Assembly: GCA_015680905.1 (NCBI GenBank)
Contig: JADFTS010000115.1
Span: 29,252-93,251, forward strand
Origin: Coptis chinensis
Taxonomy: Eukaryota > Streptophyta > Magnoliopsida > Ranunculales > Ranunculaceae
DNA: 64,000 bases
Reading direction: 5' to 3'
Numbering within the stretch: position 1 is the first letter of the stretch; each line of letters opens with the position of its first letter. Both the position numbers and the translations under genes were made by a program. Below the pieces are notes generated by a model that was not told where the DNA came from, made no database searches, and saw nothing but the letters and a program-made list of their open reading frames with translations. Below, piece after piece: positions 1-64,000 of the stretch.

Positions 1-1269
1 TATTTACCTACTTTTACACCTCTGTTGGCAAACTAATATTATTTCATCTTTATTGAACAGTATTCTTTCTTCTAATATATATATTCACTTCCAAGTAAAA
101 ATTAGGCCACCTCATTTGAGGCAATCAGGTGTTTGTTTTGACTTTATTTCCTATCTCTCTACAGTAAAACAAGAAGGTGGAAGCATTAAATCAACTACAA
201 TAACTACCATTTGAAACTCAAGTAGCAACTCAAAGAAGAAACCACTACTTACAATGCGGGGAGATGGAGAAGGAATTGCTTCTTTGTTATTAGTTGCGGT
301 GGTGGAGAAAGTAGGAGAAGATATAGCGGAGTAAGACAAATCCTCAGGAAAAATTGGTAGCGAAATAACAACACCTACTGAGTTACGATATAACTAGAGA
401 CTATATTGGTATTCGGCCAAACAACCGATTGAAATATCATATGAAATGAGCTAAGAAAGCGTCATGATTATACCTCTTCGATTGGGAGGAGTGTTTTCAT
501 AGGAGTGGCACTTTCTGTGTTGCTATCTGTTCTTCTGTTTTGGTTTTGTTGCCTTCGTAGACTATTAGCTTCTAGCTAATTGATGTATCTGTTTGCATCA
601 TATCAATAGATTAGAAAAAATTGGATATTATCAATTTATTAAGTTTTATTGGTCGAAAAGATATATATCATTTATGTTTTATTTTCTCCTCATTATGTTG
701 AAAATTGCTAAACTCCATATCCTACTTACAGCAACTACCCAAAAGTCCAGAACATACAAGAAGCATACCGCATTCAACTTACAGACCACACTCACCCCAA
801 AATCGATAGCCCTTCTACTTACGGTTCATATAACAAGTACTTGCTGTCACACCAGAAATACGCTTTTACAGTTTGACCACATTGTACTTACAGTCGCCAT
901 ATAACAAGTACAAGATGCTTGCAACATTTTCCTGACGCTTGCACCAACAAGAGGATCAACGCAAGAATGAGGAACCCATTAACGTGTCAACAAAAAGACT
1001 AGAGTCGTTTGATTGTATCTTACATCTTCCTCCTGTCACCACTGTGGTGAGTCCAAATATATTCCGCTAAACCATAAGTGGAACACTATATACGCCCATT
1101 TGTCAAACCAGATGTAATTAATCACGTTGGCAGGCAAAATTACTATCATTTTTTGTGGCATTTCTTAACACCCAGGAACTGTTCTTTGCCAACCATGTTC
1201 CTTTAGGAACACCCCTACCTCTTCCGAGGACTTGATTTGGTACGTGTACTATCATATTAGACTCAGGAG
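1..1269. other. AT-rich stretch with no recognisable gene
   Basis: I see no protein family, RNA gene or terminal repeat here. Short open frames on both strands are low-complexity and lack splice or family support. The stretch may belong to the element or gene whose 3' half is the RPA-like remnant further on, but nothing in the sequence links them. Confidence 0.4.
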
Positions 1270-1993
1270 TTACTCAGGAGTTTGATCTCTCCATAACACT
1301 ATATGCTCCTTGCCTCTCACTGGGACATTCTTTGTACTGGCAACAGCTGAACCAGACAAGGCCTGCATCTGCCCGGAATCATAAATCCTGTTCCATTGAT
1401 GAGCCAATATCTTTTGCATGTGCCAAAGGCAGGTTAACTCGGCTACAAGAATTAGAATTTCGATTCCATGATGATTGGATATCATCCATCTCTCCACCTC
1501 TGCCCCACTTTCCTATTTTAAATGAGGACCTATATGATGTTGTAGGTCTCATATTGTTTGCTGCTCCATTTCCTCTGCCATATCCACTTGCCGCAAGAGA
1601 ACCATGTAAAGACTGAATCCTCCTACGCAAGTCAGGAGTTCTGTTCCATTGTGATTCCAGAGTCTTTCCTATACCTCTCCCCACTTACCAATTTCCAATA
1701 CATTATTAAGCTGCTCCAATTCCTCTATGAGAGCGGTTGTGAGTAGAGTGAATTGCTTCTATATTTCCTCTTCCCCTGCCTCTCCAAGCAACACTGTATC
1801 TTTCTTGATTTTGCAAGCTAGCGATAGCGGTGAAGAAGTCCGAAACCCTATCTTGCCTTGGTGTCGGTGACGGTGGAATGTTACAAAAACTCAAATATTC
1901 AAAGGAAACTTCTTGAATACAATCATTATTAAAATCTTTAACTATGCTCCAATGACTTACAATCCCACATGACTTGATGCATAAGCGGGACAT
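1270..1993 (-). pseudogene. Coding-like Arg/Gly/Asn-rich remnant, family unknown
   Basis: On the minus strand, overlapping open frames read as a basic, Gly/Arg/Asn/Ser-rich protein. The motif S-x-W-N-R or Q-W-N-R recurs at intervals of about 50 residues (near 1650, 1480 and 1390), which suggests an internally repeated, disordered protein. The reading frame shifts between segments, for example near 1390-1400, so no single open frame covers it. A further piece at 1706-1860 contains a W-R-G-R-G-R-G patch. I do not recognise the family. It could be a fragment of a host RNA-binding or adaptor protein captured by a transposon, or a chance run of open frames. Confidence 0.3.
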
Positions 1994-2391
1994 ATACCTT
2001 CACATAAGCACTTCCAAAGTTTATGGAAAAGTGATTAAGTTATCCATTTTGCTTTTTATGGTAGTCCCTTTTTAATGTCCACATTTTTTTTTAGTTCCCA
2101 CTTTTTGATTTTTCGTTTAAATTATTCTAATATATTGTATGACTTTTCAGTCTTTAATCACAACAGGACCAATTTCATTTACAAAATCTTCTCTATTCAC
2201 ATACTCTACTCTAAAGAAAATTTCATTTTTTTGGGATTTAGTAATATGTAATTTATTTTAATCAATTTCTTTAAGTTGGCCCACTTTAAAAAAAATAACA
2301 TTGTTCTGATAGGTAATACATTCATTGGAAATTTTTATGCTTACTAACATATGGTGCACATGTATACTTAATAATCTTTTACATGCAACAG

Positions 2392-4333
2392 ATGTGATAG
2401 GTGTGCTTATAAAAGTCAAGGAAATTGAAACGTCAGTTACCAGATCTGGCAGTGAAAGACAAAGACGAGACATTATACTTGCAGATACAAGGTATGTAAG
2501 AAACATGTTACAAAATTTATATATTTAAATAAGTCAATAATAGTATCCTACTTTTTAACTGCAGCAAATCTACCATGAAAATAACTTTATGGGGTAACAC
2601 CATGGACCAAATTCCAGCTGATTTCATTAGATCACCCCATAAAAATTATGTCTTAATTGTTACATCAACTTCATTCCAAAATTTTAGAGGTACATATCTC
2701 TTACTCACCCAAATTCAAATAATTATATAAATATTGTAAATAAATAAAAATACTCTTTGTATGATTACGGTGATTATCTCAGTCAACATTTGCTACAAAG
2801 GTGTATATAAATAAGAATATTCCGAAAGCTGCATCTTATTTGGAAAGGTAATATAAAACTACTTTTCAGTCAATTATTAATTTATGTCTGTTCCTCCATT
2901 TCAACATATATTTTTTATTTTAAAAAAATATCTGAGCCTGATGAGATCAAAGCGGATGCACTTTCGAAAAGCGAACAAGACACCGACAAACAACAAGTAA
3001 GCAACACAATGAGAAGAATACGAAGTTTAGCTAACATAATATTTCAAGAAAATGAGGTAACAACTAATGTTTATTAGTCCGATTTGCTATTAAATTTCAA
3101 AATATACATCTTTATTATCTAAGTTTATCTTAAATTTATTGTTCTATAACAGGGGTAAATCATACATGTGCAATTCAAAGGTTTGAAAGTTTTCAATAAT
3201 GAAAGAATGCCATGTTACTATAAAAGTTGCCCAAGTTGTAAAAATAAGCTTGAAAAATCAATTCAAGATATTGGTGCAAAAGTGCAAAAACCATTCGGAA
3301 TCTAAGCTCAGGTATCAATAATGACAATTTTTACAAATATATCATATAACGGATATGCAATCTTACATGGTTTTCTTTAATATGGAATGTACAGATACAA
3401 GTTAAACTTTGAAATCTCCGATGGCGTAAATTATGCAAGCACAATAGCATTTGGAAAGGCTGCAGAAATAATGATCAAGCATACTGAAAAAGAAATTGCT
3501 GCCATCGAAGATAAGGTAAAATGGCAAATGAGAAATCTACTATTTTTACAATTATATATATATTGTTGACTTTCAAATTTGCAACAGGACAATGGAAACG
3601 AATTGGTCAATCAGATTTTACAGAGTATAGCTGGAAAAGAATATTGCTTTCGCATTAAAGAATCTGCAAATAACAGTAACTATAGTAGAAAAACGTACAA
3701 TATTTTGTACGTCTCTACCATGAACACCAATGAAGAAGTAAGTATACTTAAAGTTAAAGTGATATTTCAATTTTATAAATTTACATACTACTACTTCCAA
3801 ACAAATTTTCGGTATTGTATTATTGAGACTATACAATCAACAACAAAGGAATCACAAATGGAAGAGTTTATACAAAATGTACAATTAAAAATACATATAT
3901 ATGTAATTCTATATATTTAAAATTCAATTCATAATATCAAATTCTAATAATTTTGTTTCTTAATACCAGGAAGCAAGTACAGAGAAATGTGTTACAGCTA
4001 TATCAACACCAAGTGATCTAACAGAACAGGTATATCTCTTACTTCACAATAATAAATACACATTAAAAAACATTTTTGTAATACTAAGGAACTACTACTA
4101 TTCATCTATACAGGAAGATACATCCAAAATCAAAAAGAATCGCAGCAACACCAATCTCTCAAATGAATCTCCAAAAGCCAAAAAAGCTTGCAAAAGTTTA
4201 CATTTCAAGGTAACTTTTCAATTTCCCATCATTTAAAAAAAAACCATTATTGGTGATGTACATTGTTTATAGATGATACTAGATACTAATGTTAATTCGT
4301 TTTTCAATACAGGACAATGACTCTGAAGCATGA
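2392..4333 (+). pseudogene. Replication protein A 70-kDa subunit-like gene, 3' half, decayed
   Basis: RPA1 binds single-stranded DNA in the nucleus; plants have many RPA1-like genes and some ride on Helitrons. Exons joined by GT-AG introns read as the C-terminal half: 2392-2491 (OB fold DBD-B, with R-R-D-I), 2565-2689 (T-L-W-G strand), 2783-2847, about 2935-3056, about 3155-3314 (zinc ribbon starting Y-Y-K-S-C-P-S-C), 3395-3515 (R-Y-K-L-N-F-E-I-S-D-G, DBD-C), 3588-3737, 3970-4029, 4114-4209 and 4313-4333 (ending D-N-D-S-E-A-stop). The second half of the zinc ribbon is broken: around 3265-3300 the Y-W-C and K-C elements fall in different frames, so small indels separate them. The basic Lys/Ser-rich tail is like that of Helitron-borne RPA proteins. 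No N-terminal OB folds or Rep/helicase were found upstream. Family is fairly sure; pseudogene status rests on the zinc-ribbon frameshifts. Confidence 0.65.
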
Positions 4334-4822
4334 TGCATTGGTTACGAAACTGCTGTGGAAATTACCCAGTTCTTAATAAATGGAAACTGTCATTTTTAAT
4401 ATTAAAATTGCAAAGTCTACTTTCATTGTTTTCAATAGTTGGTTGGTTAACATTTTATCTATATAATTAAAAAGTCAATGGTCTTTCATCTTAGCATAAA
4501 AATGAAACCACTAGAATGAGTGTCTGGAATTTTGTGGCGGGGAGTTATATGAGCTGGTGTTACTTGATGGGATGAGATTGATTTTGTAGGACAGGAATTG
4601 TATGTTCATTTTGAGAAGTACTTATTGCCTGAGTACTAGGAAATTTTGAGATTAGATATGTTATTGATTATGAATATGAGATTATGATTGGGAGTGCGCA
4701 ATGACATTAGAATGTGTGTCATGGAATCTGTCAAAATAATAAGGTTGAGAAGGTGTCAGAAAAGTATTCTGAGTTTCAGTGATAGGAGTTTGTCAAGTAT
4801 TTGAAGTATGAGGAATGTTGTT
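4334..4822. other. Intergenic, nothing recognised
   Basis: AT-rich sequence following the RPA-like stop codon. I looked for a Helitron 3' end (hairpin followed by CTRR) and did not find a convincing one. Confidence 0.4.
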
Positions 4823-5040
4823 TTAATGTGAAAAAGTATGAGAAAAAATGTTAGAGTTGAATGATGGTGGAAACAGAGGTATAGAAGTATTAGGTATATA
4901 AGTCATGTCAGAGATGGGTGTTGTATGATGGATGTTGGTTTGAGACTTTAATAGAAAATCTTTCTCATCAAATATGACATGCCTAAAGATATAAACTCTT
5001 CCTGTCATCGATCTAAGCTACAAAATCTGGGTGCCATCAT
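4823..5040 (-). mobile_element. Copia polyprotein scrap (end of integrase region)
   Basis: The minus strand encodes T-G-R-V-Y-I-F-R-H-V-I-F-D-E, the signature just after the integrase core of Ty1/copia polyproteins (usually S-G-R-V-Y-x-S-R-H-V-x-F-D-E). An in-frame stop precedes it and the open frame ends 40 codons later, so this is a decayed piece. The adjoining 5041-6660 shows no LTRs or reverse transcriptase that I recognise. Confidence 0.6.
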
Positions 5041-6660
5041 TAGTTAGCTCGCGAATCCTTGATCTGTTTGTACCGCCCTTCAAGGCACGAAAGAAAAATA
5101 GAAAAAAGATACACACGACTGCTACTAAGAACCTAACATAACAATTTTTAAAAATGTGGGCTCAGACATTGATACAGGTGCCTACTTCACTGCAGCTACC
5201 ATGATCAAAGTTGCTGGATTGGTTCAAATCCAATTTTGTGGGATTTCATGGAAACATGTAAAACATCTTTTCACAGTTGTGTTGCTGAGGATGATGGTGT
5301 AGAATCTTTGGAAAGCATTTTCAAAGGGACTTGAGGAAGTAATTGATTGGGGTGGGAAGATTCAACAAGAAGAAAGGGAAAGTGATCTTTGAGAGAAATA
5401 GGAGAACCGATAGGGCTGGTAGATGATGGGTCCCTCTGAGTGTTGTCTTTGGGTTAGAAATGGAAGTGTGTAGTGCGGCAAGAAGGGGCAAGATGGTGGA
5501 GGTGGAAGGCAGACGAGGAAGAATAAACTAAAGGAGGTGGAAGTAACGACAAAGTCACCTTTCTTTGTGGAAAAAGGAAGTGATTACACACATTTCCACA
5601 AAAGTGCAAGGATGGGGTTGGGTTGTTGATTGGATAGCTAAGACACTTATCTTTGGCATTGCACCTTAACTGAGACCTTATGCTATAACTAAGGTTTAAG
5701 GACATTTTTTGTCATCAATGACCAGAGTTAGAGAGAAACAATATGGACGAACAATACAGTTCATACCCAGATGGCTGCGATAGTCTACTTAGTGAATAAT
5801 TCGAGATAAAGAAGATATAGGTTCATAAAAAAGCACCAAGGGACAACCTCACTCAGACTCGGCAAATATTGAGATACAACTCCCCACTAATCTTCAAAAT
5901 TCTATTACAGTATTACGAGAAGAATCTCATAAACCTTCTGAGTATCCATATTCACATAAAATTTAGCGAAAATATTGATCGGTCTTAACCAAATTTCTGC
6001 CTCCTCCAAAACACCAACAAGCAAAGCTACATTATAAAACCTCAAGCTATAAGACCGAACTTACGGAAAGGAAGAGTAATCAAAGCCACCCAAACAAACA
6101 ACAACAAAAAGCGGTCGGTGATATCCCCTGCATAGATAAACTCATCCGTTTCAGCAGAAATGATTGATAGGACAAACATAGATGCCACAAGTCCACAACT
6201 CCAATAAAAATAGAACTAAAATAATGCAGAAGTGTATTAAAGGGAAAAGGAATCTGTTTACGTAAAAGTTTGCTATGTGCTCTGATAAACTAATTTCGTC
6301 ATTTTAGTGCAATGCAGATCATGTAACTTTACTGCAGTATGTGAACTCAGCATTCTTATCCCACATGAGCATAACTTACCAATGATCCTGCCAAGAACGC
6401 CGTTGGATTTCTCACTCAAATAGAAAACCGTTCCACTGCAAGAGACGGTGTATACGTTAACGAAATTAGTTTATGAGAGCACATAGCAAACTTTTATGTA
6501 TTTTTCCAAAAAAGTAACTTGATTGCTTGATAGTCTGCTAAAGTGGATAAGGAAGTTATAGGCTGTAAACTGTTCCCCTTTAATGATATAAAGAAGCTCA
6601 CTTAAGATGTGCTTAGTTTATTACTATCTTTTTAGCACTTCAATACATTCTATTGTAGTC
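5041..6660. other. Gene-free stretch, probably old transposon debris
   Basis: No gene, terminal repeat or RNA gene recognised. An open frame at 5454-5705 (minus) has no family features and continues from the copia scrap, so it may be further degraded copia sequence. Confidence 0.35.
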
Positions 6661-6866
6661 CTTAGACTTAGCATTTTCTACAAAAATTGAACCTTACACC
6701 TCGAACTACCCCAGTATCCCTCACAAAGCCAAACTGCCCTAGATACGAGTACGACTTAGGGGTCGAAACACCCTTTGCCTGGGAGTTATTTAAAAGAAAT
6801 GGTGAGGGTGAAGTTTAAAAAGAAACATTTACATTGCAACAACTGTGTTCTCTTGATTTTAGTCTT
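6661..6866. repeat. 206-bp direct repeat, left copy
   Basis: Nearly identical to 8092-8297: both run from CTTAGACTTAGC to TTTTAGTCTT, with only a couple of mismatches. The pair brackets the AP180 gene fragment. The ends are not TG...CA, no primer-binding site or polypurine tract adjoins them, and I found no flanking target duplication, so they are not obviously LTRs. Confidence 0.85.
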
Positions 6867-6959
6867 CCCCTCCCTCGACACACACAGCCCATTTCCATTT
6901 CAACATCAATATGTGAAATACAATAGTAAAATAGGATAAGTAAGACAACATGGACTAAC

Positions 6960-7946
6960 CAATTGTCTTTCATTAGTTGACGATATGTTGCTGCTGGGAG
7001 TAGTAACCAAAGCAAGTTCCAATCCCGAGGGATCCAGTTCTTTCCTTTGATCTAGGCTAGAATTATGTGAATCATCTGTAAGGGAGGGAAAATTTGTCCT
7101 TTTGGTAAGCAATGCCAAGAATCATACATCAGAAATTTGTCAAGATTACAGAAATATAGATAAGAATAACTTACTAGATGGAATTATTGCTAGAGCCAAT
7201 GCATTAGCTTCCTCTATAACAGTAGCATCAGGATATGCAGTAGAATGTAATCCCTACATACGAAGAATAAAATAAAGAATTGACAACATAACATAATATA
7301 TCTATATACCACTAGATGAATACAAGATTTACCAGTAGATCTCCAGCATCAGGCTGATCTTGAGAAGCGAGGTTCTTATGAGGAGGGCCAAGCTCAAAGT
7401 CAGAAGAAATCTCATCAGCAGAAAACGAAGTTGGGTCACTAACAGATGGCTTATTTTCGTCTGAAGTAGAAGGAACTTCTTCTGGTTTGTATGTCAAAAG
7501 TAGTCGTTCCGGTAATTCCTGATTCAGGATGTCCAACAAACAAAATGAGGATGAAATATATGCTCAAAAAATACAGACATGTCATCATGATAGGTTTTTC
7601 TTTCTTTCCGTTTAAAAAAAACAAACAATCAAAATGAAATCGTCATGAAAAAATGTCCTGTGAATAGCCTATCTTACTGACCAAGGGCTCTCTCGGAACA
7701 GAAACCATGCGTGGTGCCTCTCTTATGTATTCCTCCATGGTTGTTAGAAATGACTGGGGTGGCTACATAAGGAGAAAAAAGCACTGACTATATCAAACTG
7801 CCAAGTATAGTGAAAAAGTAAAATCAACTAAACTCCTATTCTCTGTTAGCATTTAGCACCATTACCTCTCTCAAGTCTGGAAACTGGAAATTCCTAGCAA
7901 GTTCTAACCCCCTGCAAACTTCATAGAAATCAGAAAGGCCTGCAGC
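6960..7946 (-). pseudogene. AP180/ANTH clathrin-assembly protein, internal exons only
   Basis: These proteins bind phosphoinositides and clathrin in endocytosis. Five minus-strand exons with proper GT-AG borders and matching phases read as the end of the ANTH domain and the following region: 7866-7946 (L-S-D-F-Y-E-V-C-R-G-L-E-L-A-R), 7682-7762 (P-P-Q-S-F-L-T-T-M-E-E-Y-I-R-E-A-P-R), 7333-7518 (L-L-T-Y-K-P-E-E, then an acidic Ser-rich linker), 7175-7253 (E-E-A-N-A-L-A-L-A-I) and 6960-7075 (L-E-L-A-L-V-T-T-P-S-S-N). Exon sizes keep frame throughout, so the piece is well preserved. The first ANTH exons and the final exon with clathrin-binding motifs are missing on both sides; the fragment ends inside introns, each followed by a 206-bp repeat copy. 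I read it as a duplicated or captured fragment rather than a gene. Confidence 0.75.
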
Positions 7947-8091
7947 CTGCAATTAAACCCAATGCCTTTAGCAGAAGAAAAGAAACCAATTGAGTTCAAA
8001 TATGACATGTTTATGGAATACGTAACATGTTAAAATACTTAATATGACATGTTCTCAAGCTACTCTACAGAGCAAACGGAATACTTAACAT

Positions 8092-8297
8092 CTTAGACTT
8101 AGCATTTTCTACAAAAATTGAATCTTACACCTCGAACTACCCCAGTATCCCTCACAAAGCCAAACTGCCCTAGATACGAGTACGACTTAGGGGTCGAAAC
8201 ACCCTTTGCCTGGGAGTTATTTAAAAGAAATGGTGAGGGTGAAGTTTAAAAAGAAACATTTACATTGCAACAACTGTGTTGTCTTGATTTTAGTCTT
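8092..8297. repeat. 206-bp direct repeat, right copy
   Basis: Second copy of the repeat at 6661-6866, same orientation, about 99% identical by eye. Together the two flank the AP180 exons as a 1.6-kb unit. Confidence 0.85.
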
Positions 8298-8977
8298 GAT
8301 CTCTAACAACTACAAAGGCTTGATCCCAACTACGTTGAATGGTTTATAGGACTTGAAACCAGTCTCTCTGCTGAAGCGTGCCCTGGAAATAATGGTTGAC
8401 AAAACATTGTCAAGAGGATACCTGAAACACTGCTCCAGAGCATCCAACATCATTACTGCTGTCCCAAGATATTTCCCCTATCTAATCTTCCGCCATGCCT
8501 TATCCAAACTCAACAACTTAGTGCGACACCCTAACCTTGCACAAACGAAAGGTAAACACTGTACAAGACCTCCCTTATTCACAAAGTGATCATAGCAACT
8601 CCAAAAAAAATCCTCAACCTCCGACTTCAACCCATACTTTAAATTGGCCCCAAAAGCTCTGTACAAGGGACTAGCAGTCGCAGAATGGTTATAATTCTTC
8701 ATCTTTACACTACCAGGCCCATTAGGAACAGCCATAAGTAGTCTTCATGGAGTCCTCACGCCAACTCCTAATTCCTAACCTCGCCTCCCTCCATTACCTT
8801 GCGAGTGGCCTCCTCGAATTGGCTGCAAGCTACTGGGATGCTGCCCCCCGCATGCCCCTTCAAAAATAAGTTTTTTAGTTTGGGCAAATGCCATCCCGCC
8901 TTCAGTTTAGATTAAACCATTTATTTGAACTTCCTAAGAAACAGAGAACAATGTAGTACAAAACATTATATATAAAG
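8298..8977. other. No recognised gene; possible LINE tail at left edge
   Basis: The minus strand at 8298-8350 ends in a GTTGGGATCAAGCCTTTG-type stretch, reminiscent of the 3' tails of plant RTE-type LINEs. No reverse transcriptase was recognised upstream of it. An 85-codon minus-strand open frame at 8478-8735 shows no family motif. Confidence 0.3.
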
Positions 8978-9144
8978 CTAGGTTACATTGACACGGTAGG
9001 TGTAATGCAGATGGGACACAGATACGAATTGTTGGGCACGGCCAAATATCAAAATTCAAGGTAAATTACATACATTATGTGTCCGACACGGACACGTATC
9101 TGATACAGATTTTTTTCAAAATATGGCGTGTCCATGTAACCTAG
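8978..9144. mobile_element. 167-bp hAT-type MITE with perfect 8-bp target duplication
   Basis: The element starts CTAGGTTACAT and ends ATGTAACCTAG. The inverted repeats extend inward with one mismatch (GACACG on each side). It is flanked by ATATAAAG at 8970-8977 and again at 9145-9152. An 8-bp duplication with terminal C...G is the hAT signature. The interior is rich in GACACGG/GTGTCC motifs and has no coding capacity. Confidence 0.85.
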
Positions 9145-12100
9145 ATATAAAGCAAGACGATTGTCACATGCATGACCATCATTCGTAATTCTTCTCAGAT
9201 TTACTGACAAGGCCAGCTGTCATTCGTAAGACTTGATCATGGATTTTTTAGGCCAGCAGAGGGTTGCTTCCAAGTTCCAAAGAAACAGTTACATAACAAC
9301 AATTTGAAAAAACTGCAGAGCTCCTATAAGATCTTGAATATAATAATATTAGGCATTGCGATGGTTTATATAAAATGTCAATGTTTGAACATGGGGTATC
9401 CTTTGCGGCAAGTTTCAAATTTATCAAATGGATGTATGTTGATCTGATTATAGTAGTTACACTAACACTTAGAATCTGCTTTCAAAGTATTTCCAAGGAT
9501 CAGTATCTAATAGATTCAATGGCTACTCCGCGTTGTAGTCTTAAATGTTTGAAATTTGCTACGAGTACTCGATCTGATGTAGCTTTACTGGGATTACTTC
9601 CAAAACAATGTGGTTGCGATGGATTCTTTGAAACATGGATGAGAAAAAGCGTAGTAGCTAACGAAAATGAAAACGAGAATTTTATAAGAAGAGAGCCTCC
9701 ACTGTTGATCGAGTCATATTAATCTGCTACGTACACAGGTAACACTATAGCATAAAAACTTATTCGTGAGTCAAACACATCTGTGTCTATACATAATTAT
9801 CTAACTCATGAACTGTTGATAGGGACGATATCCGACGAACAAAGTGCATAACATTGAAGGATATGGGCATCAAGAATAACTTTCTGATGAAGATATATTG
9901 GAGCACCTCACACAAGTCAAACTGGAAATATACCAACAAAATGAGATTGAACTAGACGTTGTTACATACTTGCTAAAGAATGAAGGCTTTCTGTCGAAAA
10001 TGAATATCGATTGAAAATGCTGCCGTGGAAGAGATTATGATATAAAAGACTTTATTCAATTTAGAAAGAAATTTATGAGATTGTCCAAAGGTTCTACCTG
10101 TTCAGTCCCTGTTAATGGACAAAATCTAAATTTATGTCTTACCTATCAGATTAATATGACTCGATCCTGTTTTTTAACACCCAGTTGCTTGGGTTGTTCT
10201 TTAATTTTCACTAAAGTCAATTTAATCAGCCAAATAAAAATATCAAGGTCCAAGTCAGCCCTGGACACGAAAGGAGTTCAAGCTAAGTTAACTCATTCAA
10301 CTTTAATCACACATATATTACCGAAAGGTTTTAAAAATGCCTACTCTGTAAGAACAACAGCATTCGTATTGTTATTATGAAAATATTACATTATAAAAAA
10401 TGCCTCAACAGCTCCTTATCTAACGCATTTCGAATTTGTCCATCTCTAGCCTTTGAAAGCTATCCTAATCCTCTTATCTTCAGTTCTTATACAATTAAAA
10501 GTCTTATACAATTAAAAGTCTAAAACTAACACAAGACTGAGAGACTTAGAAATCTTAAAACTCTATTACTATCTCAATACCTACGAATCTTTATCAAAAA
10601 AAAACTATAAATCACAAACAAACACCGTACTCCACTAATCTCCAAACCTTCTCTCCTCCAAACAAAGGTATTATTAGAAAACGCAACTACTATACATATA
10701 ATAAATTCTACAATTTATCAAAATATTTTGATAGTTTCTGAATTCTTCTTTGTGTCAGATTCACTTGTTTGGGATCGTATAGTGGCTCAAGCTTAAGCTT
10801 AAGAACTTAGTTACTGATGAGCTTTTCATTCTGCCTAAATTTTGGACTCCCAGAATCTCTACTTTGCACTTTTTCTCATTTCTAAACCTCCGTTTTGTTT
10901 ACACATTTGCGATGTGTTTTGAGGCCTTGACGAAATTTCCTGGAAGAGCTTTCTGACTCGAGTCCATCTCAAGCTAAAGTAGACATAGAGGTATAGGTTA
11001 TTACGACAACAATGCAGACCAACAGGCTTTGTGCATATTTTAGCTGTGAATGGTTTAGCATTCAGATCAGGTTGTAACTAGTTTGTGTTATTATTAATTT
11101 ATTATTATTTTTATTATATTAAATAATTTTATTGCTATTATTATTGTTTCAAAGAATTCTCATAGGATGCTTAGGCAATTGAACTTGCTTTGATGGTAAC
11201 AGCTGAATGGAAAGATTTATAGTTCAGACTGGATGATGTAACTCGATGATCACGTTGCTAGTCCCTGGGGAGCAGTGGCCATCCTCTTCCTAGATTAGTG
11301 CAATTTTCTTTTAATTGGTGCAGTCTCAAACCATTGACTCAATTCTTATACTGAAGGTAACAGAGATGGGGAGGCTTCCAAATCAAACACACATGAAAAC
11401 TCAAACTGGTGCCTGATGTGGACTGTGTCAGGATTGCTGAGTGACTTGATGCAATAGAGTAAATTGCTTTAAAAAAATCCATGCAATCTACCCATCTCTA
11501 CGTCTACGTCTACGTCTTATCTCTAGGTTGCAAAGGTTGGTGTTACAGATGTTAGCGAAGAAGTTGGAGAAAATAACAAAAGTATTTAAGATTGAATCCA
11601 TGAAGATGTGAAGAGAAGTTGCTTCTTTGGGGGGTTGCTTCATGACAGTATTTATAAGCTACTGGGTAGGCCTACAAACAGTTCTCAATTGCACTGGCAA
11701 GGTATGTGTAAAACCATTCTTGTGTTACTACTTGGTACTGGATAATTCTAGATACACAATGTTTGTATTCATGTCTTTTGCTGTCTTTGCTTTTTTCATT
11801 TATGTTTACTTGTGGAGTGTGAACACTAATGATTGAATATCTACATTCAGACTGATCTAATGCAGGAACTTGAGTCTGACTCTTGCCCAGGACCGATCTC
11901 AGGAATCAGGATTCATTTAAATCAAACCATTTAATGAGGGATTGGTTTGGCCAATGCTTGTGCACGCTACATACTGGATGATTATTGGCACCCAGGGTTC
12001 TTGTCCCAAGGGTATGCTTACTTTAGGGTAAGAACTAGTCCTTTAGTGAGTATTGCAGTTGTAGTTTTTATTAGTTTTTTAATGTACTTTACTGTCCAGG

Positions 12101-12980
12101 AAAATTGCTGAAGGCTTCTGATATCCTTGCCAATGTTTTAAAATGCGAAGCGCGGGGCAAGGCGTGTGACCAGCCCATGCCGTGAGCCGTATGAATAATA
12201 TAGCAGCTATTGTCCATTGAGATTGCAAGGGTGCTAAGTCCTGTCTATATATTTGATGGTGTGACTTTGGCAGGGGAACGTAGGTGATTCTAACTGGTAA
12301 GTCGCTGAACAGTGCTAGCAAGATAGACAGGTGTATATTGAAATTACACCATAAACTAGGGTTTCTGACGTACAGATGTTGGACACGGAAAGTATCTGTT
12401 AGACAGTATCTGTTTTGTCTAACGATTAAATAAGCATGCCCCCATTGTTTCAAAAGTTCAGCTTCTTCGTCTTAATTGCGCTGTTTTTTTTTTTTTTTTT
12501 TTTGAAAACCTCTCACATATGTATATATTTGACAGGCAATATGTTTAAAAATTCGTTAGTAACTTCTTTTCGAACGGTAATTTGCATTTTGAGCTCTTTT
12601 CCTTTTTCAAAGCGAAATGCATTTCCATAGTAAAATATGATTTACATTTTACGAGAAAAAACTCGAGGTTTTGTGTTCTGTTTTACAAAAAAACCTGTCA
12701 CGCTCTTTTTTACATATTTGTTCTTTTGGAACAAGAGTTCATGGTCCTCCTTAAAATTAATTTATTTCATTCATTTCAAAAGTGTCTTCGCTTTTAAACA
12801 AAGATTTTGTACTTCTTATTCAAAAAACTCACACATGTTATTTTATATATTTTAACAAAAAATATGCTAATTCCCTTTACACCCGAAAATTATACTTTGC
12901 AGAATCGTAGATGTAAATGTTTTTCGCCCAAATCCAATAGAAATAGCTGAGCTCTGTTTGATAAAATGTGCTCTCGTCTT
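9145..12980. other. Gene-poor region with no confident gene
   Basis: Several open frames (for example 9375-9722 plus, 10075-10380 plus, 12079-12453 minus) show no recognisable domain. A coding-like exon ending in a donor site lies at about 11600-11700, with a possible acceptor near 11865, but I cannot name it. A 21-base T run sits at 12483-12503. The stretch at 12140-12170 (GCGAAGCGCGGGGCAAGGCG) resembles a GC-rich dispersed plant repeat. Confidence 0.35.
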
Positions 12981-12997
12981 GAAATTGGTACATCTTT

Positions 12998-13963
12998 TTT
13001 TTTTTTCAAATAAGCTAGGGTTAGGCAGACCCTCACCTGTATTAAAATTAAGAGCAACTTACATAGACATATCCACTGACATCCTCTTTAAGATAGGCTT
13101 ACAAATCTATATCTAGAGGATGCCCAAACTGGACCGAACAAAAACTATTATCCTGCTCTAGAAACATGTCCATGAACTAACAATCTAGCCAAGCCCAACA
13201 ACAAAAAAGGCCAAAACTTCATGTCTACCGACCCAACCAGGTCAGGCCCAAGAAGAGCGGATGGATCTGGGCGACCCGAACTCCTTCTTCTCAACCCGCC
13301 AGCAGCAACCAGCGTCTAAGTGATGTCTTCCCCATCGCAAAGCTAAGGATTAACAAAATCTTGAAGTTATTACCAACTCGTCCTCATAAACCCAAAACAA
13401 CAATCATTACAAAGTTCATCAACCAAGAAATCATTTTCCAACCAATCAATCTATCATATCCACCCATAGAGAACATTTGAGTGAAATGCACCCCTTAACT
13501 GCTATCGCCTCCCTAGTTTCCTGCCAAACACCTTTTGTTTCAAGTCCCAAACTTGCGCTGAAGTTCTCACACCGTGATCCAAACTAGTTCAAAGATAAAA
13601 CTCCGGGAACAAACCACGAATGGAGTCATGGTTTTGACACACCCAAACTCAGAAGGATTTCTACGGATCAAGAGGGGTCAACAATCTTCTCTACCCATGA
13701 ACGATGAACAATTGTACCTGCCTTTCAGATCTGCCAGCTAGATCGAGATCCAACACGTTCAGCCAAGACCAATCTTTTGTTACCTCTTGTGAGTGCTCTT
13801 GAGAGAGACCGACCGTGTGCTAGAGAGGGGGTGGGCAACTTATCCAGCCACCGGCCGTCAGTGTTGACGCCGGTGGCTGGTCTACGATGTTTATCTAGGG
13901 GGGGTGGGCAACTTTAGTTTCTAAGAATTAAACTTATAATATAATATAATGACCAGTTTCTAA
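12998..13963 (-). mobile_element. LINE-like retro-insertion with poly(A) tail, non-coding
   Basis: A poly(T) run at about 12994-13006 is the poly(A) tail of an element on the minus strand. GAAATTGGTACATCTTT occurs on both sides (12981-12997 and 13964-13980), a 17-bp target duplication typical of target-primed reverse transcription. The 3' end carries GAGGGTCTGCCTAACCC just before the tail. The 5' end holds two copies of a GTTGCCCACCCCC motif (13830s and 13900s), like a short promoter repeat. I find no endonuclease or reverse transcriptase in about 970 bp, so it is a non-autonomous or internally deleted L1-type element. Confidence 0.8.
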
Positions 13964-14314
13964 GAAATTGGTACATCTTTCTGTAGCTTCTTGTTTGTAT
14001 AATTGTATGGCATATTGTTCTGTCGCGGGAAATTTGAGGATTCCCTGAACTTTTTAACTGAAGGGTACTTTGTGACAGTGCCATTGGTTAAGTTAGGAAG
14101 TTATTAGATTTTCAGCTTTCTGAAGGGTTATTAACTTATTATTATTATCCTTATTATTATTAGTCTCTTTGTACGTGTCTTCTCCACGTAATCCATCCTA
14201 ATACTTTCCAAATTTTTTCCCCACCTGGTGGACCCCACTGAATGTAGTTTTATTTAATAATTTATGGACTCATTACAATTTGACCTTTTCAAAAAAGACA
14301 ATAAAAATAAAACA

Positions 14315-14601
14315 TGTTAGAATTAAACCGATTTGGAGGGAATATCACACTGACTTAACACTAACTTAATATGTATTGAATTATTGAGAGAATGAGATAG
14401 ATAAAATGCTTATTCATTGAGGTAAGTCTAAATAGGAAGAGGCTACCTTTATATACAACTAGGTAACCTCCTTTCCAAGATAAAGGATTATCAGGATAAG
14501 TATCAGATAGAGGGTTATCAGGATAAACACCAGATAGAGGGTTATCAAGATAAACACAGATCAATGGTGGGCATCCATATAAGCCCATGGATTTCATAAC
14601 A
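14315..14601 (-). repeat. 3' LTR of the copia element
   Basis: The LTR contains two to three tandem copies of a ~28-bp motif (GGTTATCAGGATAAACACC) at 14483-14565, shared with the other LTR. A TATATA stretch lies near the middle. Terminal dinucleotides are TG and CA. Confidence 0.9.
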
Positions 14602-14940
14602 CTCCCCCTTGGATGTCCACCATTCTTGTGGAAATTATGGTGGATGCATCTTTTTGTAGCATTCTTCTGGATGCTCTATAACTATCCAATGACAGTTGCT
14701 TCATTAAAACCTTGCTAAGGAAAATCTAGTGGGAAAAACCAAAGTGAAGGGAAAAAGAGTACAACATTACTCAGAATCATTGTGACTTGCTTTATACTGC
14801 CTCATTAAAACCTTTATTAGGAAAATCCAGTGGGATAAAACCTAGCTAGATAAGGGAAAAGAGTACCGTGCATATGTCCTGGGACACATTCTTCAGGATG
14901 CTCCCCCTGTTCTATTACTCCCCTTGATAAAGACAAGTCT

Positions 14941-15350
14941 TTATATGGCTTGGTGGTGAACTCTGCGCATGCCGATCCCATATACAAGCTTTTGAAATGT
15001 ATGCTTCGATAGTGATTTAGAGAAGAGATCAGCAAGGTTGTCGCTGGAATGAACTTGCTCGACCTTAATTTGCTTCTTCTTCTGAAGTTGATGAGTGTAA
15101 AAGAATTTTGGCGCAATGTGTTTTGTCTTGTCTCCTTTATAAATCCTTCTTGAATTTGGGTTATACAAGCTGCATTATCCTCATAAATAATGCTGGGAAC
15201 ACCTGTTATAGAAGGTAATTGACAAGAACTACGAATATGCCAAATTAATAACCTTAGCCATACACATTCACGACTAGCTTCATGAAGAGCTAAAATTTCA
15301 GAGTGGTTAGAGGAAGTTTCCACTAAAGTTTGTTTAGTACAATGCTAACA
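14941..15350 (-). pseudogene. Copia RNase H, C-terminal part, frameshifted
   Basis: The minus strand reads T-K-Q-T-L-V-E-T-S-S-N-H-S-E-I, then A-L-H-E-A-S-R-E-C-V-W-L-R and I-I-Y-E-D-N-A-A-C-I, the hallmarks of the copia RNase H domain. A frameshift near 15150 moves the rest (H-I-A-P-K-F-F, then D-N-L-A-D-L-F-S-K-S-L) to another frame. The upstream part of the same domain continues at 16166-16320, on the far side of the inserted retro-element. Confidence 0.85.
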
Positions 15351-15358
15351 AATGGCAG

Positions 15359-16164
15359 AGTGGTTAGAGGAAGCTTCTGCAAATGTCAATGAAGCTTCCG
15401 CTTGTCGACCCGCTTCTCGGTTGGCATCCTCGAGTTCATCGAGGTGGACATGGTGACACAAATGGTCAAGCAGAGCGGCACCAACAAAGAGTTACTCCTC
15501 TTAACCAACTCCCAAATAGTAGAGAAATAAACATGTATGAAGGGTTAGTTGATGGAAATGAGGATGTAGATGACGATCTCTCAGAGAGTGAATCTGAGTT
15601 GTTTGGGGATACGTATATAGGGGCTCCAACGATTGCATTGCCTAAGAGCACATCAAAGTATGCAGCGCTTTCTGAGAATCAATGGACTACTGTGAAGCCA
15701 AAAAGAAGCAAAAGGATTCAAGAGCGTTCTTCAGGAGAAATAGAGCCTACACTTGCAATGATGAAGAAGGTTAAGTCGTTAACTAAGAACAAAAAGATGA
15801 GATATCTTGAGGACTACACAAAAGAGTTTTGGGATGACACTTTGGGACTCACTTATGTGTGTTGTGCTTGTGAAGGTTTCTTTTGTAACTATGAGAAAGC
15901 GCAGACTCATCTTAGGAAAGATCATCCTAAGATTGTAAAGGAAATCATGACTAGGAAGTAGGATTCTTAGCTCTACTTTCTTACGGTTCGATTGTAGCAT
16001 GTCTAGTGATCTCAGGTGTGTTAGGCTTATAGTCTGTCGATTTGCGTCTATGTGTACCTCCTTTTAATGATCAAACTCTTAGGGAGATTTGTAAGGTTTA
16101 CCCTTTTGCAATATAAACCGGTGGGGGTCTGCCTTAACCCCATAACTTTTTCAAAAAAAAAAAA
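15359..16164 (+). mobile_element. Poly(A)-tailed retro-insert inside the copia RNase H region
   Basis: About 0.8 kb of unrelated sequence interrupts the copia RNase H frame. It ends in a run of about 14 A, and AAATGGCAG flanks it at 15350-15358 and 16165-16173. Removing the insert and one copy of the flank rejoins the copia reading frame, save for small indels. Just before the tail it carries GGGGGTCTGCCTTAACCCC, closely matching the end of the LINE-like insert at 13 kb. These are the marks of LINE-machinery retrotransposition. It holds one intact ORF. Confidence 0.88.
15383..15961 (+). CDS. 192-aa protein with a C-terminal C2H2-like finger, family unknown
   Basis: This is the only long ORF in the retro-insert and it is uninterrupted. 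The first 45 residues are basic and His/Pro-rich. Residues about 53-70 are strongly acidic (D-V-D-D-D-L-S-E-S-E-S-E). A Lys-rich stretch follows, and residues about 159-182 hold C-C-A-C, an F-F-C-N-Y-E spacer and H-L-R-K-D-H, a plausible Cys2-His2 zinc finger (inferred). I do not recognise the family. Position, poly(A) tail and lack of introns say it arrived by reverse transcription. It could be a retrogene copy of a host mRNA, or the ORF of a non-autonomous LINE, since its 3' end resembles that of the 13-kb insert. The first Met (15383) is assumed; a second candidate start at 15533 (M-Y-E-G-L) begins the acidic part. Confidence 0.55.
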   Translation: MSMKLPLVDPLLGWHPRVHRGGHGDTNGQAERHQQRVTPLNQLPNSREINMYEGLVDGNEDVDDDLSESESELFGDTYIGAPTIALPKSTSKYAALSENQWTTVKPKRSKRIQERSSGEIEPTLAMMKKVKSLTKNKKMRYLEDYTKEFWDDTLGLTYVCCACEGFFCNYEKAQTHLRKDHPKIVKEIMTRK

Positions 16165-16613
16165 AAATGGCAGCATTACCACTAAGAAATACATACCTGT
16201 TTGGGAGTGACCCTTCTGAGGGTCAGATAAATAACCAAAGACTACATAGCCAACTAGATCATAGTCATTAGTGGAACCATAAGAATAAAATAGTTTCATA
16301 CAAGTTATTCCATAAAAATATCTTAATATGTGTTTGACATCATTCCAGTGCTTAAGTGTATGTGCATAATTATATCTTGATAAGAAACTAATAGAAAATG
16401 CAATGTATGATCTTGTGCACGTATTGTGCTAGATACATAAATGCACCAATTGCACTCAAGTATAGTACTTCAGGACCCAATACTTCATAAACTAATAGAA
16501 AATGCAATGTATGGGTTTTTCTCTGTATTCGGTGACCGGACGACCATTGGGGTACTTAATGGATGTGCCTTGTCCATATGAAAATGTTTCAAAACATTCT
16601 CGGTGTAATTAGT

Positions 16614-17310
16614 CTAGTGGAGTAATACACTACTAGAACTTCTCTCGATCTGCAAGCCGAGACAAAGTCTTATTTCCCCAAGGTCTTTCATCTCAAATTC
16701 TTTCTTTACGTATTGAGCAGTTATCTCGAGCTCTTCCGGAGTTCCAATCAAATTTATGTCATCCACATAAACGGCTAGTATTGCAAATCCATTTAAGGAT
16801 TTCTTTATGAAGACACATGGGCAAATTTCATTGTTTGTATACCCTTTCTTAGACAAATATTCACTAAGACGATTGTACCACAATCTTTTGGATTGTTTTA
16901 AACCATACAATAAACGTCTTAGTTTAATTGAGTACGTACTCCTTGATTTTGCATCAGGCAAACCAAATCCTTTAGGGATTTTCATGTAAATATATTTGTC
17001 TATGTCCCCATGCAAGTAGGCAGTCACTACATCCATGAGTCTCATATCTAAGCTTTCGGAAACTGCTAAACTTATTAGATATATGAAAGTTGTAGTGTCC
17101 ATAATAGGAGAGTATGTTTCTTCATAATCAATCTCAGGTTTCTGCAGAAAACCTTGTGCCACAAGGCGTGCCTTATATCGAGAAATTTCATTTTTCTCGT
17201 TTCGTTTTCAAACAAACACCCATTTGTAACCTACAGGGTTAACACCTTCTGGGGTTTGTACTATAGGTCCAAATACACCACGTTTATTGAAAGAGTTTAA
17301 TTATGCTTGA
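16614..17310 (-). pseudogene. Copia reverse transcriptase, partly open
   Basis: The 182-residue frame at 16614-17162 has the palm-domain motifs of copia RT: A-Q-G-F-x-Q-K-P-x-I-D-Y-E-E-T-Y-S-P, the catalytic Asp in M-D-V-V-T-A-Y-L-H-G, L-L-Y-G-L-K-Q-S, and the active-site box Y-V-D-D. Upstream codons to about 17310 continue the family sequence (G-Y-K-W-V-F-V, then K-A-R-L-V) but with a stop and a frame break near 17165-17200. The thumb and the start of RNase H follow in broken frames down to 16166. Confidence 0.9.
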
Positions 17311-18245
17311 ATAGCAAATTCCAGATTGGCCAATCTTTCTTTTGTCGACAAAACACGTGGTTCATTTATTTTTCATCATTGTCCTTTGATGTTCCAATAG
17401 CTATACCATAGTTAAATATGTCATCCATGACAAGTGCTTTTCTATTCCACAATTCACCTGAACATGCATGGAATATTGAGATCGATCTCTTTATTTTCAG
17501 GTACCTGTGCCTCTCCAGGGGCAACCATATATAGGCATTTCAGTGAATTTTGGATATTTGCACATTTTCATTATTTGTTTATGGAGCTCCAGCCATTACC
17601 TGACTATTATTTGGACAAGATGGTTCCTTAGTTCTCCTCTCCTAGGAGCACTCTCTTTGGATCTTATAGGTCTACCACGCTTTTAGTGTATAGTAGATTC
17701 ATTTGCCGCCATGTTTGGACCTCGTCCAAATGGAACATCAATTATAGCTGGCACATTCATGGTTACTTTTACCATATCATTAAATGCTTAGGCATTTTCT
17801 CTGCAACCGCTTGCAAGTATATCATTCTCCTTATCTCATATAGTCACATTCATTGTTTGGATTCTTAATGAGACAGAGGACGGATCCAAGTTGCTTCACG
17901 TCGTTCCATCGAGCAACCATTGCTTTTCTCCCCCTAACGACGGGAAGACTGCCTCATTAAATTGACAATTATGTAATACATACTGTCTAAGTGAGCTTCT
18001 TGCTCCCAACGTTAGATATGATACACAATGTCTTTCTCATTTATGGGTATAGTCTACCGGACATATATCCATAATACTTTTCTTCATTTTTATATCCATA
18101 CATTTTGACATAAAGCAAAATAAATTTGTAAAGATTGATACTGGCACAAGTATATTAAGAAAAATAAAACTTGAGATTCATAATAAGGAAATGCAAAATA
18201 TTAACGACAATCCTAGCCTAGACTGTCCATGAATAAAACACAATA

Positions 18246-18488
18246 TTAACGGTAAACGTTCCATGAATTGGTAATAAAAATATAATTAACTAAATAAATC
18301 ATTCCAAAGATGAAAGTTTGCTCATCAAACTTTCCCATTGCATTTGGTAGTATGACCATCTTCTGGTGATCATACCTATCCTTCAGGGATTTCCAAAGAC
18401 CTGCTGGGTCTTCCTCTATTAGGTACTCATTCTTTAAGTTGTCATGAATATGATGACATAGGAATATGAGAGTTGTGGCCTTTAACAT
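18246..18488 (-). pseudogene. Copia gag, N-terminal half only
   Basis: Eighty codons resemble the UBN2/gag domain of copia elements: A-L-x-F-L-x-H-H-I-H-x-N-L-K, E-D-P-A-G-L-W-K-S-L-K-D-R-Y-D-H-Q-K and V-x-L-P-N-A. After that point the family sequence stops abruptly; the rest of gag, the nucleocapsid knuckle, protease and integrase core are not present downstream, which implies an internal deletion. Confidence 0.75.
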
Positions 18489-18633
18489 ATATGATTTTAG
18501 AACTTCAAGTTCTTGAAAACAAAATAGCTATAAAAACGAATTGGGCCTACATAAATGACCACTGTAATGGGCCAAAACCGAACCAGTCCTTATGGGTTGG
18601 ACCTGACCAAGTCGATATAGTCAACCAGACGAT

Positions 18634-18897
18634 CTTAGAACTTCAGGTTCTTAAAAAAAATAGATCTTGGAACTTTAGGTTCCTAAAAATTCGACCTTAG
18701 AACTTCTGGTTCCTAAAAATTAGATCTTGGAACGCCAGGTTCCTAAAAATAATAGATCTTAGAACTTCAAGTTTCTAAAAAAAAATAGATTTTGGAACTT
18801 CGGGTTCCTAACAATTTAATTCTTGGAACTTCAGGTTCCTAAAAAAATAGATCTTGGAACTTTGGGTTCCAAATATATCGTAGAACTTTAGGGTCTA
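18634..18897. repeat. ~30-bp tandem repeat in the copia leader, built on GGAAC-N5-GTTCC
   Basis: About nine imperfect copies of a 28-34-bp unit of the form CTTGGAACTTCAGGTTCCTAAAAA follow each other, and a detached copy lies at about 18500. Each unit contains a short inverted repeat, GGAAC and GTTCC (or AGAAC/GTTCT) around a 5-nt spacer, so leader RNA could fold into a row of small hairpins. The array sits between gag and the 5' LTR. Confidence 0.85.
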
Positions 18898-19867
18898 CAT
18901 CATTGTTCAATAGTATACATAAAAAAAAAATGAAAATGAAAAGAATTGCATGTAATTCTATGTTTTAATCCATCTCACAATATAAAACAAAGAATTGCAT
19001 AGATTTGGTAAGGAATACGATACCTATCCGATTGAAAAATCAGATTACCACGTTTCGCTATTCGATGAGAAATTGGCCCAAGGCCATAAAGAACTGTAAA
19101 ACTGAATCAGCTCTGGACGAATTAGGCTTAAATCCATACACCGTTGGAAACATATTTGAGTTAGCTTTCTAATGCAATAAGCGGATTGCAAAACCGATCA
19201 CCGAGTAGAAAGTTATAACTGTTTTCGTCAGAAGTGTCTTTCTATTCCGAATTTCGAAGCTAATATCATGAGCTGGGTTTTATTAACTTAAGGCCCATAA
19301 TCAATAAAACATATGGGCTTTGACCTTTAAAAGTTATTAGGCCCTTTATCCAGTAAAATATAAAATGTTGTCATCGTCTTCTTCACTGGAATAGCCGACC
19401 ATAAGTTTTTAAAGGAATCACCGAATCAAGTACTTAAAGCTTGATTTAACTTTATCATAATAGATGCATAACATTTAACAACTAGTCATTATAAAGCCCA
19501 ATTAGAAAAAAAAAAATAATAACCATGATGAAATTAAATATTGCATGCTCCATGCCTCTCTAGAAGGTTGTTATCTTGCTTTACAGCATCACAAGTCATA
19601 CCTAAGTATGGCATAGCTAATAAATTGGTATTAACCCTTTTCTTTTATCAAACTAAAAACAAAAGAAAAATTTAGAAGTTGATCCAGGAAATATAAATGA
19701 TACGATGAACATTAGAGCTCTTTACTTCAGCTACCAAGGCACAATGAAATTTAATAGACTTGACCTGGATAATCTATAGTCAATCAGTCCTTACAGTAGA
19801 TCTTATATTTCTTACCACATTTATTTATTTATTAATTTGCATGTTTATTGGTAGATAGGTATTGCAC

Positions 19868-20553
19868 TGGGAGTCAAAATGGCCCTCAAACCCTTAGCCC
19901 GCCCGCTCCGACCCGGCCCATGGGCCAAAAAAACTCTCAAAATTAAGCCCTCATACATTCGTGGGCTGGGCCGACCCGGCCCTCAAGCCTTTGAGGGGAG
20001 GGTATGGGCCTAGACTTCGATACTTAAGCCCTTCCTTAAGCCCTACCTCATTGGGCCCTCAACATTTATTACATATATTTTAATAAAAATTTTACAATAT
20101 ATTTCATTTTAACATTAATATCTTTAAAAATCACTTAAAAAACGTTTATCTATTAAGTTTGCCAACCTTATAATTTCATTATAATATTTTTATGAAATGA
20201 ATTTAAGCGGTCTTAATTGACTAATACAACTTTTAACAAGTTTTTAGTAGTTTGAAAGGTTTAATTGTGAAGTTGCATTCGATTTTATCATTTTTAACTA
20301 ATGTTTCTAAATTTATTTTGTAAATCAAATGTATAACATAAGATATCCGGGCTCTCGCGTTTGGCCCTCAAGGCCGCTCAAGCCTACCGAGAGGGGTTGG
20401 TGCAGTAAAACTTTCGAGATTTAAGCATTGGTCCGACCCAACCCGACCCTCGAAGTAAATGAGGGTAGGGTAGGAGGCGGCCGACCCAAAGCATAATGGG
20501 GCTTCATTGTTTGAGGGTCGGGCCAGCCCGGCCCAGCCCATTTGACACCACTA
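19868..20553. mobile_element. hAT-like MITE nested in the copia leader
   Basis: The two ends are long imperfect inverted repeats rich in GGGCC and CCGGCCC. The left begins TGGGAGTCAAAATGGCCC; the right end, read inward, gives TAGTGGTGTCAAATGGGC. This is the usual start of a common plant hAT MITE group (GTGTCAAA-TGGGC). Flanks are TATTGCAC (19860-19867) and TTTTGCAC (20554-20561), a 7/8 match to an 8-bp duplication. The middle is AT-rich and non-coding. Confidence 0.75.
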
Positions 20554-20933
20554 TTTTGCACAGAGCTTAATTATCGTACCACATGCAGATCATTCATCGA
20601 CTCTCTTGACTGAAAAGCAAAAACACCTCTTATATTACATTACCGGAATTCGGCGCTAAAGACTACCGATAATAGCACCTTCGTCTTCTGTTTTACGCGA
20701 CTCGATTGAAACAAAGCGGTTTAAACATGCACTTACGGTAACAAGCCGAGGAAAAAGGCGTTAACAGTAAAGTTAAATTCAACGGTAAGTAACGAATTTA
20801 ATACCAAAATACGAATTTAAATTCAATAGTATCGATTACGATTCATAATAACAAATTAAACACATACCATTAATCGTAAGTAAAGCACATACCTTTAATC
20901 CAAAGCTAGAGATTATCGTGCTGATAATTTACA

Positions 20934-21220
20934 TGTTAGAATTAAACCAATTTGGAGGGAATATCACACTGACTTAACACTAACTTAATATGTATTGAAT
21001 TATTGAGAGAATGAGATAGATAGAATGCTTATTCATTGAGGTAAGTCTAAATAGGAAGAGGCTACCTTTATATACAACTAGGTAACCTCCTTTCCAAGAT
21101 AAAGGATTATCAGGATAAATACCAGATAGAGGGTTATCATGATAAACACCAAATAGAGGGTTATCAGGATAAACACAGATCAATGGTGGGCATCCATATA
21201 AGCCCACGGATTTCATAACA
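20934..21220 (-). repeat. 5' LTR of the copia element
   Basis: Same length and ends as the LTR at 14315-14601 with about eight differences. As the element lies on the minus strand, this is the transcription-starting copy. Confidence 0.9.
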
Positions 21221-21349
21221 AAACAAAAATAGTATGAACTATAATATTGGCGTTTGGCAAGGAGCAAAATAGAAAAGAAAAATTAATGACGCGATGAATT
21301 TTACTGTAGAGCCTCCGGTTTTCTTTAAAGAAGTAAGATTATAAAATTA

Positions 21350-21375
21350 CTAGCATCATGCACGTGCGTTGCACA
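21350..21375 (-). mobile_element. 3' terminus of a minus-strand Helitron
   Basis: Read on the minus strand, GTGCAACGCAC (stem GTGC/GCAC) is followed by about ten bases and then CTAG at 21353-21350, with T as the next flanking base. Hairpin plus CTRR plus T is the standard Helitron 3' end, and the CACGTGC-rich hairpin is common in plant families. The body should extend to higher coordinates, but I could not find its TC 5' end. Confidence 0.6.
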
Positions 21376-23338
21376 TCTTAACCATATGCCACTGAACCAG
21401 AAAATAAATTTCCTAATAAAAAACAAAGAGGAGGTCATCCTTTCTAATCTTACAATCAAATCATCGAATGAGACCCCCATAAATAATTCAAATTGGAACA
21501 AAAATTAGATATATGACATACCAAGTGAAGACAAAAAGTCAACAAAAGACACACATGAACAATAGGCAAACCAATATCAGAAATTAAATTTTTACATAGA
21601 AGAAATCATAGTTGTTCGCAACATCAAGAAGACATTACCTATTCGAACTTCAAAAATTAAGAGGGAACAAAAATAAATTACACATGAAGCTCTAAACTAT
21701 AATTCCACGCTTGGGACCTTGCAAACAAATCCCTCCTTTAATATTTAGTTCAAACCAACAAAACTTCTCCCCCGCTTGGTTGAAATAAAATCTTGCTCTA
21801 TCAATATGAACTTTCATTAGCTCTCTTTACCCATCCGAAACCTTCCTCGAAAAAACATCTTCGTCACACAACCCAAATTGTGTAAGATCATCTTGTCGAA
21901 AATATAATCTCCCTCTTAAAATACTGTTAAGATAAGTAAAACAATGTTAATGGGTAGAATGGTAGGATTAATATAAGTATTGTTGCAATCAAGTTATACG
22001 GATAGTGACGGATTGAGTGAATCTCATAGGAACAACAATCTTATTGAGAATGCAAGGATAGGGATATGGATAATATGAGATTAGTGACATTTTAGTAAGT
22101 TTTGGGATTTTTTATGAGCTTCCTCCACTCCATGTCAAGCATGAGTCTGGTCATAACACTTTCCAATATTTTATGTGTCTTGCTTTTTACAATGCTTTCA
22201 CCTGTGTCATTCCAACAAAGACATTGATGCTTATGAGATAGCATGCTAATATGTTTGAACTGCACATGTAATAAATTAAGAGAACGTCATTACACGGTTT
22301 AATTATCTTATCACCATATGTCAGAATCTGCTTCCTTGGCCTCCATTTGTTTGCCTGAAATCCAACAAAGCTTTTATAACATTGATACCTGGTACAATAC
22401 TAAACCATTTTCCTTTTTCATCATAGCTTGTACAACATCAATTTCTAGAACTTGAAGTGAATAACTTTATATGTATGATTGTATGGCACACAAATGCTTA
22501 AGACATTGCGACCCTTATGTTTAGTAATGACTCTGGTGTAGCTCTACATGTCCACAGAAAATGCTTCCTAATACCCAGAGCCAAATTTTTCGTTATGCAA
22601 ACAATAACTATAAACACAATGTGTTATAAACCAATGTGTTATCTGTTACAAAGACTCAACAAGTTTATCAGGAAATGAGAGGGAAGAAATTTACAGGAAT
22701 CTTCCACTATAATATAATGATTCTTATGTGCATAAGTTGTGCCCTCATATTTAAACACGGTTGTTTATTGTAAGTAGGACAATTTACAAAATCAGGGGGA
22801 ATGTGTCAAAGAAACACTCCACCTCAGCACGGTTGGTAGATAGTTGTTTCTCGTCATCCCCGAATATCTAACCAACTTTTGAAAAGGAAAAAAGGAAAAT
22901 TAACACGCCCTGAATAAAAATAAACGCTATAAGAACTACTAAATCTGCTAGAACTCTCAAAAAACAAACCAACACCTGACAAAACAATTTCTTTGTATGA
23001 AACACAAACAGTATACCATTCGAAGAATAAACATGAAATACACAAATGAATGAAAGATTGACTATATACTTTCTTATGTTACCGTTACACAAATAAGCAT
23101 CCATAAGCTGAGCACACAAACGACAATCTCCATCCAACACAGTTCTCAAAAAAATTCCTTGAAGACTCTTAGCGTTTCTAAATGACCCATGTTCCAAAAC
23201 AAACCTTCATTAATTCCACTGTCAAATAACTTATTAATCTATAATCACAGCAAATTGCAGAACTACTAAATTGAACACATTACGAAATCTAACTAATATA
23301 TCAAAATACAATTTATTATTATAATGAATTCAAAATTC

Positions 23339-23369
<31 letters not shown>

Positions 23370-23689
23370 AAGACTTTAACTAACTGTTTTTAGAGGAGTA
23401 GGATAGGGCACAGGTGCAACATAATTTTTAGTTTGCAAGTTGTAATGCGGTGAATAAACTTCGAGTGCTAGCACCAACACACCTATCCCCAAATACATCA
23501 TTACAGATTAGCCAATAGCCCAATATTTAGGCAAGGAGCAACTCTGGTGCCTACATACCATATATTTTTTCAGTTAATCACATGTCCACTAAATCATTCA
23601 TAGAGTACAGAAGCATAACCAAGGTAAATCAAACTTTATATGTCAAAGGGTGACTTGTTGGTCCATATTTACACTTAATGGTATATATA
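21376..23689. other. Probable body of the minus-strand Helitron; no confident gene
   Basis: Minus-strand coding-like stretches lie at about 23060-23200 (R-T-V-L-D-G-D-C-R-L-C-A-Q-L-M-D-A-Y-L, then an apparent splice donor) and about 22330-22600 (including D-E-K-G-K-W-F-S-I-V-P-G), but I cannot assign them. They look like gene fragments. An A run of about 27 bases lies at 23339-23365. Confidence 0.3.
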
Positions 23690-24224
23690 TCTCTATTAGT
23701 AAAGTACACCATAATTAACCTAACCTTTTAAATTAGACCAACCTTTTATCTACCACTAAATACCCTTGATTAGATATTAAAATAAAATATTCAATGCCTT
23801 TAAAAAAGACTATTCTGTCATTTCAATTTTTATTTCCATTTATACCCTTAAGTTATAACACCATCACAAAGGAGTTTTATGTAAATTCAGGTTGAAAACC
23901 AAATGCACGCACTATATGACTATATGAATTGTACGCCTATATTTATTAGTCATTAATTAAGACTTAAATTACCATAAATACACTAATTCTTTCCCTTTTC
24001 GTCTCCCTCTCAATCTCTACGTATCCCATCTTTTTTTTTGCAATTAGATTGACATACCTATTTTTGAGTTAGGCTACTACGAACGAGGCAACAACTTCTC
24101 TTGAGCAGTTCCATGAATCTGAATGTGAAATTACTCGCTTTTAACTGTTCCTCCATATTTTTTTTATACTTTTATTTTGCTTTCTAACTTTGCAATTTGC
24201 ACTTATACTGCAGAGATACTAGGC

Positions 24225-24951
24225 TTTTAACAATGGAAAACATTATGATTCTTGCTCTGAAGAATCTAATAGCAATTATCAGGTATTTGGATATTATAGC
24301 CCAGCTTCAACTATTTCTTGTGTTGGTGCATCCCTGTTAAATTCAGATGCAGAGAGTTCACCTCGAGGAAATACCCTGGACGTGGAGAACTTCTATTTAT
24401 CACAAAGTTATCAATCAGGTGATCAGGATAAGGAGATAGATCGGCGTAGTCATGGTTCATATGGTTTTTTGGAAGCCAAGGGTTCTCTTGATGCACTCAA
24501 TCTACTAAATGATAGTAATCGGTTTTCCGACACTCTGCCGGGTGGTATGTTATCCCCTTCAGGCCTTGATTGTCAGATAAATGTGAGGATTTTGTCTGGG
24601 AACAAGGAAGCAATAAAAAGAACTCTAAGTTACCGTGCTCCTCAAAGTGATGAATATGCTGCACTGAATCGATGTGAAAATGAGTTTGCATATAATTTAC
24701 ACAGGGAAGCAACTTTTCATGAACCACACTCAATTTACAAGACCACAACATCTCAGCTTGGGAAGATAGCTTCCGAGGAGGTTGAAGATGCCAGTTCAGC
24801 CTCTTCTGAGTTATGTGATTTGGACGACACCAATTTGGAGATCAAGTTTGAAGGAAAGCATGCTTTCAGCAATCCCTTTATAGTGCTTCCACAACATTCT
24901 TTGATATTGAGTTTCTCATGCCTTATGAAATCCATGGATGCTGGTCCATAA
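24225..24951 (+). pseudogene. Captured gene fragment, unidentified, one long exon
   Basis: After an acceptor-like TGCAG at about 24215, one frame stays open for about 240 codons. It is Ser/Asp/Glu-rich, with stretches such as S-Y-R-A-P-Q-S-D-E-Y-A-A-L-N and E-V-E-D-A-S-S-A-S-S-E-L-C-D-L-D-D. The composition looks like a disordered region of a plant regulatory protein, but I cannot name the family. No partner exons were found. It lies upstream of the acetyltransferase-like exons in the same Helitron and is most simply a captured fragment. Confidence 0.4.
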
Positions 24952-25227
24952 GGACCTTCAACCAAACGGGAGGCCTTTTCACGGGATAAAGCGCCGAGAA
25001 TCTTCGGATGCTCCTTTCACAGGATAAGCGGCAGGTCAAATGCTGTGATGGGTTTTCAATAATTTCTATGATGTGAGTGGAAGGTTTTTTTTTTTTTTTT
25101 TTTTTTTTTTGCCCTAGAAGTGATTATTACAAGTGGCGGATTTCTATAGTCAGCAACTAGGCAACGTGCCAACGTTAACTTTGAATCCCTGACCAGTGCT
25201 TTATATTCACTTCTCTTTTTCCTTATG

Positions 25228-25718
25228 AAGGGGATACTCGCAGGCTCCTGACGAGCTAACATATGGAGTTGATATGAAAAGGATCAGGTGGTGCGGTATC
25301 CTCCAGGTGTGGTGTCATATACAATTTTATCTTTGAAATTTGTTGGAGATACATTTCTTAAATCAACAAGGTTGTGACTTGCTCATTTATAGAGAATTGC
25401 TCTCTCTTATTTGGTTGTTGCAATTCTGGAAATCTCAACAAAAGATGGACAAGCCAAGGATCTTTTACCTGGATGGCAACCTGCATTGGTGGGCACATTC
25501 TCATTTTATTCCTAAAATAATTATATATTGTTTTTATGTTATTCATATCAGTGGAACGATCTCAACACACCTGCTTTTTTTTTTTGCAATTTGTAGGCTG
25601 GCAGGCGCATGTGTTCTTGTAGTTTACCTGTTAGTTATTTATGGAGCCTATGTTCCTGATTGGCACTTTAGTGTCTACAACACGAAAAGTCCTGATTATG
25701 GGAAGATGTACTTTAAAT
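25228..25718 (+). pseudogene. Heparan-alpha-glucosaminide N-acetyltransferase-like, three exons
   Basis: Plant homologues of the lysosomal acetyltransferase HGSNAT are multi-pass membrane proteins (DUF5009 group) of unclear role. Three exons read: about 25228-25306 (G-Y-S-Q-A-P-D-E-L-T-Y-G-V-D-M-K-R-I-R-W-C-G-I-L-Q), 25393-25488 (R-I-A-L-S-Y-L-V-V-A-I-L-E-I-S) and 25597-25718 (A-C-V-L-V-V-Y-L, then Y-V-P-D-W-H-F and S-P-D-Y-G-K). These are consecutive exons of the N-terminal half and have intact donor and acceptor sites. The start, and everything after the Y-V-P-D-W segment, including most membrane helices, are absent. A 26-base T run (25085-25110) precedes the first exon. I judge it a captured fragment. 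Confidence 0.75.
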
Positions 25719-28700
25719 GTAAGTAAACTTTCACCCTCACCACATAACACTCCTATAATATTTTATTTTCGCCGCATATAAGTTTTTTAGTTATACTTCA
25801 TTGTTCACCCAACAATGCCCATACTACTTATGAGCAATTTGCTTAGATGACTTAGCTTTGAGCCTATAAACTGCCATTAGATTAAATACTAAGACATCAG
25901 TTGCCTTGCTAATTTGATCCAGAATGCTAAAGCAGTGAATTGCTAAATTATCATAAATCAACTTAGGCATATGTTGCAAATTTTGATTGGTTCGGCTATT
26001 TATTTTATCCAGCATCTTGCACATAATATTTGGTTTCAAGAATGCCCTGGACTATGCCGAGCCTAAGATTTGAGAGTTTGTTTTGTCATTCATTTTTAAT
26101 TGCTTGCTCCATCTAAGGGTGGTGGATCGATCAGCTGCGTCTCAGGGTTATTTCCACATCATGGTGACTCCATCGAACATAAGGTGATTTCCTTTTAGCT
26201 TTGCATTTATGTCGACACTATGACAGCTCAGGTATATGTTTTGCAAGTGTTGGAGTAAGCACCTGCTTTTAGTGTTTTTCAAGGACTTCCTCTTAAATTT
26301 CAGGGACTTCCTCTTAAAAAAAATGTCAGTTATACATGTCGTCTTAGGTTTGGATTCAACCTGTATAGGTCATTTAGTTTCCATTAGGAATATCATTCGA
26401 TCTCAAGTCAGTCATAAAGCTTCAGGATGTTTAAGCTCGGCTTTTTTTAGGTTTTGCATGAGAACAACAACATTTTGGTCGTAGCAATAGTAGTTTGTTA
26501 AGGGGCAAATAAAAGTACATTGCCTCTAAAGACATCCATTTTTGGCACTACAAAGTGACAATGTGCTCGCCCAAGTTGAATCAGCCAAGCCTAACAATAA
26601 AGACCAGACAATGGTGAAAAAGACAAGCACACCAACTGAGTAACCCCAGTACATTGTTCACATAAGCCTGCAGCTTTAACTATCAATTTTATACCTGCAA
26701 CTTTCCCCAAGTGTCAAGGGAAAGTCAAGTAACATTTAGAAGCAACATACCTACACTTTATCTCTGCAACAGAAATAACTTTGAAAGACTGATTCCGCAC
26801 TCTGTTAAATTCTTTATCATCTCCTATATAAGTTGCAGCTCTTAATGCATATGTATTTACTCCATGCAGTTTCTATTGCTTCTTACATGCGCATCAAACT
26901 TTTGTTACCTGATTATTTTTCTTCATTATACAAAATTTTAACAATTGTCCTTCCACATAGTAGTTGTCCATTTACAGGTTTGCTTGTGTGGGTCTATTAT
27001 GGTGGAAAGCTCACCAGTTTTGGACAAATATGTTAAATGAATCTTCTTTTCCAATAGCCATCACCTTGCAGAACTACAATGACAATGTTCTCTAATTCCT
27101 CTAATGCCTCAAAGACTTAATATGTTGCATGCCTGCGCTAATTTTAAAAGTTGATGGCGAACAAGGCCATCAAACTTGCTATTGCATCTATTCGTTTCGG
27201 TGCAGCTGAAACAATGCCTAATATCTCAAGTAGGCACAATTTATGATATTCCAATCATTGTCGAGAATCTATCTACTTAAACTGCTCTCAATCAGCAGTT
27301 GAGCTACTAGCCCAATGCTGTTATAGCTGCTGTAAGACCCGTTTCTTATTAATTGTAATGTATATAAATTGTTTTTATCAGGCACTGATTTAACAATGTT
27401 TTTCTTTGGGTTATACAAATAATAGGTCGTTTCTCACTTCCTCTGAAGATTCAAGCGGGAAGAATTGGAACGCAACCTCAAGTGTGCACCCATGCATATA
27501 GCAAATCCAAACTTCAGTGACGGCTGTCTTTGAACGAGCTGCACCCTGTAGCAAGAGGTTAGTCTAATGATGTGTCAGTATATATTTTATATATATTCAA
27601 TAACGCAAGCAAAGGAAACAAACTAATCGATAATTTTATTGAATTTACAATATATATGTTTGCCTTTTAATATTTTATATATGTTCTTAATCCGGATATC
27701 CCAATGCTATACCTTCAATAAAATTGTTAAACATCAAGGAACTTAAATACGTACTTGAATTGACAAAATAACAATTGCTTTTCACCCTCCAATTTGTTGG
27801 CTACACACATACTTTGCTTAATGTCTTTCTGATTTGATATTTTGATTTAATTTGCAGGTAATTCTGACAAGCTAACCAATAGGTTACGTCAATTGGGATG
27901 AAGGTCGAAAGAATCCTGATGTTTACAATATTATCATAAATGATATGCTGAAGAAGGTCCTGGAGACAACAGTTCCAGTTTTTGTTGCTCTAGACAATCG
28001 TAAGAGGGACAAATACATCAATACTACTTACTCTTTTTCAACAAAACAATTAGGCAAAATCTGATGGAATCGATGATGAACGATTTCATAATGCTGGCCC
28101 ATACCGAATCAATATGAGATTTTCTGCAATGGTGGATGGGAATAACCAGGACTAACCTTCCCAACATAGTGTGCCATTTCTTCCCTTTTGAATTCATGTA
28201 AGTTATCTCGGACAATGGAAGCCAAGTAACTATTATGGCCAACTCAGTCTAATAAAAACTAAGTACTTGACTCTGCTCAAGTTTTCATCAGGCGTACGGT
28301 ATTGTCTTCTTTAGAAGTGTTCCAATTGTACTCACACTTGATCTAATCAATCAAATTTATTTATTTAATAGAAATTACTTATTTAAACATTGTGATGAAT
28401 TCAAAAGGATGCATCAAATATGATCCTCTGAATCAAATTTGCTTCCACTTCTAAAGGTGACCCTAATATATGATGTATGCACACAATAATATGTGCAAAA
28501 ACTAACCTCATGGGAGACTTCAATAGCCTCACAATTGGGGTGGGATGCGTCAAGAATAGTCTAACACTAAGAACCTTTTTAATAGCTACTCATATGTGTG
28601 TCGATTACTACATTAAGCTAGCATATCCTAAGTTCCTATTTGGAGATTCTTCCATATCTAAGTCCAAACTATTTGGATATTCATCCATGCCGTTAGGCAA

Positions 28701-29946
28701 TATTAATTTATACATTACTATAAATCCTAAGATGCAACATCAAAATTACTTTTTATATGCTCTAATCAACACTTTTCTTTATCATCTCTATAAATAGCGT
28801 CACCCTCTTGCTATGCTCTAATCAACATTCTGCTCTATCATCTCTATTAGTATTGTACACCCACCTCTAATGCTTCAACAAATTAAAAATTTGGTGTCAT
28901 AACCATTTTCACTAAAGTTATTCTATATTTGAACTCCGTTAGCTACATATGCTCTTTATTTTGACACAAACAATGCAAATTGCTTTATGTCCTTATTTAG
29001 ATAGATTACCTATTACATGGCCAAGTACAAACACTTTACTATCGTTCCATTTTTTGTTCTGCAAACATATACCATCCCAATTAAAACTGATATTTTCAAG
29101 TGTGCAATGTTGGATATTAGTGTGGGTTGGGTGTTAACTAATCTTTTTCATGGTGTTTCATATTATCATTCATTTCTCTATATCCCATTGACTTATAGAA
29201 AACCGTCAGACTTAATAACATCAAGTAAGCATACCACGCAATATTATGTACCAAGTTTGCATACGCAACCGTTACTAAATATATATATATGCTTGCGTTA
29301 TTAATTAGACTATTGGTTTTATAGATTTGTATTGGCATCATCATGTGATAACTGTGAAAATATAGGCAACTTTTAAAATAAACCAATAAGCAAGGGTCGA
29401 AAACACATTATTACAAATTATTAGATTCGCATAACTGCTTCAAAGCAATTAGATTAAATTCTTGCGCGTCCAAAATGTCGGTACAAATTATGGGCTTTCA
29501 ATAATCCCGTCAGGTTAGCCCAACTTAATCCTTCGCCAGCCTCTTAAATGTTTCGTCTCCCACTGTATTCACTTAAGTTCAAGCAAAGGGAATGGAAAGA
29601 CACCAATAAATAAATTAAAAAAAAAAACGGAAACCCTTTGAACCAAAAATGATTACCCACTATCCATAGCTCCTCGCCAATCATAACTCGACGAACCCCA
29701 TTAATGCCCGATACAAAATATGCGTTTGGCTCTCCAGCTTATTTCTACTTTGGGTTGGTTTGTTTTCTATAAATCCCCACGATTTGATTACATTTCCTCA
29801 ACTATTATAGTCTCATTGCTTATTCATTCTCTCCAACTAGACAAAGAAGCTAGGCATGTTATACTTTCTTATTGTGGCCCTCCACTTTTATTTCGGATAT
29901 TTCCTAACTAATTCATTTTCTTTTTTTGGTTATTCCATTATAGGCT
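25719..29946. other. Helitron interior with no identified gene
   Basis: Coding-like snippets occur at about 26120-26185 (ending in a donor), 27130-27330, and 27882-28018 (G-Y-V-N-W-D-E-G-R-K-N-P-D-V-Y-N-I, open for about 45 codons after an acceptor). I cannot assign any. AATAACGCAAGC at 27602 recurs inverted near 29290, which might mark a nested element, but no target duplication supports it. Confidence 0.3.
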
Positions 29947-30450
29947 ATGGCTTATAACAACATTCCAATTTCATTCAAGAACTTACTCGATGAAGCATCC
30001 CGAATCCTAGGTATGCAATTACCATTGTATGGATCGAATTTCGTCAACAGGAGGTATGAGGCATGGGTTGAACTGCAACCTACAAGAATGAGGTTTCTTG
30101 GATTGCCCACACCATACGGGATGATTCGAACAAGTGGCGTGCAAGGCTGGCCGTTAACTACCTTAAGAATACGTTCAAGTCGAAATCATTGACTACAACT
30201 TCCGTGAACTGCGTGAAACACGGGTGCAAGCCGAAACTCTTCAAGAACCAAGTTAATCCAACCGAACCAAATAGCACAAATCACGCGAACCGAACCTGAT
30301 CTTGCAACATCAAATTCAAAATTAAAAGACCCGCTTGCCAATCTAGAGGTTATAATAATGATCAGCGATGATGAAGCCGATGAGGCCAACAATAATGTCG
30401 ACTCGGATTATGAACCCTCCATGGAAATTGAGACGGGGTCCGAAGCTTGA
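29947..30450 (+). pseudogene. Decayed gene fragment, possibly a dsRNA-binding-type domain
   Basis: From an ATG at 29947 the frame reads F-K-N-L-L-D-E-A-S-R-I-L-G-M-Q-L-P-L-Y, which weakly resembles the first helix and loop of a double-stranded-RNA-binding motif. Around 30090 the more protein-like reading moves to another frame, and the end (S-D-D-E-A-D-E-A-N, stop at 30448-30450) is in a third. So it is frameshifted. The domain guess is weak; it could be any short host gene. Confidence 0.3.
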
Positions 30451-30841
30451 TGCTTTTACTTTTAAGTGTTTTTCTTTACTGTTTGTTCTTTTAAGTTTCC
30501 CTAAAGCCTCGATAGTTACTTTCTCGAAGCCTTCATTTGTATCAAAGTCATTTATGGCTATGCTTAGTATTAAGTTGAGTTAAAGAAGTGTTTCATCCTT
30601 CTAATGTTGCTTCATTATTAAGTTTATATATGTGTTTGAAAAAATAACTTGAGCAAATCATGCTTAATTCCCAATTTGCTATGATATTTCCATTACCTTT
30701 GCAACTAATAATGACAGTTTATATGCACACACCCTTTTTTGTGTTCATGGTGATAAGCGTCGGCTATAAATTCAAGCGAGTATATGTGTTCATTTGCCTG
30801 TTTCTACCTTCTTTTGGTATTTACCCTATTCCTATTTATTC

Positions 30842-31169
30842 AGGATATGCTTGACGCAAGGCTGTGTCCTAATGTTCCCACATGCAATTCTCTTCTTAGT
30901 GCATTCCTTCGGGCACACCGGTTCCCTTATGCGTATGAAGTGCTTCAGAGTCTGCTGGTTTTAGGAACTGCAACCTTCTTCTGGACTTACAAGTTGCTTT
31001 TCACCGCTTTAAAGACATCAGAATTCATGGTGATATCATGTTTTGTTGTGAGCTCATAACAACCACTGGCCACGCAGCTCATGCATTTCTGGTGTCCATG
31101 CCAGCTGCCATACTATATGGTCAGAACGTGAAAGATCATTCAAGCAACCTCTTGGATCTAATGCACCCC
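30842..31169 (+). pseudogene. PPR protein fragment (PPR-SMR At1g18900-like)
   Basis: The frame M-L-D-A-R-L-C-P-N-V-P-T-C-N-S-L-L-S-A-F-L-R is a pentatricopeptide-type helix pair. After a small frame break near 31020 the homology continues as M-F-C-C-E-L-I-T-T-T-G-H-A-A-H-A-F-L-V-S-M-P-A-A and then Q-N-V-K-D-H-S-S-N-L-L-D-L-M-H. That combination recalls the C-terminal part of plant PPR-SMR proteins (organellar RNA factors). The rest of the gene is missing and the frame is broken, so it cannot make the normal product. Family assignment is from memory of the motif order. Confidence 0.65.
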
Positions 31170-31354
31170 TTCCAATTGTGACTTCAAGCTCACGAGGGGG
31201 CTCGCCTCCTTGACAAAGTACTCCAAACTGGGGATATATACATGCGTCTGTCATTGAAGGCTAAACCAAAAGACTATAAAGGTTATGGAACCCACACACC
31301 TTCAACAGCTGCAGATGAATGAAGTTATCATCGCAAAGACACCACGATATGCCA

Positions 31355-31555
31355 AGTCAACATTAAGAGGAGTCGCCAAAAAGTGTATCCTTTTCTTCGC
31401 AATAGTTAGGCGGGGATGAAATGAAACTGTGTTTTCTACTTAATGTGATTGATCTAAAAATTGGAGGAGTCACGATCATGGGTGATAGAGGGACTGGAAA
31501 ATCAACCACAGTGCGGTCCTTAGTGGACTTACTTCATGAAATTAAGGTTGTTTAA
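31355..31555 (+). pseudogene. Mg-chelatase subunit I (CHLI) fragment with the Walker A motif
   Basis: CHLI is the AAA+ ATPase of magnesium chelatase in chloroplast chlorophyll synthesis. From about 31412 the frame reads D-E-M-K-L-C-F-L-L-N-V-I-D and then G-D-R-G-T-G-K-S-T-T-V-R-S-L-V-D-L-L, which includes the Walker A ATP-binding loop and is near identical to the plant protein. The preceding V-Y-P-F and A-I-V elements are recognisable at 31383-31410 but offset by single-base indels. A stop follows I-K-V-V at 31553-31555, where the normal protein continues. Only about 65 of the usual 400-plus residues are here. Confidence 0.85.
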
Positions 31556-31767
31556 GAAACTGGCCGATGATGGCGTCGTCCCCATAGACAAACTCATACC
31601 TAAGACCATCAATGAAGGTTAGGTTCAATTCTTTTCTCTTTATGAGTACATAATAAGGTCCACACAGACTACTATTAAGAAAAATATGAGCATACTACCA
31701 AAGTCTGCCGTTGTAGTGCTTTCGTGTTCTTCACAAGTCAAGAACACCGGGCCGATAGCAGATCTTT

Positions 31768-31985
31768 GAAATTCACAAGAGCACCTACAACTCAATCATG
31801 AAGAGTGATATTGATATCGAACAGATTTGTATGGGAACGAACTTTGTTCTTAGTGGTGGATCTACTATGTTCCTTGGCATTCTGATCTGAAGAGCGGGGA
31901 GATCATTGCACTTGCACCAAAGCATGACGATTAAAGTAGCTGCACCTCCTAAGTTAAATTATCGTGAATGGAGGCTAACAACTTT
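31768..31985 (+). pseudogene. Actin fragment, C-terminal region
   Basis: The frame [19 protein letters not shown] matches the actin stretch around residue 280, followed by [10 protein letters not shown], the conserved nucleotide-site loop. After a stop and frame breaks the homology resumes as I-A-L-A-P and M-T-I-K-V-A-A-P-P, matching the ALAPSS and KIKVVAPPE segments of actin, to about 31985. It is a short, frameshifted, non-functional piece lying 0.2 kb after the CHLI fragment. Confidence 0.82.
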
Positions 31986-32443
31986 GCCAAATCGCGTGGC
32001 ATCTATTGCTTCCAAGAGAGTACGACTGTACAACTCAAGCTTTTCAGAATTTTGAGGTAAGCATATGCATTTGTTAATTTTCTAATATGTGGTCCGGTGC
32101 ATGCGGGCCGATCTTGTGAGAAGTTTACCTTCCGCAGAAATGGAATGACTACTATGGTCCTTTTGAAGTAGTTATTGTAGATGCAACTGACGTGGGTCTT
32201 TTCGACTTGATGTTGCAACCCCTAAGCCAGTTGATTTTACAGAATAAACAAAACAATGCCAAAGAAAAATAAATGATAGAGAGGAGGTATTTAAGAAAAA
32301 AACTCACGAAAAGAGCGACACGGAACACATTGTTGCAAAAGGTATGGTGGCTGCCATGCTGCTGGATGGATGAACTTGATGGATGAGTCCTGGGAGGGTT
32401 TAGATAATGATAGAATGTAAGTGAGTTTTAAAAATGATCAAAT

Positions 32444-32835
32444 ATGGACGTCACTGAAGTTGCTCTCCAAGTACTCGAAGCTTTTTGTACCAGTTTGGTC
32501 ATATGGTGGTGCCCCTTGGTTCGTTGTAGAACTACCCAGCTTATCTTCAACGGAACCTTACACATTGTAGATGTCAACTGATTTCTTATTAACTTTCAGC
32601 TTAGAACGGATCTGACGTCAAGTGCTATTTGTCACTGCAACGATCCAGATACGGTTTGAGGAAAGTATCCGCATCATTTTCAACTGCTATGAATGTCACT
32701 TAAATTGATCTCCACGTCCCCGCAGCGTTTTTATCCATATTGGTCAGTTAGTGGCGGCACTTGGTTTGGCGCAGAAAATCCCATTTTAGCTCATGGGGGA
32801 GCTTCTAATTTAAAATGTCGACTGATTTCAGCAGA
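32444..32835 (+). repeat. Diverged duplication of a ~145-bp coding-like segment
   Basis: The segment starting ATGGACGTCACTGAAGTTG (about 32444-32595) recurs in diverged form from ATGAATGTCACTTAAATTG (about 32689-32835), offset by about 245 bp. Both contain a GTCA..TGGTGG/GTGGCGG..CTTGGTT core that reads as W-S-x-x-G-G-x-x-W-F. I do not recognise the source protein. It is probably another captured fragment with an internal protein repeat. Confidence 0.4.
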
Positions 32836-33840
32836 TGTTTAGCATTAGAGGTCTTTTCCTAGAATTATCCGTACAAATGGAGCTTGGAGTGAGATGGATG
32901 GGCAAGGGAAGGGGGCTCAAACGAGGTTCATAAGTCCATAGACAACACTTGCTATGAGTTATTCTTCTTCGGCAGCGTCAACTTAAGAAACCTCTCCAGG
33001 TGTTAGACCTGAAAGCACTCTAACTTAGACGGCCTACCGGTCCGGTCAATCTTCTTAGTTGGGCTCAGCCCTTGCTTATGATGAATATGATGTTGGATTT
33101 GCCTTTTATAAAGCCTCACCAGTAGCTTATCGTTCTAAATAAGATCAAGGGACTTACGTGAAGATGAGAAGAAAGGGTTATTAAAAAGTACATTTCAGTC
33201 AATAGCTTTATCGGATTAATTTCAGGACTGTCTAAACTCCTAAGTATTATTTGTTTGTGTTACAGCCTTCACACTACCGTTCAAGTTCAATCCCGCAAGG
33301 TTCATACTGAACTTAAAATAGCAAGCTATGGGTGAAATTGATACAAAATCAATTGAATCGGTTCAGGATGCACTTTCTTTGTTTGGGCCGGACAAATGAT
33401 CAAAGACAGCATAGGTCAAAAATCACTACTGAGGTACAATTTACAAAGTTTAATGTGAATTCATGGTTAACACTTGGTTGGACCTATATAATTAGACCAT
33501 TAATGTGCTATTATTGTGGCTGGTTCCACCTTGATGTTGGTCTACCCAATATATTCAGATGTTGTTTAATGATTAATGATTTGAGCCAATTGATTTTCCT
33601 CATTTTTGGGGTCGGATGAGGTCTTAGAATCGGGGAGCTCCCCGCTCAATGACTTAGCCAACGGAGTAACTATATATGAATATCGTTATTTTAATTGAAT
33701 AACTATATATGAAAATGTTAAAAGCTGCAATCGACTTCGATTATGGAGAAATGGGCGGGAGTTAGCTGGTTAAGAGAATCGGCCAGCAATTAGCTTAAGC
33801 TTCAATTAGTGATCTGCCTTTTCCAGCCCAAAACGGTTAG

Positions 33841-34266
33841 CCAATGTCGTATGATGTTGATGTAGTCAAAAGTATAATGGAAGAATTTGTATTGCAGGAA
33901 CAAAACCTAAAGATTGATCCTCCGCTGAATGAAGAGATGCAGGTTATTAAAAGCTTAAAATTTATGCCAACTACTTCCAATCTTACAGTTGCCAACTTAG
34001 TTGACGGATATCTTGCTGAAATTGTAAGGGACCCAAATCTACCTCTGTCAATGTTTTTTGACCTTGCTGAGATGGTCTCGAGCTTCTCAAGGCCAGCTCA
34101 TGACGGACTTTATCGTGCTATTCAACGCAAATTTTTTATTTCTCCTACTGAAAACTGCCTTCATATTAATTGGTGGTCAAGTGAAAGACTGTTAATTATT
34201 TCTCACCTTCCTCTATCTTTCTTGAAACTCCATCTGCAAGAAGTGGAGGTAAGAGACTGTTTCTAA
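33841..34266 (+). pseudogene. NPH3-family (BTB-NPH3) protein fragment fused to unrelated sequence
   Basis: NPH3/RPT2-like proteins are plant phototropin-signalling adaptors. The frame from 33844 reads D-V-D-V-V-K-S-I-M-E-E-F-V-L-Q-E-Q, then V-A-N-L-V-D-G-Y-L-A-E-I-V-R-D-P-N-L and L-A-E-M, ending D-G-L-Y-R-A-I-Q. These are conserved signatures inside the NPH3 domain. From about 34130 the family sequence (normally a Lys/Arg-rich run and C-R-L-M-D) is replaced by unrelated residues, and the frame stops at 34264-34266. The frame stays open across the junction for about 45 more codons, so a chimeric peptide is possible in principle. BTB and C-terminal parts are absent. Confidence 0.75.
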
Positions 34267-34789
34267 TCGTATTTGAACTCTGAAGAATGGGGAGCACATC
34301 ACACAACACAACAGGAAAACCTATAAGATGCAAAGGTTAGACTTCTCTCTAACTCTTCACTCAAATTCAAGCCAGTACGGGTTCTTTCATAATTGAGTAA
34401 TAATATGAGTTTATAAAAGTGCAGCTGCAATAGGTATAAAGGCAAGGGATCCTCTGTTTATAGAAGAGATTGAAGTAGCTCCACCTAAAGCTTATGAAGT
34501 TCGGATCAAAATACTTTGTACATCTCTTATACATAGTATCAAAATCTTTTAGAGCGTAGTATCAAAAAATGAACAGGAAAAATAGTCATATTAGTCCTTT
34601 ACTTTTGGCTTTTACCTCTCATATACAACTGTAGCTTCTGACTTTTAATTAATCATTCAATCTTATTAATGTCCTCAATTCAAGTTATTTTGAGCCTATA
34701 TGGTTTCGAGTTTCATTTAAATTCGTCCTTTACCATGTTTTTATGAGACAAAATTTTAGAATATCTACTTCTGTAGCTGATTCAATTTG

Positions 34790-34816
34790 ACGCCAAAAGG
34801 CGTGCACATATGCTAG
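34790..34816 (+). mobile_element. Helitron 3' terminus: hairpin plus CTAG
   Basis: A perfect stem ACGCC/GGCGT around AAAA, then GCACATATG, then CTAG followed by T. The last bases resemble the minus-strand Helitron end at 21350 (GTGCA..ATGCTAGT in both), which suggests related families. Confidence 0.75.
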
Positions 34817-36800
34817 TATATATAAAGGAAAACCATTCACATATTACAAAAGGCCAAAATCTAACTACACCAACTCATATATATAAAGGAAACCATTCAT
34901 ATATTGTTCCAGTTTCAGTTTTGAACTGAAAATTGTTAAAGACTCCATTACCTGTTCAAATAGATTAATTATTTACCGATGTTGAATACACATTTAAGCC
35001 ACTAATGGGTATACTCCTATATAATAATCTTGTTAAAGTTTCCAATCCCAAGTACCAAATATCAGTCAAAGATACCAATTGTAAAACAGAAATAAACATG
35101 ATACCAATTACAAAACAGAAAGTGTCAGAAACAATACCTGACTGGACTCACTGGTTGGAGGATTACATCCCCATAGACTTCCACTATTTTCTTCAATTAA
35201 ACGAACATTTCCTTTAAGATCTAAACTCTCATTTCTGCTTAAGCAAGGAAGTAAATGGCAATTGTTGCTGTATAAACCCATTAACATCCATTCCTCCGTT
35301 CACCCCATTTTCCAAATCAACAGAGAAGCTTCGGAGCTACTTACAGCAAAAAAAATAGACCTCCTATCTCTAATGTTTTTCTTGAATCGCTACACCCATG
35401 AATCTTTGTTTAGTTTAATAATTCTTGTTCACTATGTATATAGCAATTGCGTCAGACCACCGAACTGAAAATTATAAATCAATCAATCACACCACATCAA
35501 ATAAAAACATATAGGCGGACGAAGAAGGAGACCGCATAGAGAGAGAAAGGGTTTATTTCATAAATCAAATTCAATAAGCTTCCACAATCAAAATCACCAA
35601 ATAGCAGTTATACACAATCCCGTTAACAAACTGACAACTCTTGAGCAGATTAATATGATAGAAATAGAGATGGAGAGGAGAGAAAGCTTGAGCAGAGAGA
35701 CAAACCCTAGAGACGAAAAGAGGAAAAACCGAGAAGTGTAGAGAAATTTCTGGTAAGAGCGAAATGACAAAACTGCCATCATTTGTTAGGTGAGAAATGA
35801 CAAAAATGCCCCTGTGACGTACATGAAAACCACTATTCATCAACCCCCATATTTTTCTAATATAGGGTTTGTGCAGTAAGATTTCTGAATGGATTCAGTA
35901 TCAGAAGCATTATGCTCAGACATGAAGTGATATTTTGTTTAAGCGAGAAAATAAATTCACTGCAACATCTCAAATTGTTATCTCTATAATGACCACACCT
36001 TAGACATAATAGACATTCTAGCAATAGTGGTAACCACTAACCAGGGTTTGCTATTCAAGATCAAGGGGGCAGGGGTGTTTAACTGACGAAGAATGGAAAG
36101 TGGTTAATTGCGGAAAAGCTGAAAGGTGGTGGGCATGTGTGATATCTTTAGGGGGATATCGGAAGGTCGTGTAGATCAATGGGTGAAGATGAAGGTTATC
36201 TCTGACAGTTTGGTTTTGGCCACGTATGCACATATGCACACCCCAATCCAATTGATTCTATTTTGTAATTTGAAAGTGTTGTGTCTACAAACGCTCTAGA
36301 TGCGCTGTAGACATTGGGAATTTCCAGAGTTTGGTGCTTTTAACGTCTTTGGCTCCCACTCCGCTCCCTCGCCTCACACTTTACACTTTGGTTGCTCTTG
36401 GCTCCGACACCACATGTAAGCAACTGACTATTATTCCTTTAATGAATAGTCACTCACTTTACCATGATCCTAACATAGAGTTTGTGCCTTGTAAATATAC
36501 ATCCAAGTTTAGTGCACGGGATGTGAATTGCGAGTCCAAGATAATGAGACTCCTCCTGTGGTTGCAATTCAGATAGCCATGCAAAGAACTTCAGATTAGT
36601 CACTAAATCCTCTCGTGGCATTGCCGTACCAAAGTTCTAAGTTGGGCTTGAGAATCTTAGGGCCCAAATTGGGTCGGGCTTGGATTATAGATATTGGAAC
36701 TTGGGCTGGGCTGCAAATCAAAATCATATTAGTCGCTCAATTTTAGAAAGATAATACAATGGAAAATCCGAGATGAATGAAAAAAAATCCCATAAGACAA
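34817..36800. other. Intergenic region upstream of the plastid-protein gene
   Basis: No confident gene. On the minus strand 35690-35730 contains CTCTAGGGTTTGTCTCTCTG, which resembles a plant 5' leader, and 35120-35330 reads weakly coding-like, but no family is visible. Open frames on both strands are short. Confidence 0.35.
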
Positions 36801-38511
36801 ATGGCATTAACATACTCTACTAGCTCGGTGATCAATCCCAACACATTTCAAACCTTCCCCAAACATCCATCACCTCTTTCCTTCCAAACCCAACTTCCCA
36901 CTCACACCATTTCTCTCAAGCACACTTACAGTTACAGACACTTTTCACTAAAACCCAAAGCCACTTTAGACCAAGAAGTTGTCCAAGAAGAACCAGAGAC
37001 TAGTAAGGTGAGTCCTCAGTAATGTTCTTGTTGAACTTTTTTAATATTTGTAGCTGTTGAATATAGTGAAGTTGGCTTGTGTCAGGTTGATGTGGAAGAG
37101 AGTGTGAAAGTGCTAAAAAATGCAGCTAAGACAAGAAAAGTTCCTGCAGAGGAAGTTCTTGCTGCTTTGGGTGTGATCAAGAAGGTGAAAATTGACCCTT
37201 CGGGGTTTCTTGAAACACTTTGTGGAACTGAATCTCCTGGACGGACATGGATGCTTATCTTTACTACTCAGGTTTACTTGCCTATGACACTTTTGAGTTG
37301 ATTACTAAATTTTAATCTTATGTTTAACTAATGTTTGAAACTGAGTGCACTCATGAAATCCAGTTGAAATGTTGAATTAGGAATGCTAACCAAATTATTT
37401 AAGTACTTTGTATATCTACCAAGGTGAAAAATTGGCTTAGCTGATTTGTGGATATTTTGTAGGATGGACTAAAGCGTGGTAGCTATTTCCCAATAACTGC
37501 GATTCAACGATTCGATGCAGCTGTAAGCATTTATTTTTTGTGAAGAAGGTTATAAATGCAGTTTGTTATTGTTGCTAAGAAATTTGTTCTTGCTGTTTAG
37601 TTGGTTATATTTTATGATGCTATTCTATTATATAAGTGAATGTTTTTCAATTAGGGGGCGTCATATTGATTATTGATTCACTACATTGTCAATTTATAGA
37701 TTTTGTCTTGAGAATTATGTCTTCTATTGTCTTCCTCTGAATTGTATGGAAGATAGTTGTAACAATAGAGTTGCCTGAAGTTATCGTTTAAACTTTAAAG
37801 TATGTTAAGTTCAAGTGTATACAGATAATCAACTTTCGGGGAAAGCTATTAAAGCAACAGGGAAATGAATTGCACACATATCAGTTATCACCTAACTAAA
37901 ATACACTTTGGTCTACTTCTTGGATTCCAAGGACAAAAAATGTCTTTAGTAGAACAAAGAGGAGGGCTTGAGGTTGTCTATAGTCTATACTCTGATGAGA
38001 GAATCTCCACACCTGGCCTCCTGAAGCTACTGTTGCAACATCTATTATTGTTGAAACCCTTATACCAGTGTAGGTAATTTGCCACACCCTCCTGAAGCTA
38101 CAGTTGCAACATCTACTTTGTTGTTGAAACCCTTATACCTGGTGTAGGCAATTTGCTTAGTTTATATACAGCAGTTTGCTGCAATTGTAACTTCTGGTGT
38201 TTATGACCCTTTCTTTGGATTAACAGGGAATGAGGAATGAGAATGGAGTGTATCTAGGTCCCTTTGGATGCTTGACATTTGAAGGAAAGTTTTCATGGAA
38301 AAATAGAATATTGGCATTCAGATACGAGTCTATTCGCATAAAGGTTGGGCCGTTTGGTCCGCTCCAGATAAGCTTGGGACAGAGCCAAGATAGTGAACCA
38401 AGTACCAAGGACCCCTTCTTCATCTGGTTTTACATTGACGAAGAAATAGCTATCGCCCAAGGCAAAGGTGGAGGAACAGCATTCTGGTGTCGTTGTCGCC
38501 GTGCTACATAG
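36801..38511 (+). CDS. Plastid-targeted PAP/fibrillin-like conserved protein, four exons
   Basis: A complete gene of 245 codons plus stop. Exons are 36801-37007, 37086-37271, 37463-37522 and 38227-38511, all in phase 0 with GT-AG borders. The first ~60 residues are Ser/Thr/Pro/His-rich with few acids, ending K-P-K-A-T, as in a chloroplast transit peptide. The mature part has V-E-E-S-V-K-V-L-K-N-A-A-K-T-R-K, then S-P-G-R-T-W-M-L-I-F, Y-F-P-I-T-A-I-Q-R-F-D-A-A, G-V-Y-L-G-P-F-G-C-L-T-F-E-G and D-P-F-F-I-W-F-Y-I-D-E-E-I-A, ending in F-W-C-R-C-R-R. This is a highly conserved plant plastid protein; the beta-rich region resembles plastid-lipid-associated (fibrillin) proteins, but I am not sure of that superfamily link and its biochemical role is unknown to me. 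ATG at 36777 in the same frame is an alternative start adding eight residues; 36801 begins the better transit peptide. Confidence 0.85.
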
Positions 38512-39237
38512 TTATCTTCAGTCATTGAATTGAGTTTTATACACAGTATTTCCAATGTATATTCGTAATATTACGTGTACTTCTCAGACCTCATACATTT
38601 GTATACACAGCATCCACGTTGAAGAACTTGAACAATTAGTGTACTTTCTTACTCTTCTACAGGTAAACAATATAATGCTCCTCAAAGAATTTAGTAGTAG
38701 CAATCCTTTTTGTGCACCAATCCTCTGTAAACCAGACTTCTTACTTCCTCTAGTTTCCTAAATTGATAGCCAGCTGCAAATTCATCACTCTTTGTACAGC
38801 GCAATCAATGTCACACCTGTCTTATTTTTAATGTCAAACTACCTAAAGTTGGAATAATTAGTGATGGATATTTTGTTTGTGGAAATAATACGATACTACT
38901 AGTATACTGCGTGGCAGTGGGGAGTGAGCGGAGCTGCGGCGGAGGGAGAGAGTTGGGTGATGCGGGGGGAGAGAGAGAGGTGGGAGAAGGAAAAAGGTAT
39001 TTGGGAGAAATAAGAGAGAAAATGAGGACAGACAGACAGAAACCAACCAAGTTGGTTTTTGTCTCGCATAGCCCCTTCTCCCAAAATCGTTAGCTTCGCT
39101 CACTCGATTACGTATTCAATTTGGATTTCTAGATTCTCACCACGTTCTCCACCGTTTACGCAGCTACTTGTTGGTTCTCGTTTTTAAACAAGACAAAAGT
39201 GTTAGGTGAGCCGCCGTAGTTCTCCATTTCCATGTGA
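38512..39237. other. Intergenic region between plastid gene and MATE gene
   Basis: A purine-rich stretch at 38900-39030 (GGAGGGAGAGAG-type) lies 0.35-0.5 kb ahead of the MATE start and may be promoter or leader sequence. No gene is seen. Confidence 0.4.
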
Positions 39238-39317
39238 ATGAAGACGACTTCAGTCAGAGTTATATGATTAAATATTGATGAAGACGACTTCAGTCAGAGT
39301 TATATGATTAAATATTG
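39238..39317. repeat. 40-bp perfect tandem duplication ahead of the MATE gene
   Basis: ATGAAGACGACTTCAGTCAG and the following 20 bases occur twice head to tail (39238-39277 and 39278-39317), 67 bp upstream of the MATE start codon. It is probably in the 5' leader or core promoter. Each copy contains an ATG, so transcripts covering it would carry two upstream starts. Confidence 0.85.
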
Positions 39318-39383
39318 TGATCAGATGACTAAGTAAGGATAAAAATATATAGAAGAGATCAACAGGCCCAGGAGAGAGAGAGA

Positions 39384-42300
39384 ATGGAAGAGGGGTTGTT
39401 GTTGAAGGAGAGGGAAGAGGAGAGAAATGTGTTAACATGGGATGTAGTGAAAGAGGAAGTGAAGAAGATTGGTTATCTAGCAGGACCGATGGTTGCAGTT
39501 ACCTTATCTCAGTTCTTGTTGCAACTTATTTCCATGATGATGGTTGGACATCTGGGCGAACTCGCACTTTCTAGTGCTGCTATTGCTACCTCTCTTACCA
39601 GTGTTACTGGTTTCAGCTTTCTTGTAAGTTCATCTTTCTCAATTTTGACTTTCTTCGTATTAAAAACTCTTCATATATTCATCATTGTTCTCAAATATAC
39701 TAAACTCAAAAAGAATATAAGTACGCATTGATGATTGTCTCAGTTGGCGAATCACTGGTTCCACCATTAAGATCTCTATCAAAGTAGCTGCAAATCCGCA
39801 ACTTTTAGTCGTGTAGTTTTGAAATGACCAAAGTGTACCGTTGAATGTATTTGCAGTTTCTATGATATAATGTTGGTGGTGGAACCATAGCCCTTACTAA
39901 ATTTTCTAACTGGAAGAGCAGAATTTGGTCACTTTTGCAGAGTAACCCAGCATTGTGATACAGACATAAATTTCTATAGTGATTTGATTCACCAACATTC
40001 ATACATTCACCCCCATGGGAAAAGTTTGAAAAATGCATAATAATTGGCCAAGTTTGCGTCCTGAGGAATATGTTTGAGTTGTGCATAAGTGACTGAATGT
40101 TTTGAATGTCAAGTAGCTAGGAATGGCAGGTGCACTAGAGACACTATGCGGTCAAGCTTATGGAGCGCAGCAATACCAAAAGCTTGGGAATTATATGTAC
40201 AGCGCTGCAATCTGTCTTATATTGCTTTGTATCCCTTTGTCTATTATTTGGGTGAACATGGGGAAGTTACTTACTTTCATAGGCCAAGACCCTCTAATTT
40301 CACTTGAAGCTGGCAAATATGCGGCGTGGTTGATTCCTGCATTATTTGCTTATGCAACTCTTCAATCACAAATGAGATACTTACAGTCTCAAAGTTTGAT
40401 CCTTCCAATGCTTTTAAGCTCCTTTGCAGCACTCTGCATCCATATTCCTGTATGTTGGTTCTTAGTATATAAGTCAGCATTGAGAACAGTTGGAGCTGCA
40501 CTATCAATTGGTATAGCATATTGGTTGAACGTTATCATCTTGGCATTGTACATCAAGTACTCCTCATCCTGTGAGAAGACACGTGTATCTCTGTCAAAGG
40601 ATGCACTCAAAGGTATCGGCGAGTTCTTACGCCTTGCAGTGCCTTCGACTATAATGGTCTGGTAAATTTCAGTTACTGCTATTTTCTTTTTCCCAATTTT
40701 TATGAACTAGCTTTATACATGTAACCTATCCACGAGCTTTATCTATTCCTAAACCCCTATTGTTTTCTTGTGGCAGTCTGGAGTGGTGGTCGTTTGAGTT
40801 GCTAATCTTGATGTCTGGTCTTCTACCAAATCCACAGGTCGAAACTTCGGTGTTGTCTGTATGGTAATTAAATTTCGTGCTGCTTTTATATTTGCAATTT
40901 GATATATACTGAGGATACCTGCGCATAGGCTTAAGCAGAGAGTTTGGATTAGTTGGTTGTAATAACAGGACTAGTTCTGGTTTTTCACTGCATGAAACAC
41001 CATGTGCCCACACTCCCTTTCGACTGGGAGTCCTCTGGTAATGTGGGGCTCCAGGCTAAAGGGACATGGCGTTTCATCCAGTAGATAACCTGCTGATCTC
41101 AACTGATAATTAACTGTCTCCAGCTGACCTTTTTTTTTTAATTTTTTTTTTCTCTCTCTCTCTCTCTCAACAGCTTGACGACCATTTCATTTCTTTACGC
41201 CATACCATTTGGAGTTGGAGCTGCTGCAAGGTTGGTTCTACACTAGCTTCCTTCTGCAAAAATTCATCTTTTTCGAAGTACAGTCTTGCATTTGTTAATT
41301 GTTTTTACATGCAGTTTTTCACCTGTTATTAGAAATTGCTTTCTATACTATGTAGTACTCGAGTTGCAAATGAATTGGGAGCTGGGAAACCAAAGGCAGC
41401 TCGTGTGGCGGTATTCGTTGTAATGCTCCTTGCAGCAACAGAGACTACAATTGTTAGTTCATCTCTTTTCTTGAGTCGCCACATTTTGGGATACGCGTAC
41501 AGTAATGAGAAGGAGGTGGCAGATTATGTCACAGCAATGGTTCCTTTAATTTGTATCTCAGTTATTTTGGACAGCCTACAAGGAACGCTTTCAGGTTAGA
41601 TACAAGTCGCAGAGGTCAGTGCTTGACCATCTTTTCTTCTCCCAAGAAAGTTTTGACGGGGTCTATGTAATGTTCAGGTATTGCTAGAGGAACTGGCTGG
41701 CAGCATCTGGGTGCCTATGTCAACCTTGGAGCATTTTATCTTGTGGGGATCCCCATAGCTGTTTTGTTGAGTTTCCGTCAACATTTAGGAGGAAGGGGAC
41801 TGTGGATTGGAATACTGATGGGGTCTGTTGTACAAGTAACTCTGCTCTCATTGATAACAGGTCTTACAAATTGGCAACAACAGGTCTGTAACACATCCTT
41901 GTAGTTGTGATACTAAATGAATTTGACCTTTAAACTGGTACCTTTATACGGTGATAGTTGTCTGTTTTAATTGCAAGTCTAGAAAAATACTTAAATGTTG
42001 AACTTCAGTCCTGATTGAGTGCTTGTTTGAGATTTTGAATACAACTTAGGGAGGTATTTTCTTACTTAATTTAGATAAGAGATGAAAGATTAAGGATTGT
42101 TTAACTTATCTACTTATCTGGAATTAAATTTTTAACAAGTTGAGCAAGTTTCAAAACTTTGGATCAGTACAAGCTACCCGATGTTATCTACCTGACTACC
42201 ATACGTACAGACTCTACTGTCGAAAAGGAACAATTGAAGCTTTCTCCTATTAAGGGGCATTGAAAGCACATTTGATCTTTACTTGGAATGTCCTCATTCT

Positions 42301-42705
42301 CGAAGTAAGGTGTTAGTGCCCTAGAAAAAAATTGCTCGAGTATTTTTGTTTGGTTGGTAAGTAAATAAAAATGTCAAACACAGTAATAATCGAAGATTTT
42401 TCCCATGCTCCATTCAAAATCTCATATTTTTTTGTGTATTTCGTGCTGCTGCTGTTGTTGTTCATCTCCTTCTTTGATCAGTGACCTATCAGTGTTAGAA
42501 ATCCTCCACCAAAGTTACATTTATAGAAGTAGGCCTAGATATGCCCCATTTCTTCTTTTCCTCCTCATCCTCACACAGCTTTGATCATCGTTTAACAATT
42601 GAGCTTGTTTTTCTCTTTTTCTTTTTGTCACTCTTGCAGGCAATGAAAGCAAAAGAGAGGATATCTGGGGGTATACTTTCAAAAGAGAATGAAGAAGAGG
42701 AATGA
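39384..42705 (+). CDS. MATE-family transporter (DETOXIFICATION/DTX type), seven exons
   Basis: MATE proteins are 12-helix membrane antiporters exporting metabolites and xenobiotics in exchange for H+. Exons are 39384-39623, 40117-40661, 40777-40863, 41174-41230, 41356-41594, 41678-41883 and 42640-42705; all introns are GT-AG and the total is 480 codons including stop, the normal length for plant DTX proteins. Family signatures run in order: M-M-V-G-H-L-G-E-L (TM1), [16 protein letters not shown] (TM2 loop), [18 protein letters not shown] (start of the second MatE repeat), [24 protein letters not shown] and G-I-A-R-G-T-G-W-Q. The short acidic N-terminus (E-R-E-E-E-R) and basic C-terminus are cytosolic in relatives. 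The motif set suits the DTX1-19 clade; substrate unknown. A CT-repeat tract precedes the exon 4 acceptor. A damaged tandem copy lies 8 kb downstream. Confidence 0.95.
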
Positions 42706-45700
42706 TGGTACCGAAAAACTATGATTAGTAGCGTATAACAGTTTTTACAGCTGCTCTAGAAATGTATATTAGCTTGTTACAATCCCATTTACAAATCCTT
42801 CTTATGTATTCAAGTGGGGAGAATTTTGGTGAACATTATCTTGCACCTGCCTGGATAGCAAGAGCTGAGAGTCATAGGCAATATTCTGAAAGTTATCTAT
42901 GCTACAAGTGACAATAAGACAACGTTGTCAAACGGCAATAGTCAAGAATCAAGACCAGGGATATTTAACTAGTAGTGATGTTCAGAGACAAATTGAGCAT
43001 GTATAGCTCAAAGTGACACCCCTGTTTTGATATATGTGGGAACTCCAAATAATTAAGGAATCAATTTTGAATTTAATTTAGCGTTCCAAAGTGGCACCAT
43101 GTGAATTTAGAAAAGAAGGTATAACTCTTATTGCAAGTTGCAACACAATTCTAATGGGAGTTACTCTTATTCTCCATTGCCATAAATTTTACTTTCAAAA
43201 ATGCCAAGTGAGGGGATATGCGTCAAGGTGGCAGCCTCACGTACAAACAGAAACTAGGCAGTAACGGTGCCGTCACCTTAGGGTGTGTTTGATAGGAATT
43301 GTGGCAAAAGCAAATTTTGTCAGCATTTGCCGGTGGTAAATTTCTCATGGCTAATAAAGTGGACAAATGCAAATAATTCATGACAAATCTGGATTTGCCA
43401 TTGTTTGACAACTCCACAACAAATGAATTTACCACCATTTGAAACCACTTGTTACTGTTTGATTGTCAAAAATTTGTCGCGGCAAATTATTTTTAATAAT
43501 TTTAGCTAAAATTAAACCTATATAAAATTACGTTTTCAATTTCCTGAACCGCCCAGAGATCAGACTATCACCTAGCCTTTGCATACAAGGGACAACCTAC
43601 TCCATGATTCTCTCCACAAAACCTTGGAGTTAACCAATAGGCAATAACTCATATTAGACGCTCAAATCAAGTTTCAACAAAGGTTGCCAAAATCTGATGG
43701 GGAACGTCGTACTTATGTCACATGGTTAAGTGTTAAGTGTCCCAATTTCTTGCTAGCCTAACCAATTCACTCACATGAGGGGGGAGACTAAACGGAGAGA
43801 ATTTCTGGTGGGTTTCTTTACTGAACAGAGGCTTTCTTTCACTCATGTTAAAAATGTTCTTCAAACCAGATGGTGAACAAAAGGGGCTTTTGATATATAT
43901 AACTGCAAATAAGGAGTTGTTCTTTATCAAGTTTGCGAATAGTGAGGACCGCCAAGTTGTACGTACTAGAAGAAGCACCAGTTTTTATTAAACTAAAACA
44001 CTACAAAGAGCAATGTACTATTTGTAGTTTACCAATTGGAATAATGTATTATTTTATTATCTCAATTTGAGCAATTGACACAACTACTCTAATTCAGGCC
44101 AAATTAGACTGTCGGAGTGATGACATGTCAGGTGAAAAAAAACCCTAAATTGAAATTGACAAGAAATTCAAGATCACTTCAACATCAATTGAAGTAAGTT
44201 TATTCTAAATCTTAAGTTGGGAGGAATAAATAATGAGTGAAAACAACAATTTTTTAGCTTTTCTCAACTATCTTTTTCTTCTATTTCTAATGAGTATGGA
44301 AGACTAGTGTTTAAAGAGAGAAAAACATTGAAAACATGAAGTTGTAGGATTAAAACATAAAGAATGAAGAGTAAATGTGGCGACTTTATCACCAAGTCAT
44401 ACTCATTGATAACTTTAATGAGTGCAACTGGTGTTCTTTAATATTGAAATGACAAGAAGTGTAGAGACAAACAATCACACTCATTGATAACTTTAATGAG
44501 TGCAACTAGTGTTCTTTAATATTGAAATGACAAGAAGTGTAGAGACAAATAGATTGAAATGAAAAGATTGGAACAACAAGTTGAAAACAAGGATTGAAAC
44601 AAGTATTGAAATGAAATGAAAACAATAACATAAAACAAGAAAACAAGAAAACAAAATAGATTGAAATAAAGAAATAACAATACAAAAAAATAAAATGCAA
44701 TAAATGTAAATCTACCTAGGAAAGCATGATAAAATTTATCTCAATTTTTGGGTTGTCAAACCAAAAATTGGATAATATTTTCTCTCATTATTTTTTGTTT
44801 TTATACTCCTACTTTTACAATAACTGATTTGTCATCTCTTTCTACAATCAAGACACCTCACTATGTTGTTTTTTACTTTTTTTTTTATGCTTTTGCTTTT
44901 GTTTTTTCTCTATCTTCTTTATCTTCTTGAGCAAGCTAGGTTTTGAGCTAGTCTTTTTTTGTGACAATACCATCTTTTTCCAGTCTTCGTTCTGAGTTAA
45001 GGATATGACTTTCAGTCTTATGGGTTTGAGTAATTGACATTTGACTTTGACTTTTTTAACACTTTTTTCGTAGCAGCTTGAGTCTTCATAAATAGCGTTA
45101 ATAAAGTTAACTTTGGCGCTAAAATGCATATTTTATGATAAGTGGTGTGAAATAACTTGTAACCTGCAAAAGACAGTAAAAGCTATGAGTTGTCTGTTTA
45201 TTATGCGTAAGAAGAGTTGTAATGCAGTAATGTAAATATAATAAAACACACATTTGGGAGCTGATCAATATATTGGCAGAATCAAATATCTAGTAGGTTG
45301 TTTCTATAAATAACAATGACATGCTTCAATTAAGATGCATAAACAAAGTCAATCTCAGTAGTTGGGAGTTCTCAAAGCCTTCAAAATTCCATTAGATAAT
45401 TAAAACTGAAACAGAACTTTTCATTTACATAATAATTTTCAACTAAAATTTCCAATAACAAGGTAGTTAGGAAGAATCATGTATTATGTACAACACTATA
45501 ATGCTTATACTTCACGACAAACCAACAGTTCCATTCTTGATCAAACACTTGAGCAGTTCAAAGGCATTGTCTCCAAGGCAACACAAAGCCACAAACTGAC
45601 ACATAAACTGATAAAATTCAAGGACTAATCAAAATACATAAAAGTGTCTTAACACAAGACAAGTGAAACTACATCAGTCATGCCACCAAAATATCAAAAT

Positions 45701-45769
45701 ATATTTAAAACCATTGGAATACCATCATATCAAATACAACATAAAAATCTCAAGGTAAAAAACATATAC
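42706..45769. other. Intergenic region with no gene
   Basis: The MATE 3' UTR presumably occupies the first ~150 bp. GGGTGTGTTTGATAGG at 43281-43300 looks like one end of a hAT-type MITE, without a convincing partner nearby. The remainder is AT-rich with short open frames only. Confidence 0.4.
44401..44549. repeat. 78-bp tandem duplication
   Basis: The segment ACTCATTGATAACTTTAATG... running to GTAGAGACAAA is present twice with a 78-bp period (44401-44478, 44479-44549), differing at about one position. It is non-coding. Confidence 0.85.
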
Positions 45770-46727
45770 CATCCAAAGATACAGTCTCAGGATTATTAGG
45801 ATTAAAGTTTCCACCTCCATTTGCACTCTCCTTCCCATATATGAAGTCCAACTTCTCATAAGGTTGAAGCCACTTTGTCCTGTAACTCGATGCTGCTAGA
45901 TGGGCCTACAATGTAGTCAACAAATAAGATAAAAACTTCTTATGGATGTTACTAGCCTTTGCTAAAGGCATATTGCTTTGCCCGCCTCTCGACTGCTGCG
46001 AAGCAGCCAACAATGAGGCTATTGTAGGCCTCTCCCAAGCTGTTGTAGGCCTTTGTCAGGTTGCTACAGGCCACTATAGGCCTCTCCCAGGCTGTTGTAG
46101 GTCTTTGCCAGGCCACTATATGTCACTAACAAGCTAGACTAATAACATGCAAGTATTCACTTGCACACTATCTATTTCTATGATAATATAATTAAATCAC
46201 TAAAACTATCATAAATCATAGTAGCATGCTTCTAGGTTGAGATAACTTACCTGAATGTACCTCTCCCATATATCGTCATATGTAATGATGTACTTGTTGT
46301 GATGGTTAAAGGAGAAGCCACTCTGCCTGATCAACTCTGCAGCAACAACATAGGCAAGTCTCAAGGTTCTCAACCTAGAGCGCACATTAGACCCTATCAT
46401 TTTTTGTATTCCAGAATTAGTTACTGCATTTGCAATATGATCCAGAGTCTCCTTCTCGGAAACATTAGAATTTTGAGAACTCCTCCCCATACTAGAAATA
46501 ATATCATATAAAGTTCTAACAAGAATGTTGTCCATTCCATCATTCCAATGGATTTGGTGCTTTCCTTGAGAACTTCCCACATTAGTAATTGGAATTGGTG
46601 GCCGAAGGGGATGATGTGGCATTTCTTTTTGCATTCTGTTTTTGTATGGGTCTTTCAGAGTCCATATTCTAAAACGGGATGCAACATTACATGAGAAAGT
46701 AGAAAACATATATACATAACGTAACAT
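45770..46727 (-). CDS. PIF/Harbinger ORF1: Myb/SANT-like DNA-binding protein
   Basis: PIF/Harbinger transposons need a Myb-like partner protein to bring the transposase to DNA. Minus-strand exon 1 (46727-46251) contains H-Q-I-H-W-N-D-G-M-D-N-I-L-V-R-T-L, the first tryptophan helix of a Myb/SANT-like domain, and ends Y-D-D-I-W-E-R-Y-I-Q at a GT donor. Exon 2 (45905-45770) continues A-H-L-A-A-S-S-Y-R-T-K-W-L-Q-P-Y-E-K-L-D-F-I-Y-G, as in this family, and ends at another donor; the final exon was not located. The start is uncertain: the frame opens at 46727 but a Met at about 46634 (M-Q-K-E-M) is equally possible. No stop was seen inside the visible exons, unlike the neighbouring transposase. Confidence 0.65.
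46005..46130. repeat. Short degenerate tandem repeat (GCTGTTGTAGGCCT type)
   Basis: Repeated pieces of the form CTCCCAGGCTGTTGTAGG and CCACTATAGGCC follow one another beside exon 2 of the Myb/SANT ORF, in its intron. I infer slippage-type expansion. Confidence 0.6.
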
Positions 46728-47043
46728 ATTTCATAAGCAAGCTTAATAGAAACAACCAATGAGAACAACAATCTTTCATTCTCTCCATAAATATAACCAA
46801 GTTTGATACAATAAACTCATGAGAGCAACAAATCCTTCATTTCAAACATCAAAATAAACAAGTTTAATACAACCAACCCACCAAAATAACAAAACAAAAC
46901 AGCAAACTAGAACAATAATGCACAACAATAACTAGACTTGTTCATTTCTACGTTCCCACATATCCTCTATGAACTCATCTCTCCATGTTGTCCAATCCGC
47001 ATTTGGAGTAAGGGTTATCCCCACATCAACACCTACTTCTCCA

Positions 47044-48720
47044 TTAGCTTCCTCTATATATATCAACTTCACCTTCCTCTAGCACATCATCTATATCATC
47101 CCATAAAAAATTATGCAAACCACAACATGCACATATTATTTTTGCTTGCGACTCAACATCATGGTATGACATATCTCTAAGATAAGTAAATCTTTTCTTC
47201 AACAGACCAATGGTTCTTTCAACAACATTACGCAAAGATGAATGCCGAAAGTTGTACATTTCTTTTGCAGTTTGGGGCCCATTATCTTGGTCATTAAGAT
47301 GATACCTCACAGAGCGATATGATGTAAGGAATTGGGGAACTAGCGGAAACCAGCATCGGCAAGGTAATACTTACCTATGTGCCCTAGAAAGAATAATTAG
47401 ATAGTATTAAAATTATATAAGTCATAAACTATTGGGCTTGGAATGCACGGAAACATACCTTGTGGTACAATTAATCTATTTCTTGGTCGACTGATTGCAC
47501 ATCTAAACAGACGACCATCATGGGCAGAACCTTCCCATCCAGCAAGTACGTACGTGAATTTCATGTCAAACGTACAAGCCACTAAAACATTTTGAGTAAC
47601 CTGACCCTTTCGATTGCGATACCTAACTTGATCATGAAGTGAGATATAAGCTTGAAAGTGTGTGCCATCAATTGCACCCACATCATCTTAAATAAGCAAT
47701 CTATAATTAGTAAGAGGGCTAACTAGTACAATTAATTTGCATATACATAATACCCCACCAACCTGGAAGAAATGGTGTCACCCTTTTGGTTCTCTACCAC
47801 AATCGTCAGGAGAATTTTTAGTGGTAGCTGGTCTAACTACATCTCTATGTAGCCTAAGCAACACGATTAAGACGAGATGAAAGTATCGGTTAACTATTTC
47901 AGTAGATCTAAAGAATTGAAGTTCAAAATTTCGATTCCATTGATCTTGCCCAACTGTGTGTAGGAATATTGCTACTTGTTCCTCAACTATAACAAACCGA
48001 CTATCAACCAAACCATATGCTCGCAATTGAGTGCACAGACGTTCAAATGTTGATCTCCTCATCCTTAACTGGTCGTGACATATACATCAGAGCATTCCCA
48101 ATGCAGATGAATATCAAGGGAATATATGTGACAATATTCACCTCTAAATGGTTAAAAACCTTTGCCCAATGCAAATGTGAATATCAAGGTGACTATTTTC
48201 CCAAGTCAAAACGAGAGTAAAACCTTCAACCAAGATAGTAGCTGAGTTGGGAACTTCGGATGGGATGTTTTATTCCGTCTCGTGTGTATTTTAAAAAAAA
48301 ATCGGTTTTTTTTTTTCCGGATGGAATGTTTCATTCCGTCTCGCGTGTTTTTTCGACTTTTTTCGGTTTTTTAAACTTGAGGACGGGGATGTTTCATTCC
48401 GATAAAGCGTTTTCAATTTTTACATTCAGACAGAATCAAACATCCCATCCGAGAATAATAGTCACATTTGCATTGGGCAACCTTACCTTGCTTTTCACCA
48501 AAACGGTGGAAAAGAGGGGAAATAGAGCTGACGTGGAGGTGAATAAGAGTGGCTTGCATTGGGAATGCTCTCAACTTTGCCTAAACATTCTCATGAAGAC
48601 AATGTTTTTTTGAGCATCCCAATTTACACTAGGGGCCCTAGGGATAAATCTTCTTCTTCTTTGCCTATTTCTTCTATACCATTGATACCACATCATGACT
48701 TGCATGATCATTAGGATCAT
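47044..48720 (-). pseudogene. PIF/Harbinger DDE transposase, broken by a MITE and frameshifts
   Basis: The transposase cuts and pastes the element. Minus-strand pieces in order: 48720-48571 (Arg-rich N-terminus, then P-R-A-P-S-V-N-W-D-A), 48086-47760 (H-D-Q-L-R-M-R-R-S-T-F-E-R-L-C and V-G-Q-D-Q-W-N-R), 47681-47445 (V-G-A-I-D-G-T-H with the first catalytic Asp; E-G-S-A-H-D-G-R-L with the second), then about 47385-47044 (Y-Y-L-A-D-A-G-F and V-V-E-R-T-I-G with the catalytic Glu). All three catalytic residues remain. The 481-bp MITE at 48090-48570 interrupts the N-terminal part, a TGA lies at its target site, and frame breaks occur near 47780 and 47330-47310. I found no clear terminal inverted repeats for the whole transposon. 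Confidence 0.82.
48090..48570. mobile_element. 481-bp MITE with 16-bp inverted ends, inside the transposase
   Basis: Both ends read GAGCATTCCCAATGCA inward, identical for 16 bp. TCA flanks both sides (48087-48089, 48571-48573), a 3-bp duplication as made by PIF/Harbinger elements. The interior has three copies of a GGATG(G)GATGTTT(C/T)ATTCCG motif at about 48258, 48318 and 48382, and no coding capacity. Confidence 0.85.
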
Positions 48721-48745
48721 GGTATAGTAACCACAACTAACCTAT

Positions 48746-50757
48746 ATGCTCTCCCTCGGTTGGCATTCTACAAAAACTTATACAACAATAATCGAATCAG
48801 CATAAAATAATATTGAGAGAAATTAATAAACAAACACAAACATAGCCTAAAAAAATATGAGAACATAATCAATTATATGACTGAATCAATTAAACTTTTT
48901 TTTTCTTTAAATTCTGAATCAATTAAACTATATCAAATACTTCACTTGTATCACATTAATGATAACACAAAATACTATGTTGTCCCCATTAATAGTACGT
49001 TACTCATAACACTCAAGACATATTGATAGCAACACCAAATAATCAAGAAAGTACCACTTGTATATACTCCAAAAAAAAATAAATAAATAAATAAAAATTG
49101 ATAAGTTACATATACTAATTGATAAGGCATTAGCACTATAGTACATATACTAATGGTTTTGATAAGTTCCATAGCACTATAAGGACCAAAATTGAACCAT
49201 GTGTATATGGTGGAGCTTACTAGTCGTATGTCACTTAAGCTTACTTAAAATTGAACCATAGAAAGTCTTTTGCATGTGAGAATGTGAGATATGCTATCTA
49301 GTTCTACATATAAAGTCCTCGTTCATTCTCATTTCTACCATATAGTGTTTGAGAAAAACTCCCTATATTGTTTGAGCATTTGGTCCGATAGTGTTTCTCT
49401 TTTTTTTCATGGGCTTCGATCTATAATGCATGACAGGTTGTGTTCCAAACTTCTAAGAGAAAATGACCAAAGAATATATTGAACTTTGCACTTAGTTTCA
49501 AAACAGACAATGTACTTTTTTTTTTTATTCAAATAAACATTGTACTTCCAAAAAGTTTCAATTTAGATAAGCCATTCAATTAATTGGATGTCCAACTTTA
49601 CGCAGCCCTTAAAATTTTCCCCAAATCTAATTTGACTATGTGGCATTAGTCTCAACCTTGAGGTGGCATCCACATAACATTTCAACTGTCATAACATAGT
49701 GTATGATTTCCGCCAGTAAATAACTAAGTAAGCAGCAGACTATTGGCTGAATAACTAACTTCATTGTTCACATATTACAAATTCACGTCAAGTTTGCTTG
49801 GTGAGCTACACGATTATACCGAGCAGCCAATATGAACATTAGAACCTCTATATTATTTATTTTTCTTTTATTTTTTGTATAGTTTAGAACACACGCCAAG
49901 CATTCCATAAGTTCCATCAATAGAAACAGAATTGATTTCTAACCATAGCCTAATCAATGGTTGCCATCATGCATGTAGAAGTGAATGGAATGTGTGGCCA
50001 TTTTAAGAACTAGTGATTTTCCCCCTCCTTTGAGCTCTATTATTGACTGAATCTGAAAGTAATTAACAACAAAGATAGCTAGTCAATAGTGGCCTGGAAC
50101 CGACAATCCCATTATTCTGATCAATCATCTCCATAAACTGACCAATGACAAGAGCAACAGATAGAATCCTCTTGACTACATTGGCGTTGGAGTGATTTGA
50201 GGATGATTGGACGATGTCTGATTTGAAAGATGGGTTTGATGCTGGTGGTTCTGTGATATGGATCCAGTACCATTCTGTGATTTTGTCATTTTCCAATCAC
50301 TTATCATCATTGTAATTTTCCATCGTTTGCCCGGGCAAAAGGGCCTATCAAACACACCTGTAGTACTACTCAAGTAAAAAAAATGCCTAAAACAAAAACA
50401 AATGCAACTTAAAAGTTTGTGTTTCAAATTCTAAAATGGATAGACTCTTAGTAATGCTGGCGTTCTAGCCACCCTAACCCATCGAAGTCATGAGCAACTA
50501 CACGACATAGATAGGCCGGCTAACCTTAGTCACATTCCTAACCTTACCGAATTCCTCTTTTCTGGTAAGAAAAATCGAATCTTCGTAACCAATATATGTT
50601 GGTCCAGGTCATCATTTGAGCAATCGTATTCTGAAAAAGAACGAGCTAGGAGGTTCTAATTATATTCTTTACTTGATATATATTGCAACAGTGAGAATAT
50701 ACAGAAATAGTCCTGCTCTACATAAGTCTCATAACGTGTGTGTGTTAGAGAGTATGG
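48746..50757. other. Intergenic region upstream of the second MATE copy
   Basis: AT-rich with A/T runs (48896-48906, 49068-49098, 49516-49525). CCTATCAAACACACC at 50344-50358 resembles the right end of a hAT-type MITE. Minus-strand open frames at 50063-50427 lack family motifs. No gene is called. Confidence 0.4.
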
Positions 50758-53700
50758 ATGGGAGGGTTGTTGTTGAAGGAGAGGGAAGAAAAAAAAGGAG
50801 TTAACATGGAATGTATTGAAAGAGGAAGTGAAGAAGGTTGGATATTTAGCAGGACCCATGGTTGCAGTCACCTTATCTCAGTATTTGTTACAAGTCATTT
50901 CCATGATGATGGTTGGACATCTTGGGGAGCTCTCGCTTTCTAGCACTGCCATCGCCACTTCTCTTACTGGTGTTACTGGCTATAGTCTCCTTGTAAGTTT
51001 ATTCACACACCTCATGATCAGTGTTTTGTTATATGTAGCAGTCCTTTATTGCTCTCCAGTCTCCACTAGTTCCATTGTAACTGCTGCAACGCTCAAGGAT
51101 CACACTATATATAGCACCAAAATTCCACCTTGGACCAGAACATGCAAGGAGAAAATATCCGCTAGCTCCTTTGCTCCAAGAAACAAAAATATTCCCCATT
51201 TGTGAAATCCCTCAGTGCTAGTTGAAAACTTGAAAAAGACTCGCACTTATATCCCTAATGACTATTAAATATATTTAAGATGAGACTATTGATTTCGGTA
51301 CTGCCATAGAGGGTTCTTTGTGCTGTGACTGTTTGGGTAAGAATTTATCCAAACACACTATACACTATTGAATCTGCAAGGGAGTATGTTGTGTATAGAG
51401 AGTGAGACTGTGCCTTTAACGGCTGTCTACATATCAGAATATGTTTCCAGAATCAAGTCAGGTGATTAACTGGACCTGTGAACCGTCCAGATGTCTAACT
51501 TACCATGTGAGCCGTCCAGGTGGCTAGCTGGACATGTGAGCCGTCCAGGTATTCAGCTAAGACTTGAGCCGTCCAGGTAACCACTTAAGGTTTCAATCGG
51601 ATCGGTCACTTAGACTTAAAGATTAAGACCACTAAAAAAAAAATGACAGTGGAACTTGAGACTTGAGAGCATGCCTTAAAACTAGATATATGGGTCAAGT
51701 TGGGAGTTGTACGTCTGAACTGTGCATTGCTGATTCAATTATTTGAACGGCCTGCAGCTTGGAATGGCAAGTGGACTAGAAACGCTGTGTGGTCAGGCTT
51801 ACGGGGCACAGCAGTATCAAAAGCTTGGAAACTACACTTGGAGTGCTATTTTATCTCTCCTATTACTTTGCATACCTGTGTCTCTTATCTGGATCAACTT
51901 GGAAAAATTACTCGCTCTAATAGGCCAAGACCCAATAATTTCACTTGAAGCTGGTAAATACGCAGTGTGGTTGGTCCCTTCTCTATTTGGTTATGCAGTT
52001 CTGCAACCTCTAGTGAGATACTTACAATCTCAAAGTTTGATCCTGCCTATGCTCTTGAGCTCCTCTGCGATACTTTGTATTCATACTCCTTTGTGTTGGG
52101 TCTTGGTGCATAAGTCAGGACTGGGAGCAGTTGGAGGTGCACTAGCAATTGGCATATCTTATTGGTTGAATGTGATATTCTTAATATTGTACATATACCG
52201 CTCCTCATCCTGCAAAGAAAACAAGTGTGCCCCTGTCGAGGGACGTAATCAAAGGTATCGGCGAGTTCTGGCGCCTTGCTGTGCCTTCCACTATAATGAT
52301 TTGGTAATGTTGTTCTAATATTCTTAGTTTTACATTTTTTTATGCATGAGATATTTATATGAAACTTTTTTTAAAATTTACGATTTAAAATTAGTCCTGT
52401 ATTGTTGCTTTCTTTCCCAAATGCCCTCCCTAACTTCCTTCATATGGTGCAGTCTCGAATGGTGGTCATTTGAGCTGCTAATTTTGCTCTCTGGACTATT
52501 ACCTAATCCACAGCTCGAAACTTCCGTGCTCTCTGTGAGGTAAATAACTCCCTTAATATTCTTCTGGTCGCTGGAGGTGAACAACTTGTTCTGACCTCCC
52601 GATAAACAAAAAACACAACTTGTTCTGACCTTAACTGGATGAAACAGTAGCAAGCTCCCTTTCGGGGACTTGTCTAGTGCTGGTACATAATCGACAGGCA
52701 TTCGAGGTTTCATCCTGTAAAGAGTCAGCACATTTCAGTTAATAAAGAGAAGCCTCTTCAACAAGTTGAATTGTTTCTAAGTTCTCCGACTGAAACTGTC
52801 TTCATCATTTGATTTTGATTGTGCCAAGTAATTATGTCAATTAAGAGAATGTAATTCTGTATGAACAGCCTTACAACAATTTCATTTCTCTACACCATAC
52901 CGTTTGGCCTTGGAGCGGCTGCAAGGTTGGCTCTCCACTTACTTCCTTGGGCATGTCTACTCCGTCCATAAATATATATTCTTGTGTTTTTTAATGCATG
53001 TTCAGGCAGTGTATTCTTATTAAGTCAGTTAACAAGTTGCTTCTGTACTCTGTATTTCTGTAGCACTCGAGTTTCAAATGAATTAGGAGCGGGGAACGCA
53101 GAGGATGCACGTGTTTCTGTATGTGTTGTGATGTTTATTGCTGTAACAGAAATGATTACTGTAAGTGTTATTCTTTTTGCAAGTCGCAATATATTAGGAT
53201 ATGCCTACAGTAATGAGAAAGAGGTGATAGATTATGTCACAAGACTGGTTCCTCTAGTTTGTCTCTCAGTTATCATGGACAGCCTACAAGGTGTCCTCTC
53301 AGGTTCGTTCAAATTTTACAGGTTGGCCCTTTAACTTTCTTTTCATCTCTGAACAATGGTTTGAAGGGCAATCTCTAACAATCAGGTATTGCGAGAGGAG
53401 CTGGGTGGCAGCATCTGGGTGCGTATGTTAACCTTGGATCATTTTACCTTGCCGGTATCCCAGTAGCAGTTTTGTTAGGGTTTCTTCTACATTTAGGAGG
53501 AAAGGGTCTATGGATTGGAATAGTGGTAGGTTCTACCATACAATCCGGTTTACTTGCCTTCATAACAAGCTCCACAAATTGGCAAAAACAGGTCTGCAGT
53601 CCGTCCTTTCTAGCTTAAAAAGTTAATTAAGTTTCACTTCTAGAAAATCCTTTATCATAGCATTTTCATTTTATAAAACGGCAGAAATACAATTTAGTTT

Positions 53701-53870
53701 CAAATTTTCAGCTTTTCCTCCTCGTCCTGGCTGGTAAAATATTATCCCTTTGACATGACATTCAACTCTCATACTGCTTTGCTCATTGTTTAACTACGGA
53801 CTTTTTTTTTGGGTCACACTTGCAGGCAATGAAAGCAAAAGAGAGGATATCTGAGGGTGACGGTTACTGA
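50758..53870 (+). pseudogene. Tandem MATE transporter copy with two frameshifts
   Basis: Exon layout copies the first MATE gene: 50758-50992, 51758-52303, 52453-52539, 52869-52925, 53064-53302, 53386-53591 and 53826-53870, with identical lengths for exons 3 to 6. Two lesions break the frame. Exon 1 is 2 bp short within GAAGAAAAAAAAGGAG (about 50786-50801) relative to the first copy, so the ATG at 50758 ([10 protein letters not shown]) is out of frame with K-E-E-V-K-K-V-G-Y-L-A-G-P. Exon 2 has one extra A in GAAAACAAG (about 52218-52226), after which the correct frame is T-S-V-P-L-S-R-D. All other hallmarks survive ([39 protein letters not shown]). Both lesions lie in A runs, so sequencing error is a real alternative; if so, this is a second working transporter. 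Confidence 0.88.
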
Positions 53871-54115
53871 TATTAGGTGTATATTATGTCATAGGTCTGC
53901 TCTACATACAAAATGTATTTTAGCTTGTTACAATCTTACAGGTTCTTTCTTTTGATGTATTAAAATGGGCAGACAAAAAGTTGTTTGTAATAAATAAATG
54001 CTACAATTTATTAGTAAGCAAGACAACAGACCTTTTATGGTATCTTTCAAAACCGGCCAAGTTGAAGAAGATCTGAATTTTTACTTCCAATCTTCTTCCA
54101 ATCTTCTGTTTGATC

Positions 54116-54436
54116 ATGGGGGATTCTACCTCTCAACCGATTCCAAGGCAACCTATGTCTTGGAGCTCTTTTTTTAGTAATCCTTGTATTTCTAAAAATA
54201 CTACACCTTTGAGAACTTATACACCCGAACTTACCAAATGGAGTAGCTGTAGTACCTCAAGACCTCATTGATGAGGGTGTTGAGGAGTAGAAAGATACCT
54301 TGGTGGGGCATTTTCTAGAAAAAAGACTAGTTTTTCATTATGTGAAGTCTTCACTTGAGAAAGCTTGGAAATTGAAGGGCTCGATGGAGCTAACTACAGA
54401 TAGTGTTTTATTCGATGGAACTTTATTGTTTAACAT
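54116..54436 (+). pseudogene. LINE ORF1 / DUF4283-type fragment
   Basis: DUF4283 proteins are the gag-like ORF1 products of plant L1 LINEs and their relatives. From an ATG at 54116 (M-G-D-S-T-S-Q-P-I-P) the frame breaks near 54245, then reads L-I-D-E-G-V-E-E, a stop where Trp is usual, K-D-T-L-V-G-H-F-L-E-K-R, then V-K-S-S-L-E-K-A-W-K-L-K-G-S-M-E-L. The W-x-x-x-L-V-G-x-F-L-x-x-R and W-K-x-K-G-x-x-E motifs are diagnostic. It ends where the tandem array starts, with no zinc knuckle or ORF2. Confidence 0.65.
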
Positions 54437-55760
54437 CTAGTTTCCGATTTTCCATTAATTATTCTTTGAGATTAGTTCAATGCAATTGCATCAAGTTTTC
54501 GATTTTCCATTAATTATTCTTTGAGGTTAATTCAGTGTACTTACATCAAGTTTATGATTTCTCGTTAGTTATTCATTAAGGTTAATTTAGTGCAGTTACA
54601 TCCAGTTTTCGATATTTCGTTAATTAGTTTTTGAGATTAGTTCATTGCATTTCCATCCATGTTCCAATTTCTCATTAATTACTCTTTCAAATTAGTTCAA
54701 TACATCTGAATCCAGTTTCTGATTTCCAGTTAATTCTTTTTAGAGGTTAGTTCGATGTTCAATGCATTTGCATCTAGTTTCAAATTTCTGGTTATTTATG
54801 TTTTGAAGTTAGTTTGACCAGTTACATCCGATTTCTGATTTCTAGTTAACTATTCTTTGATGTTATTTCAATGCATTTGTATCAAGTTTCTGCTTTCCCA
54901 TTAAATATTCCTCAAGATATTGCATCCAATTTCTGATTTACCATTAGTTAATCTCTGATTTTAGTTTAATGCAGTAACATCCAGTTTCTGATTTTCCGTT
55001 AATTATTCTTTGAGGTTAGCTCAATGTAGTTGCATCTAATTTTCGATTTATAGTTAATTGTTCTTTGAGGTTAGTTCAAATGTTCAATATTAAGTTTATG
55101 ATTTTCCGTTAATTATTTTTTGAGGTTAGTTCAATGTAGTTGCATCAAATTTATGATTTCCCATTAATTATTCATTGAGATTAGTTCAATGCAGTTGCAC
55201 CCATTTTTCGATGTTTCGTTAATTAGTCTTTGAGATTAGTTCATTGCATTTGCATACAGTTTCTGACTTCCTGTTAATAATTCTTTGAGGTTAGTTCAAT
55301 ATATATGCATCTAGTTTTTGATTATTTATGCTTTGAGGTTAGTTCGATGCAATTACATCCGGTTTCTGATTTTTCGTTAACTATTCTTTGAGGTTATTTC
55401 AATATATTTGCATCTAGTTTCTTATTTTCTGCCAATTATTCTATGAGGTTAGTTCAATGCATTTGCATTCAGTTTTTGATTTCCCGTTAATTATTATTTG
55501 AAGTTTGTTTGATGTATTTGCATACCGTTTTTAATTTCCGTTAAATATTTTTAAGGATTTGCATCCAATTTCTAATTTCTAGTTAGTTATTCTCGGCGAT
55601 AGTTTAATCTGATTACATCTAGTTTCTGATTTTTAGTTAATTACTTTTTAGTATGGTTTATTGTATTTACATAAAGTTTTCGATTTCTGTTAATTACTCT
55701 TTGAGCTTCGGTTCAATGTATTTGAATCAGGTTTCGATTTCCTTTTAATTATCAATGTGG
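54437..55760. repeat. ~54-bp degenerate tandem array, left block (about 24 copies)
   Basis: The unit approximates GATTTCCCGTTAATTATTCT + TTGAGGTTAGTTCAATGCAT + TTGCATCCAGTTTCT, 43-62 bp in individual copies. I counted about 24 copies. Variants recur in the same order: copies 2-4 resemble 13-15, copies 7-8 resemble 17-18, and copies 9-11 resemble 21-23, giving a higher-order period near 600-640 bp. Most units hold ATTTGCAT, the octamer ATGCAAAT in reverse. No coding frame is kept. Confidence 0.9.
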
Positions 55761-56271
55761 TGTGTAATATCAACTTCAAATAGGACATAAAATAAATTAT
55801 GTTTGATTTACTATGTGGGATCATCAAAAATTATAGAGTTCGATTTCCGTTAATTATTCTTTAAATTATACATGACTCACTATGTGAGATCTTCAAAAGA
55901 TTATATCTGAGCGTGTGATGTTATATTAATTATTCTGAAAAATATTTGCAACTATATATGCAGAACTATTATATATGAATATTATATTGATCACTCATCC
56001 AAATTTCTTATAACGTGAAAACCCCACTATCCATTAAAAAAAAAAACTTAACCCTTGATAAAACCCTTCAACTTCATTTTGTTGTTTAATAATAGAAGTT
56101 TGATTGAAGTTTTGTGAGATTGCCTAATAAGACGAAGTTCATATTGAAGCTATTTGAATAGCAAGGCGTTCCCAATCAATCATACGAAAAGAGATAAGAT
56201 AAACACTATTTTAAATGTAAAACTATACTTATCGAAACATTCCCACAACATATAACACAACTATATTTTGA
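55761..56271. other. Non-repeat segment between array and LINE insertion
   Basis: About 0.5 kb of AT-rich sequence with only one or two stray array-like motifs (near 55843 and 56270). It might be an older insertion, but no terminal repeats were found. Confidence 0.4.
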
Positions 56272-56284
56272 GGTTAGTTTAATG

Positions 56285-56869
56285 CTTCCTCCAATTGGTG
56301 ATCAAATTAAGGTCAACACAGATGAGGCTTCTAGAGGGAACCCAGGTCCAGCTGGGTTGGGTGGATCATTTAGAAATGTTCATGGTGATTTTGTCTTACT
56401 CCTGAGCAAGGGTATCAGAATTGCAGACAACTATATAGCTGAGTGCATGGCTATATTGGAGAGTGTGGAGCTTTCCCTTTCAAAAGGATGGAGAAATCTC
56501 TGGGTGGAATCGGATTCTGCGGCAAGAAATCCTGACTTTTTAACTCAAGGGACATCCCTTGGCAACTCCTATGCAGATAGAAAATTTGCACGACGAAGGT
56601 GCAAAGCTTGAAAGTGTCGCACAACTGGAGAGAGGCTAACCTAGCCGCAGACCATGCGACAATATTTGGATCTTTCTTAGCTGAGAATGAGGCTTTTGTA
56701 TCAAATGGCAGACCCCCATGGCTATATGGATGGGAGGTTCCATATGGTTGCTATTTTAGAATATCTTGAGCTTACATCATTATAGCATGTAGGTTCTACC
56801 ACTCTTGTACAGTTCTTTTATTTCGTTTCTTTCATTAATTCAATTTACACTTACCGAGCAAAAAAAAAA
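56285..56869 (+). mobile_element. 5'-truncated LINE: C-terminal RNase H and poly(A) tail
   Basis: The frame from about 56282 reads K-V-N-T-D-E-A-S-R-G-N-P-G-P-A-G-L-G-G, then A-E-C-M-A-I-L-E-S-V-E-L-S and W-V-E-S-D-S, the signature of the RNase H domain at the C-terminus of plant L1-type LINE ORF2. A frame break near 56530-56610 is followed by N-W-R-E-A-N-L-A-A-D-H-A and P-P-W-L-Y, the usual end. An A run closes it at 56860-56869. The flanks GGTTAGTTTAATG (56272-56284) and GGTTAGTTAATG (56870-56881) are a target duplication within the tandem array. Dead on arrival because of truncation. Confidence 0.85.
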
Positions 56870-56870
56870 G

Positions 56871-57690
56871 GTTAGTTAATGCATTTGCATCCAATTTATG
56901 ATTTTCAATTTCGTTATTTATTTTTTGAGGTTAGTTCAATGCATTTGCATCTAATTTCCAATTTCATAATATTAATTGTTCTTCGAGGTCAGTTCAATAT
57001 ATTTGCATCTAATTTCCGATTTTCCGTTAATTAGTCTTTGAGATTATTTTAATGCATTTGCATCCAGTTTTTTATTTCTCGTTTATTATTCGATAAGGTT
57101 GCATTTGCATTTAGTTTCCGATTTCCCGTTAATTATTGTTTGAGGTTAGTTCAATGAATTTGCATCCAATTTTTGATTTTCCGTTAATTATTTCTTGAAG
57201 TTAGTTCAATGCATTTGCATCTAGTTTATTTTTTGAGATTAGTTCAATGCAGTTGCATCCGGTTTCTGATTTCCCATTAATTATTATTTAAAATTAGTTC
57301 TACGCATTTGCATCCTGTTTCCAATTTATAGTTAATTTTTCTTTGATGTTAGTTTAATGCAGTTTCATCCAGTTTTCGATTTTCCATTAATTTAATCATT
57401 GGGAGTTAGTTCAATGCATTTCCAACCAGTTTTTGATTTCTCGACAATTATTGTTTTATGTTAATTCGATGTATTTGCATCCAATTTTTTATTTCCAGTT
57501 AATTATTCTTTGAGGTTAGTTTAATGCAGTTGTATCATATCCATAGTCCGATTTTCAATTAATTACTTTTTAAGATTAGTTTAATGTTTGTATTTGCATC
57601 AAGTTTCCGATTTTCCGTTAAATATTATTTGAGGTTAGTTCGATGCATTTGCATCCAGTTTTCGGTTTTCAATTAATTGTTCTTTGAGTT
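56871..57690. repeat. ~54-bp degenerate tandem array, right block (about 15 copies)
   Basis: Continuation of the array at 54437-55760 after the LINE insertion, with the same unit (TTAGTTCAATGCATTTGCAT core). The array peters out near 57690. Confidence 0.88.
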
Positions 57691-59330
57691 TAGTTTCATG
57701 TAATATTATATATATTTTAAAATATATGTCAGTATTGGCTTGCCGAGCTTGCATTAGAATGAATGTAAAATTTTCTATTATATGTTTTGTGATGTTATTT
57801 TTTGTATAATTTAATTTTCCACTGTAATTTATTTTGGTTTGGTATATATATATGGGGAGGGATAGAGGCACATTCCTTTGCAAGACCACATTCTAGCCAC
57901 ATTGTAAGCAATTCAAATAAAATTGTGGATTTAAAAGTTGAATGAAGTGCTGAATTTTTGTAGGTAGGACCTACCCACTATGGAGAACATGCTCACAAAA
58001 ATTCAACTCAGTCAAAAAAGTCTAACCTTAGAACATGTTCACAAAAGTTTTGGACCGTTAGATGAAAAGTTAAAAAATGAACACTAATATATTATAAAAT
58101 TGGAAATTACATTATAGTGTTGAAAAAAAAATTATAAATTCAGAAATTTAATTGGAATATGTTGTAATTACTGTGGTTTTTGAAATCCTTAACGATGACT
58201 AAATGTCTAAATCCCAAAGTGGATGATGCATTAAATATATCCAACTTTATTTGTTTAGGCCCATATAGACATATAGTGCATACAATACAATTTTATTTGT
58301 TGTCCGCTTAGTTTTGAGTGTACACTGTTACTTATTTTATGATTAGTTGACTTTTACTTTTTCTTTTTTGTCCCAGTCACATGTGTGGTTAACAAATGTA
58401 GAAAGTAAATGTTCAGGCAACTCAATTTATTTTTTCCTTCGTTATTTCATTGTCTTTTTTTAAAAGGAAATTTTGTTATGTTAAACTTCACCTAAGATTA
58501 GTGTGAAAACTATTTTTCGTGGCGTAAGGGTTTTAGGAAAATCGTTTTAGGTGGAAACTATTGTTTTTAGCAATTTAGTTTTTTTGTCTCCTATTTTTTC
58601 ATAATTAGCTATAGTGTTTAGGAAAAGTTGGAGAATATGTGAAATTCTAGATGGGATTGTTTATTTATTTATATCATATTTTTTTTTCATACTTAGTAAT
58701 AGAGTTTAAAAAAATTGTAGTTAAATGAGTACTCAATTGTCCGGATTTTTCCATATTAGTCTCTTACTTTTTCGTAATTAGTCAAAGAGTTTTACAAATA
58801 TTGGAGACTCTGTACATATCATATTGTCATGCCAAGCAAAAGTTCAAATGTTAAAATCTCAAGTATTCGAAGTAACCAACAACGTATCAATTTGTATATC
58901 AGCATATCATCATATTCACAGATCCATACAAACCAAAAGAAACATAAGAAATAAAAGCTAAGGCTGCACTCAGACTATCTAGCGAGTTTAGCGCTGAAGC
59001 AAGTATAACTGTATAAGAGAACTTAACTTGTATATGGTCCTAAAAGAATGAAACTAAGATCAAACATTGTCAGTATGTAGTTATCCTCTGACTAGCTGCT
59101 CACTGGTCCTTGGCTTTTTGCTGCTTTCAAAATCTTCAGTGTCCACTGTTGGCTTTATCCTTCACATGAGGAGAGTCCACTCTGCGTGGAGATGCCAGAG
59201 CGTGACTGCGCTCAGATTCTTCTTGCTCGGAGCGCGACTTGCACTCGTGACTTTGAAGGACTTCCAGTAGAGTGAGCGCACATGCGCCCTACTTGGGCTT
59301 GCTTGGTAGCGACTGCGCTTCAGTCTATTT
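57691..59330. other. Gene-free stretch
   Basis: AT-rich with no recognised gene. From about 59060 the sequence becomes more GC-rich with GCGC-containing motifs (59180-59330) and may already belong to the LTR of the following copia element, whose left boundary I could not fix. Confidence 0.35.
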
Positions 59331-59339
59331 TTCGTGGGC

Positions 59340-61797
59340 TTATTCACGGTAAGAATGAAATTTGTTTTTTGATATAAAAACAAAATCAAGGTTTTGGAAA
59401 ACCTAACCAAGAACCAAACCCGAGAAGAACCAAAGAACAAAAGAGAAACCAATCTTGAAAGCAATCAAGATTGAGATAACTTCTGAGAGAGATAGACAAC
59501 CCTGGAAAGAGATAAGAGTGATCTAGTAAGGTGAGAGACTGAAAGGAGAGATTGTAATCTTCCTTCCCACTTTATAAAGAACTAGCTCTTGTGGAAGTAG
59601 GCACCATTGGCCGAACCACGGTAAATCTTTTGTGTTGTGGTTTGTTTTTACTGCTTTACATTATTATCTGTTGTTAATCGTTGTTTAGCGAGTTGGGCAT
59701 GTTAGTATAGGTTGTAGTTGATATTTGGAATTCATCTGGAGTTGAAGTGTGTTCATACAAGTTATCTGTGTAGTGGGGGAATCGATTGGTATTGGTATAA
59801 TCCCCAACAAGTGATATCAGAGCCTTTGTTAGAATAGTCTAGAGTGTTATCTGAATCTTGGTCATAAGGTGTTTGATGAAATTCCTGAGAGAAGATTTGA
59901 GGTTAAATAACTTGTAGAGATGGACCATTCCGTGAACACTTTCGCATGATGAGTGCGAATAGGAAGAACTACACCATCCGGAAAGCTAAGATGGAAGACT
60001 TGCTATCTCTGCAAGGACTTGGCACTTCCATTGAAAATGAGGGAGTAAAACCACAAAAGAATCGATGGTGAAGTGGAAAAAGCTTGACGTGGCGATTGGA
60101 TACATTCGATGGTGGATTGGCGCGATTGTCTTTCACCATGTATCCTTAAGAAACTACGACCCTTGATCATGGAAGAAACTCGAAGACCTTTATGAGAGGA
60201 AGTCGGGTGGAAACAAAGTGCTAGCCGTTTAGAAGTTTGTAGACACGAAGTACCAAGAAGGCTCTTCAATGTCCGAAGTACAGAATATCATCAATCAGAT
60301 GCATTTGATGAAGATCAATTTGGAAGATGAAGTTGAGGCTTTGTTTCTATTAGGCTCTCTACCCGAAAGTTGGGAGACATTAGCAGTTTCTCTACACGGA
60401 GCAGTCAAGGATGGAATTGTTACCATGGAGATGGCTACCATGTCTTTGTTGAATGAGGAGACTAGAAGGAGTGCAAGAAGCGGCTCCTCTCACTCGAGAG
60501 ATCCTTTTCCGAGAAACGGGGGAGGTAGAAAGCGTGAAAACCATCTCGTTCTAAGAGGTGATGGCGAAGTAAATCTAGGGGTGAAGTAAGAACTCCTAAG
60601 GCAGAGGCAATGTTACTATTGTGCACCAAAGGCCACTTCGGATATGAGTCTCGCGAGAACAGAAGAGGGATGAGAAGAATAAGCGTGTACATGAAGACAT
60701 GGTGTAAAGGAACGGAAACACAGGCAGAGATACTACCCGCACTAGTCGGCGACCTGAGTGGGAATTGTGTCGATTGTGGTGTGTGATGTCTTAGTACCTC
60801 ATGTCAAGATACTGAGTGGGTGATAGATCTGAGCAGCATATATCCGTCACACCGCCGCGAGGGAGATTCTTCACTACCTGTGGTATGGTGGATATGGTGA
60901 AATAAGGATGGGTAACGATGGCGTCTCAAAGATTATAGGCATTGGAGATATTCATGTAGAAACCAATGTCGGCAGTACGCTGACACTCAAGGATGTAAGA
61001 CATGTCCACGACATACGGTTAAGCCTAATTTGGTGGGAAATTAGATGGCGATGACTTTGTAAACTCGTTTGGTAGCGGGGGTATGGAAGCTGGCGAGAGG
61101 TTCCATTTAGCGATCGGGGAGAAAACTTGCTCTCTTTACAAAACCACGGGCTAGTTTGTGTAAAGCGAAGTGAATCTTGTGGAAGAATAAGCTTCCTCTG
61201 AGGCGTGGCACAAGAGGCGTGTCATATGGGCATAAAAGGGATGGAAGTTCTTGCTAAGCAAAAGGTCGTGCCGGACATTAAAGGTACACATTTAAATAAA
61301 TGTACTTTTGTTTAGTAGGAAAGCAACACGGTGGTGTCTTTCAAAGATTCCGTCTCCACGAAGGACATCGTCTTGAACTAGTGCCTGAACTTATGTGGTC
61401 CTATGATAGTAAAGTCCCACCAGGGAGCCGTACTTCTTGACATTCATTGATGATCGTCCAAGAAAGATCTGAGGCCTATAGTCGAAGACCGGATGAAGTA
61501 CTTGGCATGTTTGAGAAATTCTGACATGGTGGAAGAGAGACTGGGAAGTTGTTGAAATGTATTAAGCTCAAATAATAGGGGTGAGTACATAGGGCCATTT
61601 GAAAAGTATTGTCGAGTCATGATTCGCCATCATGGTGACCGTTCCTAAGACATAATGAGAATGGAATAGCGGAGAAATGACCCATACCATTATAGAGGGA
61701 TGAGATGCATCCGCCTCACTCTAAGCTACCTAGAATCTCTTGGGTAGAAGCAATGCGTCAGCCGTGCATGTGATCAACCTATCGCCCGACAAAGTTT
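59340..61797 (+). mobile_element. Decayed Ty1/copia element: LTR end, gag, protease, part of integrase
   Basis: The LTR ends ...TCCCCAACA at 59809 (left edge uncertain). It is followed at 59812-59824 by TGATATCAGAGCC, one mismatch from the initiator-tRNA primer-binding site. Gag follows in broken frames from about 59950 (R-K-N-Y-T-I-R-K-A-K-M-E-D-L-L), then an open 106-codon piece at 60269-60589. Protease-region signatures W-V-I-D, I-R-M-G-N-D-G-V-S-K-I-I-G-I-G-D and L-K-D-V-R-H-V lie at about 60817-61010. Integrase follows: K-G-M-E-V-L-A-K-Q-K, C-T-F-C-L-V-G-K-Q-H-G (Zn finger) and N-E-N-G-I-A-E, to about 61790. Frameshifts and stops are frequent. The element is cut at 61798 by another LTR; RT and the 3' LTR are outside the window or lost. 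Confidence 0.82.
60269..60589 (+). pseudogene. Copia gag (UBN2-type) open piece
   Basis: This frame reads E-V-Q-N-I-I-N-Q-M, then L-L-G-S-L-P-E-S-W-E-T-L-A-V-S-L, V-T-M-E-M-A and L-L-N-E-E-T-R-R, which is the conserved middle of copia gag. Its upstream part lies in other frames, and the CCHC knuckle region after 60600 is also disrupted. It is part of the decayed element at 59340-61797. Confidence 0.8.
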
Positions 61798-62253
61798 TGT
61801 CACACCCGAATTCGACGAGTCGGAAAAACATTATTTGTTCCGACTCTTCGATCTCAGGGGTGTGGCCACTCAACTTTAAAACCCATAAAAAGCGGTTTAA
61901 ATATCACGGATAATTAAAAACCAATAAAATTTTAACTTAAACAAAGTCCTGCTTCATTATAAAAATTTACAAATGAAAATACAAAAACATTGCCCTGGGT
62001 GAAAATCTATATCACCTCAAAGGAAAACAAAGCCTATCTTGAAATCGACGGCTAAGCATGAAACACGAAACGCGGCGACAACCAATCTTCTTAAACACTA
62101 AACCTGTCAAGTCTTATCAACTGTGTTCATTTAATGAACACGCAGATAAACAAACATGCAAAATCGGATTGACATTATAAAAATCTTTGGTGTGGTAGCT
62201 TCTAAAATACAACAATATAATTATACATATATATACACAATCCATGGCAATGA

Positions 62254-62410
62254 TTGGTTCCTCCACCGAGGCCTTAACTTTAACAACTAATCTGACATCC
62301 TTAAGTACAATAATCTAGGTAGGTAGTTCCTCCACCGAGGCTTTAACTTCCGACAACTAATCTGACACCATACCATAATAATAAAAAGGCATTTAGTTCC
62401 TCCGTAATTA
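62254..62410. repeat. ~72-bp tandem repeat in the LTR-like sequence
   Basis: GGTTCCTCCACCGAGGC and a following AACAACTAATCTGACA block occur at about 62254-62300 and again at about 62326-62370, with a third partial copy at 62396 (TTAGTTCCTCCGT). CCTCCACCGAGG is nearly self-complementary. Confidence 0.75.
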
Positions 62411-63504
62411 GTTTTAGGTTCTAACTAAACTATAACCGAAGCCAAACACAATCATCTATCTAGAGATATATCATTTACCAACATATTACCATAATTATAT
62501 TAGTTTAAACTTTCTTTTTGTCCCTAAATCACTTTAAAATCCGCGTCTTACCTAGTTTCCGGCTACCATAACGCTACCCAATGTTTTGAACATGTACATC
62601 CACATGTCTCCCTTTACATAATGAACCACTCGGGTGCATAACCACTGGGCGGGATGCCGCATACCGTAAATCCTCGGCGGAAGCCATTATGTAAGTAATG
62701 CCACTATTCGGCATAAAATATCGCTGGCGATCTCGTTCTATTTCTGAGCGGAATAATCAAGAACCACTATTCGCTCGCCCGGAAGAAGCCATTCGGATAC
62801 ACTAAAAGCGCCCGGAAGGGCCAATCCACATTACCGCCCGAAGGCCATGGAAACTTTCGCGAAGCGCCGGAAAAGGGCCAATCAAATAGCACAAGCGGCA
62901 GGCGGATCGCATGAGTTGTGGTAGTCGGGGTTCTAGGATTTTCGTTCGTGTAATTTATTCGTGTCATACATTAATGACTCATAATAATTCCACTATATCG
63001 CGTCTGAGGTCAAATACCTTATTAAGACTAAGTCAGCAATATTTAGGGAAATATCTCATTTATATCTCATAACCTGCTTTCTTTCTTTTGCGATATATTA
63101 TTTTCGCCACAATCCATGGGAAAATATCCACACTTATACTACATATAGTAGCATCTCCGCCATATAAAATAATGGGCGTTTATACATTTATGTCTCCAAA
63201 ACTATTGTATTTAATATATATATCCACGTATTACATAAGGTGTACAATATCCGCGTCAAATCTTAATTAGATAAAGACCATAAATTTATACAAGCTTCCT
63301 GACATTTTAGCATTGGATTTGTCCATACAATTACAACATAAAATGTAGCACAATTAAAGCGATCATAGTCCATAATCAAGCCCGATATATATATGTTTTA
63401 CGCTTATGTCGAATCTTAATTAGATAATGACGGTACGTTATATAATGTTAGACAATATTTTATTATTATATTTGTCCATATTCTTAAATATGTGAAAGCG
63501 GGGA

Positions 63505-63700
63505 AAAATCAACATTCAAAGTGAGGTCGATGGTCAAAAGTCGATGGTCAAAATCAATGGCATCATGGGTGAAATCGAAAGTCAAAGATCAAAGGCATGA
63601 TCAAAGTCAACGGTCGATGAATTGACGGTCAATGTCGACCACGTCATGAATTAGTCAAAGTCGACGTGTCATGGTCAAAGTCAAAGTCATTGTCGTTTGT
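63505..63700. repeat. GTCAA-rich simple-sequence region
   Basis: GTCAA and GGTCAAAGTC motifs recur many times over about 200 bp, with irregular spacing. The reverse complement TTGAC is the W-box core for WRKY factors, but here the density more likely reflects repeat expansion within the LTR-like sequence. Confidence 0.65.
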
Positions 63701-64000
63701 CGAGCTGGAATTTCAATGCGTTTAATTGTTCGTGAGGGTTCGAGGGTCCTAACCATGGTTCATGGCTTTAAGGTCAAAGGTCATGGCTCGAGCTCATGAC
63801 TGGGTAATGGATTCGGACCGACTGTGCCAAGCCAGACCTTAGAACAAAGTAAAACCGACTCGTTTACTCTGCGATGATTGGGGACATAAGGACCGAGCCA
63901 GTAAAAATAAAGAAAGCCCCGTACTTACAAAAATAAAGGCGGGCCCCGTAACAACCTAGTGGTTTGGCCCCGAATCGAAATAGAACTTCGGCCGGTAACA

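Follow-up and report, generated by a model that had tools for sequence, protein, structure and literature searches.

The window analysed here, a 64,000-nt stretch of Coptis chinensis DNA, holds between positions 23690 and 34816 an interval of ~11.1 kb in which degenerate pieces of unrelated host genes lie on the plus strand between ends of the Helitron type (Table 1). Several other features share the window. A 290-bp direct repeat, 97% identical between its copies (14312-14601 and 20931-21220), flanks a minus-strand Copia-type reverse transcriptase and likely marks a young LTR retrotransposon. The plus strand also carries two similar MATE transporter genes or gene copies (39333-42800 and 50747-53973), whose DNA is ~73-84% alike. 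DDE endonuclease and Myb/SANT-like domains adjoin one another on the minus strand (46212-47687), an arrangement that we take to be that of PIF/Harbinger elements. Finally, two tandem arrays of a similar ~55-base unit (54434-55752 and 56869-57702) are separated by sequence that includes a reverse-transcriptase-like piece (56198-56608).

Table 1. Termini, flanks and gene pieces of the interval, in window coordinates
Feature	Position	Strand	Evidence
5′ flank, TATATATA adjoining the element	23682..23689	.	13/6045 A|T positions in the window preceded by TATATATA
Outer 5′ terminus, Helitron-type, TCTCTATTAGTAAAGTACACC after A	23690..23710	+	Motif inspection and approximate-match scan
Two HGSNAT-like pieces (first-pass annotation), GTAAGT splice-donor-like at end of second	25393..25723	+	By-eye resemblance
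Internal 5′ terminus, same family as outer end, TCTCTATTAGTATTGTACACC after A	28841..28861	+	19/21 identical to the 23690 end; 0 in 100 shuffles
PPR-like fragment, weak	30868..31011	+	PPR_2 E 0.0036 and 0.0074, under Pfam curated cut-off
CHLI (magnesium chelatase subunit I) fragment with P-loop	31406..31555	+	PDB ChlI E 2.3e-16; focused search 2.5e-15
Actin fragment, one in-frame stop	31759..31974	+	PDB pollen actin E 9.1e-10; focused search 7e-12
NPH3-domain fragment, three in-frame stops in first third	33703..34125	+	Pfam PF03000 E 1.3e-31, 110.6 bits
Alcohol dehydrogenase (ADH) N-terminal fragment	34409..34537	+	PDB ADH E 9.9e-07; focused search 2.3e-07
Hairpin, 5-bp stem, 4-nt loop, ACGCC-AAAA-GGCGT	34790..34803	+	-7.4 kcal/mol, z -3.03
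Terminal CTAG, then T	34813..34816	+	Sequence inspection
3′ flank, TATATATA adjoining the element	34817..34824	.	10/6045 A|T positions in the window followed by TATATATA

Gene pieces were sought by six-frame searches of Pfam over 23690-34900 and of PDB over 23690-34816, and focused searches agreed with them. A first-pass annotation of this DNA had named five donor genes. Three of these, CHLI, actin and NPH3, were recovered on the plus strand as it had claimed. Its PPR piece drew weak matches, both below the Pfam curated cut-off, and its HGSNAT piece matched nothing in Pfam or in PDB at E up to 10; HGSNAT is thus a presumed parent, assigned on resemblance by eye. The alcohol dehydrogenase fragment is new, as the annotation did not name this gene. 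In-frame stops fall inside or at the end of all four confirmed matches (CHLI, actin, NPH3 and ADH): the longer CHLI match contains three, the ADH frame terminates at one, and the NPH3 frame stays open between 33841 and 34263. The PPR, CHLI and actin pieces also appear frameshifted when their frames are read against what we take to be the parent genes. By eye, three pieces have splice-like borders: the NPH3 open frame ends in GTAAGA, the HGSNAT-like piece lies before GTAAGT, and a CAG rich in pyrimidines precedes the start of the PPR piece. These borders suggest that the pieces were captured from genomic DNA and not from cDNA. The six-frame Pfam scan of 23690-34900 found no transposase or RepHel, so the element is non-autonomous at most.

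The annotation had placed every piece on the plus strand, and this is where CHLI, actin, NPH3 and ADH were all found. Nothing convincing lies on the minus strand of the interval, which returned only ERV14 (PDB, E 0.23) and RavA_C (Pfam, E 0.093). The latter was judged a chance or redundant match, together with the weak Pfam matches to PHF12_MRG_bd (E 0.019), CPCFC (0.054) and PPR_3 (0.12) and four AAA families (E 0.036-0.27) over the CHLI P-loop. In maize, captured pieces tend to lie in the element's own orientation. A one-strand arrangement has a two-sided chance of 0.06 for five pieces and 0.03 for six, and the argument that it offers for a Helitron is modest. Counts of stop-to-stop open reading frames of at least 60 amino acids were rejected as a sign of the coding strand (19 plus versus 21 minus; shuffle means 15.9 and 11.5). 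Just upstream of the interval, on the minus strand, lies a degenerate phytoene/squalene-synthase-like fragment (21773-21916) that is perhaps part of another gene-carrying insertion. It scored a Pfam E of 0.008 in a scan of 18800-23689 and, when a shorter query was used, 0.00011, which still falls below the curated cut-off. Gene pieces of this degenerate kind thus also occur outside the interval. Downstream, the 4.5 kb of flank from 34817 to 39300 yielded no Pfam family in six frames.

The left end begins with TCTCTATTAG at 23690 after an A at 23689, just as first described, and thus has the TC start inserted after A that is expected of a Helitron. When up to three mismatches are allowed, this 21-base end occurs twice in the window versus not at all in 100 shuffles. 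The second occurrence, at 28841, is absent from the first-pass annotation. The pair is beyond a chance match. Similarity between the two ends stops ~21 bases into the element, as expected if the terminus alone is conserved. The 28841 end is part of a local tandem repeat that is imperfect and has one copy more like a TATA box. A literature search returned no Helitron with a TCTCTATTAG terminus, and neither the 5′ nor the 3′ end had an exact match in collections of viral and prokaryote sequences, as expected for plant DNA.

The right end is likewise as first described, with a 5-bp-stem hairpin, 9 nt, CTAG ending at 34816 and then a T. This is the CTRR-before-T arrangement of Helitrons, in which a hairpin lies ~10-12 nt upstream; here it lies 9 nt before CTAG and 13 nt before the end. 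The fold of the last 40 bases (-7.4 kcal/mol, z -3.03) was equalled in none of 200 shuffles. Under strict criteria, the 3′ motif occurs at two plus-strand sites in the window (9103 and 34816) and at none on the minus strand, and looser criteria give five and two. Since the strict motif also arises by chance (a mean of 0.53 per 64-kb strand in 30 shuffles), the 3′ structure is weaker evidence than the pair of 5′ ends.

Both outer ends adjoin (TA)4. The TA run is 8 before 23690 and 8 after 34816 versus 1 before 28841, and thus the outer pair fits a single target. The flanks therefore favour the pairing of 23690 with 34816, with the caveat that the ends may have been picked in the first place using their TA-rich flanks. 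The presence of TATATATA on both sides fits insertion inside a (TA)n tract and is equally readable as an 8-bp target duplication. Terminal inverted repeats are absent, as in Helitrons: the terminal 60 bases score 15 versus a mean of 18.3 and a 95th percentile of 26 for 500 random pairs. A Pack-MULE or other inverted-repeat element was rejected on these grounds. The 3′ flank opens with TATATATAAAGGAAAACCATTCA (34817-34844), of which a near copy lies ~60 bases on (34878-34905).

The internal 5′ end bears directly on whether the interval is one unit. All five database-supported pieces (PPR, CHLI, actin, NPH3 and ADH) lie 3′ of 28841. Plus-frame searches of the 23690-28840 half returned nothing from Pfam or NCBIfam, nor was there a match among the PDB plus-frame matches listed (the best 60 of 64 and the best 60 of 121). 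A same-family 5′ end at this position makes Helitron identity stronger and a single 11-kb unit less certain: the interval is either a single Helitron that has two 5′ termini, or a 6-kb Helitron lying within or next to a second one. The single gene-collecting 11-kb element of the first-pass annotation thus stands in its outer termini, its matching TA flanks and its CHLI, actin and NPH3 pieces, whereas its PPR piece is weak, its HGSNAT piece is not confirmed and its unity is less sure than claimed.

If the interval holds two Helitrons, the gene collection would belong to a 6.0-kb element (28841-34816), a relative, separate or broken, would begin at 23690 and would have a 3′ end of its own that has been lost or has escaped recognition, and the 11-kb unit would never have moved whole. 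The same-family end preceded by A at 28841 speaks for this arrangement, as does the location of five out of five database-supported pieces within 28841-34816; maize helAs also have a tendency to insert near or inside one another (PMC3288121). However, a TA run of 1 before 28841 and of 8 after 34816 are unlike halves of one target, and no strict 3′ end for the first element was found within 23690-28840. We consider two independent elements rather unlikely. Still more improbable is an old intergenic region, unrelated to any Helitron unit, in which gene pieces that arrived on several occasions, through a transposon of another type or as repair filler, have decayed and Helitron-like ends have arisen by chance or through unrelated insertions. 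The phytoene-synthase-like piece just outside, on the opposite strand, would suit such a region, as would a 3′ motif that is not rare in the window and TATATATA flanks that could be a target duplication. Nonetheless, chance does not explain the pair of 5′ ends, a terminal inverted repeat is absent, the pieces inside lie on one strand, and the 4.5 kb beyond 34816 are without a Pfam match in six frames.

The interval is best read as a non-autonomous Helitron that has collected gene pieces, given the paired termini, the (TA)4 on both sides, the several unrelated plus-strand pieces and searches that found no transposase. More specifically, 23690-34816 is probably one such Helitron, inserted into a (TA)n tract, with DNA that is a mosaic of degenerate pieces from host genes. 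That it is of a known, ordinary gene-collecting type is credible, with the internal 5′ terminus at 28841 as an extra point of interest.

Sweeping up broken pieces of host genes is a well-known habit of rolling-circle elements. For the single Helitron favoured here, copying would have begun at the 5′ end at 23690 and ended at the hairpin and CTAG at 34816, and the element would have been moved by a relative's transposase. Earlier copies may have read past their own 3′ end into neighbouring genes and so gained pieces. Such gain by 3′ read-through appears the most likely route for this element. Going by the literature, the successive capture that the first-pass annotation proposed is plausible; the chimeric RNA that it also proposed is putative. 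The 5′ end at 28841 would be left over from an earlier and smaller Helitron (28841-34816), swept up when copying started from a same-family 5′ end further upstream. We tentatively propose that a Helitron may here have captured a member of its own family: copying from 23690 would have crossed host sequence and a resident, gene-loaded 6-kb element and used the latter's 3′ terminator. If true, a new 5′ end thereby acquired an entire collection of gene pieces at a single stroke.

The general picture of Helitron gene collection, well documented in maize, is unchanged by this finding. A long multi-gene Helitron with two 5′ termini in a eudicot-like genome would nonetheless be a useful case for cargo transfer between elements. 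Among the closest parallels are the non-autonomous helAs of maize, which share the TC start after A, the 3′ hairpin with CTAG before T, several gene pieces per element and, in some of them, internal pseudo 5′ termini (PMC3288121); this likeness is a motif-level comparison of the termini and not an alignment. Multiple termini occur in 28.7% of helAs and multiple 5′ termini in 17.6%; true and pseudo 5′ ends are not clearly different, nested insertion is proposed as their origin, and stepwise gain of gene pieces is inferred (PMC3288121). Unlike most helAs, ~80% of which measure 0.1-10 kb (PMC3288121), the Coptis element reaches ~11.1 kb, and unlike their host, the window looks eudicot, an impression based on its gene and repeat content. 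Among eudicots, gene capture is reported to be sparse in Arabidopsis, with five events in 565 elements (PMC2575219). The gene-capturing Helitrons of Brassica napus resemble the Coptis element by description in their eudicot host and captured pieces; 35.25% of them carry two or more pieces, with a mean captured length of 230 bp (PMC11986588). Finally, the ends recall Helraiser and Helibat, which have TC/CTAG termini and a 3′ hairpin. Work on Helraiser identifies the hairpin as a termination signal and demonstrates read-through capture, and Helraiser encodes the RepHel that was not found in the Coptis element (PMC4778049).
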